The notes beneath the pieces are model-generated. The model did no database searches. It was given only the letters and a program-made list of their open reading frames with translations, and was not told the DNA's origin. Both the position numbers and the translations under genes were made by a program. From Streptomyces sp. DG2A-72 (GTDB lineage: Bacteria; Actinomycetota; Actinomycetes; Streptomycetales; Streptomycetaceae), in the NCBI RefSeq assembly GCF_030499575.1, contig NZ_JASTLC010000001.1, positions 248,001 through 312,000 on the forward strand: DNA of 64,000 nt, read 5' to 3'. Shown here piece after piece: positions 1-64,000 of this stretch (positions are counted from its first letter, which is position 1; each line of letters opens with the position of its first letter).

Positions 1-217
1 CCCCGCTGAGCTGCCGCAGCACGTCGAGACCGCTGCCGTCCGGCAGGAAGATGTCGAGCAGCAGCAGATCCGGATGGAGCGTGCGCACCGCCTCCAGCGC
101 CTCGGCCACCGTGGCCGCCCGGCCGACCACCTCGTAGCCCTCGACGCGGGACACGTAGTCGCAGTGGATGTGGCTCACCCGGAAGTCGTCGTCCACCACC
201 AGGGTCCGGATCACCAT
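1..217 (-). CDS. Response regulator, CitB/DcuR type (N-terminal part, runs off the window)
   Basis: The first 72 residues of a CheY-like receiver domain are visible. An acidic pocket (VVDDDF, D9-D11) and the phospho-acceptor D55 in LLLLDIFLPDGSGLD are present; the output domain lies outside the window. The ATG overlaps the end of the kinase gene by 7 bases (ATGGTGA), so the two are co-transcribed and translationally coupled, kinase first. The kinase is of the DcuS/CitA class, whose partners usually carry a C-terminal HTH, so this is expected to be the DNA-binding regulator, possibly of the divergent ABC transporter operon. The receiver call is firm; the target is inference. Confidence 0.9.
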   Translation of the reverse strand, partial: MVIRTLVVDDDFRVSHIHCDYVSRVEGYEVVGRAATVAEALEAVRTLHPDLLLLDIFLPDGSGLDVLRQLSG

Positions 218-1980
218 CGATCGCCTCCCTCGGCACCGGCCGACAGCGGCGGAGCCGTCGTGAACAGTGCGCCCTGTGGCACGGGAGCCGTGTCGGGCAA
301 CGGGAGCGTCACGGTGAAGACCGCGCCCGCCCCCTCGCTGACCGTGATGGTGCCACCGTGCCGCTGCACCAGCCGGTGGACGAGGGCCAGCCCGAGGCCG
401 CGCCGGGCGGTGCCTCGGTCCGGCCGGGTCGACCAGCCGTCCTCGAAGATCGCCTCGTCGGCCCCCGGCGGGATTCCCGGACCGGTGTCCGCCACCCGCA
501 CCATCACCTCGTCGATGCCCTCGACCAGGGCAAGCCGCACCTCGCGGCCTCCCGCCGGGGGTGGCCCGACGGCAGTCGCGTCGATGGCGTTGTCCAGCAG
601 GTTGCCGACGATGGTCAGCAGCCGCCGCAGATGCGGCGGGTCCTGGCCGAGTGCGGAATCGTCGCTGAGCACGATCCGCACCCCGCGCTCGGCGGCCACC
701 GTGGTCTTGGCCACGATCAGCCCGACGAACAGCGGGTTGCCGATCCGCCGGCGTACGGACTCGGTCAGCGCCTGCTCGGCGCCGGCCGACTCGACGGCGA
801 ACTCGTAGGCGGCGTCGTGGTCGCCGATGTCCAGTAGTCCGGCCACGGTGTGCATGCGGTTGGTGAACTCGTGCTGCTGGGCCCGGAGCGCGTTGGTCAG
901 CCCGCGCACCGAGTCCAGTTCGCGCAGCAGCCCGATCAGCTCGGTGCGGTCGCGGACGGTGACCACCGCGCCCAGTTCACGGCCGCCCAGCGCCACCGGC
1001 ATCCGGTTGACGACCAGGCAGTGGTCGTCGGTCAGCACGCTGACGTCGGTGCCGGTGAGGGTGCCGTCCAGGGCGCGGCGCAGCCGTCCGTCAGGCAGTA
1101 CCTCCTCCAGCCTGCTGCCGATCGCCGTGCCGAGAGCGAGCAGGTGCCGGGCCTCGTCGTTGACCACGGTGATCCTGCCGTCGGGGTCGAAGGCGATGAC
1201 GCCTTCGCGGATGCCGTGGAGCATCGCCTCGCGGTCCTGGAGCAGCCCGGCGATCTCCTCCAGTTCCAGGCCGAAGGTCGACCGCTTCAGCCGTCTGGCC
1301 AGTAGGAAGGCGGCCGCTGAGCCGAGTGCGGTGGCGATCGCGGCGTAGAGACCGAAGGTGGGCAGCTCCCGCCACAGCTCCCCGAGCACATCGTGCTCGG
1401 GGATGCCCGCCGATACCTCGCCGACCAGCGCACCTGTGGGCCCGTACAACGGGGCCTGGCCATTGGCGGACTGCCCGGTCACGCCGTGATCGACGCCGAC
1501 GTGGGTGCGGCCGTCCCGCGCCGCGAGCGGGTCGCTGACCGGTTTGCCGATCAGCGACGGGATGGGGTGCGAGTGACGGATGCCCCGCACATCGGTGACG
1601 ACCACGTACGACGCCCCGGACGCCTTCCGGATCCGTTCGGCGACGGCCTGCACCACGTCGCCGCCACCGCCGTACTCCATGGCCTGCTGGATCTGCGGCT
1701 CGGCGGCCGTGGTCTGCGCGATGGCCAGCGCCCGTTCCTCGTAGGCGCGGTCGAGCTCGGCCCGCTGCGCGAGGGCGAACAGCACGAAGCCGATGACGCC
1801 GGTGAGCGCGAGGATGAACAGCTGATTGGCCAGGATCCGCGCGGAGAGCCTCCCGTTCCCGCCGCGGCCGATCCGGATACGCATGGGTTTCACAGGCGCC
1901 GTCGCCCCTGTCGTACGTCGTGCCGGGCGCGGCCCCTGCGCCGCACCCGTGGTGGCGTGATTGTGCCTGTCGGCGGACAT
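211..1980 (-). CDS. Sensor histidine kinase, DcuS/CitA-like
   Basis: This is a 589-residue membrane kinase. A transmembrane helix at about 49-71 is followed by an extracellular sensor of single-Cache type, a second helix at about 205-225, a PAS domain, a SpoOB-type phospho-acceptor region with H370 in QQHEFTNRMHT, and an HATPase domain (N box GNLLDNAIDA, G1 DTGPGIP, G2 RRGLGLALV). DcuS/CitA kinases sense di- or tricarboxylates directly in the extracellular domain. I chose the ATG at 1980; a start at 1884 would remove 32 basic residues before the first helix and is also possible. It is coupled to the response regulator and divergent from the ABC operon, so that operon is its likely target. Confidence 0.88.
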   Translation of the reverse strand: MSADRHNHATTGAAQGPRPARRTTGATAPVKPMRIRIGRGGNGRLSARILANQLFILALTGVIGFVLFALAQRAELDRAYEERALAIAQTTAAEPQIQQAMEYGGGGDVVQAVAERIRKASGASYVVVTDVRGIRHSHPIPSLIGKPVSDPLAARDGRTHVGVDHGVTGQSANGQAPLYGPTGALVGEVSAGIPEHDVLGELWRELPTFGLYAAIATALGSAAAFLLARRLKRSTFGLELEEIAGLLQDREAMLHGIREGVIAFDPDGRITVVNDEARHLLALGTAIGSRLEEVLPDGRLRRALDGTLTGTDVSVLTDDHCLVVNRMPVALGGRELGAVVTVRDRTELIGLLRELDSVRGLTNALRAQQHEFTNRMHTVAGLLDIGDHDAAYEFAVESAGAEQALTESVRRRIGNPLFVGLIVAKTTVAAERGVRIVLSDDSALGQDPPHLRRLLTIVGNLLDNAIDATAVGPPPAGGREVRLALVEGIDEVMVRVADTGPGIPPGADEAIFEDGWSTRPDRGTARRGLGLALVHRLVQRHGGTITVSEGAGAVFTVTLPLPDTAPVPQGALFTTAPPLSAGAEGGDRW

Positions 1981-2154
1981 GCTGCCCACCCCCGGCCGAC
2001 TGAGCAGAACGCACAAAACAAATTTCAACGTGGGAAACCCGCGCAACGTACGGAAGTCTCGCCCCGCCCCGGACCGCGCCCTACCTTCTCGTCACCCGCC
2101 GGAAACACCGGCGCAACGCACTTTTCCGACACCTTCCGAAGGCGGTGCGATGCA

Positions 2155-2994
2155 GTGACCCAATCAGCGACCGGCTCGGCCCCGGCGATCGAGCTGCGCC
2201 AGGCGACCAAGCGTTTCCGCACCCCGTCAGGCGGTGTCTACACCGCCCTGCGCGTCCTCGACATGACCGTGGCCCCCGGCGAGTTCTGCGCGGTGGTCGG
2301 ACCGACCGGGTGCGGCAAGTCCACCACGCTCTCGCTGATCTCCGGCCTGGAGCCGGCGAGCGCGGGCCAGACCCTGATCCACGGCGAAGCAGTCAACGGA
2401 ATCGACCCCCGGGTGGGCTTCATGTTCCAGACCGACGCGGTCTTCCCCTGGAAGTCGGTGCTGGACAACGTGGCCGCCGGACCGCAGTTCCGCGGCACGT
2501 CGAAGAAGGAGGCCGTCGCCAAGGCGCGTGACTGGCTGCGCCGGGTAGGCCTGTCCGGCTTCGAGGACCGGCTGCCGCACCAGCTGTCCGGCGGTATGCG
2601 CAAGCGGGTGGCGCTGGCCCAGACGCTGATCAACGAGCCCGAGATCCTGCTGATGGACGAGCCCTTCTCCGCGCTGGACGTCCAGACCCGGCAGATCGTC
2701 CAGGACGAGCTGCTGTCCCTGTGGGAGCTGACCCGCCCGGCCGTCGTCTTCGTCACCCACGACCTGGAGGAGGCCATCGCGCTCGCCGACAAGGTGGTCG
2801 TCCTCACCGTCGGCCCCGGCACGGTCAAGGACACCTTCCCCATCGACCTGCCCCGCCCCCGCCAGGTCCAGGAGATCCGCTTCGACCCGCACTTCATCGA
2901 GATCTACGAACAGATCTGGGAGACCCTCCGCGACGAGGTCACCCTCGCCTACGCCCGCACGGCCGGCGCCACCGCCACCCCCGCCTCGGTCTAG
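2155..2994 (+). CDS. ABC transporter ATP-binding protein, SsuB/TauB (nitrate/sulfonate/taurine) type
   Basis: The 279-residue ATPase energises import with the permease and binding protein that follow. Walker A GPTGCGKS (49-56), Q loop FMFQTD, signature LSGGMRKR (from 144), Walker B ILLMDEP (from 164) and H-loop H202 in VTHDLEEA are all intact. The GTG at 2155 was chosen because similarity to the family starts just after it (IELRQATKRF) and a purine-rich GAAGGCGG lies upstream; the frame stays open far upstream but that part is antisense to the kinase gene. The permease gene starts 10 bases after its stop. The substrate cannot be read from the sequence; this subfamily imports aliphatic sulfonates, taurine, nitrate, thiamine precursors or aromatic acids. 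Confidence 0.93.
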   Translation: MTQSATGSAPAIELRQATKRFRTPSGGVYTALRVLDMTVAPGEFCAVVGPTGCGKSTTLSLISGLEPASAGQTLIHGEAVNGIDPRVGFMFQTDAVFPWKSVLDNVAAGPQFRGTSKKEAVAKARDWLRRVGLSGFEDRLPHQLSGGMRKRVALAQTLINEPEILLMDEPFSALDVQTRQIVQDELLSLWELTRPAVVFVTHDLEEAIALADKVVVLTVGPGTVKDTFPIDLPRPRQVQEIRFDPHFIEIYEQIWETLRDEVTLAYARTAGATATPASV

Positions 2995-3004
2995 GAGACC
3001 CACG

Positions 3005-3889
3005 ATGACCGAACTGATCTCCGGCCCCGCGACGACATCCTCCTCAACCGACCCCGACGTGGCCACGCTCATCCGCAGCGCCAAAGCCCGCACGCGCCGC
3101 CGCCGGTTTCTCATCCTCCTCGCCCAGATCGCGCTGGTCGTGGTCGTCCTCGGCGGCTGGCAACTCGGCGCCTCCAGCGGCTCGCTCGACAAGTTCACCT
3201 ACGGCTCGCCCGACGGGGTCGTGCAGCAGCTGAAGACCTGGTTCACCGACGGCACCTCGCTCGGCTCCATCTGGCACAACATCGGCGTCACGATGCAGGA
3301 GACCATCCTCGGCTTCCTCATCGGCGTGGGCAGCGGAGTCGTGCTGGGCATCGCGCTGGGCCGGATCCGGGTACTGGCGGACGTGATGGCCCCGTTCATC
3401 AAGGCGGCCAACTCCATCCCGCGCATCGTGCTCGGGTCGATGTTCATCATCTGGTTCGGCCTCGGCCCCTCCGGCAAGGTCGCGCTCGCCGTGGTGCTGG
3501 TGTTCTTCTCGGTCTTCTTCAACGCCTTCCAGGGCACCCGCGAGGTGGACCGCAACCTGATCGCCAACGCGCGCATCCTGGGCGCCTCCGAATGGCGGGT
3601 GACCTCCCAGGTCGTCCTGCCCTCGGCGATGACCTGGATCGTCGCCTCGCTCCACTCCGCCTTCGGCTTCGCGCTCATCGGCGCCATCGTCGGCGAGATG
3701 CTCGGCGCCCAGGCCGGCCTCGGCCAGCTGATCGCCCAGGCCCAGGGCAACTTCAACGCCGACGGCGTCTACGCCGGAACCCTGATCATCGCCGTGCTCG
3801 CCCTGATCGCCGAGTACGTGGTGACCCGCTTCGAGAAGCGCGTACTGCGCTGGCGGCCCACCCAACTGTCCGCCGACGGCGGCCTGTAA
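3005..3889 (+). CDS. ABC transporter permease, SsuC/TauC type
   Basis: The 294-residue inner-membrane permease has about six hydrophobic segments, starting with FLILLAQIALVVVVLGGWQL (about 36-55). The EAA-type cytoplasmic loop that docks to the ATPase is seen as NARILGASEWRVTSQVVLP near residue 190. AGGAG lies 7 bases before the ATG and the ATPase gene ends 10 bases upstream, so both are one transcription unit. Length and topology match BPD_transp_1 permeases of the sulfonate/taurine/nitrate class. The gene looks intact. Confidence 0.92.
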   Translation: MTELISGPATTSSSTDPDVATLIRSAKARTRRRRFLILLAQIALVVVVLGGWQLGASSGSLDKFTYGSPDGVVQQLKTWFTDGTSLGSIWHNIGVTMQETILGFLIGVGSGVVLGIALGRIRVLADVMAPFIKAANSIPRIVLGSMFIIWFGLGPSGKVALAVVLVFFSVFFNAFQGTREVDRNLIANARILGASEWRVTSQVVLPSAMTWIVASLHSAFGFALIGAIVGEMLGAQAGLGQLIAQAQGNFNADGVYAGTLIIAVLALIAEYVVTRFEKRVLRWRPTQLSADGGL

Positions 3890-3944
3890 TCCCCTCCCGC
3901 GCCCCAAACGCCTCCCCGTCCCGCACCCGTAAAGGAGACCAGCG

Positions 3945-5000
3945 ATGAAGCTGGCCAAGAAGACCCTGCTGCCCATCGCCGCCTGCGCGGCCCTCGCCCT
4001 CACCCTCTCCGCCTGCGGCGGCTCAGGCGGCTCCAGCACCCAGTCCGCCGCCAAGAACTCCAGCGCAGCGCCCACCGTCAGAATCATGGTCGGCGGCCTG
4101 GACAAGCAGATCTACCTGCCGGTGATGCTCGCCCAGCAGCTCGGCTACTACAAGGCCCAGGGCCTCGACGTGAAGCTCTCCGACGAACCCGCCGGAGTCG
4201 AGGCCGAGACCGCCATGATCTCCGGCCAGGTCGACGCGGTCGTCGGCTTCTACGACCACAACATCGACCTGCAGTCCAAGGGCAAGTCCACCGAGTCCGT
4301 GGTCCAGTTGCTCCAGGCCCCCGGCGAGGTCGAGATGGTCCGCAGCGACGAAGCCGGCAGCATCAAGGGCCCGGCCGACTTCGCCGGCAAGCACCTCGGC
4401 GTGACCGGGCTCGGCTCCTCCACCAACTTCCTCACCGAGTACCTGGAGGCCAAGAACGGCGTCAAGGCGGGCAAGGCCACCTCGGTCGCCGTCGGCGCGG
4501 GCTCCACGTTCGTCGCGGCGATGAAGAACAAGCAGATCGACGCCGGCATGACCACCGAACCCACCGTCTCCATGCTGGAGCAGCAGAAGCTGGGCAAGCC
4601 GCTGATCGACATGCGCACCGTGGCCGGCGCCAAGGCGGCGCTGGGCGGCACCTACCCCGCGTCCGCCCTCTACATGAACACGGCGTACGTCCAGAAGAAC
4701 CCGGCCACCGTGCAGAAACTGGTCAACGCCTACGTCGAGACGCTCAAGTGGATCCAGACCCACACCGCCGCCCAGATCGCCGACAAGATGCCGGCCGACT
4801 ACTACTCGGGCGTCGGCAAGGCCGTCTACACCAAGGCGCTGCAGAACGAAAAGGGCATGTACTCCCCCACCGGCCTGATGCCCGCCGACGGCCCCCGGAC
4901 CGTCCTGAAGGTCCTCTCCACCTTCGACCCCACGGTCAAGGGCCACACCATCGACCTGGCCAAGACCTACACCAACGACTTCGTCAACAAGGCCAAGTAA
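3945..5000 (+). CDS. ABC transporter substrate-binding lipoprotein, NMT1/SsuA type
   Basis: This 351-residue lipoprotein has a signal peptide ending in the lipobox LSAC (lipidated Cys C24) and a Gly/Ser-rich tether. The mature part follows the NMT1/SsuA pattern (VGGLDKQIYLPVMLAQQLGYY, SDEPAGVEAETAMISGQVD, FAGKHLGVTGLGSSTNFLT). It should capture the substrate outside the membrane and deliver it to the permease. A strong AAAGGAG lies 7 bases before the ATG. It is the last gene of the three-gene operon and is followed by a terminator hairpin. Related proteins bind sulfonates, nitrate, thiamine precursors or aromatic acids; the linked dicarboxylate-type kinase hints at an organic acid, which is inference. 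Confidence 0.92.
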   Translation: MKLAKKTLLPIAACAALALTLSACGGSGGSSTQSAAKNSSAAPTVRIMVGGLDKQIYLPVMLAQQLGYYKAQGLDVKLSDEPAGVEAETAMISGQVDAVVGFYDHNIDLQSKGKSTESVVQLLQAPGEVEMVRSDEAGSIKGPADFAGKHLGVTGLGSSTNFLTEYLEAKNGVKAGKATSVAVGAGSTFVAAMKNKQIDAGMTTEPTVSMLEQQKLGKPLIDMRTVAGAKAALGGTYPASALYMNTAYVQKNPATVQKLVNAYVETLKWIQTHTAAQIADKMPADYYSGVGKAVYTKALQNEKGMYSPTGLMPADGPRTVLKVLSTFDPTVKGHTIDLAKTYTNDFVNKAK

Positions 5001-5024
5001 CAGCCCCACGGACTCCCGTCCGTC

Positions 5025-5058
5025 CCCCGGGCGCGCCTCCCGCCGCGCCCGGGGTTTT
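5025..5058 (+). terminator. Rho-independent terminator of the ABC operon
   Basis: A perfect 11-bp GC stem (CCCCGGGCGCG with CGCGCCCGGGG), an 8-base loop and a TTTT tail lie 24 bases after the binding-protein stop codon. Confidence 0.9.
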
Positions 5059-5814
5059 GCCGCGCGACCGCGGCGCCGGGGTTGCTGTCTGTTCGGCCGC
5101 CGGCTCCGGTAGCCCAGCAGCATTCCGGCGAAGGGCCGGGGCGGGCGAGGGAGGGTCGCCGAGCCGAACGAGCATCTGAGGCGCCCCCAGCGGTTGCCTG
5201 TGAACGCGCGGAACGAAGTGCTCACACTTGTTCGACAACGTGCCCGTATCAGCTGCGAGTCGTGATGCCCGCAAGCACGCAGCCGGTCGGTGCAGACCGG
5301 GGCGGCGCCGCTGCACCCAGGAGCAGGCGGACGGTTTCGGGTTCCCAGTCCAGGCGACTGTCCGTGCCGGGTGCCAGAAGCGGGCGATGCGGCTGCTCCC
5401 GGTCGACTTGGCCGTCCTCGTTGGCGCGCAGAGTCGCGACCGGGCCTTCACCGCCTTTCCGCGCGAGCGGATCCATGACGCACCGGTTCGTGGTGTAGAC
5501 GGTGTAGTCCCCGTGCAGCGTCGACCGCTTCCAGCCCCGCCTCCGCCCAGCGACGGGACCCCATCCTGATGTGGGCAATTGGGGAGCACCTGGTAGAACT
5601 CACTTGTAAATGACGAGAGTTGAGCCCTGCACGTGGCGCGAGGTGCAAAGCATCCCGACGGGGCCTTTGCGGAGTTCCTCATGATTGATCCACTTCTTCT
5701 CTCACGTCTTGGAAAAATCTTGAAGTGGCCGGTGGAACCCACTTTGCCTCGCCATCGTCGGCGAAACGCAAGCAAGATGGCGCAAAGCCCCCAATCGGAA
5801 CCCCGCGGGTAAGA
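5059..5814. other. Region without a recognisable gene
   Basis: About 750 bases lie between the ABC operon terminator and a transposase remnant. A minus-strand frame at 5249-5578 (109 codons) is open but matches nothing I recognise. The 5580-5760 part is less GC-rich than the neighbours. It is probably decayed mobile-element flank. Confidence 0.5.
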
Positions 5815-6332
5815 GCACCGCCAGAACGTGGGGCCGGGTCGGCCGGACGCCGGTGGTGCGGGTGCGCGGTCGGGGCTCCGGCCGGGTGTCGATGGCCGGG
5901 ATGGTCTGCTACAAACCCGGCCAGCGTTCCAGGGTGATCTACGCCGTGCGCGAGTACCACGGCCGCAAGAACGAGCCGAAGGGCTTCGGCTGGAAGGATC
6001 TGCGCAACCTGCTGGTACGCGCCCGCATCCAGCTCGGCGGGCCGATCGTGCTGGTGTGGGACAACGTACGCCTGCACCTGACTGCCGGCATGCGGGAGTT
6101 CATCGCCGCGAACGCACATTGGCTCACCGTCTTCCAGCCGCCCGCCTACGCGCCGGACATCAACCCGAAGGAGGGCATCTGGTCACTGGTCAAGCGTGAG
6201 ATCGGCAACCTCGCCGCCGCTGACCTCGCCCGGATCACCAGGGCAGTCAAGCGCTGGCTCAAGCAGATCCAGTACCGCCCCGATCTGGTAGACGCCTGCC
6301 TCGCCGCCACCGGACTGATCGCGGACTGCTGA
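5815..6332 (+). pseudogene. IS630-family transposase, 3' fragment
   Basis: The reading frame from about 5815 gives the C-terminal half of an IS630/Tc1-type DDE transposase: ARTWGRVGRTPVVRVRG, then GMVCYKPGQRSRVIY, the second catalytic Asp in VLVWDNVRLH, and the last acidic position in YAPDINPKEGIWSLVK. The first half, including the helix-turn-helix and first Asp, is missing; upstream sequence is unrelated. No ATG opens the frame at a sensible place (GTG 5853 and ATG 5892 are internal). I see no terminal inverted repeats. It is an inactive remnant marking an old insertion. Confidence 0.8.
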
Positions 6333-6410
6333 CGCAGTGGGTCACCCGGGCGCTCCCAGGCAGGAGTATTTCGATGGCAGGCCACGGCCCCTAACTGACA
6401 GGCTGTGGCC

Positions 6411-7253
6411 ATGAGTCCCGAGTCCAACGGCGTGTCCGGCATTTCTTGGCTGGGCAACCCGATCGACCCGCGTGCGCTGTTCGGTCCGGAGCTCGGGTCG
6501 CTGCTCGATACCCTGCGTGGTCTGTCACCCTCCGACTGGAGCAGGACGGCAGCCGGGCGCTGGACGGTGCACGACGTTGCCGCCCATCTCCTCGGTGACT
6601 ACTACGGCCGCCTCGGCCACGGCTACCGGAACGGCTTCGCCGATGGCGAGACGCTCGAGGCGTTCATCCACCGCACGAATCAGGAATGGGTCGAGCTGCA
6701 CGCCGATGACAGCCCTGCTTCGCTCATCGACGCCCTGACAGCGGCAGGCACCCAGCTGGCCCAGCGATTCGCCACAGTCAGCCTTGACGCGGCCGCCCTG
6801 GGCGTGTCGTGGGCAGGCGTCGACCCCGCGCCGACGTGGCTGGACATCGCCCGGGAGTTCACCGAGCACTGGACTCACCGGCAGCAGATCCGCCACGCCG
6901 TCGGCCTCAGCACCGACCCGGAGCCGCGTGCCCTGGCCATGGTCCTCGATACCTTCATGAGGGCCCTGCCCCACACGCTCCGACGCACGTCAGCACCAAT
7001 CGGGGCGCAGGTCCAGGTGGTCGCCGAGGGCCCCGCCGGGGGCAGTTGGACGGCGACTGCCACTGCGGACCGATGGTCGTTGGCCGAAGCGCCGAGCGGC
7101 CGACCAACCGCAGCCGTACTGCTGGATCCAGAGATCCTCTGGCGATTGGCTACGCGGAACATCGATCCTGCGGATGCCCTTTCCCGCGCCCATGTGCACG
7201 GAGATCGTCGGCTCGCCGAAGCCGCGTGCCAGATCGTGTCCATCATCTACTGA
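6411..7253 (+). CDS. TIGR03083/maleylpyruvate isomerase-family (DinB-like) protein
   Basis: The 280-residue protein opens with the four-helix mycothiol-dependent/DinB-like fold; WTVHDVAAHLLGDYYGRLGH holds the first metal-ligand His, and FTEHWTHRQQIRHAVG holds two further histidines of the metal site. The C-terminal half resembles the SCP2-like domain often attached to these proteins. Members are mycothiol-dependent isomerases or of unknown function. GTG 6405 is also in frame but ATG 6411 is the likelier start. The gene stands alone between transposase remnants and appears intact. Confidence 0.72.
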   Translation: MSPESNGVSGISWLGNPIDPRALFGPELGSLLDTLRGLSPSDWSRTAAGRWTVHDVAAHLLGDYYGRLGHGYRNGFADGETLEAFIHRTNQEWVELHADDSPASLIDALTAAGTQLAQRFATVSLDAAALGVSWAGVDPAPTWLDIAREFTEHWTHRQQIRHAVGLSTDPEPRALAMVLDTFMRALPHTLRRTSAPIGAQVQVVAEGPAGGSWTATATADRWSLAEAPSGRPTAAVLLDPEILWRLATRNIDPADALSRAHVHGDRRLAEAACQIVSIIY

Positions 7254-7397
7254 CCCGACTCTGGCCTCACCGGCCTCCACCGTGCCTGACACCAACAGCG
7301 CCAGCGATGGGCACCGACATCACGCATTCAACTTCAGAAGCCTACGCAAGCGAGCCCAAGCCGCCCAAGAACTCAGCGCAGGCAGTCGTACCAGCGG

Positions 7398-8170
7398 ATG
7401 GGCCGCTTCCCGAGGGCGGATGAGTATCCGGAGACGGTGGTGGACTTCGTGCGGCGGGCGGTGGAGCTGCCGGAGGGCACCGAGCCGCTGTTCGCGCCGC
7501 CCGGACCGCGGAGCGGCAGCGCGCGGAGGTGCGTCGGTGCGTGGCGCGGTCTATGACCAGGCGAGGGCGCGGTGGATCGCGGCGGAGGCGGTCCGCGGCG
7601 GGGCGGCGGCGAAGAACCGACCGGCGGACTTGATCAACGTCGCGCTGGAGAAGGTGGTGGAGGCGGGGCTGGAGCTGCCGGCGTTCTCCACCTTCGACAC
7701 CATGGCCGCCAAGATCCGCACCGAAGTGAACACTTCGGTCTGCGCGGGCATCCACGACCGGATGAGCGCGGCCGAGCGGGCGGGGCTGCTGGAGGTGCGG
7801 GATACCGATGGCACGACGCTGTTCAACCGGTTGAAGAAGCCGACGCAGGGACCGAGCTGATCGCACTTCAAGAATCTGACGCGGCGCCTGGAGTGGGTGG
7901 ACCAGCTCGGCGACGCCGGGTGGATGGAGGGTGTGGCGTCGGGGAAGATCACCGACTTCGCCGGGGAGGCTGATGCGGCCGACGCGGCGGTGCTGCGGGA
8001 TTACACGCTGGTCAAGCGGGTCGCGCTGATCGCGTGTCTGGTGCACAAGGCGCGGATGCGGGTGCGGGATGACCTGGCGACGATGTTCTGCAAGCCGATG
8101 GCGCTGAAGATCAAGCGGGCGAAGGCTGAGCTGGAGGAGATCCGGCTGGCTGAGGACACAAGCCGCAGTG
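7398..8170 (+). pseudogene. Tn3-family transposase (DUF4158 N-terminal region), degraded
   Basis: The pieces give the N-terminal region of a Tn3-family TnpA: MGRFPRADEYPETVVDFVRR in one frame, then ARARWIAAEAVRGG through FSTFDTMAAKIRTEV, then FKNLTRRLEWVDQLGDAGWM and MALKIKRAKAELEEIRLAE. At least one frameshift falls near 7510-7560. An in-frame TGA at 7858-7860 interrupts otherwise continuous homology (GPS-stop-SHFKNL), where TGG (Trp) would be expected. The homology stops at about 8170, after which the sequence is unrelated; the DDE catalytic part is absent. Other pieces of the same family lie at 9606-9708 and 10412-10534. Confidence 0.75.
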
Positions 8171-8442
8171 TCCCCCCGGCGGCCCGGGCCCGACGTACAC
8201 ACGTCATCCGTACGGCGGACCTGCCCCGACGCCACACGGCCGCTGGACCGGGCATGACCCACCTCGCCTACGAGCACGACTGATCGCCGCAGGTGGACCG
8301 CCGGGCGGGCAGGTGTTTCACGAGCGACCACCCATGAAACAAGCTGCCCTCCCAGAGGATGTCCAGCGGTGCTGACTTCGCGGCGAGGCTGGGGCTGTCC
8401 TTCCAGAATCGGACAGCCCCAGCAGGATGTGCCGGCCGCAGT

Positions 8443-9424
8443 TCACTGCGTCGTGACGTCGAGCACGAGCTTGCCGGTGGTCATGCCCGATTCGATGCGG
8501 TGGTGGGCCTCGACGGCTTGCTCCAGTGGCAGGGCCTCGACCTCCCGCAGGTCCCCTGCGGCTGCGGCCGCCACCGCCCGGCGCAGGGCCTGACCGGTCT
8601 CCTTGGGGAATGCGGCGGAGAAGGCGGCCAGGTTGATTCCGGAGACGGTCTTGTTGGTGAACCACAGTTCGTCGGCCGGAATGCTGACGTCGTCAGCACC
8701 GGAGGCGTTGCCCATCACCACCAGCCGTCCCATCGGAGCGAGCCGGTCAAGGCTGGTGCGGCGGGTCGGGCCGCCGACCATGTCGACCACGATGTCGAAC
8801 TCGCCGGCGTCGGCGATCTGGTCGCGCAGGATCACATCGTCGTAGCCGAAGCGTCGGGCGGTCTCGATCTTGGCTTCGCTGCCGACCGTGCCGACCACGC
8901 GACCCGCGCCCAGCAGGCGGGCGGCCTGGCCGAGCTGGCTGCCCACGCCGCCGGCTGCCGCATGGACCAGGACGCTCTCCCCGGGCTCGATGCGCGCCAC
9001 CTGATCCAGTACGAGGAACGCGGTGGTGCTGTTGGACGGGCAGTGCCGCGGCGACGCGCATCCCGATACCGTGGCCGTCCAGCGGCGCGACCAGGTCCGC
9101 GGAGGTGACCACCACCTCGGCGTAGCCGCCGCTGTCGACGATCGTGAGCGCGGCCACCGGCTGCCCGACGGCCAGGTTCTCGACGCCCTCGCCCACCGCG
9201 CGGATCCGGCCCGCCACCTCTATGCCGGGCACGAAGGGCAGCGGCACGCCGACCACGCCGCGCCGGTAGAGGACCTCGGCGAAGTTGGCGCCCGCGTAGG
9301 CCACGTCGATGGCGACCTGGCCCAACCCAGGTTCGGGAACCGCCACGGTGGCGACGCGGAGCACCTCGGCTTCGCCGAACTCGGGGATGGTCACTGCCTT
9401 CATCTGCGTATAGCTGCTGTTCAT
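8443..9424 (-). pseudogene. NADPH:quinone oxidoreductase / zinc-less MDR alcohol dehydrogenase, single-base frameshift
   Basis: Reading from 9424, the N-terminal GroES-like half is normal (MKAVTIPEFGEAEVLRV, PFVPGIEVAGRIRAVGEGVE). The frame breaks at a GGG run at 9038-9040. In the other frame the protein continues to 8443 with the NADPH fold (GESVLVHAAAGGVGSQLGQ) and the usual C-terminus (HHRIESGMTTGKLVLDV). Removing one base would restore an intact protein of about 326 residues. The gene is therefore a very recent pseudogene or carries a sequencing error in a homopolymer. AGGAT lies before the ATG at 9424. Confidence 0.85.
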
Positions 9425-9605
9425 GGCTCAAATCCTGTGGGACGCGGCGGCATCCTGGGCAGTGTCCGTTTATCCGGGAAGTGGCACCACCAGGCTGGGC
9501 TACCGCATCAGGGTCTCCACGCGCTGCTGGGTGTCGGTACCGGGACACGGGTTGTGCAGGACCAGGTGGTGCCCGAGGTGCTCGGCCAGCGGCAGCACAT
9601 CAGGC

Positions 9606-9708
9606 AGAAGCCGAGCCTCGTCGCCCCGGTCTTGTTGGCCACGAGCTTCCAGTCGCGCTCCACCAGCGTCCAGCTCGCCAGCAGCTCTTCCGGCGACCAC
9701 TCCTGTCG
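9606..9708 (-). pseudogene. Tn3-family transposase N-terminal fragment (DUF4158)
   Basis: The minus strand encodes QEWSPEELLASWTLVERDW and KLVANKTGATRLGF, the first conserved block of DUF4158-type Tn3 transposases, normally just upstream of the block found on the opposite strand at 7398. After GF the homology ends abruptly. It suggests that one transposase was split and inverted by rearrangement. Confidence 0.65.
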
Positions 9709-9855
9709 CACACCGCACACCCCGCCTCTTGTCGTCGACCTCCCGGGCATTCACCCGGACAGTCCGACGAGGCGTCCCATCGCCGGGAAACGGGCCTCAG
9801 AACCTACTGGCGGGTTACTTGTTCCCTGGTGTCTGGGCTAGGACTTCGGGGCCGA

Positions 9856-10298
9856 TCACTCGTGGGAACGGTGTGCCTGCCACCGTTCCATGGCAACCTG
9901 CACTGCCTGCTCGTCTTCGACGGCGTGCGCGCCGGAGGCTCCTGCGGCACCGAGGATCACGTCGCCGTCCGTGACGAGGATGCCGCCGGCCCAGGGGACG
10001 AAGTCGCCGTGGTAGAGGTGCTGGATGCTCTCGATGATCCCGGACGGCAGATCGATCTGGCCCGATGGTTTCAGCGCGATCAGCGCGCTGCGGGCTTTCG
10101 CCACCGCGATCCGGCTGGTCATGGGCATGCCGCCGTCGCTGCGTCGCAGAGTGATCACCTCGCCGGCGACGTCGATCACGGCCACCGCCAGCGGCGGGAA
10201 ACCCCGCTCAGCTCCGACCGCCAAGGCGGCCTCTACCAACCAGCATCGGCCAACGTGAGCCCGGGAAGGCGGGGAGACTCGATGATGAAGCGAAGTTT
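9856..10298 (-). pseudogene. HbpS/GlcG (DUF336) family protein, 5' end frameshifted
   Basis: Codons 10239 to 9856 encode a typical DUF336 body (EAALAVGAERGFPPLAVAVI, SRIAVAKARSAL, FVPWAGGILV, GASGAHAVEDEQ). HbpS-type members bind haem; GlcG-type members accompany glycolate or aromatic-compound catabolism. The expected start of the domain (KLRFIIESPRLPGLTLADA) is present in another frame at about 10298-10244, so one base was lost near 10240. No good start codon precedes either part. A TTG start at 10239 would give 127 residues; I consider the gene broken. Confidence 0.65.
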
Positions 10299-10411
10299 AG
10301 CGCCGTACCGCGAGACGTTCGCCGGTGTGGCCAGGTGGAGGCATTGGACTGATGGGCCGGTCGCCACCAGGTAACAAGCCGCATGACACAACGATCCACA
10401 GGTCTTGACGA

Positions 10412-10534
10412 TTCCTCGACCGGCGCGGGCAGACCGCGCTCTTCTGGTCGAACGTCAACCCGTAGGGCACGTTCCGGCTGGAGATGGACAAGCGGCTCGA
10501 CCTGGTGCCCATGGCAGTTCCCCGCACCTGGTAG
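10412..10534 (+). pseudogene. Probable Tn3-family transposase C-terminal fragment with in-frame TAG
   Basis: The frame reads FLDRRGQTALFWSNVNP-stop-GTFRLEMDKRLDLVP and then a stop. The string NPYGTFRLxMDxRLDL resembles the C-terminal end of actinobacterial Tn3-family transposases, as I recall it; the TAG at 10462-10464 replaces the expected Tyr codon TAC. With the N-terminal pieces at 7398 and 9606 it may mark the far end of a destroyed transposon. Confidence 0.45.
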
Positions 10535-10582
10535 GCAGGCGCAGCCGACACGGCACGCGCGAGGCGATCAGCGCCACGAGTG

Positions 10583-11218
10583 TCAGACGGCCTTTCCGGG
10601 ACGGCTGGTGTGAGGGCGTTCCCAGAGGCGGACCAGATGCGCGTGCAGGGCGTCCTCGGCCTCCTCCGCGGTCAAGTGCCCTATGAGCACGTGGCTGGTC
10701 AGGCCGTCGGCGAGGGCGAGCAGGGCCCGGGCCTCGCGCTGCGGATCGAGCGTCGCAGGGTTGTCGTCGGCCGGGCCGCTCTCGCCAGCCTCCGTGATGA
10801 GGCGTCCGAGGAGGTCCTGGAGAGCCGCGTAACTGCTTCTGAGTTTGGCGGCGAGTGGCTCGCTGACGGCGGCCTGGGCGACGAACGCGAGCCACACCCG
10901 TGCCTCGGCGCGGTGCTGTCTGCGGAGCAGGGCGATCTCGGTGGCCGCGTGGCCTAGGGCGGAAGCGGCTGACTGGGCCGGGCTGCTGGACAGGCGGGCC
11001 CGTACACGTTCGGTGATGCGCTCGCCGACGTGGTCGACGGCGAACAGAAGCATCTCCTCCTTGTTGCGGAAGCAACGCTGAACGGCACCCAGAGAGACCT
11101 CCGCGCGGGTGGCGACGTCGCGCATGGTCACTCCCTCAGGTCCGTGTTCGTCAGAGAGGAGGCAGACGGCCTCAGCGATCCGTCGGCGCCGGCTCTCGTA
11201 GTCCACCTGCTTGGGCAT
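10583..11218 (-). CDS. TetR-family transcriptional regulator
   Basis: The 211-residue protein has an N-terminal DNA-binding domain at about 8-55 (RIAEAVCLLSDEHGPEGVTM, then VATRAEVSLGAVQRCFRNKEEML), followed by an all-helical ligand domain. It starts at 11218 and is divergent from the amidase gene; the 94-base gap holds a clear palindrome at 11239-11258. By analogy with divergent TetR pairs it probably represses the amidase and itself. The effector is unknown. Confidence 0.9.
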   Translation of the reverse strand: MPKQVDYESRRRRIAEAVCLLSDEHGPEGVTMRDVATRAEVSLGAVQRCFRNKEEMLLFAVDHVGERITERVRARLSSSPAQSAASALGHAATEIALLRRQHRAEARVWLAFVAQAAVSEPLAAKLRSSYAALQDLLGRLITEAGESGPADDNPATLDPQREARALLALADGLTSHVLIGHLTAEEAEDALHAHLVRLWERPHTSRPGKAV

Positions 11219-11238
11219 GTGCGGGCGCCTCCTTTTTC

Positions 11239-11258
11239 CGATACAAGCGTATCGATAC
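11239..11258. promoter_or_regulatory. Operator candidate between tetR and amidase genes
   Basis: CGATAC-aagc-GTATCG is a perfect inverted repeat, and it overlaps the 10-base palindrome GTATCGATAC. It lies 21 bases upstream of the tetR start and about 55 bases before the amidase start, which is the expected place for a TetR operator controlling both. Confidence 0.7.
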
Positions 11259-11312
11259 TGGGTTATGGTTCCGACGCGAGCACTTCGACACATGACGGGG
11301 AGGACAACAATC

Positions 11313-12749
11313 GTGCGGGACGCCCCATGGAAGATGTCGGCCGCAGCCCAGGCAGAGGCAGTCCGGAATGGAGACATATCGGCTGTCGAACTGGTCGACA
11401 GCCACCTGGACCGCATCGCCGACATCAACCCGCAGGTCAACGCGGTCACTCAGCTGATGGCCGAACGCGCCCGTGAAGCCGCGGCACAGACGGATTCGCG
11501 CCGGGCCGCAGGCGAAGAACTGGGGCCACTGGCAGGGGTGCCGTTCACCGTGAAGGAGACCACCGCCGTCGAAGGTGTGCCGACCACGATGGGAACCGCG
11601 CGCTTCCGCGATCTGGTGGCAACGGCCGACGCACCCCCGGTGGCCCGGCTGCGTGCCGCCGGAGCCATACCGATAGGGCACAGCAACATACCCACCCTCG
11701 TCCTGGCCGGGATGCACACCCGCAGCGAACTGTTCGGCGACACTGTCAACCCGTGGGACCGGAGCCGGACTCCGGGAGGCTCCAGCGGCGGCGACGGAGT
11801 GGCCGTCGCCACCGGCATGGCCGCGCTCGGGCTCGGCAACGACTCCGGCGGATCAGTACGGATCCCGGCCTCGTTCTGCGGCGTGGCGGGACTGAAGCCC
11901 ACCGCCGGGCGATTCCCCGCCGACCACCGAATTCTCGGCCCGGACGACCCAGGACCGGCCTCACAGATGCTGGTCACCGACGGGCCCCTGGCCCGCAGGA
12001 TCGCCGACCTGCGGCTGGCATACGAGGCGCTGGCCGGGACCGACCCGCGGGACCCACGGGCCGTACCGGTGCCCGTCCGTGGTGAGCCGCTGCCGGGACC
12101 GGTGAAGGTCGCGGTCGTCGCCGATCCCGGCGGCCACGGCGTCCACCCCACGGTCCGCGGTGCTGTCGCGGCCGCGGCCGACGCGCTGCGGGACGCCGGG
12201 TACGACGTGCGGGAGATGGCGGACGTTCCGCGGCTGGATGACGCACTTGAGGCGTACCACCGGATCGTCGTGACCGAATTCGCCCCGACCTGGCCGGTGG
12301 TGCGGACACTGCTCGGCAAGGGCGGAGATCGCTACATCGAGATGACGATGGAGAAGACCCCGCCCGCGACCGCAGCGGAGTTCATGCAGCTGATGGGGGG
12401 CTGGCTGGGCATCCGCCGCTCCTGGGCGGAGTTCCTCGACGAGTACCCACTGCTGCTCGGGCCGGTGTTCACCGAGCCGCCCGTCGAGCCGGGGCTGGAG
12501 TCACGCGACCAGGCAGGACGGGAACGAGTCGGCTCGGACATGCGCCTGTGCACGGTGACCAGCTTCGCGGGCGTACCCGGGGTCGCCGTACCGACCGGAG
12601 TGACCGACGGCCTGCCGTCCGGCGTGCAGATCGTCGGGCGCGCGTTCCGGGAGGACCTGTGCCTGGATGCTGCCCAGGAGGTCGAGGACCGCCTCGGAGT
12701 GCTCACACCGATCGACCCTCGCCCGGAAGTCCCAGCGGCCGCGCGGTAG
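11313..12749 (+). CDS. Amidase (amidase-signature family)
   Basis: The 478-residue hydrolase has the Ser-cisSer-Lys triad of the family: K81 in PFTVKETTAVEG, S157 in TPGGSSGGDG and nucleophile S181 in NDSGGSVRIPASFCG. It would hydrolyse an amide to acid plus ammonia; the substrate is not predictable. The GTG at 11313 is preceded by GGGGAGG at 11297-11303, better than the upstream ATGs at 11265 and 11292. It is divergent from tetR. Bases 11425-11457 in the N-terminal helix region recur exactly at 23456-23488 on the other strand. Confidence 0.92.
   Translation: MRDAPWKMSAAAQAEAVRNGDISAVELVDSHLDRIADINPQVNAVTQLMAERAREAAAQTDSRRAAGEELGPLAGVPFTVKETTAVEGVPTTMGTARFRDLVATADAPPVARLRAAGAIPIGHSNIPTLVLAGMHTRSELFGDTVNPWDRSRTPGGSSGGDGVAVATGMAALGLGNDSGGSVRIPASFCGVAGLKPTAGRFPADHRILGPDDPGPASQMLVTDGPLARRIADLRLAYEALAGTDPRDPRAVPVPVRGEPLPGPVKVAVVADPGGHGVHPTVRGAVAAAADALRDAGYDVREMADVPRLDDALEAYHRIVVTEFAPTWPVVRTLLGKGGDRYIEMTMEKTPPATAAEFMQLMGGWLGIRRSWAEFLDEYPLLLGPVFTEPPVEPGLESRDQAGRERVGSDMRLCTVTSFAGVPGVAVPTGVTDGLPSGVQIVGRAFREDLCLDAAQEVEDRLGVLTPIDPRPEVPAAAR
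11425..11457 (+). repeat. 33-bp exact repeat, copy 1 (inside the amidase gene)
   Basis: This stretch, coding NPQVNAVTQL, is identical to the reverse complement of 23456-23488 in the truncated recombinase gene, with a mismatch on both sides and a further 4-base match (ggcc) beyond one of them. Identity over 33 bases 12 kb apart points to recombination or gene conversion. Confidence 0.85.
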
Positions 12750-13156
12750 GCAGTGCCGCGACAGTGGACGAGAGACGGACCCTCCTTCCTGGCCGAGTGT
12801 CGTCCAACGTCTGCCGACAGGGCGATCGCGCATGCAGTGAACCCCGACATTCCAGGGCCCCGAGTCGGCGTCGATCCAATCAGATCCGATGGTGATTGAT
12901 GACAGGGTTTGACGACAGACAGGCTCCGTCCCTCCGCGCGGAAAAGGGGGCCCCGATGGTGAACCTGGTCCACAAGCGTTCTGTGTCAAGTCCGCGCGTG
13001 TTGCAGGCGCTGTCCCTTGCCGTTGAGGCGAACCTCAACACCCGACGCCGCCGGTCCGTACGATGCACGGCGCGCGATCCTGGATGCATAGAGGTCGAGG
13101 TCCAGCACCGTGCCTTCAGGCAGTCAAGGGGCGCATGCCGCGGACATTGCCGGGCG
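12750..13156. other. Intergenic region without a recognisable gene
   Basis: About 400 bases between the amidase gene and the hydrolase pseudogene. Frames continue through it from the hydrolase but the translated sequence (many Arg, Ser) has no family features. No repeat or RNA gene was recognised. Confidence 0.5.
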
Positions 13157-13165
13157 GTGACTTTG

Positions 13166-14023
13166 ATGGAGAAGCAGGGTCTCGTGTCGATGACCGACGA
13201 GGCGCAGTTGCGCTGGATGGCGCTGGGGGACACGACTCGGCAGCCGGCAGTGATCCTGCTCCATGGCGGTCCGGGGCTGCCGGACTATCTGGGCGTTGTC
13301 GCCCTCATGATCGCGGACCTCGTGCCTGTGTACCGGTACGACCAGCGTGGTACGGGCCAATCCCCGTGGCGGGGCCCTCATTCCTTCGCCCGGCATGTCG
13401 ACGATCTTGCCGAGCTGCTCGGCGCATGGGGCGTGCCCAAGGCCGTGCTGATCGGGCACTCCTACGGCACGGATCTGGCGAGCCGGTTCTGCCTGAGGCA
13501 CCCTGACCGGGTTGCCTCAATTCTGCTGATGTGCGGGCCGTTGGTCGGTGATTGGCGCGCCGGGGACCGAGCGGAGCGCGGCCGCCGCATGTCCGCAGTG
13601 CAGCAAGAGCGGCTCCGCGCATTGGAGGAGCTGCCGAACCGCACGGAAGGCAGGAAGTCGAGCTGCTCACGCTGGCCTGGTTCACCGACCACGCCGATCC
13701 CGAACGCGGGTGGCACTGGGCATCCAGGGCGCCCGGCGGCGCCGGCCGGTCAACTGGTCCATGGACGGCGAACTTGGCAAGGAAGGACGCGCGGATCCGC
13801 TCGATGAGCACCTTGCCGATCTACGTGCGCGCCTGCCCCACGGACGGAGCTCCTCGGTGGGGCCGACGATCCCCGTCCCGTGTCGGCGCTTGAATCACTC
13901 GCGCTCCAGCTCGCTCTTCCGCTGACCCGGATCGAGGGCGCAGGGCACGAGCCCTGGTTGGAGCAGCCCGACGTTGTGCGTACGCACCTTCGGCGGTTCG
14001 TGCAAGGCGCCGTGGGCACATAG
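13166..14023 (+). pseudogene. Alpha/beta hydrolase (proline iminopeptidase-like), several frameshifts
   Basis: The first half reads cleanly from ATG 13166 (or GTG 13157): oxyanion loop HGGPGLPDYLG, then DQRGTGQSPW and the nucleophile elbow GHSYGTDLASRF. From about 13645 the homology jumps between frames: EVELLTLAWFTDHADPERGW, then VNWSMDGELGKEGRADPLDE, then GADDPRPVSALESLALQLAL with the catalytic Asp, and GAGHEPWLEQPDVV with the catalytic His, ending at TAG 14021-14023. At least three indels (near 13645, 13740 and 13850) are needed, so it is a true pseudogene rather than one read error. Confidence 0.85.
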
Positions 14024-14127
14024 GGCTTCGACGGGTTCGTCGGCCGGCCTCATTCTCGGCTGTTGGCACGGGTCCGGCGGACGTTTCGGAACCTCCGCCA
14101 GCACTCCCCTTCGTGAACCGACCGTCT

Positions 14128-14676
14128 CTACGCCGACATCACTCCGACGTCTTCTGCACGCCATTCCTCTTCGAGGATGCTGAACGTCAGGGAGTCCCGC
14201 CAGCCGTCCCGTATCCATGCCGTGTGTCGAAGGTGCCCCTCGTACGTCATGCCGAGCTTGGCCAGCACTCGGGCGGAGCTGAAATTCCGCGGGTCACAGG
14301 TGGCGAAGATTCGATGAAGCCCCAACTGGCCGAAGCCGCGTGAGAGAAGCTGGCGCCCGATTCCTGTGCCGATGCCTTGCCCCCATACCCGAGGATGCAC
14401 AATGTAGGAGATCTCGCCCTGGCGCTGCGTGTGACTGCGGACATGCAGCTCGCCCACACCGACAACGTCGTCCCCGAAACGCGCTACATGGGCGAACCTC
14501 TGCTGGGGTGTGCTCGACCAAGCCTCGACTGCGGCCTTCACGAAATCGCGTGTCTGGTCCTCAGTGTTTGGTCCCCAGGGCTGGAAACGACAAGCCTCTG
14601 GGAGACAGGCCCACGAGTGAATGGCCTGCCAGTCATCAAACGCGATCTTGTCCAAGGACACCAAGTGCTGACTCAT
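14128..14676 (-). CDS. GNAT acetyltransferase, RimJ/RimL type
   Basis: The 182-residue protein has the GNAT core: QRQGEISYIVHPRVWGQGIG is beta4 with the acetyl-CoA pyrophosphate loop, followed by LGLHRIFATCDPRNFSSARV and LAKLGMTYEGHLRHTAWIRD. This layout is typical of RimJ/RimL-like enzymes that acetylate protein N-termini or small amines. The C-terminal extension to residue 182 is short and plausible. It stands alone; the substrate is unknown. Confidence 0.88.
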   Translation of the reverse strand: MSQHLVSLDKIAFDDWQAIHSWACLPEACRFQPWGPNTEDQTRDFVKAAVEAWSSTPQQRFAHVARFGDDVVGVGELHVRSHTQRQGEISYIVHPRVWGQGIGTGIGRQLLSRGFGQLGLHRIFATCDPRNFSSARVLAKLGMTYEGHLRHTAWIRDGWRDSLTFSILEEEWRAEDVGVMSA

Positions 14677-14885
14677 GGGTTGATCTTGTCAACTGGAGTC
14701 GGACAGGGCTACGGGTTCAAGAACATCCACTCACCTTGAGTTTCTGGCGGCTTGTCATAAAGCTTGGTCGATGCGCAGATTGGTTTCGCGCCAGGCGTCC
14801 GTTTCCTCCGCCACTGTGGAAAGCTGTGCTCGCCGCGACGGATCGAGAGATCACGACGAGTGCGCGGGCACGGGGAGAGGGCTCC

Positions 14886-15275
14886 ATGGGATCGGATGCG
14901 CAGTGGTTCGTGCTCGTTGAGGGGAACTTCGGGTACGGGTCGGAGAAACAGTGGGTGCTGATGGAGAAGCATCACGTCGACGGCGACCGGGCGACGGCGC
15001 TTTCCCAGGCGGAGGAAATCTGCCGTATCTGGTGCCCTGGTTCCTGGACGGCCGAGGACAGTGGACGGGTCGTCTTCCAGATCTCCGAGTCGAGCTGGCT
15101 GGTGGAAGTGACACATGAAGACTGGAGTGAGCGAAACCACCGGGCCTACACCGACGAAAGAACCATCCGTGTCACGGTCGCGCACCTTGCCTACGCCAAG
15201 GAGACCCCACCGGCCCATCCGCCTGAGAAGCCCGAGAAGAAAGCTGGCGGACTGCGTCGCGCCTTCGGCGGCTGA
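14886..15275 (+). CDS. Conserved hypothetical protein (small soluble, Trp-rich)
   Basis: The 129-residue protein starts at ATG 14886 after GGGGAGAGGG. It begins QWFVLVEGNFGYGSEKQWVL, has a central strand pair (GRVVFQISESSWLVEVTHE) and ends with a Pro/Lys-rich tail (AHPPEKPEKKAGGLRRAFGG). No catalytic motif is visible and I do not recognise a named family. It shares its general pattern (hydrophobic WxVLxE start, a helix, a strand with SxxLVxV, then strands with RxxxxELV/AHL) with the 117-residue protein at 40067-40420, suggesting distant paralogy. Confidence 0.7.
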   Translation: MGSDAQWFVLVEGNFGYGSEKQWVLMEKHHVDGDRATALSQAEEICRIWCPGSWTAEDSGRVVFQISESSWLVEVTHEDWSERNHRAYTDERTIRVTVAHLAYAKETPPAHPPEKPEKKAGGLRRAFGG

Positions 15276-15584
15276 CCCTGCGCAGGGCAGTGTCTCAAAA
15301 GCCAGTTGGAGTTCGGCATCTGTCGGCCGGGCAGGGTACTGACCCTGTTCACTCGACAGGCATGACAACGCAAGAGGTCAAAACTCAAGCTCACTGATCA
15401 CCTGGGCCGCCATCACCATCATGACCAGGCGCATCACCCGCCGGGCCTCCCACCGGAGCGGCCAGCCCGCCCCCGAGAAGCCGCACGGGACTGATCGTCC
15501 TCAAGGACAGCGTCATCTCCTCGGCCAGCACCGGCTCAAACCGCAAGGTCTGCACCGATCCTCCCATTGAAGAACCAGCTGAGA
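15276..15584. other. Intergenic region, possible IS end
   Basis: About 310 bases with no convincing gene. The string CAGTGTCTCAAAAG at about 15289 is like the ends of some actinobacterial insertion sequences, but no partner end or transposase is nearby. Confidence 0.35.
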
Positions 15585-16019
15585 CTACGTCCTGGCGATC
15601 TCTTGCCGGAGCTGATGGGTGAAGCGGCGTAGCAGATCCTCCGTTTCCCTGTGCTCGGCCCTGCGATCGTCCCTGCCCTCGCTGGGCCGGGAGCTCCAGA
15701 CCCGACGCGCGAGAGCGTCGGCGAGATCGACGGTGTCGTCGGCGCACAGTAGGTAGAGGGCTGACCGGGCTTCCTGCATCCGGCTCACCAGTTCGTTGGC
15801 CCCGCCACCGTCGTCACTCAGCCGTGTTTCCCGGAGGTAGTCGATGAGCTGGACCACGGCGGTGTTGAAGCCGACTCCGGCTTTCAGCTTCTGTTCGCGC
15901 AGCCACATGCGGTCCTGCCGGCGCGCAGTGAACCAAGCCCCGAACACGGCCCCTATGAGGCCGAGACCAGCCCCGATAGCCACGGAAAGGACGTTCACCA
16001 CGCCAGCTCCCCCCGACAC
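15585..16019 (-). CDS. Hypothetical protein with one N-terminal membrane helix
   Basis: The 144-residue protein has a helix at about 8-30 (VNVLSVAIGAGLGLIGAVFG AWF, rich in Gly/Ala), a basic stop-transfer stretch (TARRQDRMWLREQK) and a helical cytoplasmic part with conserved-looking acidic and Leu residues. The pattern of a single helix followed by RRQxxxWxREQK and a helical bundle occurs in small actinobacterial proteins of unknown function. Alternative start codons a few residues inside the first line are possible. I assign no function. Confidence 0.65.
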   Translation of the reverse strand: MSGGAGVVNVLSVAIGAGLGLIGAVFGAWFTARRQDRMWLREQKLKAGVGFNTAVVQLIDYLRETRLSDDGGGANELVSRMQEARSALYLLCADDTVDLADALARRVWSSRPSEGRDDRRAEHRETEDLLRRFTHQLRQEIART

Positions 16020-16104
16020 ACAGCTGGCAGCAGGCTACAGAAGCCATCAAGTACCCAACTTGATGGGTGTCCGTTCGAATCTGAGCCGGGCGAACTCCAC
16101 CGGG

Positions 16105-16233
16105 GGACTTCGAGAACAGGTACTTCAGGACATCGATGAGCATCCGCCGTTCGTCACCGGTCGTCGGGCCGGTGAACCGGCGATCACTGCCGGCGCCGCC
16201 GAACAGTTCGGCTCTTCTGGTGGGATCGCTCAT
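16105..16233 (-). pseudogene. Possible DinB/DUF664 N-terminal remnant
   Basis: MSDPTRRAELFGGAG followed by GPTTGDERRMLIDVLKYL resembles the start of DinB-like (DUF664) proteins, where a GER/DER motif precedes the first helix. The homology stops after about 42 residues. The surrounding 16020-16440 holds nothing else recognisable. Confidence 0.35.
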
Positions 16234-16446
16234 GTCCGCCCTTCCGTTCGCGCTGTGCGCGCTGTTCGCGCGGCCGTGACTGCCACGGTCGCGTGCCGCA
16301 TGGTGAAGCCGCCGTCCATCGCCTCTGGCCGGCGCCGGGCACCTGCTGTTCGCCAACCGGGAAGGCACCGTGCCAAGACTGCGGCCGTCCGCAAGGTCGT
16401 CACCCCACGGTCATCGCCGGTGTCGCACGCGAGCCATGAATGCACG

Positions 16447-17211
16447 TCAAGGCTTCACGGCGTGGAGGATCCGCATCCCCCTGGAGTCTGCGGCGTCGTG
16501 GTGGATGTCCAGTCCCGCCGCCCGGCACTGTTCGACCAGCCAGGAGGACGCGAGTCGCAGCTTGGGGTAGCTGCTTGCCTGTTGCTGCCAGGAGCCGTTC
16601 GTCCGGGTGTGGAGCAGGTCGTGGACGATCACCGTGTCCTCGTCGCGGTATTCGAGGAAGCAGGTGAGCAGCCGGTCGTCGCTGCTGCGTACCGGGATGA
16701 AGCGGTCGGTGCCACGTAGCTCCGCTGTGAGGTCGCGGTAGGTGACGACGAGGTGGCCGCCTGAGGCGAGGGCACGGCCGATGTGGCCGAGCAGCACGGG
16801 GACGTCTGCCTTGGACGGGAGGTGGGGAAGCGTGTCACCCATGCAGACGACGGCCGCGACCGTGCCCGGCTCGGCCGCCTCGGGCAGCACGGTGCGGATG
16901 TCGCCGTGCACGGGCCGCACCGCCCCGGTGCCCTGGGCCTGCGCGACAAGCTCGTCGAGCAGGCGGCGGCTGGTGTCTATGGCGATCACGGGGGAGAAGC
17001 CGAGGCGGACCAGGGCCAGCGTCTGCGCACCGGAGCCGCAGCCCAGATCAATGGCCGTCCCGCCGTCTTCGACCCCCGCCAGGCCGAGTTCTGAGAGCAG
17101 CGTGGCCTGCCGGGACGCGACTTCGTGGACATCGCCGCCCAGCATCCAGGTGTAGTGCTCGGCGAGCAGCCGGTCGTAGTGGTCGACGGCGGTACCCGTA
17201 TCGGTGGTCAT
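16447..17211 (-). CDS. SAM-dependent class I methyltransferase
   Basis: The 254-residue enzyme has motif I AIDLGCGSGAQTLAL with the SAM-binding loop, motif II PVIAIDTSRRLLDEL and post-I VHGDIRTVLP, then VCMGDTLPHLPSKADV and SGGHLVVTYRDLT. It methylates an unidentified small molecule. Its ATG (17211) overlaps the TGA of the upstream dehydrogenase-acetyltransferase gene by ATGA, so it is translationally coupled and likely acts in the same pathway. It is complete and ends in ILHAVKP. Confidence 0.88.
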   Translation of the reverse strand: MTTDTGTAVDHYDRLLAEHYTWMLGGDVHEVASRQATLLSELGLAGVEDGGTAIDLGCGSGAQTLALVRLGFSPVIAIDTSRRLLDELVAQAQGTGAVRPVHGDIRTVLPEAAEPGTVAAVVCMGDTLPHLPSKADVPVLLGHIGRALASGGHLVVTYRDLTAELRGTDRFIPVRSSDDRLLTCFLEYRDEDTVIVHDLLHTRTNGSWQQQASSYPKLRLASSWLVEQCRAAGLDIHHDAADSRGMRILHAVKP

Positions 17212-18848
17212 GACGTGTTCCTCGGGGTTGTCTGTGCGCCTCGTCGTGCGTCGGTCCGCGCGAGCAGCGAGACGTCGGGCCAGGTGAAGCGGAGCTTGGT
17301 GGGTGAGCCGGCGAGCCGGGACGGTACGCCGCCGGGGGGTGACACCGACGCCTTTTCGACGCAGATGCCGCCCAGGGTCCGGTAGAACTCCTGGGCCGCT
17401 GTGTTCTGTTCGAGCACCCACAGGTACAGGGCGTTGCCCGTCGCGCGTTCGACAACGGCCTGCGCAGCATGGGCGAGCAGCGCGGTGCCGAGGCCCGTTC
17501 GCCGGCGGTGCCGGGCGACGTGCAGGTTGTCGACGAGGCTGCCCCAGCGGCTGTCCTCGTCGAAGACGACGTGGACGAACCCCGCAAGTCCGGTGTCGTC
17601 CTCGGCCACGACCGTCGCGCCGCCACCACTCGAGGCGGAAAGACGCGAAGACCAGACGGACCGCCGGTCGGCCACCACGTCACCGTCCAGGAACGCGTCG
17701 GAGTAGGCGCCGCGGTAGTGCCGACGCCAGCTGTCGGCGTGCAGCAGTGCCATGTTCTCGGCGTCGTCGGGCCCCGCTGCCCGGAACCGCAACGACATCG
17801 GGGGTGCGCTGGTGGGGCCGGAGGCGGCGCGCAGGCGGCGCATGGCCAGCTCGCCGGCCGCCTGCGCCGGGGTCTGGCCGTGGCGTTGCGCGGTGTCCAG
17901 CAGGTCGTCGACGGTGTCTTCGATGGCGCGAACGCGTGCGTGGGCCTCGTCGGCACTGACGCGGTGAAGTTCGGTGCTGATGGCGTTGATGACTCCTCCT
18001 GCGCTTGCGACATAGTCCGGCACCCAGATGATGTCGCGGTGGTGCAGCAGGTCTGCGACATCGGGCGTGGCGAGCTGGTTGTTCGCCGGTCCGACCACGG
18101 CACGACAGCGGAGATCCTCCGCGGTCCGCCTGGTCAGGGTGGAGCCGAGAGCTGCGGGGACCACGATGTCCACGTCCGCGGCGAGGATCTCGTCGGGCGA
18201 CCGCCAGAGTGCGCCGAGCTCGTCACTGATCTTTTGTTTGTCCGGTTCGATGTCGGTCACCGTCAAGGCGGCTCCTTCGGCCGCGAGGAGGCGGGCGAGT
18301 TCGGCGCCGACCCGGCCCAGACCGACCACGGCAAGAGCACGGCCGTTCAGGCTCGCGGTGCCGTACAGCCGCCGGTTGACGGCCCGCAGCGCGGCAAGCG
18401 TCCCCCGCGCGGTGTGCGGGGACGAGTCGCCGCTGCCGCCCAGATGGGCCGGTCGGCAGAACACATGAGGGGTGGTTTCCCCGATCAGTGCCATGTCGTC
18501 GGGGCCGGTCCCGACATCCGGTCCGGTGGCGTACATGCCGCCCAGCGACGCGATGACCTCCGCCACGTCGTGCAGCACGTCGCGGCGCCGGCCTGCATCG
18601 AGTTTCCTCCCCTCCGGCAGGACCACGACGGACTTCCCGCCGCCGCTGGGCAGCCCGGCCACGGCGAACTTCGAGGTCATTGCCGCCGACAGGCGAAGAG
18701 CGTCGGTCAGGCCGTCCCGCCAGTCGGGGTAGTGCCAGAGCCGGAGGCCGCCGGCCGCCGGGCCGAGCGCCGTCGAGTGAACAGCCACGATCACCGGCAG
18801 CCGGGAGCGCCGACCGGAGTGGATCGCGACCTGCTCATGATCGAGCAT
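17208..18848 (-). CDS. Fusion: Leu/Val/Phe-type amino-acid dehydrogenase plus C-terminal GNAT acetyltransferase
   Basis: The 546-residue protein has two domains. Residues 1-345 are an ELFV dehydrogenase: STALGPAAGGLRL, K60 and catalytic K72 in TSKFAVAGLPSGGGKS, TGPDVGTG (108-115) and the NAD loop VVGLGRVGAE (from 174). Residues 351-520 are a GNAT domain: FRAAGPDDAENMALLH, acetyl-CoA loop RHRRRTGLGTALL, LWVLEQNTAAQEFYRTLG. The frame runs without a stop through a Pro/Ser linker, and the internal ATG at 17798 has no ribosome site before it, so I read it as a genuine fusion. Such dehydrogenases oxidatively deaminate branched or aromatic amino acids. The start at 18848 follows AAGGGA; an open frame continues upstream into the Lrp gene but is not coding. 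Confidence 0.85.
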   Translation of the reverse strand: MLDHEQVAIHSGRRSRLPVIVAVHSTALGPAAGGLRLWHYPDWRDGLTDALRLSAAMTSKFAVAGLPSGGGKSVVVLPEGRKLDAGRRRDVLHDVAEVIASLGGMYATGPDVGTGPDDMALIGETTPHVFCRPAHLGGSGDSSPHTARGTLAALRAVNRRLYGTASLNGRALAVVGLGRVGAELARLLAAEGAALTVTDIEPDKQKISDELGALWRSPDEILAADVDIVVPAALGSTLTRRTAEDLRCRAVVGPANNQLATPDVADLLHHRDIIWVPDYVASAGGVINAISTELHRVSADEAHARVRAIEDTVDDLLDTAQRHGQTPAQAAGELAMRRLRAASGPTSAPPMSLRFRAAGPDDAENMALLHADSWRRHYRGAYSDAFLDGDVVADRRSVWSSRLSASSGGGATVVAEDDTGLAGFVHVVFDEDSRWGSLVDNLHVARHRRRTGLGTALLAHAAQAVVERATGNALYLWVLEQNTAAQEFYRTLGGICVEKASVSPPGGVPSRLAGSPTKLRFTWPDVSLLARTDARRGAQTTPRNTS

Positions 18849-18960
18849 GAGTCCGCCAGTCCCTTCGTTGTCCGATTCGATGACGTCATACTGGACGACT
18901 GACTCGTTGGTGAGGCACTTGGCCGAACGTTTGGCTGAAGACCGGATACGATAGTCGGTC

Positions 18961-19425
18961 ATGGATGAACTTGATTCGGAGATCGTCCGGCTTCTCCAGA
19001 CAGATGCACGGCAGTCCAACCGCGAACTCGCCCGGCAGCTCGGCATCGCCCCCTCGACCTGCCTGGAGCGGGTTCGGGCGCTCCACCGCCGGGGAGTCAT
19101 CCGCGGCTACCACGCCGACATCGATCCCGCAGCCCTCAACCGCGGCGTTCAGGCGCTTGTGTCGGTTCAGGTACGCCCTCTCAGCCGCGCCGTCATCGAC
19201 GCCTTCAAGGGCTTCGCCAGCGGCCTGCCGGAAGTCCTCCACGTCTTCGTGCTCTCAGGGGGCGACGACTTCCTCCTGCACGTTGCCGTTCAGGATCTGG
19301 ACCACCTGCACGCCTTCCTCACCGACCGGCTCAGCAAGCGCGGCGAAATCACCGGCTTCCGCACCTCGGTCATCTTCCAGCAGGTGAGCAACACCGCCCC
19401 CGCACGCCTTCCCATGCGCAACTAG
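18961..19425 (+). CDS. Lrp/AsnC-family transcriptional regulator
   Basis: The 154-residue protein opens with the Lrp winged helix (MDELDSEIVRLLQTDARQSN, RELARQLGIAPSTCLERVRA), then the RAM/ACT ligand domain (VQALVSVQVRPLSRAVIDAF, EVLHVFVLSGGDDFLLHV). It lies 112 bases from the divergent dehydrogenase-acetyltransferase gene; in Streptomyces this arrangement is usual for valine dehydrogenase and its Lrp regulator. It probably senses the amino-acid substrate and controls the divergent operon. Confidence 0.93.
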   Translation: MDELDSEIVRLLQTDARQSNRELARQLGIAPSTCLERVRALHRRGVIRGYHADIDPAALNRGVQALVSVQVRPLSRAVIDAFKGFASGLPEVLHVFVLSGGDDFLLHVAVQDLDHLHAFLTDRLSKRGEITGFRTSVIFQQVSNTAPARLPMRN

Positions 19426-19576
19426 GCACCGCCCGGAGGCGATCCAGGTGGAGCAGAGCTGGCGGCGCAAGGTGTCGTAGGCCCACCGACGGCACAACGC
19501 GCCATATGCGTGCCGCAAGCGCAGAAGACTTCCCCGCCCGCCGGACGGAAGGGCATCTGACCAGGTATTTCTCCGT

Positions 19577-19618
19577 CTCCCCGGCAGGTTCGAACCTGCG
19601 ACACCCGCTTTAGGAGAA
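19577..19618 (-). tRNA. 3' half of tRNA-Arg(CCT), attachment-site remnant
   Basis: The minus strand reads CTCCTAA (anticodon loop, anticodon CCT), AGCGG, GTGTC, then a T arm GCAGG-TTCGAA-CCTGC and CGGGGA. The 5' half is absent; upstream of the anticodon loop is the end of the DUF6262 gene, whose stop TAA is within the anticodon loop. The T loop lacks one base. It is not a functional tRNA but fits an att scar left by integration at a tRNA 3' end. Confidence 0.75.
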
Positions 19619-20038
19619 TGTCCGGCTCAGCTCCGCGTGCCGGGGAACGCCCGGACAGTCCGGCGATCGATGTCGCCTCGGCGGAACTGTTCGTTCTCCA
19701 CTTCCGGCACGCAGGGCCCCGTTGTCATGGTGGAGACGATCAGCGATGGCCGGACGGCCGGCTTGCGCCCGGACCAGGGCATAGAACAGATCTCTGAGCC
19801 CGGTGTGCTTGTGGGTGAGCTTGTTACGGCGAAGCCCGGCCTCGGCAGCGAGGGATTTGATGGTCAGCTTGCCGTCAGACCGAAGCGGCGCGCCAGCCAG
19901 GAGCCTGATCATGGCGTCGGTGATGGCTCTGATCTCGGCCTTTTCCTGGGCGGCAGCGGTGGTGCCGGTCAGCACGGAGCCGATGGCGGCGGCGAGCTGG
20001 ACAGGGGACCCTGAGAGTTGGCTGGTTGTGGTTGTCAT
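19610..20038 (-). CDS. DUF6262/Tn554 TnpC-like accessory protein
   Basis: The 142-residue protein has a TetR-like helix-turn-helix stretch (AEIRAITDAMIRLLAG, LTIKSLAAEAGLRRNKLTHK HTGLRDLF). Short proteins of this kind follow two or three tyrosine recombinase genes in Tn554-like elements, where TnpC influences transposition orientation and efficiency. Its ATG overlaps the stop of the preceding recombinase (ATGA). It is the only gene of the element that looks intact, and it ends inside the tRNA-Arg scar. Confidence 0.65.
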   Translation of the reverse strand: MTTTTSQLSGSPVQLAAAIGSVLTGTTAAAQEKAEIRAITDAMIRLLAGAPLRSDGKLTIKSLAAEAGLRRNKLTHKHTGLRDLFYALVRAQAGRPAIADRLHHDNGALRAGSGERTVPPRRHRSPDCPGVPRHAELSRTFS

Positions 20039-21046
20039 GGGGTGCTCGTCGGATGGACGCGGTTGGCTTCGTGCTGGCTGATGATTGCGAGAAGGGTGGT
20101 CTGCCGCTGCTGGAGGCGCTGGCGGATCGGAAACGGGGCGGTGTCGTCGGCGATCTCGGCGGCGAGCAATTCGGTTTCCTGTCGGGCCAGGTCCATGTGC
20201 TGGTCGGTCCGGGCGATGTTGGGACAGGTGGTCCGGCAGCGGTCGTGGCTCGGGGTTCGGGCTTCGGCTGCGGGGGCGCGGTCCGGGTGGCACTGGGCCT
20301 TGAGCGGGTTGTAGTTGCAGGTGAGGAACGCATCGGGGTGATCGAACATCTGCAGGTGCGGATTCTTCAGCAGGTCCCGGTGCTGGCGGGCGGACAGGAC
20401 GGCACCCTCGTAGGTGGTCTGGAACTCGGTGACGGCCGCGAGGAACCCGGATGCGGCCGGGCCGCTGACTCCGTGGCCCGCCTGGAGGTGCTCCGCGGCA
20501 TCCGCGAGAGTCTCAGCGGTGCTCAGGGCGCGTTCGAGATCCAGGAGTTGGAGCATGTCGGTGGTGGAGCGTCCGCCGTAGTTCTCGGCCATGGTGGCGT
20601 GCAGGTGTCCGTACTGGATGCCGAGTGCGATGCGGCCAGCGGGCCGACGGTTGATGAACCAGGCGATCGTGCGGCGGAAGCGGGTGAGGACGATACGTCC
20701 GTCCGGATCGTCCGGCACCACTTCGTGGAGGCGGTTGTGGTCGGCGGCGAGGCGATTGCCCCATCGGGTGAAGTGCGCGATGCGGTCGCGGGCTCCGCGC
20801 TGGGTGAGCGCCTGGGCGGCGCCGCGCTTGGGAGCCTTGGTCAGGTGGCGGGGGAACACGTGCCGTCGGTGAGTTCCCGCCCGACTCGCCGTGATCCATG
20901 CCGGCCAGGTCCCAGCGGTCGTCGCCGAAGCGGGGCAGATCCTGGGCGCCCAGCCCGGGACGGGCCCGCTCAAGAGGGAAGACCGGCGTGCAGGGCGACG
21001 GGCAGACCAGAAGCACCGAATTCGCCGGTGCGGCGGTCACGTTCAT
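20035..21046 (-). pseudogene. Integrase/recombinase gene 3 of a Tn554-like cluster, frameshifted
   Basis: The frame begins MNVTAAPANSVLLVCPSP and GLGAQDLPRFGDDRWDLAGM, breaks near 20870-20900, and goes on in another frame with RHVFPRHLTKAPKR, RRTIAWFINRRPAGRIALGI, QYGHLHATMAENYGGRST and a Cys/His cluster CNYNPLKAQCHP. The body has the C-terminal tyrosine-recombinase pattern (GHLHATMAENYGGRS). The start overlaps the stop of gene 2 by ATGA and the end overlaps the DUF6262 gene by ATGA, so the cluster was a tightly coupled operon. Confidence 0.7.
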
Positions 21047-22826
21047 GGTTCAAGCCTCCGATCCAGCATCCGGTTGACCGCCGCCCGGTCGCCATCGGTG
21101 AGCTCAGCGTGCGAACGGCTGAACGACGCCGGCGTCGTGTGCGCGCGTACGAAGTCCTCGACCCGTGCATGGTGAGCGGCCCAGTCCGCGGCCCAGACAG
21201 CAGCACTGACCGTGGAGCGCAGGGATTCCAGCACCTGGTGCACGTAGACGATCCGGGGCAGGTGCCGTTCGGTGGCCACCGCGTTCGGGCAGGCGAAGCA
21301 CATCAGGAAGGACACCGCGCAGGGTCCGGAGGCGGAGAACGGGCTGTGCTCGAAATCGGTACAGGCTGCCGTGGCGGTGTCCAGCCGGCCCGCCGCCAGC
21401 TGCGACGCATCGTGCGCAGACAGGCCGAGTTCGTCCTGCCGCACTCCGATATCAGTGCCGGTCGCCCTGCGCATACGCGTGCGCCGCTCGGCGTCCTGGA
21501 CCGCCGCTTCAAGCCCCTCGGCGACCACCCTCGTCGAGGCGGCGCGGACCTGCTCGTCCTTCATGAGGTAGACGCTGTCGTGGACGCCCGGCGTGTTCTG
21601 GCGCGGCCCGCCGGACAGGGCCTGAACCGTGCGCCGCAGCGTCCGGCAGCTCACGGACGGCCGCTCCGGGGCACTGCCGTCCAGGTCCTCACGGGCTGCC
21701 CACAGCTCGATCAGATGCTGCACATTGCGGCCCGTGTGAACCACTCGCCTGTGTCCTCCGCGGTCTTCGAGCGGCGAGCCAGCAGCAGTCGGCGTGACGG
21801 CATGCCCAGCTTTCCGAGTCTCTCCCTCGCCCACTGCGTCGAGGCCACCACCTGCCGCAGCACTCCGCCCGCACTGCCCGGCCCGACATCGACCAGGTTG
21901 TTGGTGCTGTGCCGCAGGCGGGTACCGCGGCGCGGTTTGTCGATGTGCACACGGTGAATGGACGGGGCATCGTCACCGCCATCTGCATTCGGCCAGAAGA
22001 TGGGGAACTCCATGTCCTCCAGCACCGACAGGTTCCAGCCCTCCTGGCAGACCAGCAGCACCGCGGAGGCCGCCATCTCCAACGGCGCCGGGTACAGCAG
22101 CGACAGTCCGGAAGCGTGCCCGCCGGTCAGCCGCCTCACGCTGGTCAACAGCCGCCGCCGACCGGTCGTCGCATCCGGTCGGCACGGCACCTCACCGGTC
22201 CGGATGATCTGATCCAGCAGGGCACCCCAGCTCCTCGTCCTCGGGCGCAGCCGCCTCCCCTGCCCGCCATCGCGACACCACCGCGGTGCTCTGCTCGATC
22301 CGGGTGTACATCTGCCGCACCGTGCGCGTCGCCCTCGCACGGATCGTGCGGAACTCCTCCAGCGAGTACGAGCTCTGCGGCAGCGAGCACCGTGCCCGAT
22401 GCCGGGTCTGCACCACCTCGCGCGTCGCGGCCGGCACCGACGGGATGAGCAGCACCAGGCGCCGCAGTCCGGCCGCGGCCGGCGAGCGGAGCATCCAGCT
22501 CTTCCAGAACGCGCCAGTGATCATCGCTCCCGACTCCACCGGCGGGTGGCCTCGGCCGCGCAGCGCAAGAAATCCCTCACGGTCTTGGCGTAGCTAGCGC
22601 AGGTGGCACGGGTCGTCCACGACCCGCTGCCGGACGTCAACTGCGCTAACGCCGCCGCGACCTCCCGCTTGAGCACCTCGGGCCCAGCGCACCCATCGAA
22701 GTGGAAAGTGCCGTTGTCCTGCCCCGAGGGACCGACCGCCCGCACCACCAGGCCACTGGGCGCGAGGTTCGAGGACCGCGCGTATCCGGCTGGCGGCATC
22801 ACCGCGCGCCGCCCTGGGCCGCTCAC
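21043..22826 (-). pseudogene. Large integrase-like gene 2 of the Tn554-like cluster, at least three frameshifts
   Basis: About 590 codons can be pieced together: VSGPGRRAVMPPAGYARSSN, TVRDFLRCAAEATRR, YSLEEFRTIRARATRTVRQM, GALLDQIIRTGEVPC, RHSTNNLVDVGPGSAGG, VQHLIELWAAREDL and the Cys cluster PCAVSFLMCFACPNAVATER. Frame changes lie near 22550, at a CCCC run at 22225-22228, and near 21738. The GTG start at 22826 overlaps the stop of gene 1. It corresponds in position and size to the large second recombinase of Tn554-like trios. It is inactive as written. Confidence 0.65.
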
Positions 22827-23491
22827 GACCACTCCATGACCGGCGCGTCCAGCACCAGCTCAGTGCGCCGCGCAAGTCGGCTGAGGACTTCGGTGTTCTC
22901 CGGAGTCTCGTCGCTCAGCAGCGTCTCCACCTGCAGTCCCCGCAGCGGCTCCAGATAGATCTCCCGCGTAGTCTCCTCCGAGCGGTGCCCCAGCAGGTCC
23001 TTCACAGTCGACCACACGTTCCCGTACAGCTCCTCGTAGTCGCGCCGCTGCGCCGGGCTCAGCCCCAGTCGCCGGTCCAGCGCGAAGTGCAACGAGACCA
23101 AGACCCGCAGAGCCATGCTGTGCCGGAGCATGTGCGGTCGCGAACACCCCCAGCTCCAGAGCCTCACACCGGACATTGGCCCGCTCGAACACCGCATTCC
23201 ACGAGGTGTGCGCCAGCGGCATCCCGGTCTCCGTCAGCCACACCGCCAACGGTTCCAGCCCCTCCGGACCTCGGCGAAACAGCGACCGCCGCGCCCGCGC
23301 GTCCAGCTCGCCCAGCCGGGCCCGCCCCCTCCGGCCCCCCGACTCCGTCCAGACCACCTCGCCGCGCCGGCCGACCTGTTCCACCACCCGAAGATCCGGC
23401 ACCCGCTCGTACCGGCCTTGCTCCTGGGCCCGCCGGACAGCCGCCGCCCTGGCCGTCAGCTGAGTGACCGCGTTGACCTGCGGGTTGACCT
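22823..23491 (-). pseudogene. Tyrosine recombinase gene 1 of the cluster, 5' truncated and frameshifted
   Basis: The C-terminal catalytic region is recognisable: HTSWNAVFERANVR, then HMLRHSMALRVLVSLHFALD (box II HxxRH), VKDLLGHRSEETTREIYLEP (box II HxxR/H and the active Tyr). One extra base at about 23138-23147 separates the two halves. The N-terminal domain is missing: upstream of RRAQEQGRYERV the sequence becomes a 33-base copy of part of the amidase gene. Its stop overlaps the GTG of gene 2. Confidence 0.78.
23456..23488 (-). repeat. 33-bp exact repeat, copy 2 (at the truncated 5' end of recombinase gene 1)
   Basis: The reverse complement is identical to 11425-11457 in the amidase gene. 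It lies exactly where the recombinase homology begins, so it marks a recombination junction. Confidence 0.85.
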
Positions 23492-23526
23492 GGGGTTTTG
23501 AGTTGACAGAGCCTTGTTGGTCGGGT

Positions 23527-23553
23527 AGCCCGGAGGGATCTCACCTCCGGGCT
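23527..23553. terminator. Perfect hairpin upstream of the recombinase remnant
   Basis: AGCCCGGAGG, loop GATCTCA, CCTCCGGGCT is a 10-bp stem without a T tract on either side. It could end transcription or be part of an element end. Confidence 0.45.
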
Positions 23554-23589
23554 CCCACAGAACCGGCCCTTACTGGTGGGCTCGCGTAT

Positions 23590-23606
23590 TCAACTGTCGT
23601 GTGCTG
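23590..23606 (+). repeat. 17-bp direct repeat, copy 1
   Basis: TCAACTGTCGTGTGCTG, identical to 24526-24542; an AGTGACTTT follows at a similar distance in both copies. The pair brackets the nitrilase-family gene. Confidence 0.8.
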
Positions 23607-23778
23607 GTCCGTCGGCAGCCTTGAATAGTGACTTTGGGTGACGAGGTCGGGGAGGGTTGCGTCCGGGCAAGCGGTGATGTGCTGGTGGAAGACGGCAGGC
23701 TTCTGCTGCAGGTGCGCAACGGCTCGCTGTGTGGCCGCTCTGTAGGGTGATCGCACGATCCGAAGAGGGGAGTTCGGG

Positions 23779-24471
23779 GTGGAGCAGTCGTTGAGCATCG
23801 CGGTGGCGCAGCCGAGGTGCATTGCTTTCGACGTGACGTCCAACGCGGTGGCCCACGCGGAGGCCGTTCGGGCGGCGGAAGCGCGGGTGGTGGTCTTCCC
23901 CGAGATGTCGCTGACGGGATACGAGCTGGACGCGGAGCTGGTCGTTCCGGACGATGAACGGCTGGCTCCGATCGTTGCCGCGTGCGCCGAGACCGGGACG
24001 CTTGCCCTGGCCGGCGCGCCTGTGCCGGGTCCGCGCATCGGCATCCTGGCTGTGGACGGAGACGGCGTGCGGGTGGCTTATGGGAAGGTGTGCCTGCATG
24101 GCAGCGAGGCTGCTTACTTTGTGCCTGGGGATCCCGCTGTGATCGAAGTGGACGGGTGGCGGCTCGGGCTCGCCGTCTGCCGCGACACTGGTGTCCCAGA
24201 GCACGCCGCGAAGACGGCTGCGCTGGGCATCGACGGGTATGTGGCTGGGGTTGTCCACGCCGATTACGAGGCTGAGGTCCTCGGCGAGCGAGCCCGACGG
24301 GTCGCAGCCGACCACGGTGTGTGGGTCGCCACGGCGGCCTTCGCCGGTCCGACCGGTGGCGGCTTCGACCGCACGTCCGGCCGTTCGGGCATCTGGTCCG
24401 CCGACGGGGAACTGGTCGCGGAGGCGAGCGCCGCCCCCGATGAGATTGCGCGGGCGGTTTTCGTCAAGTGA
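23779..24471 (+). CDS. Carbon-nitrogen hydrolase (nitrilase superfamily)
   Basis: The 230-residue protein has the Glu-Lys-Cys triad: Glu in VVFPEMSLTGYEL (about 47), Lys in VAYGKVCLHG (about 106) and Cys in LGLAVCRDTGVPEH (about 135). The family cleaves non-peptide C-N bonds in nitriles, amides or carbamoyl compounds. The C-terminus (SGRSGIWSADGELVAEA) is complete. GTG 23779 follows GAGGGGAG. The gene sits alone between two 17-bp direct repeats inside the remains of an integrative element, suggesting that it arrived as cargo. Confidence 0.88.
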   Translation: MEQSLSIAVAQPRCIAFDVTSNAVAHAEAVRAAEARVVVFPEMSLTGYELDAELVVPDDERLAPIVAACAETGTLALAGAPVPGPRIGILAVDGDGVRVAYGKVCLHGSEAAYFVPGDPAVIEVDGWRLGLAVCRDTGVPEHAAKTAALGIDGYVAGVVHADYEAEVLGERARRVAADHGVWVATAAFAGPTGGGFDRTSGRSGIWSADGELVAEASAAPDEIARAVFVK

Positions 24472-24525
24472 GTCCGAGCCGGAGCGTGGGGGCCGCGACT
24501 GGCAGATGACAGAGGGAGCTTGCGC

Positions 24526-24542
24526 TCAACTGTCGTGTGCTG
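24526..24542 (+). repeat. 17-bp direct repeat, copy 2
   Basis: Identical to 23590-23606. It lies at the point where the DUF2637 gene on the minus strand loses its C-terminal part. Confidence 0.8.
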
Positions 24543-24568
24543 TCAGTGCTGTCAGTGCTGTCAGTGCT
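24542..24568 (+). repeat. Three tandem copies of a 9-bp unit
   Basis: GTCAGTGCT is repeated three times without spacer, directly after direct-repeat copy 2. Confidence 0.9.
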
Positions 24569-24905
24569 GTTGATCGTGGCAGTGACTTTCCGCGGGCAGA
24601 GAGACCGCGATCCCCAGCAGAAACGCCGACCACACCGCGCCTCGCGCCCGGCGTGCGCGGACCCCGGAGAGCTTCAGCACGCCAACCGTGGCCGGCAGCA
24701 AGAGCCCGTCCACGGACAGCGGCCACAACGACGACGCACTGACCTCATCCGCCCCACCCTGCAGGGCGAACTCCCGCTGGTGCACGTACGAGGCATACGC
24801 GGCGACCCCGGCCACGACCAGAGCACACAGAGACCGAATCCACGCGTCGAGGTCGAAGCCCCGACACCCGCCCGCCCCCTGCGGCGACTCGGTGACATCA
24901 CTCAT
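24561..24905 (-). pseudogene. DUF2637 membrane protein, C-terminally truncated
   Basis: Start at 24905 (MSDVTESPQGAGG). The body has a helix LCALVVAGVAAYASYVHQ, the typical SASSLWPLSVDGLLLPATVG and AVWSAFLLGIAVSLPA. DUF2637 proteins belong to Streptomyces integrative and conjugative elements (spread/regulatory genes). The family goes on for one or more helices after SLPA(N), but here the frame ends in an unrelated SHCHDQQH at the repeat region, so the gene was cut by the insertion or recombination that brought the neighbouring segment. Confidence 0.7.
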
Positions 24906-25010
24906 CGAACCCACCGCCCGACACCGTGCCCCAGTACACAACGCGGGCACACTTCCACGGGAACTCCCGGGAACTCCCAGGTAGAAGCGGGAAGCACCCA
25001 GACACGACAA

Positions 25011-25048
25011 AGGGCCCCGACCAGGACATAAGGCCAGGTCAGAGCCCT
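25011..25048. terminator. Interrupted GC hairpin
   Basis: AGGGC-ccc-GACC pairs with GGTC-aga-GCCCT around a 14-base loop. There is no T run. It may be a terminator between the DUF2637 remnant and the rnpB-like end. Confidence 0.4.
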
Positions 25049-25053
25049 AATGG

Positions 25054-25084
25054 CAGACGAGTCGAGCTGTACGCCGGGTTCTGT
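25054..25084 (-). ncRNA. Copy of the 3' end of RNase P RNA (rnpB fragment)
   Basis: The minus strand reads ACAGAACCCGGCGTACAG then CTCGACTCGTCTG, which matches the conserved 3' end of bacterial type A RNase P RNA (ACAGAAxCCGGCxTACAGxxxGACTC). The upstream body of rnpB is absent. A short 3'-end copy next to plasmid-type genes is what an integration site (att) would leave. Confidence 0.5.
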
Positions 25085-25204
25085 ATGCAGACGGGCGTCT
25101 GGTAGTGAACAGCCACCGCGCAGCATGAGGCCGTGCCCTGAAAGCGAGCATCAGACCAGCCCGGCGACTCGGCTCGTCAAGCGCCGCCGGGCGCAGTTGA
25201 TGGC

Positions 25205-25280
25205 TCTCGATCCATGTGAGCCCTCCGAGGTCCAGTCGGTGGCGGGCGTGAGTGACGGCGACGTAGGCGAGCCGACCGAG
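25205..25280 (-). pseudogene. UvrD/PcrA-type helicase C-terminal fragment
   Basis: GRLAYVAVTHARHRLDLGGL is motif VI of superfamily 1 helicases (RLAYVAVTRAxxxL with the key Arg changed to His). Only about 25 residues are recognisable. The rest of 25088-25600 holds no identifiable gene. Confidence 0.4.
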
Positions 25281-25601
25281 AGCGCCCGCGCACGGTCGGC
25301 CGACCGCTGATAGGCCAGGACGAGCCACGCTTCAGCACGTCGACCGGCGCATGACCCGGACACAGGGGCACTTCGCCGACATCGGAGTCGGCCCCCGGAA
25401 TCCACCCGCCCCACACACGGACGCGGAACATGCGCCGCGTCGGACCTCGGACCAAGATCCGGACCACCCGGACCATTCCCGGGCCATCGACCCGCCAGCC
25501 GCATCAAACGCCCAGCCATGCCGACCGACCCCTGTGATGAGTTTTCGCGTCCGCACCCGTCACACCTACGACGGGACACGACGAGGCGGAAGGATGACGT
25601 G

Positions 25602-26600
25602 ATGAGTGCGGACACGCGGCTGGAGGAGTTGGGCGTGAGCGGGCTGGGCGAGGTCGACGAGCCGGCGTTCTCGGAGCTGGCGGAGCGGCACCGGCGGGAG
25701 CTGCACGTGCACTGCTACCGGATGCTCGGGTCGTTCGATGATGCCGAGGACACCGTGCAGGAGACGTTCCTGCGTGCCTGGCGGCGGAGGGAGACCTTCG
25801 AAGGGCGGTCGACGTTCCGGGCCTGGCTGTACCGGATCGCCACCAACGCCTGCCTGGACCTGCTCGCCAAGTGCCGCCCGGAGCCTGCGACCGGCGGCGA
25901 GGTGCTGTGGCTGCAGCCCTACCCGGACCGGCTGCTCGACGAGCTGCCCGCGGGCGACGCGGACGAGCCGGAGGCCGTCGCCGTCGCGCGGGAGACGATC
26001 GAGCTGGCGTACCTGGTCGCGGTCCAGCACCTCGCACCACGCCCGCGGGCCGTGCTGATCCTGCGGGATGTTCTCGGCTGGCCGGCGAAGGACGTCGCGG
26101 AAGCCCTCGGGGACTCCGTCAACTCCGTGAACAGCGCGCTGCAACGGGCCCGCGCCGGCATGCGGGAGCACCTGCCCGCCGACCGGCAGGACTGGACCGG
26201 CGGCGAACAGGACGCCGTCACGCGCGAGCTGGTACGCCGCTATACCGACGCCAGCGTGGCCACGGACGTCTCGGCGCTCGCCTCGATGCTGCGGGACGAC
26301 GTCCGCTGCTCGATGCCGCCCACGCCGGGCCTGCACGTCGGCCGCGACACGGTGGTGAACAACTGGGTCGAGGACGGATTCGAGGGCATGAAGGGCCTGC
26401 GCGCCATCCTCACCTCCGTGAACCGGCAGCCCGCCGCCGCCTTCTACCTCTGGCAGAAACAGGAGGGCGCCTATCTGCCACTGACGATCGACGTCCTGCG
26501 CGTCACCGGCGGGGCGATCACCGAGATCGTCACGTTCCACGACGACCAGTTCCCGCGGCTCGGGCTGCCCGAGCGCCTGCCGGCGGACGGCACGGAGTAG
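25602..26600 (+). CDS. ECF sigma factor with C-terminal SnoaL-like domain (SigJ/TIGR02960 type)
   Basis: The 332-residue factor has sigma region 2 (AERHRRELHVHCYRMLGSFD, DAEDTVQETFLRAWRRRETF, AWLYRIATNACLDLL), region 4 (LAPRPRAVLILRDVLGWPAK, VNSVNSALQRARAGM) and a SnoaL/NTF2-like C-terminal domain (from about 205: RRYTDASVATDVSALASML). No anti-sigma gene is next to it; in this class the fused domain controls activity. The start at 25602 follows GGAAGGATG; GTG 25599 is an alternative. It does not read into the next gene, which lies 285 bases on. Confidence 0.9.
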   Translation: MSADTRLEELGVSGLGEVDEPAFSELAERHRRELHVHCYRMLGSFDDAEDTVQETFLRAWRRRETFEGRSTFRAWLYRIATNACLDLLAKCRPEPATGGEVLWLQPYPDRLLDELPAGDADEPEAVAVARETIELAYLVAVQHLAPRPRAVLILRDVLGWPAKDVAEALGDSVNSVNSALQRARAGMREHLPADRQDWTGGEQDAVTRELVRRYTDASVATDVSALASMLRDDVRCSMPPTPGLHVGRDTVVNNWVEDGFEGMKGLRAILTSVNRQPAAAFYLWQKQEGAYLPLTIDVLRVTGGAITEIVTFHDDQFPRLGLPERLPADGTE

Positions 26601-26885
26601 TCCCGGTGTGGACGCTCGCGCTGCGCGGTGGTGCGCGTGTCGCGGTCGTCGCGGCGGAGAGGTACGACGCGTTCGGCGTCGTCACCCGTGGGCGGGTGCA
26701 ACTGGAGCCGCGCGACGGCGAGCCCGGCCCCGCGTGGGACAGGGTGTCTCGCCAGGCGGTGCTACGGATTCGTACGGTTCCGTCCTGCAGAAAAACTTGG
26801 CCGGTGACCGATGAGCCCGGGGCGCACGTGCGGTCTACCTGCGAGAGGGCAACCAGCCCGGGACAACGACATTGGAAACGACGCT

Positions 26886-27443
26886 ATGAGGGAGACCGAC
26901 GGTCCTGTGCAGCGAAACGTCATCATCTTCCATGGAACGGGCGCGAACCCTGAGGTCTGCTGGTATCCGTGGCTGGGCCGACGACTGGCCGAGCGCGGGT
27001 ACGCCGTCCAGATTCCGCACTATCCCGACCTGAACGAAGAGCCCATTGCCACGTTCCTGCCGAAGGTGCTGGCCAACCATGTCTTCGATGAGCGCACGGT
27101 GTTGGTAGGTCACTCGGGAGGCGCCGCGCTGCTGCTCGCGGTCCTTGAGCACATCGACGTGACGGTGTCCCAGGGTGTCCTCGTGGCCGGCTATGCCACA
27201 CAGCCCAACGCCCGAGACGAACCCGTCCTGCAGACGGGCTACGACTGGGCGGCGATCAAGGCCCATGTTCGCGACCTGTACTTCATCAATTCCCGCCATG
27301 ACCCGTACGGCTGCGACGACAGGCAGGGGCGCTCATTGTTCGAGCGGCTGGGAGGCACACAGATCGTCCGCGATGACGGGCACTTCGGCGACTACGACCA
27401 GCCGTATGAGACCTTCGAGTTGCTCGACAGACTCATCGGCTGA
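26886..27443 (+). CDS. RBBP9/YdeN-family serine hydrolase
   Basis: The 185-residue alpha/beta hydrolase shows VIIFHGTGANPEVCWYPWL, the nucleophile elbow VGHSGGAALLLAV, Asp in FINSRHDPYGCDD and His in VRDDGHFGDYDQPYETFELL. This set is typical of the small RBBP9/YdeN esterases. The 285 bases upstream hold only a short open frame without recognisable family. The gene appears intact; the substrate is unknown. Confidence 0.87.
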   Translation: MRETDGPVQRNVIIFHGTGANPEVCWYPWLGRRLAERGYAVQIPHYPDLNEEPIATFLPKVLANHVFDERTVLVGHSGGAALLLAVLEHIDVTVSQGVLVAGYATQPNARDEPVLQTGYDWAAIKAHVRDLYFINSRHDPYGCDDRQGRSLFERLGGTQIVRDDGHFGDYDQPYETFELLDRLIG

Positions 27444-27500
27444 TCGTAACGGCTTCCGGCAACGGCTGGTTGATCGTCGCGGCAGCTCAGGGCAGGAGAA

Positions 27501-28685
27501 TCACTTTTGGCACAATGCGTTCTCCACCAGGTTGTGAGCGACTTTCTCCTGCCCGACCTCGTTCTCCAGTGAGTCGCTGAGCTGGGTGGACATCGCTATT
27601 ACCACGCTGCGCCGGCCGTCACCCATGACTCCGTTTCGCGTCTTGTAGCCGATCTGGTCGCCGCCATGGCTCCAGAACCTCCCGCCGCAGGACAGCGGGC
27701 GGGAGAGGAGGCCGAGGCCGTAACGGGCGCCCGGCAGGATCTGGTTGGTCTCCTCGTCCACGGGGACGGTCTGCTCCATCTGCTTCTGCTGCTCAGGACG
27801 CAGTAGCTTGCCGGCGAGCAGGGCTCGGAAGAAGCGGTCGAGGTCGGCGGTGGTGGAGATGAGGCCGCCGGACGCATCCGCGTCGATCACTTCGGTGACG
27901 TCCACCAGCGGACCACCGGACGGGAAGCGTTGGTAGCCGCGCAGATGCGGGTGAGGCAGGGAGGGGGAAGTGCCCGGCCAGATGGTGTGGTCGAGGTGGA
28001 GCGGGCGGATGATCCGATCGTTGACTTCCTCGTACCACGGACGGCCGGTCACCTTCTGGACGACCATGCCCAGGACGGCGTAACCCGTGTTGGAGTAGCT
28101 CCATCCCCGGCCCGGTTCGAACACCGGCTTGTGCCGCATGGCCAGGGCCACGATCTCCTCGGGCGTGCGGATCTCATAACGTTTCGCGTAGTACTCCTCG
28201 ACGGAGTCATACCCGGGGTAACTCTCGTCGGAGATGCCGCTGGTGTGCTGGAGGAGCTGCCGGACGGTGATCTTGTCGCCCCGATTGCCGTTGCCCTGCA
28301 CCACGCCGGGGAGCCAGCGTTCTACGGTGTCGTCCAGCCCGAGTCTGCCCTCCCCCACCAGTTGCAGCACGACCGTGGCCACGAACGTCTTGTTGTTGCT
28401 GCCGATCCGGAAAGAGGACCCGGGTGCGACCGGGCGGTTGGTCTCGATGTCGGACACGCCGCTGCTCGCGGTCAGAGTCCTGCCACCCGGGCCCGTCACC
28501 CGCGCCTGGACACCCGTGACCCCGAACGCACGGATCTCGTCGGTGTCGCGTTGCAGCGCGGACTTGCCGTAGCGCGGTTGCTGCGGGTCCTGTCCCGGCG
28601 GCCCCGCCATGGCCGGAACTGTGGCCAGGCTTGCCGCCGCGGCCAGCACCACTGCTCCTGTCACAAGCTTTGAACTCATATGCAT
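27501..28685 (-). CDS. Secreted serine hydrolase, beta-lactamase/D-alanyl-D-alanine carboxypeptidase (AmpC/class C fold)
   Basis: The 394-residue protein has a signal peptide (LVTGAVVLAAAASLATVPAM AGP) and the class-C penicillin-recognising motifs: SxxK as SNNK in FRIGSNNKTFVATV, YxN as YSN in WSYSNTGYAVLG, and HGG in FWSHGGDQIGYKT. It probably acts on peptidoglycan stem peptides or an ester outside the cell; streptomycete paralogues of R61-type carboxypeptidase are common. Two ATGs (28685 and 28679) are close; I used the first. The ribosome site is weak. Confidence 0.88.
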   Translation of the reverse strand: MHMSSKLVTGAVVLAAAASLATVPAMAGPPGQDPQQPRYGKSALQRDTDEIRAFGVTGVQARVTGPGGRTLTASSGVSDIETNRPVAPGSSFRIGSNNKTFVATVVLQLVGEGRLGLDDTVERWLPGVVQGNGNRGDKITVRQLLQHTSGISDESYPGYDSVEEYYAKRYEIRTPEEIVALAMRHKPVFEPGRGWSYSNTGYAVLGMVVQKVTGRPWYEEVNDRIIRPLHLDHTIWPGTSPSLPHPHLRGYQRFPSGGPLVDVTEVIDADASGGLISTTADLDRFFRALLAGKLLRPEQQKQMEQTVPVDEETNQILPGARYGLGLLSRPLSCGGRFWSHGGDQIGYKTRNGVMGDGRRSVVIAMSTQLSDSLENEVGQEKVAHNLVENALCQK

Positions 28686-28818
28686 GCTCAAAGCTTTGAC
28701 GGCACGGAAGGCTACGGCCATCCGGCTGTCCCCCGGCTCTGAGGTGGGGCCAGCCCGAGGCATCCACGCACGGAACATGTTTCCCGTGAGATCCATGAGA
28801 TGCATTCACCGGAGTGCC

Positions 28819-29369
28819 ATGAGTCTCCAAATGGCAGGATTCACCGACATGGAGTTTTACGAGGTGGTCCGCCGTCGGCGCATGGTCCGGCACTACTCCG
28901 AGAAGCCGCTGGCCCCAGAGGTAATCGAGTGGATCCTCGCTTCTGGCCATCCGTGCCCACCCGTGTCGAAAAATCGCCGACCATGCAGCATGCTCCGCTG
29001 GTCGTCGTACCGCTGGCCCACAAGGCGGCCTATCTCGAACGCTACGCCGAGGCGGACAAGGGGTGGGAAGATCGCGCAGAAGCTCGCTGGCCCGCGCCGT
29101 ACTGGTACATCGACACCGGGATGGCCTCCCTGCTCATGCTGCTGACCGCTGTTGACGAGGGCCTCGGCGCGTGCTTCTTCGGCATCATGCCCCAACAACC
29201 CAAGGACTTCCGGGCCGAGTTCGCGATACCCGACGAGTACGACCCCATCGGCGCGATCACGGTCGGCTACCGCGCCGACGACCTGCCCACGCAGAGTCCT
29301 CGTGTCGAAGAACGCCGACGTGGCTCGGGTGAGGTCGTCCACCGTGGTCACTGGGGCCGACACGTCTGA
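28819..29369 (+). pseudogene. Nitroreductase-family protein, internal deletion with frameshift
   Basis: The N-terminus (FYEVVRRRRMVRHYSEKPLA, EVIEWILASG) and the C-terminal two thirds (VPTRVEKSPTMQHAPLVVVP, YWYIDTGMASLLMLLTAVDE, GLGACFFGIMP, VVHRGHWGRHV) are both good nitroreductase sequence, but in different frames. About 30 residues with the FMN-binding APSAGxxQxW segment are missing between ILASG and FWP. The join is at TTCTGG (about 28950). GGAG lies 6 bases before ATG 28819. It cannot make a working flavoprotein. Confidence 0.82.
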
Positions 29370-29452
29370 ACCTGTCCCGAGACGGTCGCTTGAAGGTGAC
29401 GAACGAGGTGAGCCTGCCTGCCGGGAAGTGTTCGTCGAAGAGTCGCGCTTCC

Positions 29453-29479
29453 GTGATGAGTGATGAGTGATGAGTGATG
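29453..29479 (+). repeat. Tandem 7-bp repeat
   Basis: GTGATGA occurs 3.9 times in tandem just after the nitroreductase pseudogene and before the MerR gene end. Confidence 0.9.
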
Positions 29480-29530
29480 CGCGGCATCAGCGCCGAATCC
29501 GTCGTCGGCACCGTATCGACGTCGTCTTTG

Positions 29531-30325
29531 CTACTGCGTTCCCGTCGGCCCCCGTGACCTGTCCACGCGCTCAAGCTTCGTCCAGCCGGTCCAGCCGCGC
29601 TTTCTCAGCAGCTCGATCAGTCGACGGGCCGGCGGTGCGGTGTTGAAGGCCAGTGTGTCCATCAGCCTCACGAAGGGCGGCTCGATGTCGGTGTCGTCGA
29701 CGTAGTCCTCGCCGTACTCGTCGGCCATCCGCGTGAGGTGGGCGGCCAGTTGGTCGGCCAGTTCGACCAGCCGTGGGTCGTCGTCCGTCCAGTCGAAGGC
29801 CCGGCCCAGGGTGAGATAGAAGTCGATCAGGTGGGCGTCGGCGATCTGCTCCCGCTTGCGTGCCGTCCACTCCGGGACGCGTTCCGGTGAGTGCGCGGCC
29901 AGCGGGATCCAGCCGTCGCGTTCGACCTGGACGATCCGCTCGTCGACGCCGAGCGCTCGCAGCCGGTCGAGGAACTCGACCACCCCCGGGGGCAGTACCA
30001 GGTTGTCGCCGGCGGCGAGGCGGGCGATCCGATCGCGGTGCTGCTGCCGCTCGCGGATCTCCGCCCGCAGTCGTTCGTCGATCTCCGCGACGGCCGCGGC
30101 GAACTCCTCCGCGTCGGCCTGGAGCAGCTCCCGCACGCGTGCCAGCGGAACCCCGGCCTCGGCGAGCGTCCGGATCTTGATCAGCTCGACCAGGGCGCCG
30201 GCGTCGTACCTCCGATAGCCGGAGTGGTCGCGCTCCGGCTCGGGCAGCAGGCCCTTGGCGTGATAGTGCCGCACCGCGCGGACCGTCACTCCGGTGTACG
30301 ACGCCAACTCGCCGATGGTGAGCAT
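29531..30325 (-). CDS. MerR-family transcriptional regulator
   Basis: The 264-residue protein begins with the MerR winged helix (LTIGELASYTGVTVRAVRHY HAKGLLPEPERD, SGYRRYDAGALVELIKIRTL), then a coiled-coil helix (DERLRAEIRERQQHRDRIAR) and a long helical effector domain with no metal-binding Cys. It lies 23 bases after the hydrolase gene on the same strand and is probably co-transcribed with it. The large C-terminal domain suggests a small-molecule effector. Confidence 0.9.
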   Translation of the reverse strand: MLTIGELASYTGVTVRAVRHYHAKGLLPEPERDHSGYRRYDAGALVELIKIRTLAEAGVPLARVRELLQADAEEFAAAVAEIDERLRAEIRERQQHRDRIARLAAGDNLVLPPGVVEFLDRLRALGVDERIVQVERDGWIPLAAHSPERVPEWTARKREQIADAHLIDFYLTLGRAFDWTDDDPRLVELADQLAAHLTRMADEYGEDYVDDTDIEPPFVRLMDTLAFNTAPPARRLIELLRKRGWTGWTKLERVDRSRGPTGTQ

Positions 30326-30348
30326 GGGACCAGTCTCCTCGGAGCTGT

Positions 30349-31200
30349 TCAGGACGCCGCCCTGCGGGCCGGTCGGTGTGCTCTCCGGATGATGTCCGCG
30401 ATGTCCGGGGCGTGGGTGAAGACCAGCCGGTGGCCGGTGTCGAGCCAGGACGTGGAGACGTGCGGCCGCTCGTGAACGAGCCGCTCGACGCCGGCACGCC
30501 AGAGCCGGTTGTGCCGCGGCGCACGCCCTTCGGTGCTGTCGCCGGCTATCGCGGTCGACATGATCATGGTGATGGGGCGGTCGATCTTCCGGTACCGGTC
30601 GAGGATTCCGGACCGCACCTCGTCGATCTCGAGGTTCAGGGCCAGGATGTCCTGGGCGGTGAGCGAGACCTGATGTGCGGTGCCCTTTGCCCGCTCGGAC
30701 CTTTGCGCCTGGTCCTGCGCCATCGCACGGAAATCCGCCAGGTCCACGTCGGTGATGAACGGTTCCGGCAACGGGTTCGCCCCGTCGATGAGGACGAGCC
30801 CGGCGACGGCGTCAGGGCACTCGGCGGCAAAGTGCACCGCCAGATCCGCGCCCAGCGAGTAACCCACGAGCACGGGCGGCGAGGGCAGGTCACGGCGTTC
30901 CAGCTCCGCCAGCACGGCGACGAGGTCGCTGAGAAACGCGTCGAAGGTGTACCGGTCGGCGGCAGAGGCGAGGCCGTGGCCCCTCAGGTCGAAGGTCGTC
31001 ACGTCGTGGTCGCGTCGAAGGAGTTCGGTCAGTTCGCGCAGGTCGGCCTGTGTCGAGTTCAGTCCAGGGCACAGGACCAGCGGACGTCCTCGGCCGCCGC
31101 GGGACATCGGGATCCTGACGCCGTCATGGTGGACCGTGTAGTGCCGCATCGTCCCGTCGCTTCTCTCGTTCCGCTCCGCGTCGTCTCCGGTCGTGGTCAT
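30349..31200 (-). CDS. Alpha/beta hydrolase
   Basis: The 283-residue enzyme shows PLVLCPGLNSTQADLRELTE, FDLRGHGLASAADRYTFDAF, the nucleophile elbow VLVGYSLGADLAVHF, and the His in WLDTGHRLVFTHAPDIADII. ATG 31200 gives a short charged leader; ATG 31149 (MRHYTVHHDGVRIP) is an equally good start. It heads a two-gene unit with the MerR regulator, which may control it. The acid residue and substrate are not certain. Confidence 0.85.
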   Translation of the reverse strand: MTTTGDDAERNERSDGTMRHYTVHHDGVRIPMSRGGRGRPLVLCPGLNSTQADLRELTELLRRDHDVTTFDLRGHGLASAADRYTFDAFLSDLVAVLAELERRDLPSPPVLVGYSLGADLAVHFAAECPDAVAGLVLIDGANPLPEPFITDVDLADFRAMAQDQAQRSERAKGTAHQVSLTAQDILALNLEIDEVRSGILDRYRKIDRPITMIMSTAIAGDSTEGRAPRHNRLWRAGVERLVHERPHVSTSWLDTGHRLVFTHAPDIADIIRRAHRPARRAAS

Positions 31201-31550
31201 GCCGCCATGCTCTGAGGTTGCCCCTGCGTCAGGGGCAAGCGTCACGGCGAACACTTCCGCACGCCTCCCGCACGGGCGGCGGCCGGCTGTCCTACGACCG
31301 CTCCGACGGCCTCGACTTCACCGGGACGGCCGGGATGCCCCTGCGCAGCAGTCGACTGTCCATGGCGCCGGGGACCTCCGGGCGGTGGTCCGGGTTGTTC
31401 GGTCGCGGCTCGGATGTGGGGAACCGGGCGGCGGCCAGCCACAGTTGGGCCGCGAGAGCGGGGTTCGCGGCGATCCGGGCGACCACTGCGCGTGCCTCTG
31501 TCCAGTGCACGGCCTCGGGGGACTTCGGGCCGTGGGTGCGGATGCCGAGT
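31201..31550. other. Intergenic region without a convincing gene
   Basis: A minus-strand frame near 31510-31292 begins HWTEARAVVARIAANPALAA, which looks protein-like, but it has no start context or recognisable family and is followed by low-complexity Arg/Pro. It may be a gene fragment. Confidence 0.4.
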
Positions 31551-32086
31551 TCAGGTCGAGCAGTGGCTGCTGGGGAAGCCGGTAGGACCCGGTCGTGGCA
31601 CGGGGCGCGTTCGCCGTTGGATCCGCGCGCCTGCCCGTACGTCCACGCCGCTCACGGCCGCCGCGCCCACGACGGACACTGTCAGGTCCGCCCATGTAGC
31701 CCTCGGCAGCCGGGTGCCCTGCAGGGTCGAGATCAAGGCCTGCCAGACCGGCTGGGTCGCGACCAGAGCGGTCGCCATGGGCACGTTCGTCATGCGCGTG
31801 CTGGACACGAACATGGCGAAGCGGACGGCCGACGCCGTAGCGGCGAGACGGCCGAAGAAGACCGCGCGCGCTGCTCCGTGCGGACGAGGAAACGCTCTTT
31901 GCGGAAGAACTTCCGCACCTCGCGCCGAGGGATCAGCATGAACGCCGGTCCCAGGGTGAGCAGTCCCAGCGCGTTGCGCGCGAACGGGGGGCCGGCGGCG
32001 TACGGCGTCAATGGCCCGATGACGGAGAACGTCACCACCGCCACCAGCACGGCGGCGACGGAGACGGCATCGAGCTTTGCGCGCAT
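31551..32086 (-). pseudogene. EamA/DMT-family transporter, truncated and frameshifted
   Basis: From ATG 32086 the first helix pair reads AVSVAAVLVAVVTFSVIGPL and PFARNALGLLTLGPAFMLIP, then at about 31865 the frame changes to GRLAATASAVRFAMFVSSTR, MTNVPMATALVATQPVWQAL and ADLTVSVVGAAAVSGVDV. This is four to five helices of a ten-helix drug/metabolite transporter; the second half is missing. It lies 13 bases downstream of the tetR gene, which may once have regulated it. Confidence 0.7.
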
Positions 32087-32098
32087 GGCGCGGAGCGA

Positions 32099-32707
32099 CT
32101 ACCTCGGCGTCAGCGCATCCATGACCAGGTCGATCAGCCGTTCCGTCCGTGCCGAGGTGTCGCCGGTGGTGCCGGCCAGGAAGATCCCCAGCAGCATGAC
32201 GGTGACGTCCTCCGGTTCGACGTCGGGGCGGAGGGAGCCGTCTTCGGCTCCGCGGGCGAGGATCGTGGCGATGGCGGAGGTGATGCGTTCCCGGGTGGCC
32301 GGTGTGGCGATCCGGCCGGAGGCCCAGGCGGCGCGGAGGGTGTCGGCCATGCCGCGCTTGGTGGCGATGAAGGCGGCGTAGCGCACCATCCACGCTCGGA
32401 GCGCCGCATCCGGCGGTAGTTCCTGGAGCAGGGCAGGTGCGCTCCCGGTGACGTCGTCGAGTTCTGCGGCGTAGACGGCCTCGACCAGTGCCTCGCGGGT
32501 CGGGAAGTGGCGGTACAGCGTGCCGATGCCGACGCCGGCCTCGCGGGCGATGCCTTCGAGTACGACGGTGCCGTCGCCGGAGGCGAACGCGGCGCGGGCG
32601 ACTTGGATGAGCTTGTCGCGGTTGCGGAGCGCGTCCGCGCGGGGGGTGCGGGCGCTGCGCGGCTTCCCGGGGCCGCCTTCTGGGGGCGTCGGGTCGGCGG
32701 GCTGCAT
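32099..32707 (-). CDS. TetR-family transcriptional regulator
   Basis: The 202-residue repressor has the HTH FASGDGTVVLEGIAREAGVG, IGTLYRHFPTREALVEAVYA (residues about 42-80) and a TetR C-terminal domain. It is divergent from the aldo/keto reductase gene. Two copies of the palindrome CGGAGGTTCCTCCG lie in the 88-base gap, one touching its own start codon region, so it should repress both genes. Confidence 0.92.
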   Translation of the reverse strand: MQPADPTPPEGGPGKPRSARTPRADALRNRDKLIQVARAAFASGDGTVVLEGIAREAGVGIGTLYRHFPTREALVEAVYAAELDDVTGSAPALLQELPPDAALRAWMVRYAAFIATKRGMADTLRAAWASGRIATPATRERITSAIATILARGAEDGSLRPDVEPEDVTVMLLGIFLAGTTGDTSARTERLIDLVMDALTPR

Positions 32708-32709
32708 AG

Positions 32710-32723
32710 CGGAGGTTCCTCCG
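32710..32723. promoter_or_regulatory. TetR operator copy 1
   Basis: CGGAGG-TT-CCTCCG perfect palindrome, adjacent to the tetR start codon. Confidence 0.8.
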
Positions 32724-32744
32724 GTTAGGGTGCTACTGTCGATG

Positions 32745-32764
32745 AAGCGGAGGTTCCTCCGCTT
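32745..32764. promoter_or_regulatory. TetR operator copy 2
   Basis: AAGCGGAGGTTCCTCCGCTT is a 20-base perfect palindrome containing the same 14-base core as copy 1; centres are 38 bases apart. Confidence 0.82.
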
Positions 32765-32795
32765 CCCTTATCGTCTCACGAGGACGGAATCTCCC

Positions 32796-33725
32796 ATGTC
32801 GGGAAACAACACTCGTTCCTCTCAGCTCACGGCCAACGGCGCCCCGCGCGCGGGAGGGGCCGGGACGATCGCCGACCGTATGGTCTCCCGCATCGGATAC
32901 GGCGCCATGCAGCTGGAGCGCTTGCACGCGGACCGCGACGCCGCGATCGCCCTTCTGCGCCGCGCGCTCGAGCTCGGCGTCGACCACGTCGACACCGCCC
33001 AGTTCTACGGCGACGGTTTCGTCAACGGGCTCATACGCGACGCGTTCCGCCCCGAGGACGGCGTGGTGGTCGTCAGCAAGGTCGGCGCCGATCCCCATCC
33101 GGGCGGCACCATTCCGTTGCGCCCCGCGCAGCGGCCCGAGCAGCTGCGGGCGAGCGTCGAGGACAACCTCAAGACCCTCGGCCTCGACCGGATCCCGGTG
33201 GTGAACCTTCGTCGCATGGACACCCGCCCGGGTCTGCTGGCCGAAGGCGACCAAGTGGTCGACCTGGACGACCAGCTCGCCGTGATGACCGCGCTGCGGG
33301 ACGAGGGCAAGATCGGTGCGATCGGCCTGAGCAACGTCACCCCGCACCGACTGCGCCAGGCCCTTCCCGCCGGCATCGCCTGCGTGCAGAACGCCTACAG
33401 CCTGGTGTCACGCGGCGAGGAGGAGATGCTCCGGCTCTGCCGCGACGAGCGGATCGCCTGGGTGCCGTACTTCCCGCTGGGCGGTGCCTTCCCCGGCTGG
33501 CCGAGCGTGACCGACGATCCTGCCGTCATCGCCGCCGCGCGAGCCCGTGGCTGCACCCCCGCGCAGATCGGCCTCGCCTGGCTGCTCCACCACTCGCCGA
33601 ACTTGCTGCTCATCCCGGGCACCGCGGACGCCGGGCACCTGGAGGCGAACATCGCCACCCAAGCCATCGAGCTCGATGCCGCCACACTGGCCACGCTGGA
33701 CGCCGCCGGGTCGCCGTCCACGTGA
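32796..33725 (+). CDS. Aldo/keto reductase
   Basis: The 309-residue NADPH-dependent reductase shows SRIGYGAMQLERLHADRD, the Asp/Tyr of the active site in VDHVDTAQFYGDGFVNGLIR, Lys in VVVVSKVGAD, NLRRMDTRPG where a His is usual, and GAIGLSNVTPHRLRQAL. The usual catalytic His-region HxxD reads RRMD here, which is common in this subfamily. ATG 32796 is chosen; open frame upstream is antisense to tetR. It is the target of the divergent TetR through two operators. Confidence 0.92.
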   Translation: MSGNNTRSSQLTANGAPRAGGAGTIADRMVSRIGYGAMQLERLHADRDAAIALLRRALELGVDHVDTAQFYGDGFVNGLIRDAFRPEDGVVVVSKVGADPHPGGTIPLRPAQRPEQLRASVEDNLKTLGLDRIPVVNLRRMDTRPGLLAEGDQVVDLDDQLAVMTALRDEGKIGAIGLSNVTPHRLRQALPAGIACVQNAYSLVSRGEEEMLRLCRDERIAWVPYFPLGGAFPGWPSVTDDPAVIAAARARGCTPAQIGLAWLLHHSPNLLLIPGTADAGHLEANIATQAIELDAATLATLDAAGSPST

Positions 33726-33958
33726 TGGCGTAAAGGCACTGGCTCCACGGGTAGTTGATGTCACGTCAGCCACTCAGGGAACCGCACGCCCCGCTCTGCC
33801 GACTCGGTCCGGAGTCGACGCATGCGGTTGACAGGTGGGGATGCGAGGTCTGGAAGATTGCCGGTCCACATGTGCGCCGTGACGCCGAGCGTGGGAAGGG
33901 TCCGGCTGAACTCCGGTGCACCTGCCCGTACTTGCGCCTGTTGCGAAGGATGAGGTCG

Positions 33959-35147
33959 ATGAAGGTCAGAGCCTGGCACACCTCCTGGGCGCAGTCCCAG
34001 CAAGGCCTGGCGGAGGAACCCCTCAGGAATCAGACCGTGCGCACCATCGCCCGGCTCAGTCAGGGCGGGACAGCGGTGCGGATCCGCGTACAGAACCAGT
34101 TCGGCCAAGAGCGCCTCGACATCGCGTACGCGTCCGTCGCCGTCTCCCGGGACGGCGGGCCCGCCGTGCGAACGGGCACCACCCGCGAGCTGACCTTCTC
34201 AGGGAGCGAGCAGGTCGGCGTGCCCGTGGGCGGCGAGGTGTGGAGTGATCCTGTACGGCTGCCGACCGAGGCACAGTCCGATCTTGCCGTGAGCCTGCAT
34301 GTGCCCGGCACGATCCGCCCCGGTGTGCACGGTGCGGCATGGCGCGACAACTACCTGACTCCGGCGAACTCCGGCGAACTCCGGCGATCACACGATCGAT
34401 TCCGACGGAGCCGCCTTCACCGTCACCACCCCGTCCACCTACCTGGTCAGCGCCGTCGACGTCCGCAGCCCACGGATACGCGGCACCATCGTGGCGTACG
34501 GCAGTTCGGTCGTCGACGGAGCGGGCAACACCGACTGCGGCCCGGCCTGCACGCCGGACGGGACCGACCAACGCTGGACGGATTTCCTGGCCCGCCGGAT
34601 CGTCCGCGAGCTTCCCGCCGACCGTCAGCTCGCCATCGCCAACGCCGGCATCAACGGCACTCCCAGCGCACCGGACTGCCCCGGCACCTCCGACGTGTAC
34701 GAGGGCCTGGATGCGGCGGCCCGCCTCGACCGCGATGTGCTCTCCCGCCACGGTGTCACCGGCGTGATCTTCTTCTACGGCACCAACGACCTGCAGAACC
34801 GCTGCACGTCCGAGCAGATCCTCGACAGCTACCGCGGGGTCTTCAGCCGGCTGCACGCGGCGGGCGTGAAGGTGTACGTCGTGCCCAGCACCCCTCGCCC
34901 CGGATACACGGACCAGATGAACCGGTACCGGTGGGACATCGGCACATGGGCGGGCCATCAGGGCGACTGCGGCGGCGCATGCGACGGGGTCATCGACTTC
35001 GATCAGGTCATCAAGGACCCGGTCGCGCCGAACAGCATCAGCGCGAAGTACGACGTGGGCGACGGCGTGCACGTCAACATCGCCGGACACCGGGCCGAAG
35101 CCGAGACGATCTCGCTGCGCAGGCTGCTGTCCTCTGTGGGCAGGTGA
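33959..35147 (+). pseudogene. SGNH/GDSL hydrolase broken by a 10-bp duplication
   Basis: The N-terminal beta-domain (SWAQSQQGLAEEPLRNQTVR, VRIRVQNQFGQERLDIAYAS, HGAAWRDNYLTPANSG) ends at a triple ACTCCGGCGA repeat at 34358-34387. One copy too many shifts the frame by one. With two copies the frame runs on through DHTIDSDGAAFTVTTP to the catalytic domain: block I AYGSSVVDGAG (nucleophile Ser), FFYGTNDLQN, and DGVHVNIAGH (Asp and His). No signal peptide precedes HTSWAQ, so the 5' end is also altered. Close homologues are secreted esterases. Confidence 0.85.
34358..34387 (+). repeat. Triple 10-bp tandem repeat causing the frameshift
   Basis: Three copies of ACTCCGGCGA; two copies would keep the SGNH hydrolase frame (LTPANSGDHT). 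Confidence 0.9.
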
Positions 35148-35164
35148 GCCGACTCGGCCGACGG

Positions 35165-35833
35165 CTACTGAAGAGCAGCAATTCCGCTGAGGATGAGGTC
35201 GATGCCGGCGAGGAACTCTGTTCGGTCGTCATGGTCGCGGAGTCGGTCGGCGACGTTACGGGTGAACGCGTACTCGTCGGGATCGAGGTCTGCCCATACG
35301 GCCGCGGCGGTGTTGAGGAACTCGGCCCGGTTCGTGTCCGGCACTGCGCGGGCGTTGGCCGCGTTCTGTTCGCCCACTCCGAGGATGTAGTGCAGTAGCG
35401 CGGACACGGCGGTGAACTGAGCGTCGTCGGGTACTCCGAGTGCTTGGACCTGGCGCCCGAGGTGCTCGAAGATCCGCAGCATCGGTGACTGCCCAGGGGC
35501 GCGGGCGAGTTGAGTGCCGATCCATGGGTGGGCGTCGATCGCGTCGAACACACCGAGCGCGAGGGCGCGGATCGCCTCCTGCGGCGATGCGTCGGCGGTG
35601 CCGGTGGTCATGGCACCGCCGACGACGGCATCGGTCGCGGCACTGAGGAGTTCATCCTTGCCCGCGACATGCCAGTAGATCGCACCGGGCCCGGTGGCGA
35701 GGCACTGGGCCAGCGCGCGGAACGTGAGTCCGCCCTCGCCCGCCGTGTCGAGAAGCCCGATCGCAGCCTCGACGATGCGCTCCCGGGAGAGCGGTTCCCC
35801 TCGTCGCTCTGGATTGCGCGTCCTGGTTGCCAT
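35165..35833 (-). CDS. TetR-family regulator (TetR_C domain)
   Basis: The 222-residue protein has the HTH LSRERIVEAAIGLLDTAGEG, LTFRALAQCLATGPGAIYWH VAGKDELL, the form typical of TetR(B)-like repressors with a C-terminal TetR_C domain. It starts at 35833 and is divergent from the FAD monooxygenase. Three copies of a 15-base palindrome fill the gap. Co-location with a TetX-like enzyme suggests that a polycyclic substrate is both inducer and substrate. Confidence 0.92.
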   Translation of the reverse strand: MATRTRNPERRGEPLSRERIVEAAIGLLDTAGEGGLTFRALAQCLATGPGAIYWHVAGKDELLSAATDAVVGGAMTTGTADASPQEAIRALALGVFDAIDAHPWIGTQLARAPGQSPMLRIFEHLGRQVQALGVPDDAQFTAVSALLHYILGVGEQNAANARAVPDTNRAEFLNTAAAVWADLDPDEYAFTRNVADRLRDHDDRTEFLAGIDLILSGIAALQ

Positions 35834-35854
35834 GCAGGCATCCTGGCACACGTC

Positions 35855-35920
35855 TGGAATGGCGTTCCAGCTTGACATATGTGGAACGCCGTTCCAGGCT
35901 TGCGTTGGAACGCCGTTCCA
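35855..35920. promoter_or_regulatory. Triple TetR operator
   Basis: Three palindromes: TGGAATGGCGTTCCA (35855-35869), TGGAACGCCGTTCCA (35882-35896) and TGGAACGCCGTTCCA (35906-35920). Start-to-start distances are 27 and 24 bases. Copies 2 and 3 are perfect and identical. Confidence 0.9.
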
Positions 35921-35973
35921 GAGAGGACAGCCGGGTGCCCACCCGGGCCGACTCCGACACGCAAGGAACCACC

Positions 35974-37092
35974 ATGACCACTGACGTCACGATCATCGGC
36001 GCGGGGCTCGGAGGACTGACCCTCGCCCGCGTCCTCCACGTCCACGGCATCCCGGCGACGATCTACGAGGCGGAGATCTCGGCGAGCGCCCGCACACAGG
36101 GCGGCCAGCTCGACATCCACGACTACAACGGGCAGCTCGCCCTCAAGGCCGCAGGCCTGTTCGAGGAGTTCCTCGGCCTCGTCCACCAAGGCGGGGAGGC
36201 GTCGCGCGTGCTCGACAAGGACGGAAACGTGCTCCTCGACGAGCCGGACGACGGTACGGGCGGGCGTCCGGAGGTCCTCCGCGGCGACCTGCGGCGCCTT
36301 CTGCTCGACTCGCTGCCGGCCGACACGATCAAGTGGGGGCGCAAAGCCACCGCGGTCCGCCCGCGCCTCGACGGCCGGCACGAAGTGACGTTCGCGGACG
36401 GGACGATCGTAGAAACCGGTCTTCTGGTCGGTGCGGACGGGGCGTGGTCGCGGATCCGTCCGCTGCTGTCCGAGGCACAACCCGAGTACGTCGGCATCTC
36501 CCTCATCGAGACGTACCTGTTCGACGCCGACACCCGGCACCCGGCCGGCGCGAAGGCTGTCGGCGGCGGCTCGCTGTTCGCGCTCGCGCCGGGCAAGGGG
36601 ATCCAGGCTCACCGGGAGAGCGGCGGGACCCTCCACACCTACGTGGCGCTCTCCAAGTCCCAGGACTGGTTCGCCGGCATCGATTTCACCGATTCAGCCG
36701 CGGCCACCGCACGAATAGCGCGGGAGTTCGCGGACTGGTCACCGGAGCTCACCGCACTGATCACCGACGGTGAGACCGCGCCGGTCCTGCGCACCGTCAA
36801 CGCCCTGCCGATCGGGCACCGGTGGGATCGGGTGCCGGGAGCGACCCTGCTCGGCGACGCCGCCCACCTCATGCCTCCGTCCGGCGAGGGCGCCAACCTG
36901 GCCATGTACGACGGCGCCGAACTCGGCAGGGCCATCGCCGCGCATCCCGACGATGTCGAGGCCGCGCTCACCGAATACGAGCAGGCCCTGTTCCCCCGCG
37001 GCGCCACGGCCGCCACCGAAGCCACCCGCATCCACGAGCTCTGCTACGGCGCCAACGCACCCCACAGCCTCGTCGACTTCTTCACCGGCTGA
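35974..37092 (+). CDS. FAD-dependent monooxygenase, TetX-like
   Basis: The 372-residue flavoprotein has the Rossmann loop IIGAGLGGLTLARVL (GxGxxG at about 8-13), the substrate-side motif GGQLDIHDYNGQLALKAAGL, LRGDLRRLLLDSLPADTIKW, GADGAWSRIRPLL (DG motif) and GDAAHLMPPSGEGANLAMYD (GD motif). The second motif and RxDLRxxLLxSL are the pattern I associate with TetX and close relatives, which hydroxylate and inactivate tetracyclines. ATG 35974 follows AAGGAA. The divergent TetR with three operators supports a drug- or metabolite-inducible role; the tetracycline assignment is inference. Confidence 0.88.
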   Translation: MTTDVTIIGAGLGGLTLARVLHVHGIPATIYEAEISASARTQGGQLDIHDYNGQLALKAAGLFEEFLGLVHQGGEASRVLDKDGNVLLDEPDDGTGGRPEVLRGDLRRLLLDSLPADTIKWGRKATAVRPRLDGRHEVTFADGTIVETGLLVGADGAWSRIRPLLSEAQPEYVGISLIETYLFDADTRHPAGAKAVGGGSLFALAPGKGIQAHRESGGTLHTYVALSKSQDWFAGIDFTDSAAATARIAREFADWSPELTALITDGETAPVLRTVNALPIGHRWDRVPGATLLGDAAHLMPPSGEGANLAMYDGAELGRAIAAHPDDVEAALTEYEQALFPRGATAATEATRIHELCYGANAPHSLVDFFTG

Positions 37093-37387
37093 GTACGAGC
37101 AGTCGGTCCGGCCGCCGCACCGTCGGCGGCGCTCTGAGCCCGGCTCGGGTGCCGCTGGTCCCGCCCCGGGTCGGCATCGCACTACCGGCACTGGCCTCCG
37201 ATGTGGCGGCAGCGCTGGTCTCCGCGGTCCTGTTCGGGGCGAGTGGCCGCCGCCGTGCTGCGCGTCGGCTCCCCGCACCACACTGTGGTGGTACGGCAAT
37301 CCGCCCCGGTACGATCACCCATCACCCGCCCGGCGGACGACACCGCAGCCGCGGAACACCGACGCCTCCGACAGGGAGTCCGACACC

Positions 37388-37999
37388 ATGACCACAGCAC
37401 AGGACCTGCTCATCGTCACCCTGGACTCCGCCGCCGACCGCCCCGCCGAGCAGGGCGACGTCTCGCTGGCGCTCGCCGGAGCCGAACTGCTCGACCTCGC
37501 CGACGCCCGGGCCGTCACCCTGGACGGCGACCACATCGTCCCCGGCCCGCAACACGACCTGGGGGAGCGCCTGTTGAACGAGGCGGTGTCGGCCCTCGTA
37601 CGGCAGGCACCGTACGAGTCCGTCGAGGAGTGGCTGTGGCGCCGGGGCCGCGGCCTGCACGCCGCGTATCTCGCCGCCCTGGAGACGGAAGGAGACGTCA
37701 CCCGGCCACGCCGTCGCTGGAGCCCCCTCCGCAGCGAACGAACAGCAGTGGCAGTGCCCGACTCGCCGGCTCGGAGTCACGCGGCCGAGCGCTGGGCATC
37801 GGGCGAGCCCGTCCTCGCCGGTCTCGCGACCGCCGTCGGGATCCGCGACGAGCCGTCCGAAGACCTCGCGGACCTCACCGACGACGCGGTCATCACCGTA
37901 TTGGCGGCCGTGAGCGACGCCGTGACGGAGCTGGCGGCCGTACGGCAGCGGCGAAGCATCGAAGACGCGGCCTTCGACAACATCTGGCGGGGGCCGTGA
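37388..37999 (+). CDS. GPP34 (GOLPH3/VPS74-like) family protein
   Basis: The 203-residue protein begins TTAQDLLIVTLDSAADRPAE, then LALAGAELLDLADARAVTLD, GERLLNEAVSALVRQAPYES and ends DAVTELAAVRQRRSIEDAAF DNIWRGP. This is the GPP34 domain; eukaryotic relatives bind PI4P and retain Golgi enzymes, while the numerous actinomycete members have no established role. The 295 bases upstream carry no gene. It appears to be a single-gene unit. Confidence 0.8.
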   Translation: MTTAQDLLIVTLDSAADRPAEQGDVSLALAGAELLDLADARAVTLDGDHIVPGPQHDLGERLLNEAVSALVRQAPYESVEEWLWRRGRGLHAAYLAALETEGDVTRPRRRWSPLRSERTAVAVPDSPARSHAAERWASGEPVLAGLATAVGIRDEPSEDLADLTDDAVITVLAAVSDAVTELAAVRQRRSIEDAAFDNIWRGP

Positions 38000-38083
38000 C
38001 CGGCCCGACGATCATCGGTAGACGTCGGCCGTGAACATCAAGTCCCGGCCCTGGACATCGATACTCCGACTGCCACTCCCCAT

Positions 38084-39358
38084 TCAGGAGCTGGAGCGCT
38101 GCAAGTCGTGTGCGTGCGCGGAGCGGTGCTGGAGCCGGGCGGCCAGTGCCGCGACATCGTCTTCGGCGTTGCGGGCGTCGAGGCGGGCGAGCGCAGTGTC
38201 GAGGACGTCCTCGACGCCGGCGACAGCCGAGAAGCTGAGACCGGCCAGCCGGTGCAGGGACTGGTCGATGTCCTCACCGCGGCGCTCGACGAGTCCGTCG
38301 GTGAACAGCATGAGCGTCTCGGAGGGCTCCAGCCGGTAGGTCGCCGGCTGGTAGCCGCCGAGGCCGGTGCCCAGGGGCGGGCCGACCGGCACCGGAAGGA
38401 GTGCGACCCGGCCCTCTCCGTCGATCACGGCCGGCGGCAGATGCCCGGCACTGGCCAGGGTCACCAGCCCGCGGACGGGGTCCACGCGCGCGATGAGGCA
38501 GGTGGCCGGGCGGCGGTCCGCCTCCCTGGAGGCGATGTCGTCGAGCTGGCGCAGCACGCGATGCGGCGGCAGGTCGGCGGAGGCTATGTACCGCAGGGCC
38601 GAGCGGTAGGCCGCCATGTCCACGGCGGCTTCCAGGCCGTGGCCCATGACGTCACCGACGACCAGGAGCGTACGTCCGAAGTGCAGCCGGACGGTCTCGC
38701 ACCAGTCACCGCCGACCAGGGCCCGCTGCCCCACCGGCAGATAGCGGATGGCGACGTCCAGGTTGGGGTGCGGCCGACCGGGTTCGGCGAGCAGTGCGCG
38801 CTGCAGCTTGCCGACGATGTCGCTCACCGCGTCGTGCTCCCGGGCATGCCGGATGTTCGAAGAGGCCCGTTCCGCGAGGAACTCCACCAGCTCTCCCTCG
38901 GCGCGCGTGAACGGCACACCCTCACGGGCGCACACCAGCAGGCCGTAGTGGTGCCCGCAGGCGGTGAGCGGCACGCACAGCGCGGGCCGGGAGCCGTCGG
39001 AAGCCGCATGCACGACCCCGCCCTCCCCCAGCGCCGCCGACTCCCCCGCGACAGCTGCCGCCCACTCGGCGTCGGGCAGCACCGCCGGGTTCCCGCACAC
39101 GGCCTCGTACTCCGAGCCGCTCCCGCTCCGCACCCGCAGGATCGCCGCCGCGGCTCCCACCTGGCCGGCGACCTCCCGGGTCAGCTCCGCACAGGTGGTG
39201 TCCTTGTCCAGCGTCGTACCGATCCGGCCCGCAGCCGACCGCAGCGCACCCAACAGGGACGGCGCACCCACGCCTCGTGCGGGCGCACCGCCGCGACCGC
39301 CGGCCTCCACGGCCGCCGGACTGTGAATCGACTCGAACCCCTGCGCCACACCCACCAC
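38084..39358 (-). CDS. GAF plus PP2C/SpoIIE-type serine phosphatase
   Basis: A GAF domain (from LRSAAGRIGTTLDKDTTCAE through EFLAERASSNIRHAREHD) is followed by a PP2C_SIG phosphatase: VGGDWCETVRLHFGRTLLVV and GDVMGHGLEAAVDMAAYRSA hold metal-binding Asp residues, LASAGHLPPAVI and LMLFTDGLVERRGEDID hold the conserved SAGH and TDG motifs. Such proteins dephosphorylate anti-anti-sigma factors. The GTG at 39358 gives 424 residues; the frame is open upstream and a start at 39418 is possible. No anti-sigma partner is adjacent. Confidence 0.87.
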   Translation of the reverse strand: MVGVAQGFESIHSPAAVEAGGRGGAPARGVGAPSLLGALRSAAGRIGTTLDKDTTCAELTREVAGQVGAAAAILRVRSGSGSEYEAVCGNPAVLPDAEWAAAVAGESAALGEGGVVHAASDGSRPALCVPLTACGHHYGLLVCAREGVPFTRAEGELVEFLAERASSNIRHAREHDAVSDIVGKLQRALLAEPGRPHPNLDVAIRYLPVGQRALVGGDWCETVRLHFGRTLLVVGDVMGHGLEAAVDMAAYRSALRYIASADLPPHRVLRQLDDIASREADRRPATCLIARVDPVRGLVTLASAGHLPPAVIDGEGRVALLPVPVGPPLGTGLGGYQPATYRLEPSETLMLFTDGLVERRGEDIDQSLHRLAGLSFSAVAGVEDVLDTALARLDARNAEDDVAALAARLQHRSAHAHDLQRSSS

Positions 39359-39639
39359 CCTAAAGGCGTTGCAAACCGGCCAACGTAACGCCCGGGTTTC
39401 ATCATGCCGAACACACATTCGCTCAAATGTGGCCACCGGCCGCCGACAACCATGTGGCGATGCCGGTATCGGTATGCCGCGAGCCAGCCACGCCAGACGC
39501 CCTGCTGAGTTCCTTGACTGAGTGGGCGTATTCCGCATAGGCGTTGAGACGCCGCTCGCCCCATCGGACGGACCGCGGGCGCCGCCACCGCATGCGCTCG
39601 TTCGCGAGAGGAGCGCGCACTCTGCGGGACATCGACCGG

Positions 39640-39978
39640 CGCTCAGTGCGGCGGCGGTTCAGCGCGCCGAGCCGCGGCAACATGGCCAAGTCGTCGCGTA
39701 CCGCCCAACGCTCGGCGATCCGCCCGTCGGCCGGCCGGTAGGCGAAGGTGACGTCTCTGCGGCACGTCCCGCTCGGCACCCCACCGGGCCGGGTGCAGGT
39801 CGCGGCGGGCCCGCATCAGGAACTGCCGGCTGCCCTCGACGCCTGTCGGGATGGTGGGCGTCAGCGCGTGGTTCACCATGTCAGGCGTACACAGGGCATC
39901 CAGCCGCCCGAAATCGCCGACACCGTTGCCCAACTCGTCAAGCTCCCGCACCACTGCCTTGTTGGGCTTCACATCCAT
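39640..39978 (-). pseudogene. SnoaL-like/ester-cyclase family protein, deleted and frameshifted
   Basis: From ATG 39978 the start is typical (NKAVVRELDELGNGVGDFGR LDALCTPDMVNHA). Near 39780 the frame changes, and VTFAYRPADGRIAERWAVRD DLAMLPRLG is the usual C-terminal strand pair of a SnoaL-like polyketide-cyclase fold. The middle is shortened. It is inactive. Bases 39359-39600 next to it hold nothing recognisable. Confidence 0.7.
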
Positions 39979-40066
39979 CCTGCTGAGTGTTCAGCAGTTC
40001 CCTACCGGGCACAGCGCGATCGCCCCCGCGCGGGAGCCAGGGACCTGCCCTGTGGCTGAACGGCGC

Positions 40067-40420
40067 TCAGTAGCCGGGCGGGATGCGGTCCTGCGGTCCG
40101 TCGGCGACATCTGCCGCGCCGTCGTCCAACTGCGCCCGCTCGGCCACGGCCGGGTCGGTCGAGTCCGAGACCAGCTCGGCGATGCGCAGGGTGCACTCCC
40201 ACTCCGACAGCCGGCCTTTGATCACCACCAGGTATGACTCCTGGTCGGCGAAGCGGTACACACGGCGCCGCTTCTCGACGATGTTTTTGCTCGGTACATA
40301 CGTGTGGAGGGCAGCACGGAGTGCCTTCAGTGCCTGCTCCTTGGTTTCCTGCCCATGGCAGATGAACTCGGTCCTGTATACGTCGCTGTAGTACTCCGCG
40401 ATCACAACCCAGTTGCCCAT
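40067..40420 (-). CDS. Conserved hypothetical protein
   Basis: The 117-residue protein starts at 40420 after GGGGGAG. It reads NWVVIAEYYSDVYRTEFICH, a helix KEQALKALRAALHTYVPS, then strands RRRVYRFADQESYLVVIKGR and WECTLRIAELVSD, and an acidic tail. No catalytic residues stand out. It resembles the protein at 14886-15275 in size and strand pattern. I do not recognise a function. Confidence 0.72.
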   Translation of the reverse strand: MGNWVVIAEYYSDVYRTEFICHGQETKEQALKALRAALHTYVPSKNIVEKRRRVYRFADQESYLVVIKGRLSEWECTLRIAELVSDSTDPAVAERAQLDDGAADVADGPQDRIPPGY

Positions 40421-40455
40421 GCACTCCCCCTCGGCGCCATCACGGTTGGTGTTCT

Positions 40456-41958
40456 TCAACGGCCGTGAGGGGCGAGCGTCTCCCCGAAACGGGCGTCGGC
40501 GGTGGGGGCACGGAGCGTGCCGCCGTTGAAGGACCATGATCGGTTGGTGGAGAGGCCGCCGCTGGTGCCGGGGAAGACCCAGACGCGGCCGTCGCCCGTG
40601 TCCTCGCCGGGGGCGGAGGCGATCAGGCTGGCCCTGAGGTTACGGTCGGCGTCGATGAGCCGCAGCGCGCCGCCGAACTGGTCGGCCTTCTCGGGGGTGC
40701 CGGGGACCGCCCTGGGGCTCTGACTGAGGGTGCGGATGCCGTTCGTGGTCAGGCCCGTGGCAGAGCCCCGCATCACCCAGACGGTGCCCGCGTCGAGGGC
40801 GGTGCCCATGTCGTTCCCCGGGGCGCCGATCGCGACGTCGCCGTAGCCGTCACCGTCGACGTCACCCACGGTGACGGCACCCCCGAAGCGGTCGCCGACC
40901 CGGTTGACGCCCGGGACGCCAGGCGAGTTCTGGGTCCAGAACTGCCTGTTGGAGCCGCCGGTCGGGCTGCCCGGGCCGCCGGGTCCGCCGAAATGGACGT
41001 AGATGACACCGGCGCCGGAAGGGTTGCCTGCGGAATCGCGCTCGGTGGGAGAGCCCACGACGAGGTCGGTGTAACCGTCCTTGTTGACGTCGCCCGACGC
41101 ACCGACCGGGCCACCGCCGGAAATCTCATAGCGGTCCGCCCACCCACCCCGCCCCCCGGACACGTAGATCGCCCTGCCGGACAAGCCCGCCTGGCCGTAG
41201 CTTTCGGTCCCGAGAATGACCAGGTCGTCCGCGCGGTCCTTGTTGTAATCGCCCATGGTGAGCGAGGCGGGACGGAAGTCCGCGGGCACGTACAAGGACA
41301 GTGCGCTGTAGTCCGAGCTCATGACCCGGCCGTAGGACATGACTTCGAAGCTGAAGGCCCACAAGGTGCTTCTGGAGATGATGGCGACCGACGAGTCGTC
41401 GACCTTGAACCACCCGGCGGCCAGTCCCATCCCGAAGCGGTTGCCCGCCACCGGGGTGATCTCCCGCAGCCATCGGCTGTCGGTGGCCTGCAGCCCGGTC
41501 GCGGAGCCGAACAGCACGGTGGCCGAGCCCGCGTCGACGGCGGAGCCGATGTCCTTGCCGGGTGCGCCGACGACGAGGTCGTCGTACCCGTCGCGGTCCA
41601 CATCGGCCGTGGCGGTGGACTGCCCGAACCGGTCGCCGGTCTGGGCGAGACCTTCCACGCCGGGGGTGCTCATGCTGAAAGTCGCCCGCCGGGAGGTGGA
41701 GAGGCCGGTCGCCGAGCCATACAGAACGGCGACGTAGCCGGCGCCCTTCTTGCCGCTGACGGTGCCGCCGGGGGCGGAGACGACGAGATCGCGGTAGCCG
41801 TCGCTGTTGAAGTCGTCGTGGGTGATGGGCGCGGGGGCGGCCGTGGCCGAAGTGGTCGTCGCGGTGATCGTGGCGCCGATCGTCAGCAGCACGGTCGCCG
41901 CGGCCGTGGCGGTCGTCCGGCTCGTCCTGCGTCTGCTGGTGGGTCGCTTGCTGCGCAC
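40456..41958 (-). CDS. Secreted FG-GAP/integrin-alpha-like repeat protein
   Basis: The 500-residue protein has a twin-basic leader, then a hydrophobic signal (ATAAATVLLTIGATITATTT SATAAPA) and seven or so FG-GAP repeats, each with a calcium-binding DxDxDGxxD-like loop (DFNSDGYRDLVVSAPG, DVDRDGYDDLVVGAPG, DVNKDGYTDLVVGSPT, DVDGDGYGDVAIGAPG). These fold into a seven-bladed beta-propeller in the envelope. Start GTG 41958 follows GGGAG; the upstream part of the frame belongs to a decayed transposase. Streptomyces species carry many such proteins, some linked to spore envelope or adhesion. Confidence 0.88.
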   Translation of the reverse strand: MRSKRPTSRRRTSRTTATAAATVLLTIGATITATTTSATAAPAPITHDDFNSDGYRDLVVSAPGGTVSGKKGAGYVAVLYGSATGLSTSRRATFSMSTPGVEGLAQTGDRFGQSTATADVDRDGYDDLVVGAPGKDIGSAVDAGSATVLFGSATGLQATDSRWLREITPVAGNRFGMGLAAGWFKVDDSSVAIISRSTLWAFSFEVMSYGRVMSSDYSALSLYVPADFRPASLTMGDYNKDRADDLVILGTESYGQAGLSGRAIYVSGGRGGWADRYEISGGGPVGASGDVNKDGYTDLVVGSPTERDSAGNPSGAGVIYVHFGGPGGPGSPTGGSNRQFWTQNSPGVPGVNRVGDRFGGAVTVGDVDGDGYGDVAIGAPGNDMGTALDAGTVWVMRGSATGLTTNGIRTLSQSPRAVPGTPEKADQFGGALRLIDADRNLRASLIASAPGEDTGDGRVWVFPGTSGGLSTNRSWSFNGGTLRAPTADARFGETLAPHGR

Positions 41959-42189
41959 GATGTGGCTCCCAGGATCGCGGCATGGCCGGGCGCGGAGCGG
42001 CGGGGGCCGGCGAGGGGCCCGTCCCCGCCGTCGCCAGTTGGACCCGGGAGCGGGCCCAAGGGTTGCGCCACGCGGTGAAGTCGCGGTCCGCCCTGTCGGG
42101 ACGTGCTCCAGGTTCGGCGGCAGAGGGCCGTCCACGTCGCGGCCCACTCCTTCGCCATGCTCGCGTGCGCAGGAATCTGCAGTGGCCCA

Positions 42190-42821
42190 CATGTCCGCGT
42201 TGGGTTTGCGTAGGTAGGCGCGGAAGCCTCGAGAGCTGTAGGCCTTGTCCGCGATGACCTGGTCGGGCCTGCAGCGGGGTCGGCCGAGGCCGGTGCGCGG
42301 GACCCGGATGCGTTCGAGGAGCGGGCATGCGCAGATACTGTCGTGCCGCTGGCCCGGGGTCACCAGCACGGCGAGTGGACGGCCTTTGCCGTCGCAGGGC
42401 GAGGTGGATCTTGGTGGTCAGGCCTCCTCGGGATCGGCCGAGGGCGTGATCGTCCGGTTCGTCCTGCCAGTGGCGCCCTCTTTTCGGCCGGTGGCCGCGG
42501 CGTGCTGGTGAGCGCGGACGATGGTGGAGTCGATCTGGACGAGCCAGTCGATGTCGCCGGCCGCGTCGGCCTGGGCCTGGATGTGCTGAAGAGCGTGAGT
42601 GAACACGCCGTCCAAGGCGTAGCGGCGGAAGCGGGTGAGACGGTCTGCCACGGCCCGTAGCGATCCGGCAAGTCACGCCAGGAGATCCCGGTGCGGATCT
42701 TGTAGACCATCCCGTTGATGACCTGCCGGTCCGACACACGCGGACGTCCCGTTGTGGCACGCGGTATGAGCGGAGCGAGCAACTCCCACTCCAGATCGGT
42801 GAGTTCATGGCGCCGTATCAC
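42190..42821 (-). pseudogene. IS5-family transposase, frameshifted and 3' truncated
   Basis: The start (GTG 42821) reads VIRRHELTDLEWELLAPLIP, VNGM-type VINGMVYKIRTGISWRDLPD RYG. After a frameshift near 42655 comes TRFRRYALDGVFTHALQHIQ and the first Asp region DIDWLVQIDSTIVRAHQHAA. After a second shift near 42420, GQRHDSICACPLLERIRVPR and DQVIADKAYSSRGFRAYLRK (second Asp) follow, but the Glu-containing end is gone at about 42195. No terminal repeats were found. The upstream region of the FG-GAP gene may have been altered by this insertion. Confidence 0.82.
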
Positions 42822-42876
42822 CCCACCGTGATCCACCCTCCGATGATCTTTGAAGACGGACCCTAGTCCAGTGAAC

Positions 42877-43119
42877 TCACTTGTCGGGTCCGGCAAGCTC
42901 TTCGGTCAGGGTTCGGAGCACCTCAAGGCTCGGTGTCGCCTGATGGAGGGTTTGGGAGCTTCTGCCGCTGGCTTCCGCGAGCTGTCCCAGGCGTTCGTCC
43001 AGCTTCTTCACCGCACGGGACTGAACCACGGCGTCGCCGAGGAGCAGTGCGCCAGCACCAACGGCGATAGAAGTCGCGGGGAGCGAGATCGAGGTTCCAC
43101 GAAGTCGGCCTAGGGTCAT
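42877..43119 (-). CDS. Unknown small membrane protein (third gene of a three-gene operon)
   Basis: The 80-residue protein has a hydrophobic segment ISLPATSIAVGAGALLLGDA (about 11-30) and an amphipathic helix (VVQSRAVKKLDERLGQLAEA SG, EVLRTLTEELAG). It overlaps gene 2 of the operon by ATGA. The phrase RLGQL also occurs in gene 2 (HGRLGQLDESIRARF). I recognise no family. Likely works with the other two proteins at the membrane. Confidence 0.65.
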   Translation of the reverse strand: MTLGRLRGTSISLPATSIAVGAGALLLGDAVVQSRAVKKLDERLGQLAEASGRSSQTLHQATPSLEVLRTLTEELAGPDK

Positions 43120-43409
43120 GAACTTCCTGCCAGCGCTTTCGCGGTGGCAGAAGCAGTTGCTGTGATTACTGTGTCTGCCGCCGAAGACGGCAAGCTCACG
43201 TTCTTCGACGCGGGCCGGAACCGGGCACGGATGCTCTCGTCAAGCTGGCCGAGCCGGCCATGGACGTCTTCGATCTCAGCACGGAGCCCGGCAGTGGACT
43301 GAGTGATGCGCTCGGCCAGGGTCCTGGCGACGTCAGGCTTCTTCTTGTGATACTCGAAGGCGATCTTGGCGAGTCCGAACTGGACCGTAGCCGCGTAGCA
43401 CTTCGCCAT
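43116..43409 (-). CDS. Unknown helical protein (second gene of a three-gene operon)
   Basis: The 97-residue protein opens MAKCYAATVQFGLAKIAFEY HKKKPDVARTLAERI, then AGLRAEIEDVHGRLGQLDES IRARFRPASKNV, a helical, probably coiled-coil region, and a Ser/Thr/Ala-rich tail. Its ATG overlaps the stop of gene 1 (TGATG). The helix EEAILYL at the end of gene 1 would continue naturally into MAKCYAATV, so genes 1 and 2 may once have been one gene split by a small indel, or may be coupled by termination-reinitiation. Function unknown. Confidence 0.6.
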   Translation of the reverse strand: MAKCYAATVQFGLAKIAFEYHKKKPDVARTLAERITQSTAGLRAEIEDVHGRLGQLDESIRARFRPASKNVSLPSSAADTVITATASATAKALAGSS

Positions 43410-44086
43410 CAGATCAAGTACAGGATCGCCTCTTCCACCGCCTCCTTACTCAGGCTCTTCTCCGCCTTACGTGGGGACTTCTGCTCGGCGTTCTCCAGCC
43501 TCGTGACCGCATCCTGAAGATGGCGAAGGCACTTGTGCCTCGCATCACCCAGGCTGTTCCTTGTGACCGAGAAATCGCTCGCCTTGACGCCGCGCTTGCC
43601 GTGAGCACGCAGCCGCGCGACCAGATCCTCGACCTGCTCGACGGCATTCTCGACAGCACCGGTCTGGTCGGTCCGCGAGTGCTCGTGGATCTCGTCCAGC
43701 CCCTGCCGGATGGCCTTGATATCCCGGGCCATCTCGGCCGTCTGAGCTTGAGCCGCGATGGCACCCAGAACGGCCGCCCCACCCGACATGGCGGCGACAA
43801 CCGTGGCGGGACGGATACGCATCAGACGCGTCCATTGGCCTCGGTCGTTACGGATAGCGCTCTGGATCCAACCCCCTCCCCCGGTGATCACCTTGCCGCC
43901 CCTCATCACCTCGCGAGAGGTCTGGTCGACTTCGACCAGATGGGCGGTCAGGCGCTGAGACTCAATGAAGGACCGGACCGCAGGGTCCAGTGTCCGCACG
44001 AGAGCCGCCCATTCGCCGGAGGTGGCCAGTTTCATTTCCCCACTCGCGGCCATGTAACGGGGAGTCAAGTGGCCGCGAATGTGCAC
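43409..44086 (-). CDS. Unknown membrane/coiled-coil protein (first gene of a three-gene operon)
   Basis: The 225-residue protein has a soluble N-terminal domain (ATSGEWAALVRTLDPAVRSF, LTAHLVEVDQTSREVMRGGK, GGGGWIQSAIRNDRGQW), one hydrophobic segment PATVVAAMSGGAAVLGAIAA (about 93-112), then a long predicted coiled coil (EMARDIKAIRQGLDEIHEHS, NAVEQVEDLVARLRAHGKR) and a helical C-terminus. The start is uncertain: GTG 44086, ATG 44053 and ATG 44035 are in frame. It is divergent from the sigma-factor gene 109 bases away. No homologous family is recognised. Confidence 0.65.
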   Translation of the reverse strand: MHIRGHLTPRYMAASGEMKLATSGEWAALVRTLDPAVRSFIESQRLTAHLVEVDQTSREVMRGGKVITGGGGWIQSAIRNDRGQWTRLMRIRPATVVAAMSGGAAVLGAIAAQAQTAEMARDIKAIRQGLDEIHEHSRTDQTGAVENAVEQVEDLVARLRAHGKRGVKASDFSVTRNSLGDARHKCLRHLQDAVTRLENAEQKSPRKAEKSLSKEAVEEAILYLI

Positions 44087-44195
44087 AGGGAGTAATCGGC
44101 CTGGGAGGACGCCGCGTGGCAGCTGTCCGAAGTCCTGGCGGATCCCGCTGAAGCCCCCTCGCGGGGGTGTAAGACCGGTGCAGCATGATGAGCCC

Positions 44196-45134
44196 GTGGA
44201 CTTCGAGCAGTACAGGGGTGAGTTGGTGGCGTTCTGCTACCGGATGCTGGGTTCGGTGCACGAGGCCGAGGATCTGGTGCAGGAGACGCTGCTGCGTGCA
44301 TGGAAGGCCCGCGACCGCTACGACCCGGCGCGCGCGTCGGTGCGGACCTGGCTCTACCGGATCGCGACCAATGTGTGCCTGACCGCGCTGGAGGGCCGCG
44401 GGCGGCGTCCGCTGCCGTCCGGGCTGGGGGTGCCGAGCGACAACCCCGAGGCGCCACTGACGCCGACGCTCGATGTGCCCTGGCTGGAACCGTTCCCCGA
44501 CGCGCGGTTCGATGTGGAGATCAGGGCAGATCTGCGACTTGCGTGGGTGGCGGCGGTGCAGGTCCTACCGGCGCGGCAGCGGGCGGTACTTGTGCTGCGC
44601 GAGGTGCTGGCGTTCACCGCCGCCGAGGTCGCCGAGCAGTTGGGGACTACGGTCGCGGCGGTCAACAGCGCGTTGCAGCGCGCCCGTGCCGCCCTCGCCG
44701 CTGTGGGCGATGCCGGTGCGGTCAGCGAGCCGGACGATCCCGAGGTGCGGGCGGTGGTCCAGCGGTACATGCAGGCGTTCGAGGCGGCGGACGTGCCCGC
44801 GCTGGTGCGGCTGCTGGCCGACGACGCGGTACTGGAGATGCCCCCGGTGCCGTTGTGGTACCGAGGCAGCCGGGACTACGGCCGGTTCATGGAGCGGGTG
44901 TTCCGGGTGCGTGGCAAGGGCTGGGGCATGCGGGAGCTCACCGCAGGCGGGCAGCCTGCGCTCGCCGCATACGCGCCGGGGCGCGGTGGCGGGCACCTGC
45001 TGCACACCCTGCAGGTCTTCACCGTCACCGACGGCCGCATCGCGCACAACGTGGTGTTCGCCGATCCGCGCGTGTTCGACGCCTTCGAACTGCCGGGGGA
45101 GATTCCCGCAGGCGAGTTCCGCCGGGAGCGATGA
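44196..45134 (+). CDS. ECF sigma factor with C-terminal SnoaL-like domain (TIGR02960/SigJ type)
   Basis: The 312-residue factor has region 2 (YRGELVAFCYRMLGSVHEAE DLVQETLLRAWKARD, WLYRIATNVCLTALEGRG), region 4 (LPARQRAVLVLREVLAFTAA, TTVAAVNSALQRARAALA) and a fused NTF2-like domain (RYMQAFEAADVPALVRLLAD, VEMPP-like VLEMPPVPLWYRG). It heads a unit with a DHFR-like gene 57 bases on and an EthD-like gene. The GTG at 44196 is the first plausible start. This is the second factor of the same class in the window. Confidence 0.9.
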   Translation: MDFEQYRGELVAFCYRMLGSVHEAEDLVQETLLRAWKARDRYDPARASVRTWLYRIATNVCLTALEGRGRRPLPSGLGVPSDNPEAPLTPTLDVPWLEPFPDARFDVEIRADLRLAWVAAVQVLPARQRAVLVLREVLAFTAAEVAEQLGTTVAAVNSALQRARAALAAVGDAGAVSEPDDPEVRAVVQRYMQAFEAADVPALVRLLADDAVLEMPPVPLWYRGSRDYGRFMERVFRVRGKGWGMRELTAGGQPALAAYAPGRGGGHLLHTLQVFTVTDGRIAHNVVFADPRVFDAFELPGEIPAGEFRRER

Positions 45135-45191
45135 GTCGGGGCGATGCGGCCGGTACGTACCGGTGAGCACCGAACCGAAGGGAAACTCATC

Positions 45192-45755
45192 GTGAGCGTC
45201 ATCGTCATCGAGTTCATCACCCTGGACGGGATCGTGTCCGACCCGGACGGGTCCGCCGGGTCGTCGCGGGGTGGCTGGGCATTCCGGCACGGCCCGGAGG
45301 CGGTCGCCGGGGACAAGTTCCGGCTCGGCCGCACGCTGGACGAGGGGGTACTGCTGCTCGGGCGCACCACCTGGCAGCTGTTCTCGCGGCTGTGGCCCGG
45401 TCGCGACGACCCGTTCGCCGCGCGGATGAACGCCGTGCCGAAGCTGGTCGCCTCCCGCACCCTGACCCACATCGACACGTCGGTGTGGGCGAACTCCCAG
45501 CTCCTTGACGGCGATCTGGTCGACGCCGTCAAGCGCGAGCACCGGGACGTGGTCGTCACCGGGAGCCTGAGCGTCGTGGACCGGCTGATGGCCGCGGACA
45601 TGATCGACGAGTACCGGCTGCTGACCTTCCCCACCCTCCTCGGCACCGGCCGGCGGCTCTTCCCGACCGATGGCCCCCACGCCGAGCTGGAGTGCCTGGC
45701 CGCCGAGCAGGCCGGTGCCGTCGTCCTTACCCGCTACCGGAGGGCCGCCCGATGA
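45192..45755 (+). CDS. Dihydrofolate reductase-like (RibD C-terminal domain) protein
   Basis: The 187-residue protein has the YwjB/RibD_C pattern: VIEFITLDGIVSDPDGSAG, EGVLLLGRTTWQLFSRLWPG, FAARMNAVPKLVASRTLT, VVVTGSLSVVDRLMAADMID EYRLLTFPTLLGTG. These NADPH-binding folds are common beside ECF factors in actinomycetes; the reaction is not established. GTG 45192 follows GAAGGGAAA. The stop overlaps the next start by ATGA. Confidence 0.88.
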   Translation: MSVIVIEFITLDGIVSDPDGSAGSSRGGWAFRHGPEAVAGDKFRLGRTLDEGVLLLGRTTWQLFSRLWPGRDDPFAARMNAVPKLVASRTLTHIDTSVWANSQLLDGDLVDAVKREHRDVVVTGSLSVVDRLMAADMIDEYRLLTFPTLLGTGRRLFPTDGPHAELECLAAEQAGAVVLTRYRRAAR

Positions 45756-46069
45756 CCGCCCGTTTCATCGTCCTGTTCGAGACGCCCGCCGGCCCCGAGG
45801 CATTCGACCGGCACTACCACGATGTCCACATCCCGCTCGCACGCCGCCTTCCGGGGCTGCGCCGCTACACGATCGGCCGCGACCTGGTCGCCGTCCGCGG
45901 CGGCTTCCCCTACTACCGGGTCGCCGAGCTGGAATGGGACTCGATGGACGAGTTGCACGCCGCGTTCGCTTCACCCGAGGGACGCGCCGCCGCGGCCGAC
46001 ACGGCGCACCTGCAGAAACTCGCCCCGGTCCGCAGCATGATCTTCACTGTGGACGAGAGCGTCCTGTAG
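45752..46069 (+). CDS. EthD-family protein
   Basis: The 105-residue ferredoxin-like protein shows FIVLFETPAGPEAFDRHYHD VHIPLARRLPGLRRYT, the typical EthD start with the HYxxxHxPL motif, and ends RSMIFTVDESVL. EthD proteins assist ether or polyketide oxidation and may act as small dimeric enzymes. It is coupled to the DHFR-like gene by ATGA and lies under the same ECF-linked unit. Confidence 0.85.
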   Translation: MTARFIVLFETPAGPEAFDRHYHDVHIPLARRLPGLRRYTIGRDLVAVRGGFPYYRVAELEWDSMDELHAAFASPEGRAAAADTAHLQKLAPVRSMIFTVDESVL

Positions 46070-46513
46070 GCGATCTCTACCGTACGCGTAACGAACCACG
46101 CTGAGGAGCTCGTCCCTCGGATCGTCCGCTTCGGCGCTAGCGAAGACGCCCCGCTCGCCCGAGCGTTGCGAAGCAATCAGCTACCGACGCTCAGGCCAGT
46201 CGGCGCACCCCGTCGGCTCAGGGGCTTGTAAAAAACCTTGGAGAAAACCCAGCGAGTGGATCTTCAGCCGAGGCGTACAAGCCCGCTGGTCAGTGGGGGT
46301 GCGCTGGTGCTCGCGACGGTTTCCCGGGCGGACATCTTGCGCGACCTGACCGCTGACGTGAACAGCGTAGCGGATCGAGGCGGAGCGGAGGTGTGTAGTA
46401 CGGGGGGTGGGGCGTTGCGAAGGGTGTGACCTGCGGTTTTCTGTGTAGGGCTGGTTAGTGTTCGTCTCGGTCTGCGCGGAGCGGAGGCTCGGTTTGTCCG
46501 TTCCGTCGCCGAC
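46070..46513. other. Intergenic region, no gene seen
   Basis: About 440 bases between the EthD-like gene and the TnpB remnant. It includes a less GC-rich stretch at about 46225-46250 (TAAAAAACCTTGGAGAAAAC). The left end of the TnpB element should lie here but I could not define it. Confidence 0.5.
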
Positions 46514-46559
46514 GTGGAGCCGAGGTCATTACGGCTGTCCGGCACCGGAACGACACGCA

Positions 46560-47550
46560 CGCACGCACCGCTCTGGCTGCGGGAGGGGGCCAGCGTTCCT
46601 CAGCAGCAGATCATCCGCGACTCCGGCAAGTCCCGCGCGAAGGCGCACAAGGACATCAAGGAACGCCGGCCCCAGAAGCAGCGGGCCGGGATGCCGACGT
46701 GGAAGACCAGGCGTGAGGCGCTGCCCACCCTCAACTACACGCAGCATGGGTTCCGCCTGAAGGACGGCAGGCTGCACCTGGCGGGGGCGTCGTGGTGACG
46801 GTGGTGTGGTCGCGGGAGCTGCCCGCCGAACCGTCATCGGTGCGCGTGTATCAGGACACCCTGGGGCACTGGTGCTGCTCGTTCGTCGTGCCCGCGGCCG
46901 TGGAGCCCCTGCTGGAGACCGGCCGCGTGATCGGTATCGACTGGGGCGTGCGGGAGACCGCCACCACCACCTCCGACGCCCACGACCTCCCCCACGCCCA
47001 ACACGGCAGGAAGGCGAAGGAGAAGCTGACCCGTACGACCGGATGATGGCCCGCCGCAAACCGGCGAAGGGTCAGGCTGCTTCGAACGGCTACCGCGAGG
47101 CGGAGAAGCTGCGCGCGAAGGCGCACAAGAAGATCGCCAGGCAGCGGCAGGACACCGGCCGCAAACGGGCCAAGAAGGTCGTGCGCGACCACGACGCCCT
47201 CACAGTGGAGGAATTCCGCCCGAAGTTCCTCGCCGGGACCACCATGTCACGCAAGGCCGCCGACGCCGCCATCGGCGTCACCAAACAGGCCCTGATCGAG
47301 ATGGGCCGCAAGCACCGGTGGGACGTCCGCCTCGTCCACCTCGCGCACACCACGATGGACCGCGCGCACTGCGATGCGAGAGCCAAGCATCGCCTGCTGG
47401 GTGAGCGCGCCTACACCTGCACCGCGTGCCGGAGCCGTCTCCTCCGGGGACAAGAACTCCGCCCGCGTGATGCTCGTCCGGGCTGGTCTCCACCCCGCTG
47501 GTGCCGACGGCGTAAGACCTCCTGGAGCGCTGCTCCAGGAGGCAGCTTGA
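46560..47550 (+). pseudogene. TnpB (IS200/IS605/IS1341-type, RuvC nuclease), three frameshifts
   Basis: The pieces are KDIKERRPQKQRAGMPTWKT, RLKDGRLHLAG, then TVVWSRELPAEPSSVRVYQD and GRVIGIDWGVRETATT (RuvC Asp), then RKPAKGQAASNGYREAEKLR, RDHDALTVEEFRPKFLAG (RuvC Glu), YTCTAC, and DKNSARVMLVRAGLHPAGAD (third Asp) ending at TGA 47548-47550. Single-base shifts lie near 46790, 47035 and 47430. The first zinc Cys is changed (DRAHC). No TnpA is present and the N-terminal quarter is missing. TnpB is an RNA-guided nuclease ancestral to Cas12. Confidence 0.85.
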
Positions 47551-47559
47551 GCCAGGTAT

Positions 47560-47579
47560 CCCCCTCGTCTACGAGGGGG
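47560..47579. mobile_element. Right-end hairpin of the TnpB element
   Basis: CCCCCTCGT-CT-ACGAGGGGG is a perfect 9-bp stem 9 bases after the tnpB stop, followed by GAGGATTCCAACTC. IS200/IS605-type elements end in such hairpins, and the guide RNA of TnpB is read from this end. It also contains the stop codon of the HupE-like gene on the other strand. Confidence 0.65.
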
Positions 47580-48957
47580 AGGATTCCAACTCGGGACATG
47601 TCGCCGCAGCGGGCTCGGTCGGCCCGGGCCGTGCGTGCTGACGGGTGGCCAGGGTCCAGGCGGTGGCGGCGAGTGCGGTCACCGTGAGGGCGGCCAGCAT
47701 CGGCGTGGTGTGGGATCCGGCGCTGTCGGCTGCCCGGGCGACGGGGTTGGGCAGTCCGAGGCGGTCGGCCAGCCAGCCGACGGCCGCGGTGCCGGTGAGC
47801 AGGGCGCCGGCCAGTCGTAGCGTGGGCTGGATGCGCAGGCGTGCCAGCATCAGCAGCGAGGGCAGGGCCAGGCAGACCAGCAGGAGCTGGACCAGTTCGA
47901 TGCCGAGGTTGAAGCCGAGGAGGCTGGTCACGAGCTGTCCGGTGGACAGGTGCATCTCCGCCAGGACGAAGGAGAACGCCATACCGTGGCCGAGCCCGAA
48001 GACTCCGGCCACGAGCGCCTCCTTGCCCGGGAAGAGGGGGCGGATCGCGTGGATCGCGCCGACGAGGATGCTGGCGGCGATGAACGCCTCGACCGGCCAG
48101 TCCGGGATGTCCAGGCGGCCGAGCGCGGTGACGGCCAGCGCGACGGAGTGCCCGACGGTGAAGGCGAGCGTGATGCGGGCGATCCGGCCGAGCGCGGACC
48201 GGGCGCCGACCAGGCCGTCCCAGCGCCGTCCGGTGGCCGCGAGCGGTGCGGGCAGGAGCAGGATCAGCAGGAAGAGCAGGTGGTCGGTGCCGGTGAGGAT
48301 GTGGTCGCCGCCCAGCTTCACCATGGCGAGGAACCCGCGCCAGGCGCTGCCGTCGCCGAGGTCGACTTTCAGGGCGGGGACGGTCATGGTCCGGGTGTCG
48401 ACCCGGATGGTGCCGACCTGGGTGGCGCCCTCGCCGTCGATCTGCCCGGTGGCCCAGTCCTGACGTATCGTCACCAGGGCGGTGTGCGTGATGACCTGGT
48501 GGACGATGACGTCGTAGTCGAAGGTGAAGTGGCGTACGTCGGTGCCGGCCGGCGGGGTGAGTACGGCCTCGGCGACCAGCTCGCGGTAGGGGCCGGTGGA
48601 GGTCTGCTCGGTGCGGCTGAGGCTCAGGCTGCCGATGCTGACCTGCCAGGCCTTGCCCTGGGTGGTGGCCGGGTGGATGTGCTTGCCGAGGTAGGTCCGG
48701 ATGGCCTCGGCCTTTCCGGACAGCGTGGCCTGGGTGGTGTCGCTCAGGTCGATCCCGCTGGCCCGGGAGAAGTCGTCGACCGGCAGTTCCAGCCGTGCGG
48801 CGACCGACGCCTGGTACACGTCGAGTTCCACCACCGAGTGCGGCATCGGATGCGCGGCGGCCGGCGGCGCCCCGAGGAGGAGCGCCGCCGGTACCGCGAT
48901 CGCGATCCCGGCCACCAGACGCAGTGCTGTGGTCAGCCAGTTTCGCGGTCGGGTCAT
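47569..48957 (-). CDS. HupE/UreJ-like membrane protein, copy 1 of the DUF3500-HupE module
   Basis: The 462-residue protein has a signal peptide cut before H36 (PPAAA-HPMPHSVVEL), an extracellular domain of about 170 residues, then six to seven helices with the HupE pattern: GTDHLLFLLILLLPAPLA, FTVGHSVALAVTALG, ILVGAIHAIRPLFPG, GLGHGMAFSFVLAEM, TSLLGFNLGIELVQLLLVCL. HupE/UreJ proteins are linked with nickel or cobalt uptake; the His/Asp residues within helices fit a metal path. The ATG overlaps the stop of the DUF3500 gene (ATGA). Its last codons (ESSPS-stop) read into the TnpB right end, so the C-terminal tail was replaced. Confidence 0.85.
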   Translation of the reverse strand: MTRPRNWLTTALRLVAGIAIAVPAALLLGAPPAAAHPMPHSVVELDVYQASVAARLELPVDDFSRASGIDLSDTTQATLSGKAEAIRTYLGKHIHPATTQGKAWQVSIGSLSLSRTEQTSTGPYRELVAEAVLTPPAGTDVRHFTFDYDVIVHQVITHTALVTIRQDWATGQIDGEGATQVGTIRVDTRTMTVPALKVDLGDGSAWRGFLAMVKLGGDHILTGTDHLLFLLILLLPAPLAATGRRWDGLVGARSALGRIARITLAFTVGHSVALAVTALGRLDIPDWPVEAFIAASILVGAIHAIRPLFPGKEALVAGVFGLGHGMAFSFVLAEMHLSTGQLVTSLLGFNLGIELVQLLLVCLALPSLLMLARLRIQPTLRLAGALLTGTAAVGWLADRLGLPNPVARAADSAGSHTTPMLAALTVTALAATAWTLATRQHARPGPTEPAAATCPELESSPS

Positions 48958-50231
48958 GAGAAGGAGAACCCGCTGCCGTAGTCGCGGGTGTGGTCCCGGT
49001 AGACGGTGTGGTAGTGGACCTTGTCCTGGTAGACGAAGCCGTTCTGGCAGACGAACTCGATCCACACGCTGGGGCCGTCGATGCGGACGTAGTCACCCTG
49101 GGTATCCAGGCCCGTGCCGCCGGAGTAGCCGATGTAGGTCTCGTTCAGCTCACGCGCGTACGTCTTCATGAGCCGCTTCGCGGTGACGTCGTCCACGCCC
49201 GCGACCCAGGGGTGGATCGCCTCCAGGACCAGCTTCTGCTGCTTGGGTGACAGCTCGCTGGCCTTGATGCCCTCCTTGGTCTCCGGGAACTGACCGTCCT
49301 CGCCCGGGCCGAGCAGCACATCGTTGAAGGACTCGGACAGCTTGGCCTTGGCCAGTTGCTCCGTGCTCAGGCTGCCGGTCAGGGCGAGCATGCCGTTGCG
49401 GAACTTCGCCATCGGCTCGTACGTGGTGCCGTCGTCCGCGGTCCAGCTGGTGGGCTCGACGCCGGTGAAGAACGGGCTGGCGCCGGCCACCTTGCCGTCC
49501 TTGTAGGTGACGTTCACGGCGAGGTGGTGGCCGCCGAACTGCAGTTGCCAGGTGCCGTCGACCGACGGGGTGCCCAGGAACGCCATGAGGTAGATGTCAC
49601 TGCCGTACCCGGCGCCGCCGCCTGCGCCACCGCCGGGGTCGCCGGACGGTGGGGTGCCCGTGGGGGCGTCGGTGGCCGTGGCGCTCGGGTCCGCCGAAGC
49701 GGAGGGGTCGGCCGAGGCCGAGGGGGCGCTCGACGTGCCGCCCGACGGCGCGGCGGGCCCGGAGCCGGAGCTCTCCGCCGAGGCCAGCTGGTCGTCGGCC
49801 AGGAGGGTCTCAAGGACGTGCTCGTAGCCGGTGCCCTTGCCGGTCCCCAGGGCTACCTTCAGCACGTTCTTCAGGGCGGCCAGCTGCTCGTCGCTCAGCG
49901 AGCCCGTCTGGATGCCGACCCGGCAGGACGACCCGCACGGCAGGTTCGACCACGCGGTCGCGTTCGCCTGGGAGTAGTCCAGGACCGTCGCCGCCTGCTG
50001 GTCGGAGTCCAGCGTGTTCAGGAACGCGTTGGCGGCGCTGACCACGGCCGCGACGCCGTTGGCCTTCTTGTCGACCGGGTAGTGGACACCGGCCTTCTTC
50101 GCGGCGCCCGTGGTTGTCGCGGCGTTGGCCGCCACGAATCCGCCCCCGACGAGGACCACACCGGCGGCCACGCCGGCTATGCCCCGCCAAGTCCGTCGGT
50201 GACGAGCCCGACTTGTTCTCTCTTTGCTCAC
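48954..50231 (-). CDS. DUF3500 secreted/anchored protein, copy 1
   Basis: The 425-residue protein has a basic start and an N-terminal helix (GIAGVAAGVVLVGGGFVAAN A), a helical part (VVSAANAFLNTLDSDQQAAT, WSNLPCGSSCRVGIQTGSLS), a low-complexity Ser/Ala/Asp/Pro/Gly linker (about 155-205), and the DUF3500 core: WQLQFGGHHLAVNVTYKDG, GVEPTSW, YVRIDGPSVWIEF and the C-terminal VHYHTVYRDHTRDYG, rich in His and Asp. Start GTG 50231 follows GGGAG; GTG 50237 is in frame. It is coupled to the HupE-like gene. A 26-base palindrome lies 86 bases upstream. The biochemical role of DUF3500 is not established. Confidence 0.85.
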   Translation of the reverse strand: MSKERTSRARHRRTWRGIAGVAAGVVLVGGGFVAANAATTTGAAKKAGVHYPVDKKANGVAAVVSAANAFLNTLDSDQQAATVLDYSQANATAWSNLPCGSSCRVGIQTGSLSDEQLAALKNVLKVALGTGKGTGYEHVLETLLADDQLASAESSGSGPAAPSGGTSSAPSASADPSASADPSATATDAPTGTPPSGDPGGGAGGGAGYGSDIYLMAFLGTPSVDGTWQLQFGGHHLAVNVTYKDGKVAGASPFFTGVEPTSWTADDGTTYEPMAKFRNGMLALTGSLSTEQLAKAKLSESFNDVLLGPGEDGQFPETKEGIKASELSPKQQKLVLEAIHPWVAGVDDVTAKRLMKTYARELNETYIGYSGGTGLDTQGDYVRIDGPSVWIEFVCQNGFVYQDKVHYHTVYRDHTRDYGSGFSFS

Positions 50232-50316
50232 GAACACTCCCTGAAGACAAGGGTGGGGGACGGTGCGCCGACTCTGCGGGCGGCGGCGTCCAGAACACGC
50301 GCGCGCTGGATGAGAG

Positions 50317-50342
50317 AGCTATCAGCAATATTGTTGACAGCT
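50317..50342. promoter_or_regulatory. 26-base imperfect palindrome upstream of DUF3500 copy 1
   Basis: The site starts and ends with AGCT and centres on CAATATTG; the half sites AGCTATCAGCAAT and ATTGTTGACAGCT pair with two mismatches per arm. It is AT-rich against its surroundings. It is likely an operator for the DUF3500-HupE operon; the shape is similar to sites of GntR-type regulators, which is a weak inference. Confidence 0.6.
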
Positions 50343-50507
50343 CAAGGCGCGAGCCTTCGGGCCTGTCCCAATTGGATGGCTGGCACCCCATATAATGGAA
50401 ATATCCTGGGCTCGTTGACAGGTTTCTCCCATTGCGGCTTCAGCCGCCGAAACGGGCGCGCGTCACGAGAAGACCGCCGTCCCGGCACCTTCTCCACCAT
50501 CGGCAGG

Positions 50508-50837
50508 ATGGCCGCGCTCCACCTCGCTGAACAGCGTCCGACGCGTGATCGTGGCGACGACGTCCAGAGGGAACAGCCCGCCCTGCACGCGGTCGGCGAT
50601 CTCACCCTCACCGGCCGCGTCGAGACCACCCTGCGCACCGACACCCCCGACGGCGACCGCCCGGCCCTGCTCGTCGGCTGCGACGGCAGGAACCTGTGGG
50701 TCACCGGCCCGGACGGGGACGGGCTGGGCGAGACGGTCCTGACCGAACCCGCGGCGACCCTGCGCATCCTCACCATCGGCGAACACATCGAGGTCTACGC
50801 CAACGGCGTCTTCGCCCTCACCACCCTGTGCTACTAG
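50508..50837 (+). pseudogene. Glycosidase C-terminal fragment (GH32-like beta-sandwich end)
   Basis: A 109-codon frame reads LTLTGRVETTLRTDTPDGDR, LLVGCDGRNLWVTGPDG and ends LRILTIGEHIEVYANGVFAL TTLCY. The last segment (a strand ExIEVYANGxFALTT) is the usual C-terminal end of GH32/GH43-type beta-sandwich domains. The catalytic part is missing and the N-terminal 30 residues are unrelated. I see it as a leftover of a glycosidase gene next to the intact GH27/GH43 pair. Confidence 0.5.
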
Positions 50838-51064
50838 GGCCACCCCGCCCCGTGGACGGCCGTGTCGGAGTGCCGTACCCGCACCGTTCCCGTCCGCCCG
50901 ATCCGCCTGCCCGACCCCGACCGCGACTACGCCTCGGCCGTCTGGCCCGGTCTGTCCGCCCACTGATTTCCTGCGGTGCGGCTGCCCGGCAGGCGACACC
51001 GCCCGTCGCCGGGACCGGTTCGACGGCCGGGTCGGCGACGGGCGGTGTGGCAGCACAGGTGAGG

Positions 51065-53065
51065 TCAGTTGAGGGTCCACTGCTGGTTCGTCTGGCCGTT
51101 GCAGGTCCACAGGATCAGCTTGGTGCCGTTGGCGGTTGCCGCTTCGGAGGCGTCCAGGCAGAGGCCGGAGAGGTTGTTGGTGACGGTTCCGTTGGCGTTG
51201 ACGGTCCACTTCTGGTTGGTGCCGTTGTTGCAGTCCCAGATGATGACCTTGGTGCCGTCGGTGGTGCCGTTGTTGTCGGCGTCCAGGCACTTGTTGCCGT
51301 AGACGACGAGCTCGCCCCGTGAGGTCTGCGTGAAGGTCTCGTTCCGCCCGCCGAAGCAGTCCCACAGGATGGCCTGAGAGGCGTTGGCGATGGTGTTCTT
51401 CTCCAGGCCGGCGCAGCGGTTCGAGGCGGCGCCGACGAAGGCCACGCCGTTGGTGCCGGGGATGCCCTGGACACGGATCGCGTCGATGTTGGGCGCGGTG
51501 CTGCCGGAGACCGTCGCGAAGCGCACGGTGTTGGTGCCCTTGGCCAGGTGCGCCAGTACGGACACCGTGCGATAGGTCGTGGCTGAGCCGGTCGGCGGGA
51601 AGGCGACGACGTAGCTGTACTGGCCGTTGACCTTGATGGTCGCCTTACGGGCCGTGCTGCCACCGTTGGCGTAGGTGATGTCCACCAGCTTGGTGCCCGC
51701 CGCGCCGGTCGTGACGGCACTGAACGTGGGTGTGGTCGCCGTGGTGGTGTCCTCGTAGGTCGACCCGGACGCCTCGGTGCCGGAGACGGTGAGCAGGACG
51801 GCGTAGTTCGCCGGGACGGTGGTGGAGTAACTCGTGGCGTGGGAGCCGGCGTTGGTGCCGGTCCACACGTTGCGGACGGTGGCGGAGGCGGTGGTCAGGC
51901 CGAGGTCGGTCCAGCGGACGGTGATGTTCGCGGCGGAGCCGGTGCGGTTGAGCAGGAGCACCGCGCGCTTACCGGTGCCTGAGAGCACCTTGCCGTACAC
52001 CTGCAGGTTCCGGGTGTCCTCGGCGACCTTGACGCCCTGTAGCCCGCGTGGGTCCTGGTCGATGGCGATGACCTCGGAGTTGGTGAGGATGTCGCGGGTG
52101 GCGGTGCTCATCGTGGCCACGTTGTTGCCGGCCAGCAGCGGGGCGCCGGAGATGGCCCACAGGCCCATGTGCAGCCGGTTCTGAGCGTCACTCAGGCCGC
52201 TCATCCCGACCATCAGCATGTCGGGGTCGTTGTAGTACCCGGTGTGCTGGGCGGCCGGGTGCAGCCCCTTGTCGAAGTTGGCGAGCATCATGCCGGTGGT
52301 CGGGGTCTGGCCCCAGAAGATGACATCGGTGCTGGTGCGCCACAGGTCGCCGTATCCGGTGGCCCAGTTCCAGGGCAGTCCGGTGCCCCACTCGCAGAAG
52401 GACAGGACGAGCTTGTGCCCGGTGATGGCGGTCGCGGCCTCGTTGGCGGCGGTGATGGCCTTGTAGGTCGTCTCCTGGTCCAGGCCCTCCACGCGGCCGC
52501 CGCACCAGTCGATCTTGACGTAGTCGAAGCCCCAGCGCTGGAAGGTCTCCAGGTCCTGCTGGTAGTGGCCCTCCATGCCGGTGTTGGGGGCGGCGGGGCG
52601 GGTGGTGGGGTAGTAGTAGCCGCAGCCGTTCTTGCCGGCGTCGGTGTAGATGCCGGCCTTGAGGCCCTTGCTGTGGATGTAGTCGGCGATGGCCTTCATG
52701 CCGCCGGGCCACAGGTTCTCGTCGACGGCGATGGAGCCGTCGGCGTTGCGGTCGCCCTGCCACCAGCCGTCGTCGAGGTTGACGTACTTGTAGCCGGCGT
52801 CCGCCATGCCGGAGGAGACCAGGGCGTCGGCCTGCTGCTTGATGACGGTGTGGTCGATGCTGCTGGCGAAGCTGTTCCAGGACGCCCAGCCCATCGGCGG
52901 CGGAGTGACATCGATCTGGCTGGTGCTGACGGCGGTCGGCTCGGCGGACAGCGGTGCCGACGAATCGTGGTCGGCCAGGGCCGTCAGGCCGGCCAGGGCG
53001 AGTGCGAGGGCGAGGACGCGCGCGGTGACGCGTCTGGCCCAGCCACGTGCGGAGCTGTACGGCAT
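51065..53065 (-). CDS. Secreted GH27 alpha-galactosidase with CBM35-like and ricin-type (CBM13) domains
   Basis: The 666-residue enzyme has a signal peptide (VLALALALAGLTALA), a GH27 barrel (PPPMGWASWNSFASSI, LDDGWWQGDRNADG, nucleophile D186 in DYVKIDWCGGR, acid/base region NDPDMLMVG at about 279-287), a C-terminal beta domain, a CBM35-like module (about 425-530, STARKATIKVNGQYSYVV, NIDAIRVQG) and a ricin B-type trefoil (CLDADNNGTTDGTKVIIWDC, QKW, CLDASEAATANGTKLILWTC, QQWTLN). ATG 53065 has GAAAGG at the right distance; ATG 53080 is in frame. GH27 enzymes release terminal alpha-galactose or beta-L-arabinopyranose. It lies 17 bases after the GH43 gene, one operon. Confidence 0.93.
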   Translation of the reverse strand: MPYSSARGWARRVTARVLALALALAGLTALADHDSSAPLSAEPTAVSTSQIDVTPPPMGWASWNSFASSIDHTVIKQQADALVSSGMADAGYKYVNLDDGWWQGDRNADGSIAVDENLWPGGMKAIADYIHSKGLKAGIYTDAGKNGCGYYYPTTRPAAPNTGMEGHYQQDLETFQRWGFDYVKIDWCGGRVEGLDQETTYKAITAANEAATAITGHKLVLSFCEWGTGLPWNWATGYGDLWRTSTDVIFWGQTPTTGMMLANFDKGLHPAAQHTGYYNDPDMLMVGMSGLSDAQNRLHMGLWAISGAPLLAGNNVATMSTATRDILTNSEVIAIDQDPRGLQGVKVAEDTRNLQVYGKVLSGTGKRAVLLLNRTGSAANITVRWTDLGLTTASATVRNVWTGTNAGSHATSYSTTVPANYAVLLTVSGTEASGSTYEDTTTATTPTFSAVTTGAAGTKLVDITYANGGSTARKATIKVNGQYSYVVAFPPTGSATTYRTVSVLAHLAKGTNTVRFATVSGSTAPNIDAIRVQGIPGTNGVAFVGAASNRCAGLEKNTIANASQAILWDCFGGRNETFTQTSRGELVVYGNKCLDADNNGTTDGTKVIIWDCNNGTNQKWTVNANGTVTNNLSGLCLDASEAATANGTKLILWTCNGQTNQQWTLN

Positions 53066-53082
53066 GGGAAGGCCTTTCATGG

Positions 53083-54459
53083 TCAGTACCCGACCCGGAA
53101 GGTCGCGTCCTGCCGGTCCGTGGTCGTGGAGATGGGGTCGATGCGCAGGACGTAGTCCGAGTGGCGGATGTAGCTGGTGGGGTTGTTGTACGAGCGGAAG
53201 GACGCCCAGCTCGCGTCCGCCAGGCCCGCCGTGCGGTAGAAGGTCGCGTCCGCGGCGAACGTCGAGGTGCCGTCGTTCGCGTCCAGCTGGAGCGCGTAGT
53301 TGTAGTGCCGCAGATAGCGGGTCGGGTAGTTGACCGACCGGAAGGAGACCCCGGAGCTGTCGGCGAGCCCGGGGACCAGGGTCCACAGGGAGTCCTTGTA
53401 CGGTTCGATCGGGTACACGTCGATCCGGCCCACGTAGTTGGAGTGGCGGATGTAACGGGCCGGGTAGTTGTAGGACTTGAGCCGGTTCCAAGCCGGTGAG
53501 CCCCACTTGGCGAGCAGGTTGTCGTACTCGGTCGTGGTGATCGTCGTGATGCCGCAGTGCTTGGAGTTGACCGGCTGCGTGTAGGTCTTCTGGTCCAGCG
53601 CGGTCCAGGTGCCGGAGGCCAGGCTGCTCGACTGCCACGCGTAGAAGACACCGTTGGGCGTGTAGGTGTCGCCCCACAGCCACCAGTTGCCGGACGTGAG
53701 GGATTTGACCAGCGTCGGGGCCTCGGTGCCGCCGTGCGCCACCCCGGCGCTGTATTCGGTGAAGCTGCCCGGGTCCAGGGAGGTGGACCTGGCGCTCACC
53801 AGCGTCTGGTTCTTCTTGAAGTAGAGGTAGTTGTAACCGTTCACGCCGACCGCCATGTCGCCGTCGATGACGTCGTAGCCGGGGTCGAAGAACACCTGCG
53901 GGTCGGAGGCTGTGACGAAGTCGCTGGTGTAGTTGACCATGATGACGTTGTGGCCGCTGTCGTTCACGGACGAGTAGATGACCGCGTACTGGCCTCGGCC
54001 GGCGTCCCAGAACGCCTCCGGTGCCCAGCTGTGGGTCGTCATGTCGTGCAGCTTCAGGCGCCGGTAGCCGGTGAAGGTGCGCAGGTCGGCGGAGTCCCAG
54101 ACGTGGATGTACTGGCTGTTGTAGCTCCAGTCGGTGCCCTTGAGGTCGGTGGCGAGCACCACGAAGGTGCCGTCCTGCTTGCGCATGAGGAACGGGTCGC
54201 GCAGGCCCAGTGCGCCGGCGGTGGGGGTGACCAGGGGGTTGTTCTGGTTGAGCGGCGTCCAGTTCAGTCCGTCGGGGCTGACGGCCAGGTGCAGGCCGTA
54301 GTCGGTGCCGTCGCCGAGGTTGGTCGACTCGGTGAAGTAGACCATCGCGTACGCCGAGTCGGCGGCGTGGGCGGTGCCCGTGCCGAGCGTCAGGGCGAGG
54401 GGGACGGCGGCGGTCATGCCGAGGAGAGCGCGACGGGACAGATGGGGGTTTTCGCTCAT
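53083..54459 (-). CDS. Secreted GH43-like glycosidase with C-terminal arabinose-binding (AbfB/CBM42) domain
   Basis: The 458-residue enzyme has a Tat-type leader (HLSRRALLGMTAAVPLALTL GTGTAHA), a five-bladed propeller with GLRDPFLMRKQDGTFVVLAT, THSWAPEAFWDAGRGQYAVI, DVIDGDMAVGVNGYNYLYFK and GGTEAPTLVKSLTSGNWWLW, and an AbfB/CBM42 beta-trefoil (SYNYPARYIRHSNYVGRIDV, VNYPTRYLRHYNYALQLD, YNNPTSYIRHSDYVLRID). CBM42 binds arabinose side chains. It likely releases arabinose from arabinan or arabinogalactan. Start 54459 follows GGAGC. It is the first gene of the pair with the GH27 enzyme. Confidence 0.92.
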   Translation of the reverse strand: MSENPHLSRRALLGMTAAVPLALTLGTGTAHAADSAYAMVYFTESTNLGDGTDYGLHLAVSPDGLNWTPLNQNNPLVTPTAGALGLRDPFLMRKQDGTFVVLATDLKGTDWSYNSQYIHVWDSADLRTFTGYRRLKLHDMTTHSWAPEAFWDAGRGQYAVIYSSVNDSGHNVIMVNYTSDFVTASDPQVFFDPGYDVIDGDMAVGVNGYNYLYFKKNQTLVSARSTSLDPGSFTEYSAGVAHGGTEAPTLVKSLTSGNWWLWGDTYTPNGVFYAWQSSSLASGTWTALDQKTYTQPVNSKHCGITTITTTEYDNLLAKWGSPAWNRLKSYNYPARYIRHSNYVGRIDVYPIEPYKDSLWTLVPGLADSSGVSFRSVNYPTRYLRHYNYALQLDANDGTSTFAADATFYRTAGLADASWASFRSYNNPTSYIRHSDYVLRIDPISTTTDRQDATFRVGY

Positions 54460-54504
54460 CTTGTGCTCCAGGGTGGCGTGCGGGGGCACCCGAAGTGGCC
54501 GGTA

Positions 54505-54523
54505 TTTCGAACGGAGTTCGGAA
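54505..54523. promoter_or_regulatory. Inverted repeat upstream of the GH43-GH27 operon
   Basis: CGAAC-GGA-GTTCG within TTTCGAACGGAGTTCGGAAA, 46 bases before the GH43 start. It could bind a LacI-type or other sugar regulator. Confidence 0.45.
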
Positions 54524-54609
54524 AATCGATCAGACCGTAGAGCCAGGTCATGTGCTCGTCAATCTTCCTGTCATATATTTGTGTTTTCTGTGGGCTCCGG
54601 GGCGCGAGT

Positions 54610-54930
54610 GGCCCCGGGGCGGGCGGGATCGACGTTTGCGAGCTTGGCGTAGCCGCCGGCCCCGGCATTGCTGATCAGCAACCGGACGTCGCCGGTGGCG
54701 AGGCGGTCGGTGACAGTGGCCAGGTCGGAGCGTAGGCCGAGGCCGGCGGGGTGGGACCTCGACGGCCGTGTCGGCCTCGCGTAGTCCGTCGGCCAGGTGG
54801 TTCAACCGGTCGACGCGCCGGGCGACGGGTGAAATCGCACTCGGTGGCGAGGAGTCGGGCGTAGGTGGCGCCGACGCCGGACGAGGCGCCGGTGACAAAG
54901 GCCAGGGGGGCGACATGTTCTCCGCCTGGC
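54610..54930 (-). pseudogene. Short-chain dehydrogenase/reductase fragment
   Basis: AFVTGASSGVGATYARLLAT (the TGxxxGxG NAD-binding loop) begins at about 54903, and after frameshifts LRSDLATVTDRLATGDVRLL ISNAGAGGYAKLANVDP (NNAG-like motif) follows. The catalytic SxxxYxxxK region is missing. Confidence 0.75.
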
Positions 54931-55064
54931 GTGGCTGAAGGGCGGTGTGGTCGTGGCGGGGCGGCTGCGGGGAGGAGAAGTCCGGGACACGGACGCCGGG
55001 TGTCCCGGCCCCGGCTGTGGCCGGAGCCGGGACACCCCGGGTTCGTGGACGCTGACGTGCGCGC

Positions 55065-56270
55065 CTACTCGGGCAGCGGGAGGTGACCGATCACCTTCTC
55101 GCCAACGGCCGCGGACATCCGGAGAGCCTGGTAGCCGTAGCCGCGCATGGCTTCTTCGTAGGCGCCGATGCCGTCCAGGAGCGCCTTGTCGCCCCGCGCG
55201 ACGACGAGCAGTTCACCGCCGAGGACGTGCGCGTCGCGCAGCGCGGTGTTGGCGCCGATGCCCAGCGCCGGGCTCATGGCGTGGATGGAGTCGCCCATGA
55301 CGGTCACGTTCGAGGGCTCCCAAGCGGTCACCGGCACGCAGCTGCGCAGGGTCAGTGGCTGCACCGTGGTGACGTCCCACAGCCGGACGGTCTCCACCAG
55401 GGCGGGATGCCAGGAGGCCACGCGCTCCAGCGCGTATGCCTTCAGCTGCTCAGGCGTGGCGGCGAACAACTCGGCGTCGGGCCTCATGAGTTCGACGCGG
55501 GAGTTGAAGATGCTCAGCGCGTAGTTCTTGGTGGCTTCGTCCTGGAAGTCCTGGTCCTGTTCCTTGACCAGCGGCGAGTCGGGATTGCTGCGCTCCAGCG
55601 GGCCCAGGGTGAGCCCGGTGTAGTCGGAGTCGTAGGCCAGCGAGAAGGTGTTGAACAGCTGCGTCGGCAGCTTGGCCTTCGTCTCCTCGGTGATCGGGAC
55701 CTTCGCGGCTATATGGCGCGCGGCAAGGTCGGCGACCTTCACCTGCGGCAGCCTCTGGGCCCGCAGGGCGGAGTTGATGCCGTCCGCGGCGATCAGCACG
55801 TCGGCCTCGACCGTTTCCCCGGTGTCGAGGAGCACGGTGACGGTGTTGTCCGGGTTGGAGCGATACTCGGTGGCCTTGGCGCCGAAGTGGACGGCCTTTT
55901 CCAGGCCGAGGTGGAGGATCCGACGCAGTGTCGAGCGGCACACCACCAGGTGCTCCGGGATGTCGGTGGGCACGCCGATGCCTTCGGTGGCGGACTTGTC
56001 CCGGCCCGGGCGGGGGTTGAGCTGCTCGTCGAACAGCAGCATGTCGTCGTTGGGCATGCCGGAGGTCGCCAGGAACAGCTCCCACAGCTCCGGCTCCAGG
56101 GCCGCGTAGAGGGCGGAGGTGCCGGTGGAGTTGATGTGGATCCGGTAGCCGGCCTCGCGGGCGCCAATGCTCGTGTCGCGCTCGTAGACGGCCACGTCCA
56201 GGCCGTGCCGGTTCAGGTAGTGGGCCAGCGTCATCCCGGCAAGCCCGCCGCCGACGATGACAATACGCAT
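55065..56270 (-). CDS. FAD-dependent monooxygenase (PHBH/UbiH-like)
   Basis: The 401-residue flavoprotein has IVIVGGGLAGMTLAHYLNRH (GxGxxG at about 8-13), AGYRIHINSTGTSALYAALE, CRSTLRRILHLGLEKAVHFG, VLIAADGINSALRAQRLPQ (DG motif) and VMGDSIHAMSPALGIGANTA LRDAHVLGGEL (GD motif). It probably hydroxylates an aromatic or polyketide substrate. ATG 56270 begins the Rossmann strand directly. Upstream (56271-56512) there is no gene but a direct repeat. Confidence 0.9.
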   Translation of the reverse strand: MRIVIVGGGLAGMTLAHYLNRHGLDVAVYERDTSIGAREAGYRIHINSTGTSALYAALEPELWELFLATSGMPNDDMLLFDEQLNPRPGRDKSATEGIGVPTDIPEHLVVCRSTLRRILHLGLEKAVHFGAKATEYRSNPDNTVTVLLDTGETVEADVLIAADGINSALRAQRLPQVKVADLAARHIAAKVPITEETKAKLPTQLFNTFSLAYDSDYTGLTLGPLERSNPDSPLVKEQDQDFQDEATKNYALSIFNSRVELMRPDAELFAATPEQLKAYALERVASWHPALVETVRLWDVTTVQPLTLRSCVPVTAWEPSNVTVMGDSIHAMSPALGIGANTALRDAHVLGGELLVVARGDKALLDGIGAYEEAMRGYGYQALRMSAAVGEKVIGHLPLPE

Positions 56271-56414
56271 CCCAGACAAAAGTACTCCCAGTGCAAATAG
56301 TTCTCGTACTCGGGAGCACACCGGGCCTCTCCCAGGGAGAGGACGATTGACGCAGCCAGGCGTAATCGCCAGTGGCCTGCGCCCCGGACTACCAACCGGG
56401 ATGCAATTTCGTGT

Positions 56415-56441
56415 GCTACAGAATTCGTGCGCTACAGAATT
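56415..56441 (+). repeat. Direct repeat in the promoter region of the FAD monooxygenase
   Basis: GCTACAGAATT occurs at 56415-56425 and 56431-56441, one and a half helix turns apart, 145-171 bases upstream of the monooxygenase start. A regulator-binding site is possible. Confidence 0.5.
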
Positions 56442-56512
56442 GTACACCGGCATTCCGCCGGTGAGGGTCGGACCGGTTTTGTCGCGTGCAGCGCTTCTTT
56501 TGGTTCAGCAGG

Positions 56513-57274
56513 TCAGAGTGTGCGCGAGAGAAGGTCCAGCAGTGCCGCCCAGTGGCGTTCCGCGGTTTCCTGGTCGTAGGCGGCGGTATCGGCCTGCGTG
56601 AATCCGTGATGCGCCCCCGCGTACACCTCGCAGCGGTGGCGTACGCCCGCCTCGGCCAGGGCCTTGTTCAGGCGCTCGATCTGCTCGGGCGGCAGTGCGC
56701 GGTCCTGGTCGGCATGGCCGAAGTACAGCTCCGCGGTGATGCGGTCGGCGAGCAGGTGCGGGCTGTCCGGCGCGGTGGAGGCGAGGTTCGCGCCGTGGAA
56801 GCCGGCTGCGGCGGCCACTCGGTCCGGGTAGCTGCCGGCCGTGCGCAACGCCAGGCCGGCGCCCATGCAGTAGCCGGTGACGCCGACCGGCCCGCCCCTG
56901 GTCATCGGGCATTCGGCCAGCCAGTGCAGGTAGGCGTTGGCGTCCCGCATAGCCGCCTCCGGCGTCAGGGACTGGATGATCGGTCCGATCTGCTGGAAGA
57001 GCTCCGGGCGTGCGGCCGGATCGACGAAGTCGGGCAGGTCGATCACCGGCGCCCGTCCGTGGCGGTAGAAGACGTTGGGTACCAAGACGGTGTACCCGGC
57101 CGAGGCCAGACGGTCGGCCATCTCCTTCAGGTGCGGGCGCAGCCCGAAGGCGTCCATGTAGAGCAGGACAGCGGGGAACGGGCCGGTGCCGTCCGGATGC
57201 GCCAGGTAGGCGTCCGCACTGCCGTCCTGCGTGGGAATATCCACCGGTATTCCACGCACAGCGGTCATCTGCAT
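56513..57274 (-). CDS. Dienelactone hydrolase-family protein
   Basis: The 253-residue alpha/beta hydrolase has FPAVLLYMDAFGLRPHLKEM, VLVPNVFYRHGRAP, the Cys nucleophile elbow VGVTGYCMGAGLALR, Asp in YFGHADQDRALPPE and His in YAGAHHGFTQAD. The Cys-Asp-His set is that of dienelactone hydrolases (ring-cleavage of chlorocatechols) and general carboxymethylenebutenolidase-like enzymes. A very strong AAAGGAGGGG precedes clustered ATGs at 57277, 57274 and 57268; I used 57274. It is followed by the FAD monooxygenase on the same strand. Confidence 0.9.
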   Translation of the reverse strand: MQMTAVRGIPVDIPTQDGSADAYLAHPDGTGPFPAVLLYMDAFGLRPHLKEMADRLASAGYTVLVPNVFYRHGRAPVIDLPDFVDPAARPELFQQIGPIIQSLTPEAAMRDANAYLHWLAECPMTRGGPVGVTGYCMGAGLALRTAGSYPDRVAAAAGFHGANLASTAPDSPHLLADRITAELYFGHADQDRALPPEQIERLNKALAEAGVRHRCEVYAGAHHGFTQADTAAYDQETAERHWAALLDLLSRTL

Positions 57275-57289
57275 CATCCCCTCCTTTCA

Positions 57290-57619
57290 TTGGTGCGCAA
57301 TTTGGTCGAGATATCCAAAAGGAAGAGCTCGGCATTATGACTGGTGTCGAGTTGATCGCGGCGATTCATTCTATTCCGCCACGCAGCTTCGTTGGTACCC
57401 GTGCGGCAGGTGATGCTTCACCCACTTTCAGCGCCTTGACGAAGCATGGAAAACCTGGTCAGCGCAATGCTCGGTTTGACGGAAAGGAATAAATCCGCCC
57501 GCCGGCAGTCGGAGGTCGAGTGGGTTGGGAACGTCGCGTGCTCGCGGGTCCACGGTCATGTCCTGCTCCAAGGCCCGGTGCTGAGGCGGGCGTTCCTGGC
57601 CCCATGCCTGTCTGTCGCG
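57290..57619. other. Intergenic region without a gene
   Basis: Frames here are short and lack family features. The 57300-57440 part is less GC-rich (promoter side of the dienelactone hydrolase gene). Confidence 0.5.
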
Positions 57620-57665
57620 GCGAGCCCCGGGACCCGAGGGGGGAGTACGTGGTCCCGGGGCTCGC
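57620..57665. terminator. Large perfect hairpin
   Basis: A 15-bp stem (57620-57634 with 57651-57665, GCGAGCCCCGGGACC and its complement) around a 16-base loop. No T run; it may be a bidirectional terminator typical of high-GC actinomycetes. Confidence 0.6.
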
Positions 57666-57889
57666 GCGGGGCGCCGTCCCGTCCCTGCGGAAGGCGCCCG
57701 TACCGGCTCTGTTAATTTCCGTCCCCAAGTGTTCGGTGACCAAGTATTCGCTGCAGGACCGTGGAAAACCGCCATCTGTCCTGCGCTGACGCAGAACTTG
57801 CGTCAGTCACGCATGGTGGGGTGCGCCATATGCCTCATCCGCCCGCCCGACGGTGATCGAAGCCCCGGACCACACCGGCGCGGCCGTCA

Positions 57890-58577
57890 GGCCGAGTCGC
57901 GGACGATCACCCGCCCGGGAGGGCGGGCGGGTCAGCGGCCTCCAGGCCGAGCACCCTTTGGGCGGCCAGCCGCCCATGCACCTCGGCGTCGATGTGGACG
58001 GTGGTCAGTACGCGCGTGCTCAGTTCGCTGTACTCGGTGTCGGCGAAGCCGCTGACGGCCAGGCCGCCGGGCGCGGCGAGGTCGAGGTCGCGCAGGGAGG
58101 TGAGCGTGCGCAGGCGATGGCGTCGTCGAAGGCGGGGACGGCGATGACATGGAGGTGCTCGGCGAGGAAGTCGCGCACGGCGCCGCCGGCCGCGGCCCGG
58201 GGGCAGGGCAGGACAAAGGCCGGTATCGGCGGCAGCCCCAGTCCGATCGCGGTCTGCCCGGCGAAACCGCGGCGCAGGTCGACGAGAGGGGATGGGCGGT
58301 CGGGCAGGGTGAGGGCGATGCGGGTGTCCCCGCGGTCGGCGGGGTGGCGGATCTGCAGGCGGCGTACCCGGCGAAACCGGCCTCCCAGTCGCTGTCCGTG
58401 GGCTCGCGCCCGTCCAGGCGGGACTCGGCCAGCCGTAGGACGGCGCTTGGGTCTGCCGCCCCGGGCGGTCGGCCCACGCGCCGCGCCCAGGCCGCGGTGC
58501 TCGCGGTTGTACCAGGCCGCGCCGATGCCCAGGGTTACCCGGCCGCCGGACAGCACGTCGAGCGTAGCGGCGATCTA
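57890..58577 (-). pseudogene. Remnants of an F420-type luciferase-like oxidoreductase and a LacI-family regulator
   Basis: At 58577-58490 the minus strand has AATLDVLSGGRVTLGIGAAW YNREHRGLG, an internal block of LLM-class F420 oxidoreductases. From about 58365 the C-terminal half of a LacI/PurR-type sugar regulator follows with frameshifts: RGDTRIALTLPDRPSPL, FVLPCPRAAAGGAVRDFLAE, VPAFDDAIACA, VSGFADTEYSELSTRVLTTV HIDAEVHGRLAAQRVLGLE. Neither gene is functional. The LacI remnant is close to the glycosidases and may have been a sugar regulator. Confidence 0.65.
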
Positions 58578-58728
58578 GGCGAGGAGCCCGGGGTGACGGT
58601 ACGTCACCCCAGTGACCAGAGAGCCCAGTCGCACCGTGGAGGTATGGGTGCGGCCAGGTAGGCCAGGGTCATGTAGGGCATGTCCCCTGGGCACGGCTGC
58701 CGCAGCGGCTGGGCAGGCATGAACGCTG

Positions 58729-60051
58729 TCAGTGGGCTCCGGATCGAAGCGTTCCGTCGCCGTCGGACGGCGTCTGTGGCGCAGTGCGCCGGGCGACGAC
58801 GGCCAGCGCCGCGACCGTCACGGCGACGAGCAGCGGGTGGTCGACCAGCCACGTCTGGATGCCCTCGAAGGGGTCGGTCGATGTGAGGGTGGCGCGCTCG
58901 AGCATCCAGGAGACGGAGAACAGCAGGCCGAGGAGGGCAACCCCGATGCGGAAGGCAGGGTAGAAGGCGGTGCGGGCCAGGACGATCAGGGAGGGCATCA
59001 TCAGGGCGATGACGAGCAGTTGGGTCAGTTCGATGCCCAGGTTGAAGCCCAGCAAGGTGGTCACGAGCGAGCCGCGGTCGAGGCCGAGGTCGCCGATGAG
59101 GGAGGCGAACGCCAGGCCGTGGACGAGACCGAAACCGGCGGCGATGAGGATCTCTCCGCGGGCCACCAGGGGGCGTAGAGCGTGCACAGCGGACACGGCG
59201 ATCGAGAAGGCGATCAGGGTCTCGACCGGGCGGGTCAGCAGGTTGATCACCCCGGTGGCCGCCAGGACCAGGGTGAGCGAGTGGCCGATGGCGAACGCGG
59301 TGACGACGTGGACGACCCGGACGATACTGCGACGCGATGAAGGGGCCGAGCGCCATCGGCCCTCTGCGGCCACCAGCGGGGCCGGGATGAGCAGCATGAG
59401 GAGGAACAGCAGGTGATCTGCGCCCTCGCCGACGTGCTCGATACCCAGGCCGGCGGTGGTGGCGAAGCCTCGGATCCAAGAGCCTTCGCCTGCGGGGACC
59501 TTCAGGCTCTTGGTGTCGAAGTCGAAGACTCCGACGGTCTCGGCGTCGTCGGTCTTGAGAATGCCGCGGTCGAAGTCGTAGCGGACGGTGGCGATGACCT
59601 TGTGGGTGAGCAGTTCCTCGACGATGACGTCGTAGGCCAGGTCGAAGGTGGTGACCCGGCCGCCGGGCGGGCGGAGTTCGAGGGGATAGACGAGGTGCGC
59701 CACCTCGTCGATCGTGCGGACTGAACCGGTGCCGAGCCTGACGGTCCAGGGCCGGTCGTCTTCGCCGACGGCCGTGATGTGCTCGGCTGTGTACCGCTTG
59801 AGGAACGCCCGCTCGGCACCGAGCACGGTCTCCCGGGTGAGGTCCCGGTCCACGGAGACGGCCAAGCGGTCGACGGGCAGCTGCACCTCCCCCTCGACCC
59901 GGTCGTCGCGGACATCGAGGAGGACGGCCGAGGTGCTCATCGGATGGGCGCCGGCCGGCGACACGAGGCCGCCGACCAGTATGAGGGCCGCGAGCAGGAA
60001 CGTCGGCAGCAGACGAGCTGCCGACGGACGTGCGGGCAGGAGACGGCGCAC
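58729..60051 (-). CDS. HupE/UreJ-like membrane protein, copy 2 of the DUF3500-HupE module
   Basis: The 440-residue protein has a signal peptide (LLPTFLLAALILVGGLVSPA G-AHPMSTSAVLLDV), an extracellular domain of about 175 residues, and helices with the same markers as copy 1: GADHLLFLLMLLIPAPLV, FAIGHSLTLVLAATG, AVSAVHALRPLVARG, FGLVHGLAFASLIGDLG, TTLLGFNLGIELTQLLVIAL. Start GTG 60051 follows GAGGG, 10 bases after the DUF3500 stop. Unlike copy 1, the C-terminus is undisturbed. Metal transport is the best guess from the family. Confidence 0.87.
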   Translation of the reverse strand: MRRLLPARPSAARLLPTFLLAALILVGGLVSPAGAHPMSTSAVLLDVRDDRVEGEVQLPVDRLAVSVDRDLTRETVLGAERAFLKRYTAEHITAVGEDDRPWTVRLGTGSVRTIDEVAHLVYPLELRPPGGRVTTFDLAYDVIVEELLTHKVIATVRYDFDRGILKTDDAETVGVFDFDTKSLKVPAGEGSWIRGFATTAGLGIEHVGEGADHLLFLLMLLIPAPLVAAEGRWRSAPSSRRSIVRVVHVVTAFAIGHSLTLVLAATGVINLLTRPVETLIAFSIAVSAVHALRPLVARGEILIAAGFGLVHGLAFASLIGDLGLDRGSLVTTLLGFNLGIELTQLLVIALMMPSLIVLARTAFYPAFRIGVALLGLLFSVSWMLERATLTSTDPFEGIQTWLVDHPLLVAVTVAALAVVARRTAPQTPSDGDGTLRSGAH

Positions 60052-60061
60052 CGTGGAACCC

Positions 60062-61237
60062 TCAGCTCCATCCGTAGTCGGCGGTCTGGTCGCGGAAGAT
60101 CGTGTGCTGGTGCACTCCGTCGACCACGATGCCGCCCTGGTTGGAGAACTCGATCCAGACCGACGGGCCGTCGACCCGTACGTACGTCTCCTTGTTGTCG
60201 ATGGTCGTCGCGCCGCTCCAGCCCAGATACGTCTCGTCGTACTCGGAGACGTACTTGGCGATGAGCGCCTCGGCGGCCTCCTCGTCCAGGTCGTCGACCC
60301 ACGTGCGGATCATCGCGGTGACCTTGTCCTGCTGCTTCTTGCTGAGGTCGCCGACCACGACGCCTTCGGGGTCGGGGAAGGGGCCGTCGTTGCCGGGGCC
60401 GAGCAGCAGGTCGTCGAAGCTGCCGTCGATCTCGGCCTTCTCCAGTTCGCTGTCGCTGAGCGATCCGATGGCCGCGATGGTGGTGTCCCGCTTGTCCTGG
60501 AGCGGGGCGTACGACGTGCCGTCCGTCTCGAACTTCGACGGCTCGATGGCGGTCAGCGTGGGCGAGAGGCTGACGTCGTCCTTGTAGTAGGTGATGTTGT
60601 ACCCCGCGTGGTGGCCGTTGAACTGGACCGTGAACTGCTCGGTCTCGCTGGGCTCCCCGAAGAGGGCCAGGTAGTACTTGTCCGCGCCGTAGTCGTCGCC
60701 CCCGCCGGGGCCGCCCCCGCTGCCCGAGGACCCCACTTCGCTGAGGTACTCGTCCGCTATGCGGATATCCTCCAGCTCCTTGTAACCCTGCTCGCTGAGG
60801 GCGGCCTCCATGACCTTCAGCGCCGCGGCCTTCTGGTCGTCGTCGAGGTCGGCGAACTCGATGCCGTTGCGCGCGGCGAGCGAGATCGGGAAGTTCGACC
60901 AGCCCTTGGCCTTGGCCTCGTCGTCGAAGTCGTAGAGGGCGGTGTCCTTCTCGTCGTCGGAGAGCGTCTTGAGGAACGCGTTGGCGGCGGCAACGACCTC
61001 GGCGGTGTTCGCCTTCCCGGCGCCCGTGCTCGACGTCGTGGAGGAACTCTGGCTCGAAGATGCCTCGGACGACGTGGACGAGGAGTCCTCGGAGCCGCAG
61101 CCGGCGACGCCGAGGCCGATGCAGGTGGCGAGGGCCATGCCGCGAACGAGTGCCCGTCTTCGCCTTCCTCCGCGCGGCAGTGACCCGTGTGCGGGCAAAG
61201 CCGTCGGGGAAGAGGCGGTGGGGGAATGGGTGGACAT
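60062..61237 (-). CDS. DUF3500 lipoprotein, copy 2
   Basis: The 391-residue protein starts at 61237 after AGGAG and has a leader ending in a lipobox (LATCIGLGVAGC), so it is anchored by a lipid where copy 1 uses a helix. A Ser/Thr-rich tether, a helical region (VVAAANAFLKTLSDDEKDTA, GWSNFPISLAARNGIEFADL), and the DUF3500 core follow: FTVQFNGHHAGYNITYYKDD, YVRVDGPSVWIEFSNQGG and VHQHTIFRDQTADYG. It is co-transcribed with the HupE-like gene and faces the two-component system across a 198-base gap. Confidence 0.87.
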   Translation of the reverse strand: MSTHSPTASSPTALPAHGSLPRGGRRRRALVRGMALATCIGLGVAGCGSEDSSSTSSEASSSQSSSTTSSTGAGKANTAEVVAAANAFLKTLSDDEKDTALYDFDDEAKAKGWSNFPISLAARNGIEFADLDDDQKAAALKVMEAALSEQGYKELEDIRIADEYLSEVGSSGSGGGPGGGDDYGADKYYLALFGEPSETEQFTVQFNGHHAGYNITYYKDDVSLSPTLTAIEPSKFETDGTSYAPLQDKRDTTIAAIGSLSDSELEKAEIDGSFDDLLLGPGNDGPFPDPEGVVVGDLSKKQQDKVTAMIRTWVDDLDEEAAEALIAKYVSEYDETYLGWSGATTIDNKETYVRVDGPSVWIEFSNQGGIVVDGVHQHTIFRDQTADYGWS

Positions 61238-61263
61238 GGGACTCCTGGAGTGGTGCGTGCAGG

Positions 61264-61306
61264 GGCTCCCATCGTGGGTGAGCCGTATGGGACTTCCATG
61301 GGAGCC
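61264..61306. promoter_or_regulatory. Inverted repeat between DUF3500 copy 2 and the two-component system
   Basis: GGCTCCCAT (61264-61272) pairs with ATGGGAGCC (61298-61306), 25 bases between arms. It lies 27 bases upstream of the DUF3500 start. Confidence 0.45.
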
Positions 61307-61372
61307 GCTTGTGAATTGGGCAAAGTCCGGGTCCCTGCCGGGCAGGGGCGAATGCGTTCGGAGTGGCGCGAG

Positions 61373-61386
61373 GGAAACTGGTTTCC
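61373..61386. promoter_or_regulatory. Palindrome upstream of the response regulator gene
   Basis: GGAAAC-TG-GTTTCC, a perfect 6-bp-arm palindrome 49 bases before the response regulator start; a plausible autoregulatory or shared operator. Confidence 0.5.
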
Positions 61387-61435
61387 TGGGGTAACGGCTG
61401 CTGGACGACCAGCGGTTTTGCGCCATCATGTGGGG

Positions 61436-62131
61436 GTGCCGAACCGTGTCCTCATCGCCGATGACGATCGTGCTGTCCGCGAGTCCCTCGCACGGGCACT
61501 GAAGCTGCAGGGATATGAGGTCGTCACCGCCGCTGACGGGGTGGAGACGCTGACCCGAGCCCGTCGGGAGTCGTTCGACGCCCTGGTGATCGACGTGATG
61601 ATGCCGTACGTCGACGGCGTGGCGGTGTGCCGAGTGTTGCGCGCCGACGGTGATGTGACCCCGGTGTTGATGCTCACCGCGCGCGGCGCCACGTCGGACC
61701 GGGTTGCCGGGCTGGACGCGGGCGCCGACGACTATCTGCCCAAACCCTTCCAGGTCCCCGAACTGCTCGCTCGCCTGCGTGCGCTGCAACGCCGGGCCGC
61801 GCTTCCACTGCGTGCTCAGGGGGACAAACCGGCCAGCCTGCGCATCGCCTCCCTGCACATGGACCCGGACGCCCGCCGGGCCTGGTGGGCGGAGAAGGAA
61901 CTGCAGCTGTTGAAGACCGAGTTCGACCTGCTGGAGCTGATGGTGCGCAACGAGGGGATCGTGCTGGCCCATTCGACGATCTCGCACCGAATATGGGGCT
62001 ACCACTGCGGGACGCACACGAACAATCTGGCGTGCTACATCAGCTATCTGCGGCGCAAGCTCGCCGACGTCGGCGCGCCCGACCTGATCCACACGGTGCG
62101 TGCCGTGGGTTACGGAGTGCGGCGGCCATGA
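61436..62131 (+). CDS. OmpR/MprA-type response regulator
   Basis: The 231-residue regulator has a receiver with D9-D11 pocket, phospho-acceptor D53 in VIDVMMPYVDG, Thr in MLTARG and Lys in YLPKPFQVPELLARLRAL, then a winged-helix output domain (LLKTEFDLLELMVRNEGIVL, HTNNLACYISYLRRKLADVG, IHTVRAVGYGVR). The GTG at 61436 directly precedes the receiver strand. It overlaps the kinase start by ATGA. It is divergent from the DUF3500-HupE copy 2 operon, its probable target. Confidence 0.93.
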   Translation: MPNRVLIADDDRAVRESLARALKLQGYEVVTAADGVETLTRARRESFDALVIDVMMPYVDGVAVCRVLRADGDVTPVLMLTARGATSDRVAGLDAGADDYLPKPFQVPELLARLRALQRRAALPLRAQGDKPASLRIASLHMDPDARRAWWAEKELQLLKTEFDLLELMVRNEGIVLAHSTISHRIWGYHCGTHTNNLACYISYLRRKLADVGAPDLIHTVRAVGYGVRRP

Positions 62132-63570
62132 GCCTGCGTCTGCGTTTCACCCTCGCCTTCACCGCCGTCGGAGCCCTGGTGGCGGTCCTCATCGCTGTGC
62201 TGAGCTTCCGCGCCGCCTCCGACCGCGTCGTCGACGGGGCCAACCGGACGGTCCGAATGGTCGCACTGGCCGTGGCCGAGGATCGGAACACGGCGCATGC
62301 CCGCCCAGACGCGGTCACGCGGCGCTCGGACGGCAACCCCGGCACGGGCGGCGACGGGGAGCAGCCGGCGATCGTGCAGGCTGTGGCTCCCGACGGTACG
62401 GTCACCCATCTCGGCGGCCCGGACATGGAGTTGACGGTGTCCGACACCGGACGCGCCCTCGCCGCCTCCGGCGCGCCCGGACAGGAGGAGACCACCATGA
62501 TCGACGTGGGCGGTGCCACCTACTGCCAGCTCACCATTGCCCTGGGCGAGGGCCAAGGGGCCCTGCAGGCGGCCATCCCGCTCGACCCGACACTCGGCGT
62601 GCTGGGCGGTATGGCCATGGAGATCGCGGGAGCCGCTCTCGCGGTCATGTGTGCCGCGGCGGGCGCGGGCTGGCTGCTCGCGCGGCGTATCACCCGGCCT
62701 CTGGTGCGGCTGGCCGGAGCCGCCGAGGAGATCAGTGCCGACGGCCACGTCGACCGCGAGGTACCGGTGGACGGGCGCGACGAAGTCGCCCGGCTCTCAG
62801 CGTCGTTCAACACAATGATCCGCCGGCTCGCCGCCTCCCGGGCTGTGCGGGAGAGGCTGGTGCAGGACGCCGCCCACGAAGTCCGCACCCCGCTGACCAG
62901 CCTGACCACCAACGCGGGCGTGCTGCGCTACGCCACCGAGCTCTCCCCGGACGACCATGACCGGCTCCTCGACGACGTCGAGGACGAGACGCGCGAGCTC
63001 GGTCACCTGGTCGGCGAGCTGGTCGAGCTGGCCCTCTCCCGGAGCCGCGACGACGCCGAACAGCCCGTGGAACTGACCGAGGTGGCCGGCCGGGCCGCAC
63101 GGCGGCTGCACCGGCGCACCGGCCGGATCGTCCTGCTCGACTCCGACGACTGCTTGGTCCGCGGCCGCCGCCAGGCACTGGAACGGGCCGTGAGCAACCT
63201 GCTGGAGAACGCTGCCAAGTTCGATGGTGACGGCGAGGATCCCATCGAGGTGCACATCCGTCGCGGCACGATCACCGTTTCCGACCGGGGACCGGGCATC
63301 GCCGTGGAGGACGCGGAGCGGGTGTTCGACCGGTTCTACCGGGCCGACACCGCCCACGGCGTGCCCGGGTCCGGGCTCGGCCTGGCCATCGTCCGCGAGG
63401 TGGCGGAGATGCACGACGGCACCGTGTTCGCGCGATCACGATCCGGCGGCGGGGCGGCCGTGGGGTTCACCGTGGACCCCTCCCGGCTCCTGCCGTCCCC
63501 GGAACCGGATCTCGCGGGGTCACAGGACGAGCAGTTGCCCGAGCGTCGCGCCGGGCGGCATCCGGACTGA
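62128..63570 (+). CDS. Sensor histidine kinase, MprB-like
   Basis: The 480-residue kinase has a first helix LAFTAVGALVAVLIAVLSF (about 8-27), an extracellular sensor of about 130 residues, a second helix MEIAGAALAVMCAAAGAGWL L (about 165-186), a HAMP domain (RRITRPLVRLAGAAEEISAD), H250 in VQDAAHEVRTPLTSLTTN, and an HATPase (SNLLENAAKFDGDG, SDRGPGIAVEDAERVFDRFY, GVPGSGLGLAIVREVAE). MprB-type kinases sense envelope stress. With the regulator it forms a complete two-component system next to an envelope module. Confidence 0.93.
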   Translation: MSLRLRFTLAFTAVGALVAVLIAVLSFRAASDRVVDGANRTVRMVALAVAEDRNTAHARPDAVTRRSDGNPGTGGDGEQPAIVQAVAPDGTVTHLGGPDMELTVSDTGRALAASGAPGQEETTMIDVGGATYCQLTIALGEGQGALQAAIPLDPTLGVLGGMAMEIAGAALAVMCAAAGAGWLLARRITRPLVRLAGAAEEISADGHVDREVPVDGRDEVARLSASFNTMIRRLAASRAVRERLVQDAAHEVRTPLTSLTTNAGVLRYATELSPDDHDRLLDDVEDETRELGHLVGELVELALSRSRDDAEQPVELTEVAGRAARRLHRRTGRIVLLDSDDCLVRGRRQALERAVSNLLENAAKFDGDGEDPIEVHIRRGTITVSDRGPGIAVEDAERVFDRFYRADTAHGVPGSGLGLAIVREVAEMHDGTVFARSRSGGGAAVGFTVDPSRLLPSPEPDLAGSQDEQLPERRAGRHPD

Positions 63571-64000
63571 GAGCCGCGGCATGAACAAGCACCGACCCGT
63601 CCCCATGCCGCCGCAGGACCGCGCGAGCCGCTCCGGCGCACGGTCACGTCCGCGGACAGGCGGTTGGCCAGGCCGAGCCGCCCGTCGGCCCCCGGGCCCA
63701 CCATGGAGAAACTGCTGATGAATTCCTCCGATTCCGCCCTGCGCCCGGTCCGCTCCATCCGCCGGACCAGGGGGACGACCGCCCGCTCGGCCATCGCGTC
63801 GTGGTCCGGGGCGACGATGGACAGGGGCGGCGGGTGGCCGCCCGGGAGTACGAAATGGACATCAGCGGCGGCAGCAGGTATAGGGCTGCGGCCGCGGGCC
63901 TGCGGGAGAGTTCCCGTTATTGTCAGTCGACGCGGGACACCAAGAATTGGTCCTCACGTGGGCATGCCGTTCGAGATGGACGCGGTGGCTGGTGGCGCTC
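63571..64000. other. End of window, no gene recognised
   Basis: A minus-strand frame around 63860-63640 contains MAERAVVPLVRRMERTGRRA ESEEFISSF, which looks protein-like but has frame breaks and no family I can name. The right end may belong to a gene that continues outside the window. Confidence 0.4.

Follow-up and report, generated by a model that had tools for sequence, protein, structure and literature searches.

Paired DUF3500 and HupE/UreJ-2 genes in Streptomyces: a possible cell-envelope module for metal acquisition

Introduction

The nearest described relatives of the permeases considered here are the "anglerases" of the HupE/UreJ-2 family. Anglerases are proposed to be importers, and thermal shifts were strongest with copper in both measured domains, followed by nickel in one and iron in the other (PMC12537917). 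The same source gives the second copper ligand as Asn41 in Ang-1 and Asp33 in Ang-2, and Asn41 itself is not conserved (PMC12537917). The partner family is DUF3500 (PF12006). A fungal DUF3500 protein has been proposed to act as a dioxygenase on 1,2,3,5-tetrahydroxybenzene. Among the sources reached by our search, we found no established exported function for DUF3500. No paper joining DUF3500 with HupE was found in that search, which took in main texts outside subscription journals, and DUF3500 is absent from the main text, the part checked, of the anglerase paper (PMC12537917). The DUF3500-HupE pairing and the clade of linked HupEs are findings of the present analysis.

Results

Two DUF3500-HupE pairs in one window

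The window, a stretch of 64,000 nucleotides from the 10.6 Mb genome of Streptomyces sp. DG2A-72, carries two gene pairs on the minus strand, each with DUF3500 upstream of HupE (pair 1, 47569-50237; pair 2, 58729-61237). In pair 1, a DUF3500 protein of 427 residues (48954..50237, minus strand; PF12006, 240 bits) precedes a HupE_UreJ_2 permease of 462 residues with an N-terminal ectodomain (47569..48957, minus strand; PF13795, 123 bits). The two genes overlap at ATGA, with the HupE ATG at 48957 and the DUF3500 stop codon at 48956-48954. In pair 2, a DUF3500 protein of 391 residues (60062..61237, minus strand; PF12006, 270 bits) is separated by 10 bases (60052-60061) from a HupE_UreJ_2 permease of 440 residues (58729..60051, minus strand; PF13795, above cut-off), in which an ectodomain (residues ~36-185) is followed by membrane helices. 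All four genes score 123-270 bits, above the Pfam cut-offs (24.5 bits for PF13795 and 27.2 bits for PF12006). The open reading frames and Pfam matches confirm the twofold same-strand order described in an earlier, sequence-only reading of this DNA, and the coordinates bear out the spacing that it gave. The shared motifs that it listed were also all found in the window proteins: GHH, YxRxDGPSVWIEF and HxHTxxRDxTxDYG in DUF3500, and AHPM, DHLLFLL, GHS and LLGFNLGIE in HupE. Its view that one DUF3500 is a lipoprotein and the other helix-anchored holds for the first part, as copy 2 is a predicted lipoprotein with the lipobox VAGC, but the "helix anchor" of copy 1 (GIAGVAAGVVLVGGGFVAANA/ATT), a hydrophobic N-terminus predicted to mediate export, could equally be a cleavable signal peptide. 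Across the whole genome there are two HupE_UreJ_2 matches, each adjoining a DUF3500; a third DUF3500 has no HupE, and there is also a fragment.

The pairs had been read as a duplicated module. Two pairs of the same order are indeed present, but "duplicated" misleads, because they belong to separate old lineages. The DUF3500 copies are 40% identical to each other and the HupE copies 37%, and the counterparts in Streptomyces sp. TRM70350 (locus L013) are far closer (91-97% for each DUF3500 and 89-94% for each HupE). In trees the two copies fall into different lineages, in which HupE and the DUF3500 of the same pair stay together. Local tandem duplication was rejected, since both lineages predate the sampled Streptomyces species. 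Both pairs also lie close together in TRM70350, so the neighborhood is common to at least two species.

Linkage is a minority trait found in one clade

In a peptide-pattern scan of named genomes, HupE lay downstream of DUF3500 on the same strand at 59 of 78 named loci, more often than chance would give. The scan used one pattern, taken from an alignment of copy 2 relatives, and retained its best 80 of 209; the fraction is hence no rate for the DUF3500 family as a whole. The named genomes closest to the window at this locus are Streptomyces. Among the 64 pairs in which the HupE start was placed (the window pairs are not among them), 49 overlap or sit no more than 60 nt apart, 15 have a 4-nt overlap, and the largest gap is 1085 nt. 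With plasmid records included, the pairing is seen in seven phyla: Actinomycetota, Bacteroidota, Ignavibacteriota, Acidobacteriota, Deinococcota, Pseudomonadota and Bacillota. It occurs on annotated plasmids of Deinococcus (twice), Spirosoma, Hymenobacter, Agrobacterium and Acidisarcina, and in an unannotated stretch of a Paenibacillus plasmid record. The plasmid DUF3500s of Curtobacterium, Pannonibacter and Sphingomonas have no HupE alongside, and phage records yielded no DUF3500 at E 1e-5. Two surveys drew on genomes that were not picked for linkage. In the order survey (147 genomes), HupE stood beside 8 of 48 DUF3500 places (50 rows before two split genes were joined by hand) and DUF3500 beside 8 of 19 HupE genes (25 rows before six split genes were joined by hand). 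In the phylum survey (296 genomes), only the two pairs of the present genome were linked. The pairing is a minority trait; in Actinomycetota, the majority of DUF3500s have no HupE next to them.

This minority linkage is explained by clades. A quick tree of 131 DUF3500 rows, with SH-aLRT support only and with matches below 230 residues and duplicate loci dropped, contains a supported group E (102 rows) that holds all 72 linked copies and a group U (29 rows) that holds none. That clade U is entirely unlinked is partly built in, since loci L087-L106 and L120-L126 were chosen because they were unlinked. For HupE, a tree of 77 rows (seven short rows, L049, L061, L062, L072, L111, L112 and L117, were dropped) places 67 of 67 linked HupEs on one side of a single branch, found in 98% of 200 bootstrap trees. 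With 103 rows and three more short ones dropped (L140, L148 and L156), the smallest such side comprises 80 linked and two unlinked HupEs with a support of 0.97, and 21 unlinked HupEs fall outside. A reverse test started from HupE. All eight linked HupEs of the order survey lie inside the linked clade, and the nine that could be placed of the 11 others lie outside. In further genomes (12 places taken, leaving out short HupEs and places already in the set), DUF3500 adjoins seven of the eight HupEs that exceed 400 bits against a profile of the linked clade; the eighth (L144) lies close to the end of its contig, but the 3 kb upstream of it contain no DUF3500. Besides L144, the linked clade includes one more unlinked HupE, that of Croceicoccus (L149), which stands behind DUF4331 genes. 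DUF3500 and HupE distances correlate at r 0.82, against a maximum of 0.14 in 2000 permutations, although shared descent inflates the correlation. Linkage across genomes had been set beforehand as the point on which the idea of a joint module could fail, and within one clade that linkage is found.

Adjacent HupE is lacking for 30 of the 102 clade-E rows, some of which are at contig edges (L011 and L044) or are second copies. Whole-genome searches of drafts with a clade-E DUF3500 found only short HupE_UreJ_2 proteins without the ectodomain in four Pedobacter genomes, only a piece of one in a Nocardiopsis genome, and no HupE_UreJ_2 match in two other Nocardiopsis genomes, S. dysideae and a Flectobacillus MAG. 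These genomes indicate that DUF3500 can work alone.

The HupE ectodomain resembles a copper-bound anglerase domain

A model of the HupE ectodomain matched the fold of 9gce, a structure with copper bound to the Ang-1 domain from a HupE/UreJ-2 anglerase. Copy 2 had no sequence match among solved structures, and the HupE alignment gave only weak matches to Factor VIII (E 0.063 or worse), so the link to 9gce is one of predicted fold only. Three features of anglerases are seen here: a HupE_UreJ_2 membrane domain, a modeled beta-sandwich ectodomain like that of RbAng-1a, and a histidine as the predicted first residue. This predicted mature N-terminal residue, H36, is invariant in 59 of 59 aligned sequences, with the cleavage site placed by the AxA motif; the figure is an alignment count, and a separate pattern search demanded the histidine and is hence biased. 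In the alignment, Y87, H206, D212, H213, H257, H311, N337 and E341 are likewise invariant. The assignment of HupE to a metal-permease type is thus upheld, as its predicted ectodomain fold has been crystallized with copper. Nickel or cobalt, with whose uptake the sequence-only reading associated HupE/UreJ proteins, is not favored, because the measured anglerase domains responded most to copper (PMC12537917). We consider the metal-permease half of the proposal well founded, on the modeled fold and the published binding data for relatives; the metal and the direction of transport are what we infer.

DUF3500 is probably exported in clade E and has a predicted enzyme-like fold

Clade-E DUF3500s look exported, judging by their N-termini. 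Of the 102 members, 64 score for a strong hydrophobic stretch and 46 for a lipobox; the corresponding counts in clade U are 1 and 2 of 29, all by simple thresholds and subject to the uncertain true starts of GC-rich open reading frames. Some clade-U DUF3500s appear, by eye, to have Tat-like signals.

A model of DUF3500 matched one solved enzyme, the dehydratase ApmL/Amc20 (PDB 9x86). Both the predicted fold and the conserved motif residues of this dehydratase type are present: H209, H210, E363, H376, H378 and R382 reach at least 85% conservation in each clade and are identical in the aligned part of Amc20. From the strand register of the model, R354, E363, H376, H378 and R382 would share one face of the C-terminal sheet. 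The amipurimycin literature, as far as it was searched, yielded nothing on the ApmL/Amc20 protein. Because the only solved relative is labeled a dehydratase, DUF3500 is as likely to be an enzyme as to carry metal, if not more so. Its motif might serve catalysis alone, with no metal involved.

The same residues admit another role, that of an extracytoplasmic metallochaperone, in which a His/Glu cluster would bind the ion for direct transfer to the N-terminal histidine of HupE. The conserved His209, His210, His376, His378 and Glu363 and the fixed gene order are compatible with such a role, and chaperone-permease exchange has a reported parallel in YcnI-YcnJ. These residues are, however, also kept in clade U, whose members mostly have no export signal, and in the solved biosynthetic dehydratase, which points to catalysis rather than carriage. 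We therefore favor an enzyme over a simple chaperone, and regard direct handover by DUF3500 as improbable. The earlier proposal of a metal acquisition system is in this way only partly sustained: the linkage and the metal-permease type of HupE support it, but DUF3500 is at least as likely to be an enzyme as the metal-binding partner that had been proposed.

Neighboring genes

Among the genes between the window pairs are those for an FAD monooxygenase and a dienelactone hydrolase (55065-57277). When the stretches of relatives were compared, L010 alone had near copies of both, and L142 and L107 each had a single distant match; aromatic catabolism through these enzymes was accordingly rejected as part of the module. 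This result also bears on the idea that DUF3500 is an exported enzyme of carbon metabolism, acting for instance on polyphenols or sugars, with HupE importing only its cofactor metal or an unrelated ion. The dehydratase label of the solved relative agrees with that idea, as do the fungal dioxygenase proposal, the clade-E genomes without a full-length HupE, and the occurrence of three FAA hydrolases, three FAD_binding_3 oxygenases and two amidohydrolases among 103 clade-U neighbor genes (103 of the 156 called were compared). Yet clade-U DUF3500s have no common neighbor in this set, no family exceeding 4 of 78 and 2 of 25 neighbor genes, and the window enzymes recur closely at a single locus. On balance, a role in carbon metabolism seems possible but rather unlikely.

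Divergent from copy 2 are an OmpR-family response regulator (61436..62131, plus strand, start codon estimated; Response_reg and Trans_reg_C domains) and a HAMP sensor histidine kinase (62128..63570, plus strand), which among NCBIfam entries comes closest, though below cut-off, to the heavy-metal sensor kinase subfamily. The gap between the regulator and copy 2 holds a block conserved in an alignment of 15 copy-2-type loci (61301..61324, minus strand), a candidate promoter or regulator site, although no regulator site was identified in the conserved gap. Regulator and kinase accompany 13 of the 18 copy-2-type loci (L009-L026); they are absent beside four Nocardiopsis loci (L017, L019, L023 and L025) and incomplete in L009. 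Within 4 kb, both occur in 30 of the 72 linked rows, in 12 of the 30 other clade-E rows and in 3 of the 29 clade-U rows, counts that were obtained with queries from four clade-E loci (L127, L128, L131 and L132) and from rows that are not independent. At 13 other HupE loci, a single kinase match was seen and no regulator. The regulators differ in output domain (OmpR-like or LytTR), suggesting that the association has more than one origin.

Alternatively, the two genes might sit in an ancient operon and have no joint function, or HupE might serve export or resistance under a metal sensor that co-regulates it. The below-cut-off resemblance of the kinase to heavy-metal sensor kinases is in keeping with this, and HupE might transport in either direction. 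Co-inheritance across phyla in a fixed order argues against it, as does the proposal that anglerases are importers (PMC12537917). We consider an uncoupled or exporting system very unlikely.

A TonB receptor is part of the cluster in six Bacteroidota loci (L057, L058, L070, L071, L081 and L129) and in L051, from a MAG titled Thalassovita; two Chryseobacterium loci have the order DUF3500-TonB-DUF3500-HupE. Six of the seven receptors were scanned. All six have a Plug domain and four a carboxypeptidase-like domain above cut-off, and in NCBIfam they come nearest to the receptor classes for heme, siderophores and B12. These NCBIfam matches, like those of the kinase and regulator, are all below cut-offs.

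Other HupE/UreJ-2 loci

Eight other plasmid loci with HupE/UreJ-2 genes were inspected. Four, from Croceicoccus, Marinobacter and two Pseudoalteromonas, start with DUF4331 genes, which one to three further genes separate from HupE. The Deinococcus proteolyticus locus has a phosphoesterase and the Ruegeria locus a DUF3604 protein and a prolyl isomerase; in the remaining two no clear partner was seen. Six of these HupEs lie outside the linked clade, that of Croceicoccus lies inside, and that of Ruegeria is too short to place. This small sample suggests that HupE/UreJ-2 permeases are paired with different exported proteins, and DUF3500-HupE may be one variant of a modular scheme.

Discussion

We tentatively propose that each pair is a cell-envelope module for metal acquisition. 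DUF3500 would be an exported enzyme that has a complex of metal and ligand as its target and so supplies the HupE permease, a reading that we find plausible though not quite probable. Outside the membrane, DUF3500 would dehydrate or open an organic ligand and so free the metal; that DUF3500 carries the metal itself would be a less likely alternative. The N-terminal-His domain of HupE would capture the ion, most likely copper or nickel, which would then move on to the HX5DH site in the membrane and be imported. The neighboring kinase might sense metal need or supply, and the two lineages in a genome might serve different ligands or metals. The HupE half draws on the published anglerase work; the DUF3500 reaction and the metal we infer.

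A bolder version has DUF3500 breaking or dehydrating the ligand of an extracellular metal complex from which the HupE histidine fishes the ion, and extends the principle across the family: in each HupE/UreJ-2 clade the permease would come last in an operon, after an exported protein particular to that clade (DUF3500, DUF4331 or phosphoesterase), making these systems unrecognized, widespread enzyme-assisted metal importers. In this full form we think the idea unlikely. If other HupE/UreJ-2 clades do carry their own exported proteins, the arrangement would be a general design for metal uptake. DUF3500, a family of unknown function, gains a first testable job, defined by a partner, a predicted exported location, an enzyme-like fold, a motif and a metal-type permease.

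How the pairs compare with known systems can be stated for each half. ApmL/Amc20 is a dehydratase of amipurimycin biosynthesis whose His/Glu/Arg motif is kept in DUF3500. Its crystallized chain of 297 residues has, unlike clade E, no export signal in the part compared, and we know of no permease partner for it. The periplasmic zinc-binding proteins ZrgA and PA4063 were solved with zinc as separate soluble chains without a permease domain. With the HupE/UreJ nickel or cobalt permeases, the linked HupEs share HXXXGXDH in the first membrane helix, GHS, HG and FNxGxE; they differ in having a large ectodomain, in lacking the proline of HPXXGXDH and in their tie to DUF3500. The likeness to anglerases extends to the signal peptide, the mature N-terminal histidine, the beta-sandwich ectodomain and the HupE/UreJ-2 membrane domain, each predicted for the linked HupEs (PMC12537917). 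By the same source, Ang-1 is found mainly in Pseudomonadota and Ang-2 only in Actinomycetota, whereas the linked HupE clade occurs in seven phyla (PMC12537917). Unlike anglerases, the linked HupEs have further invariant or near-invariant ectodomain residues (Y87, H91, D141 and H150) and a DUF3500 partner.

Neighbouring genes and upstream sequence

An FAD monooxygenase gene and a dienelactone hydrolase gene lie between the two DUF3500–HupE pairs of the window (55065–57277). Both are probably unrelated to these pairs because, among the fetched relatives, only locus L010 has near copies of the two. Upstream of DUF3500 copy 2, alignment of 15 loci revealed a conserved block with invariant columns (61301–61324; TTTGCCCAATTC...GGCTCC in the window), which is a candidate regulator or promoter site.

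Variation in DUF3500 copy number and in HupE partners

Three DUF3500 genes and one HupE gene occupy a single cluster on a Hymenobacter plasmid (L129, 343–11180), together with genes for a TonB receptor, a helix-turn-helix regulator and a cytochrome c peroxidase. Winogradskya consettensis carries a tandem DUF3500-HupE-DUF3500-HupE-DUF3500 array (L033, 2478–8969), in which the middle DUF3500 and the second HupE have very long branches. On an Acidisarcina plasmid (L135, 7953–9990), four successive annotated DUF3500 pieces, followed by HupE, are apparently one broken copy and a second copy. Isolated DUF3500 fragments in three genomes, all members of the genus, are likely decayed copies (G000:C1:7367208–7367279, locus L004, in the window's own genome; G008:C42:30512–30658; G141:C113:88005–88280).

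Other HupE/UreJ-2 genes close plasmid gene runs that start with DUF4331, in Croceicoccus (L149), Pseudoalteromonas (two) and Marinobacter (L149, L151, L152 and L154 in all), and sigma or anti-sigma genes are annotated close by in three of the four. These runs are a second arrangement of secreted partner and anglerase. The Croceicoccus HupE was placed within the clade of HupEs linked to DUF3500, which may reflect a change of partner.

Among DUF3500s without HupE, LPMO_10 accounted for two of 25 scanned neighbour genes. Eight of these proteins (L088–L091, L093 and L096–L098) have twin-arginine-like signals, read by eye (SRRWFMNKALL and similar), whereas the HupE-linked group has lipoprotein-type signals.
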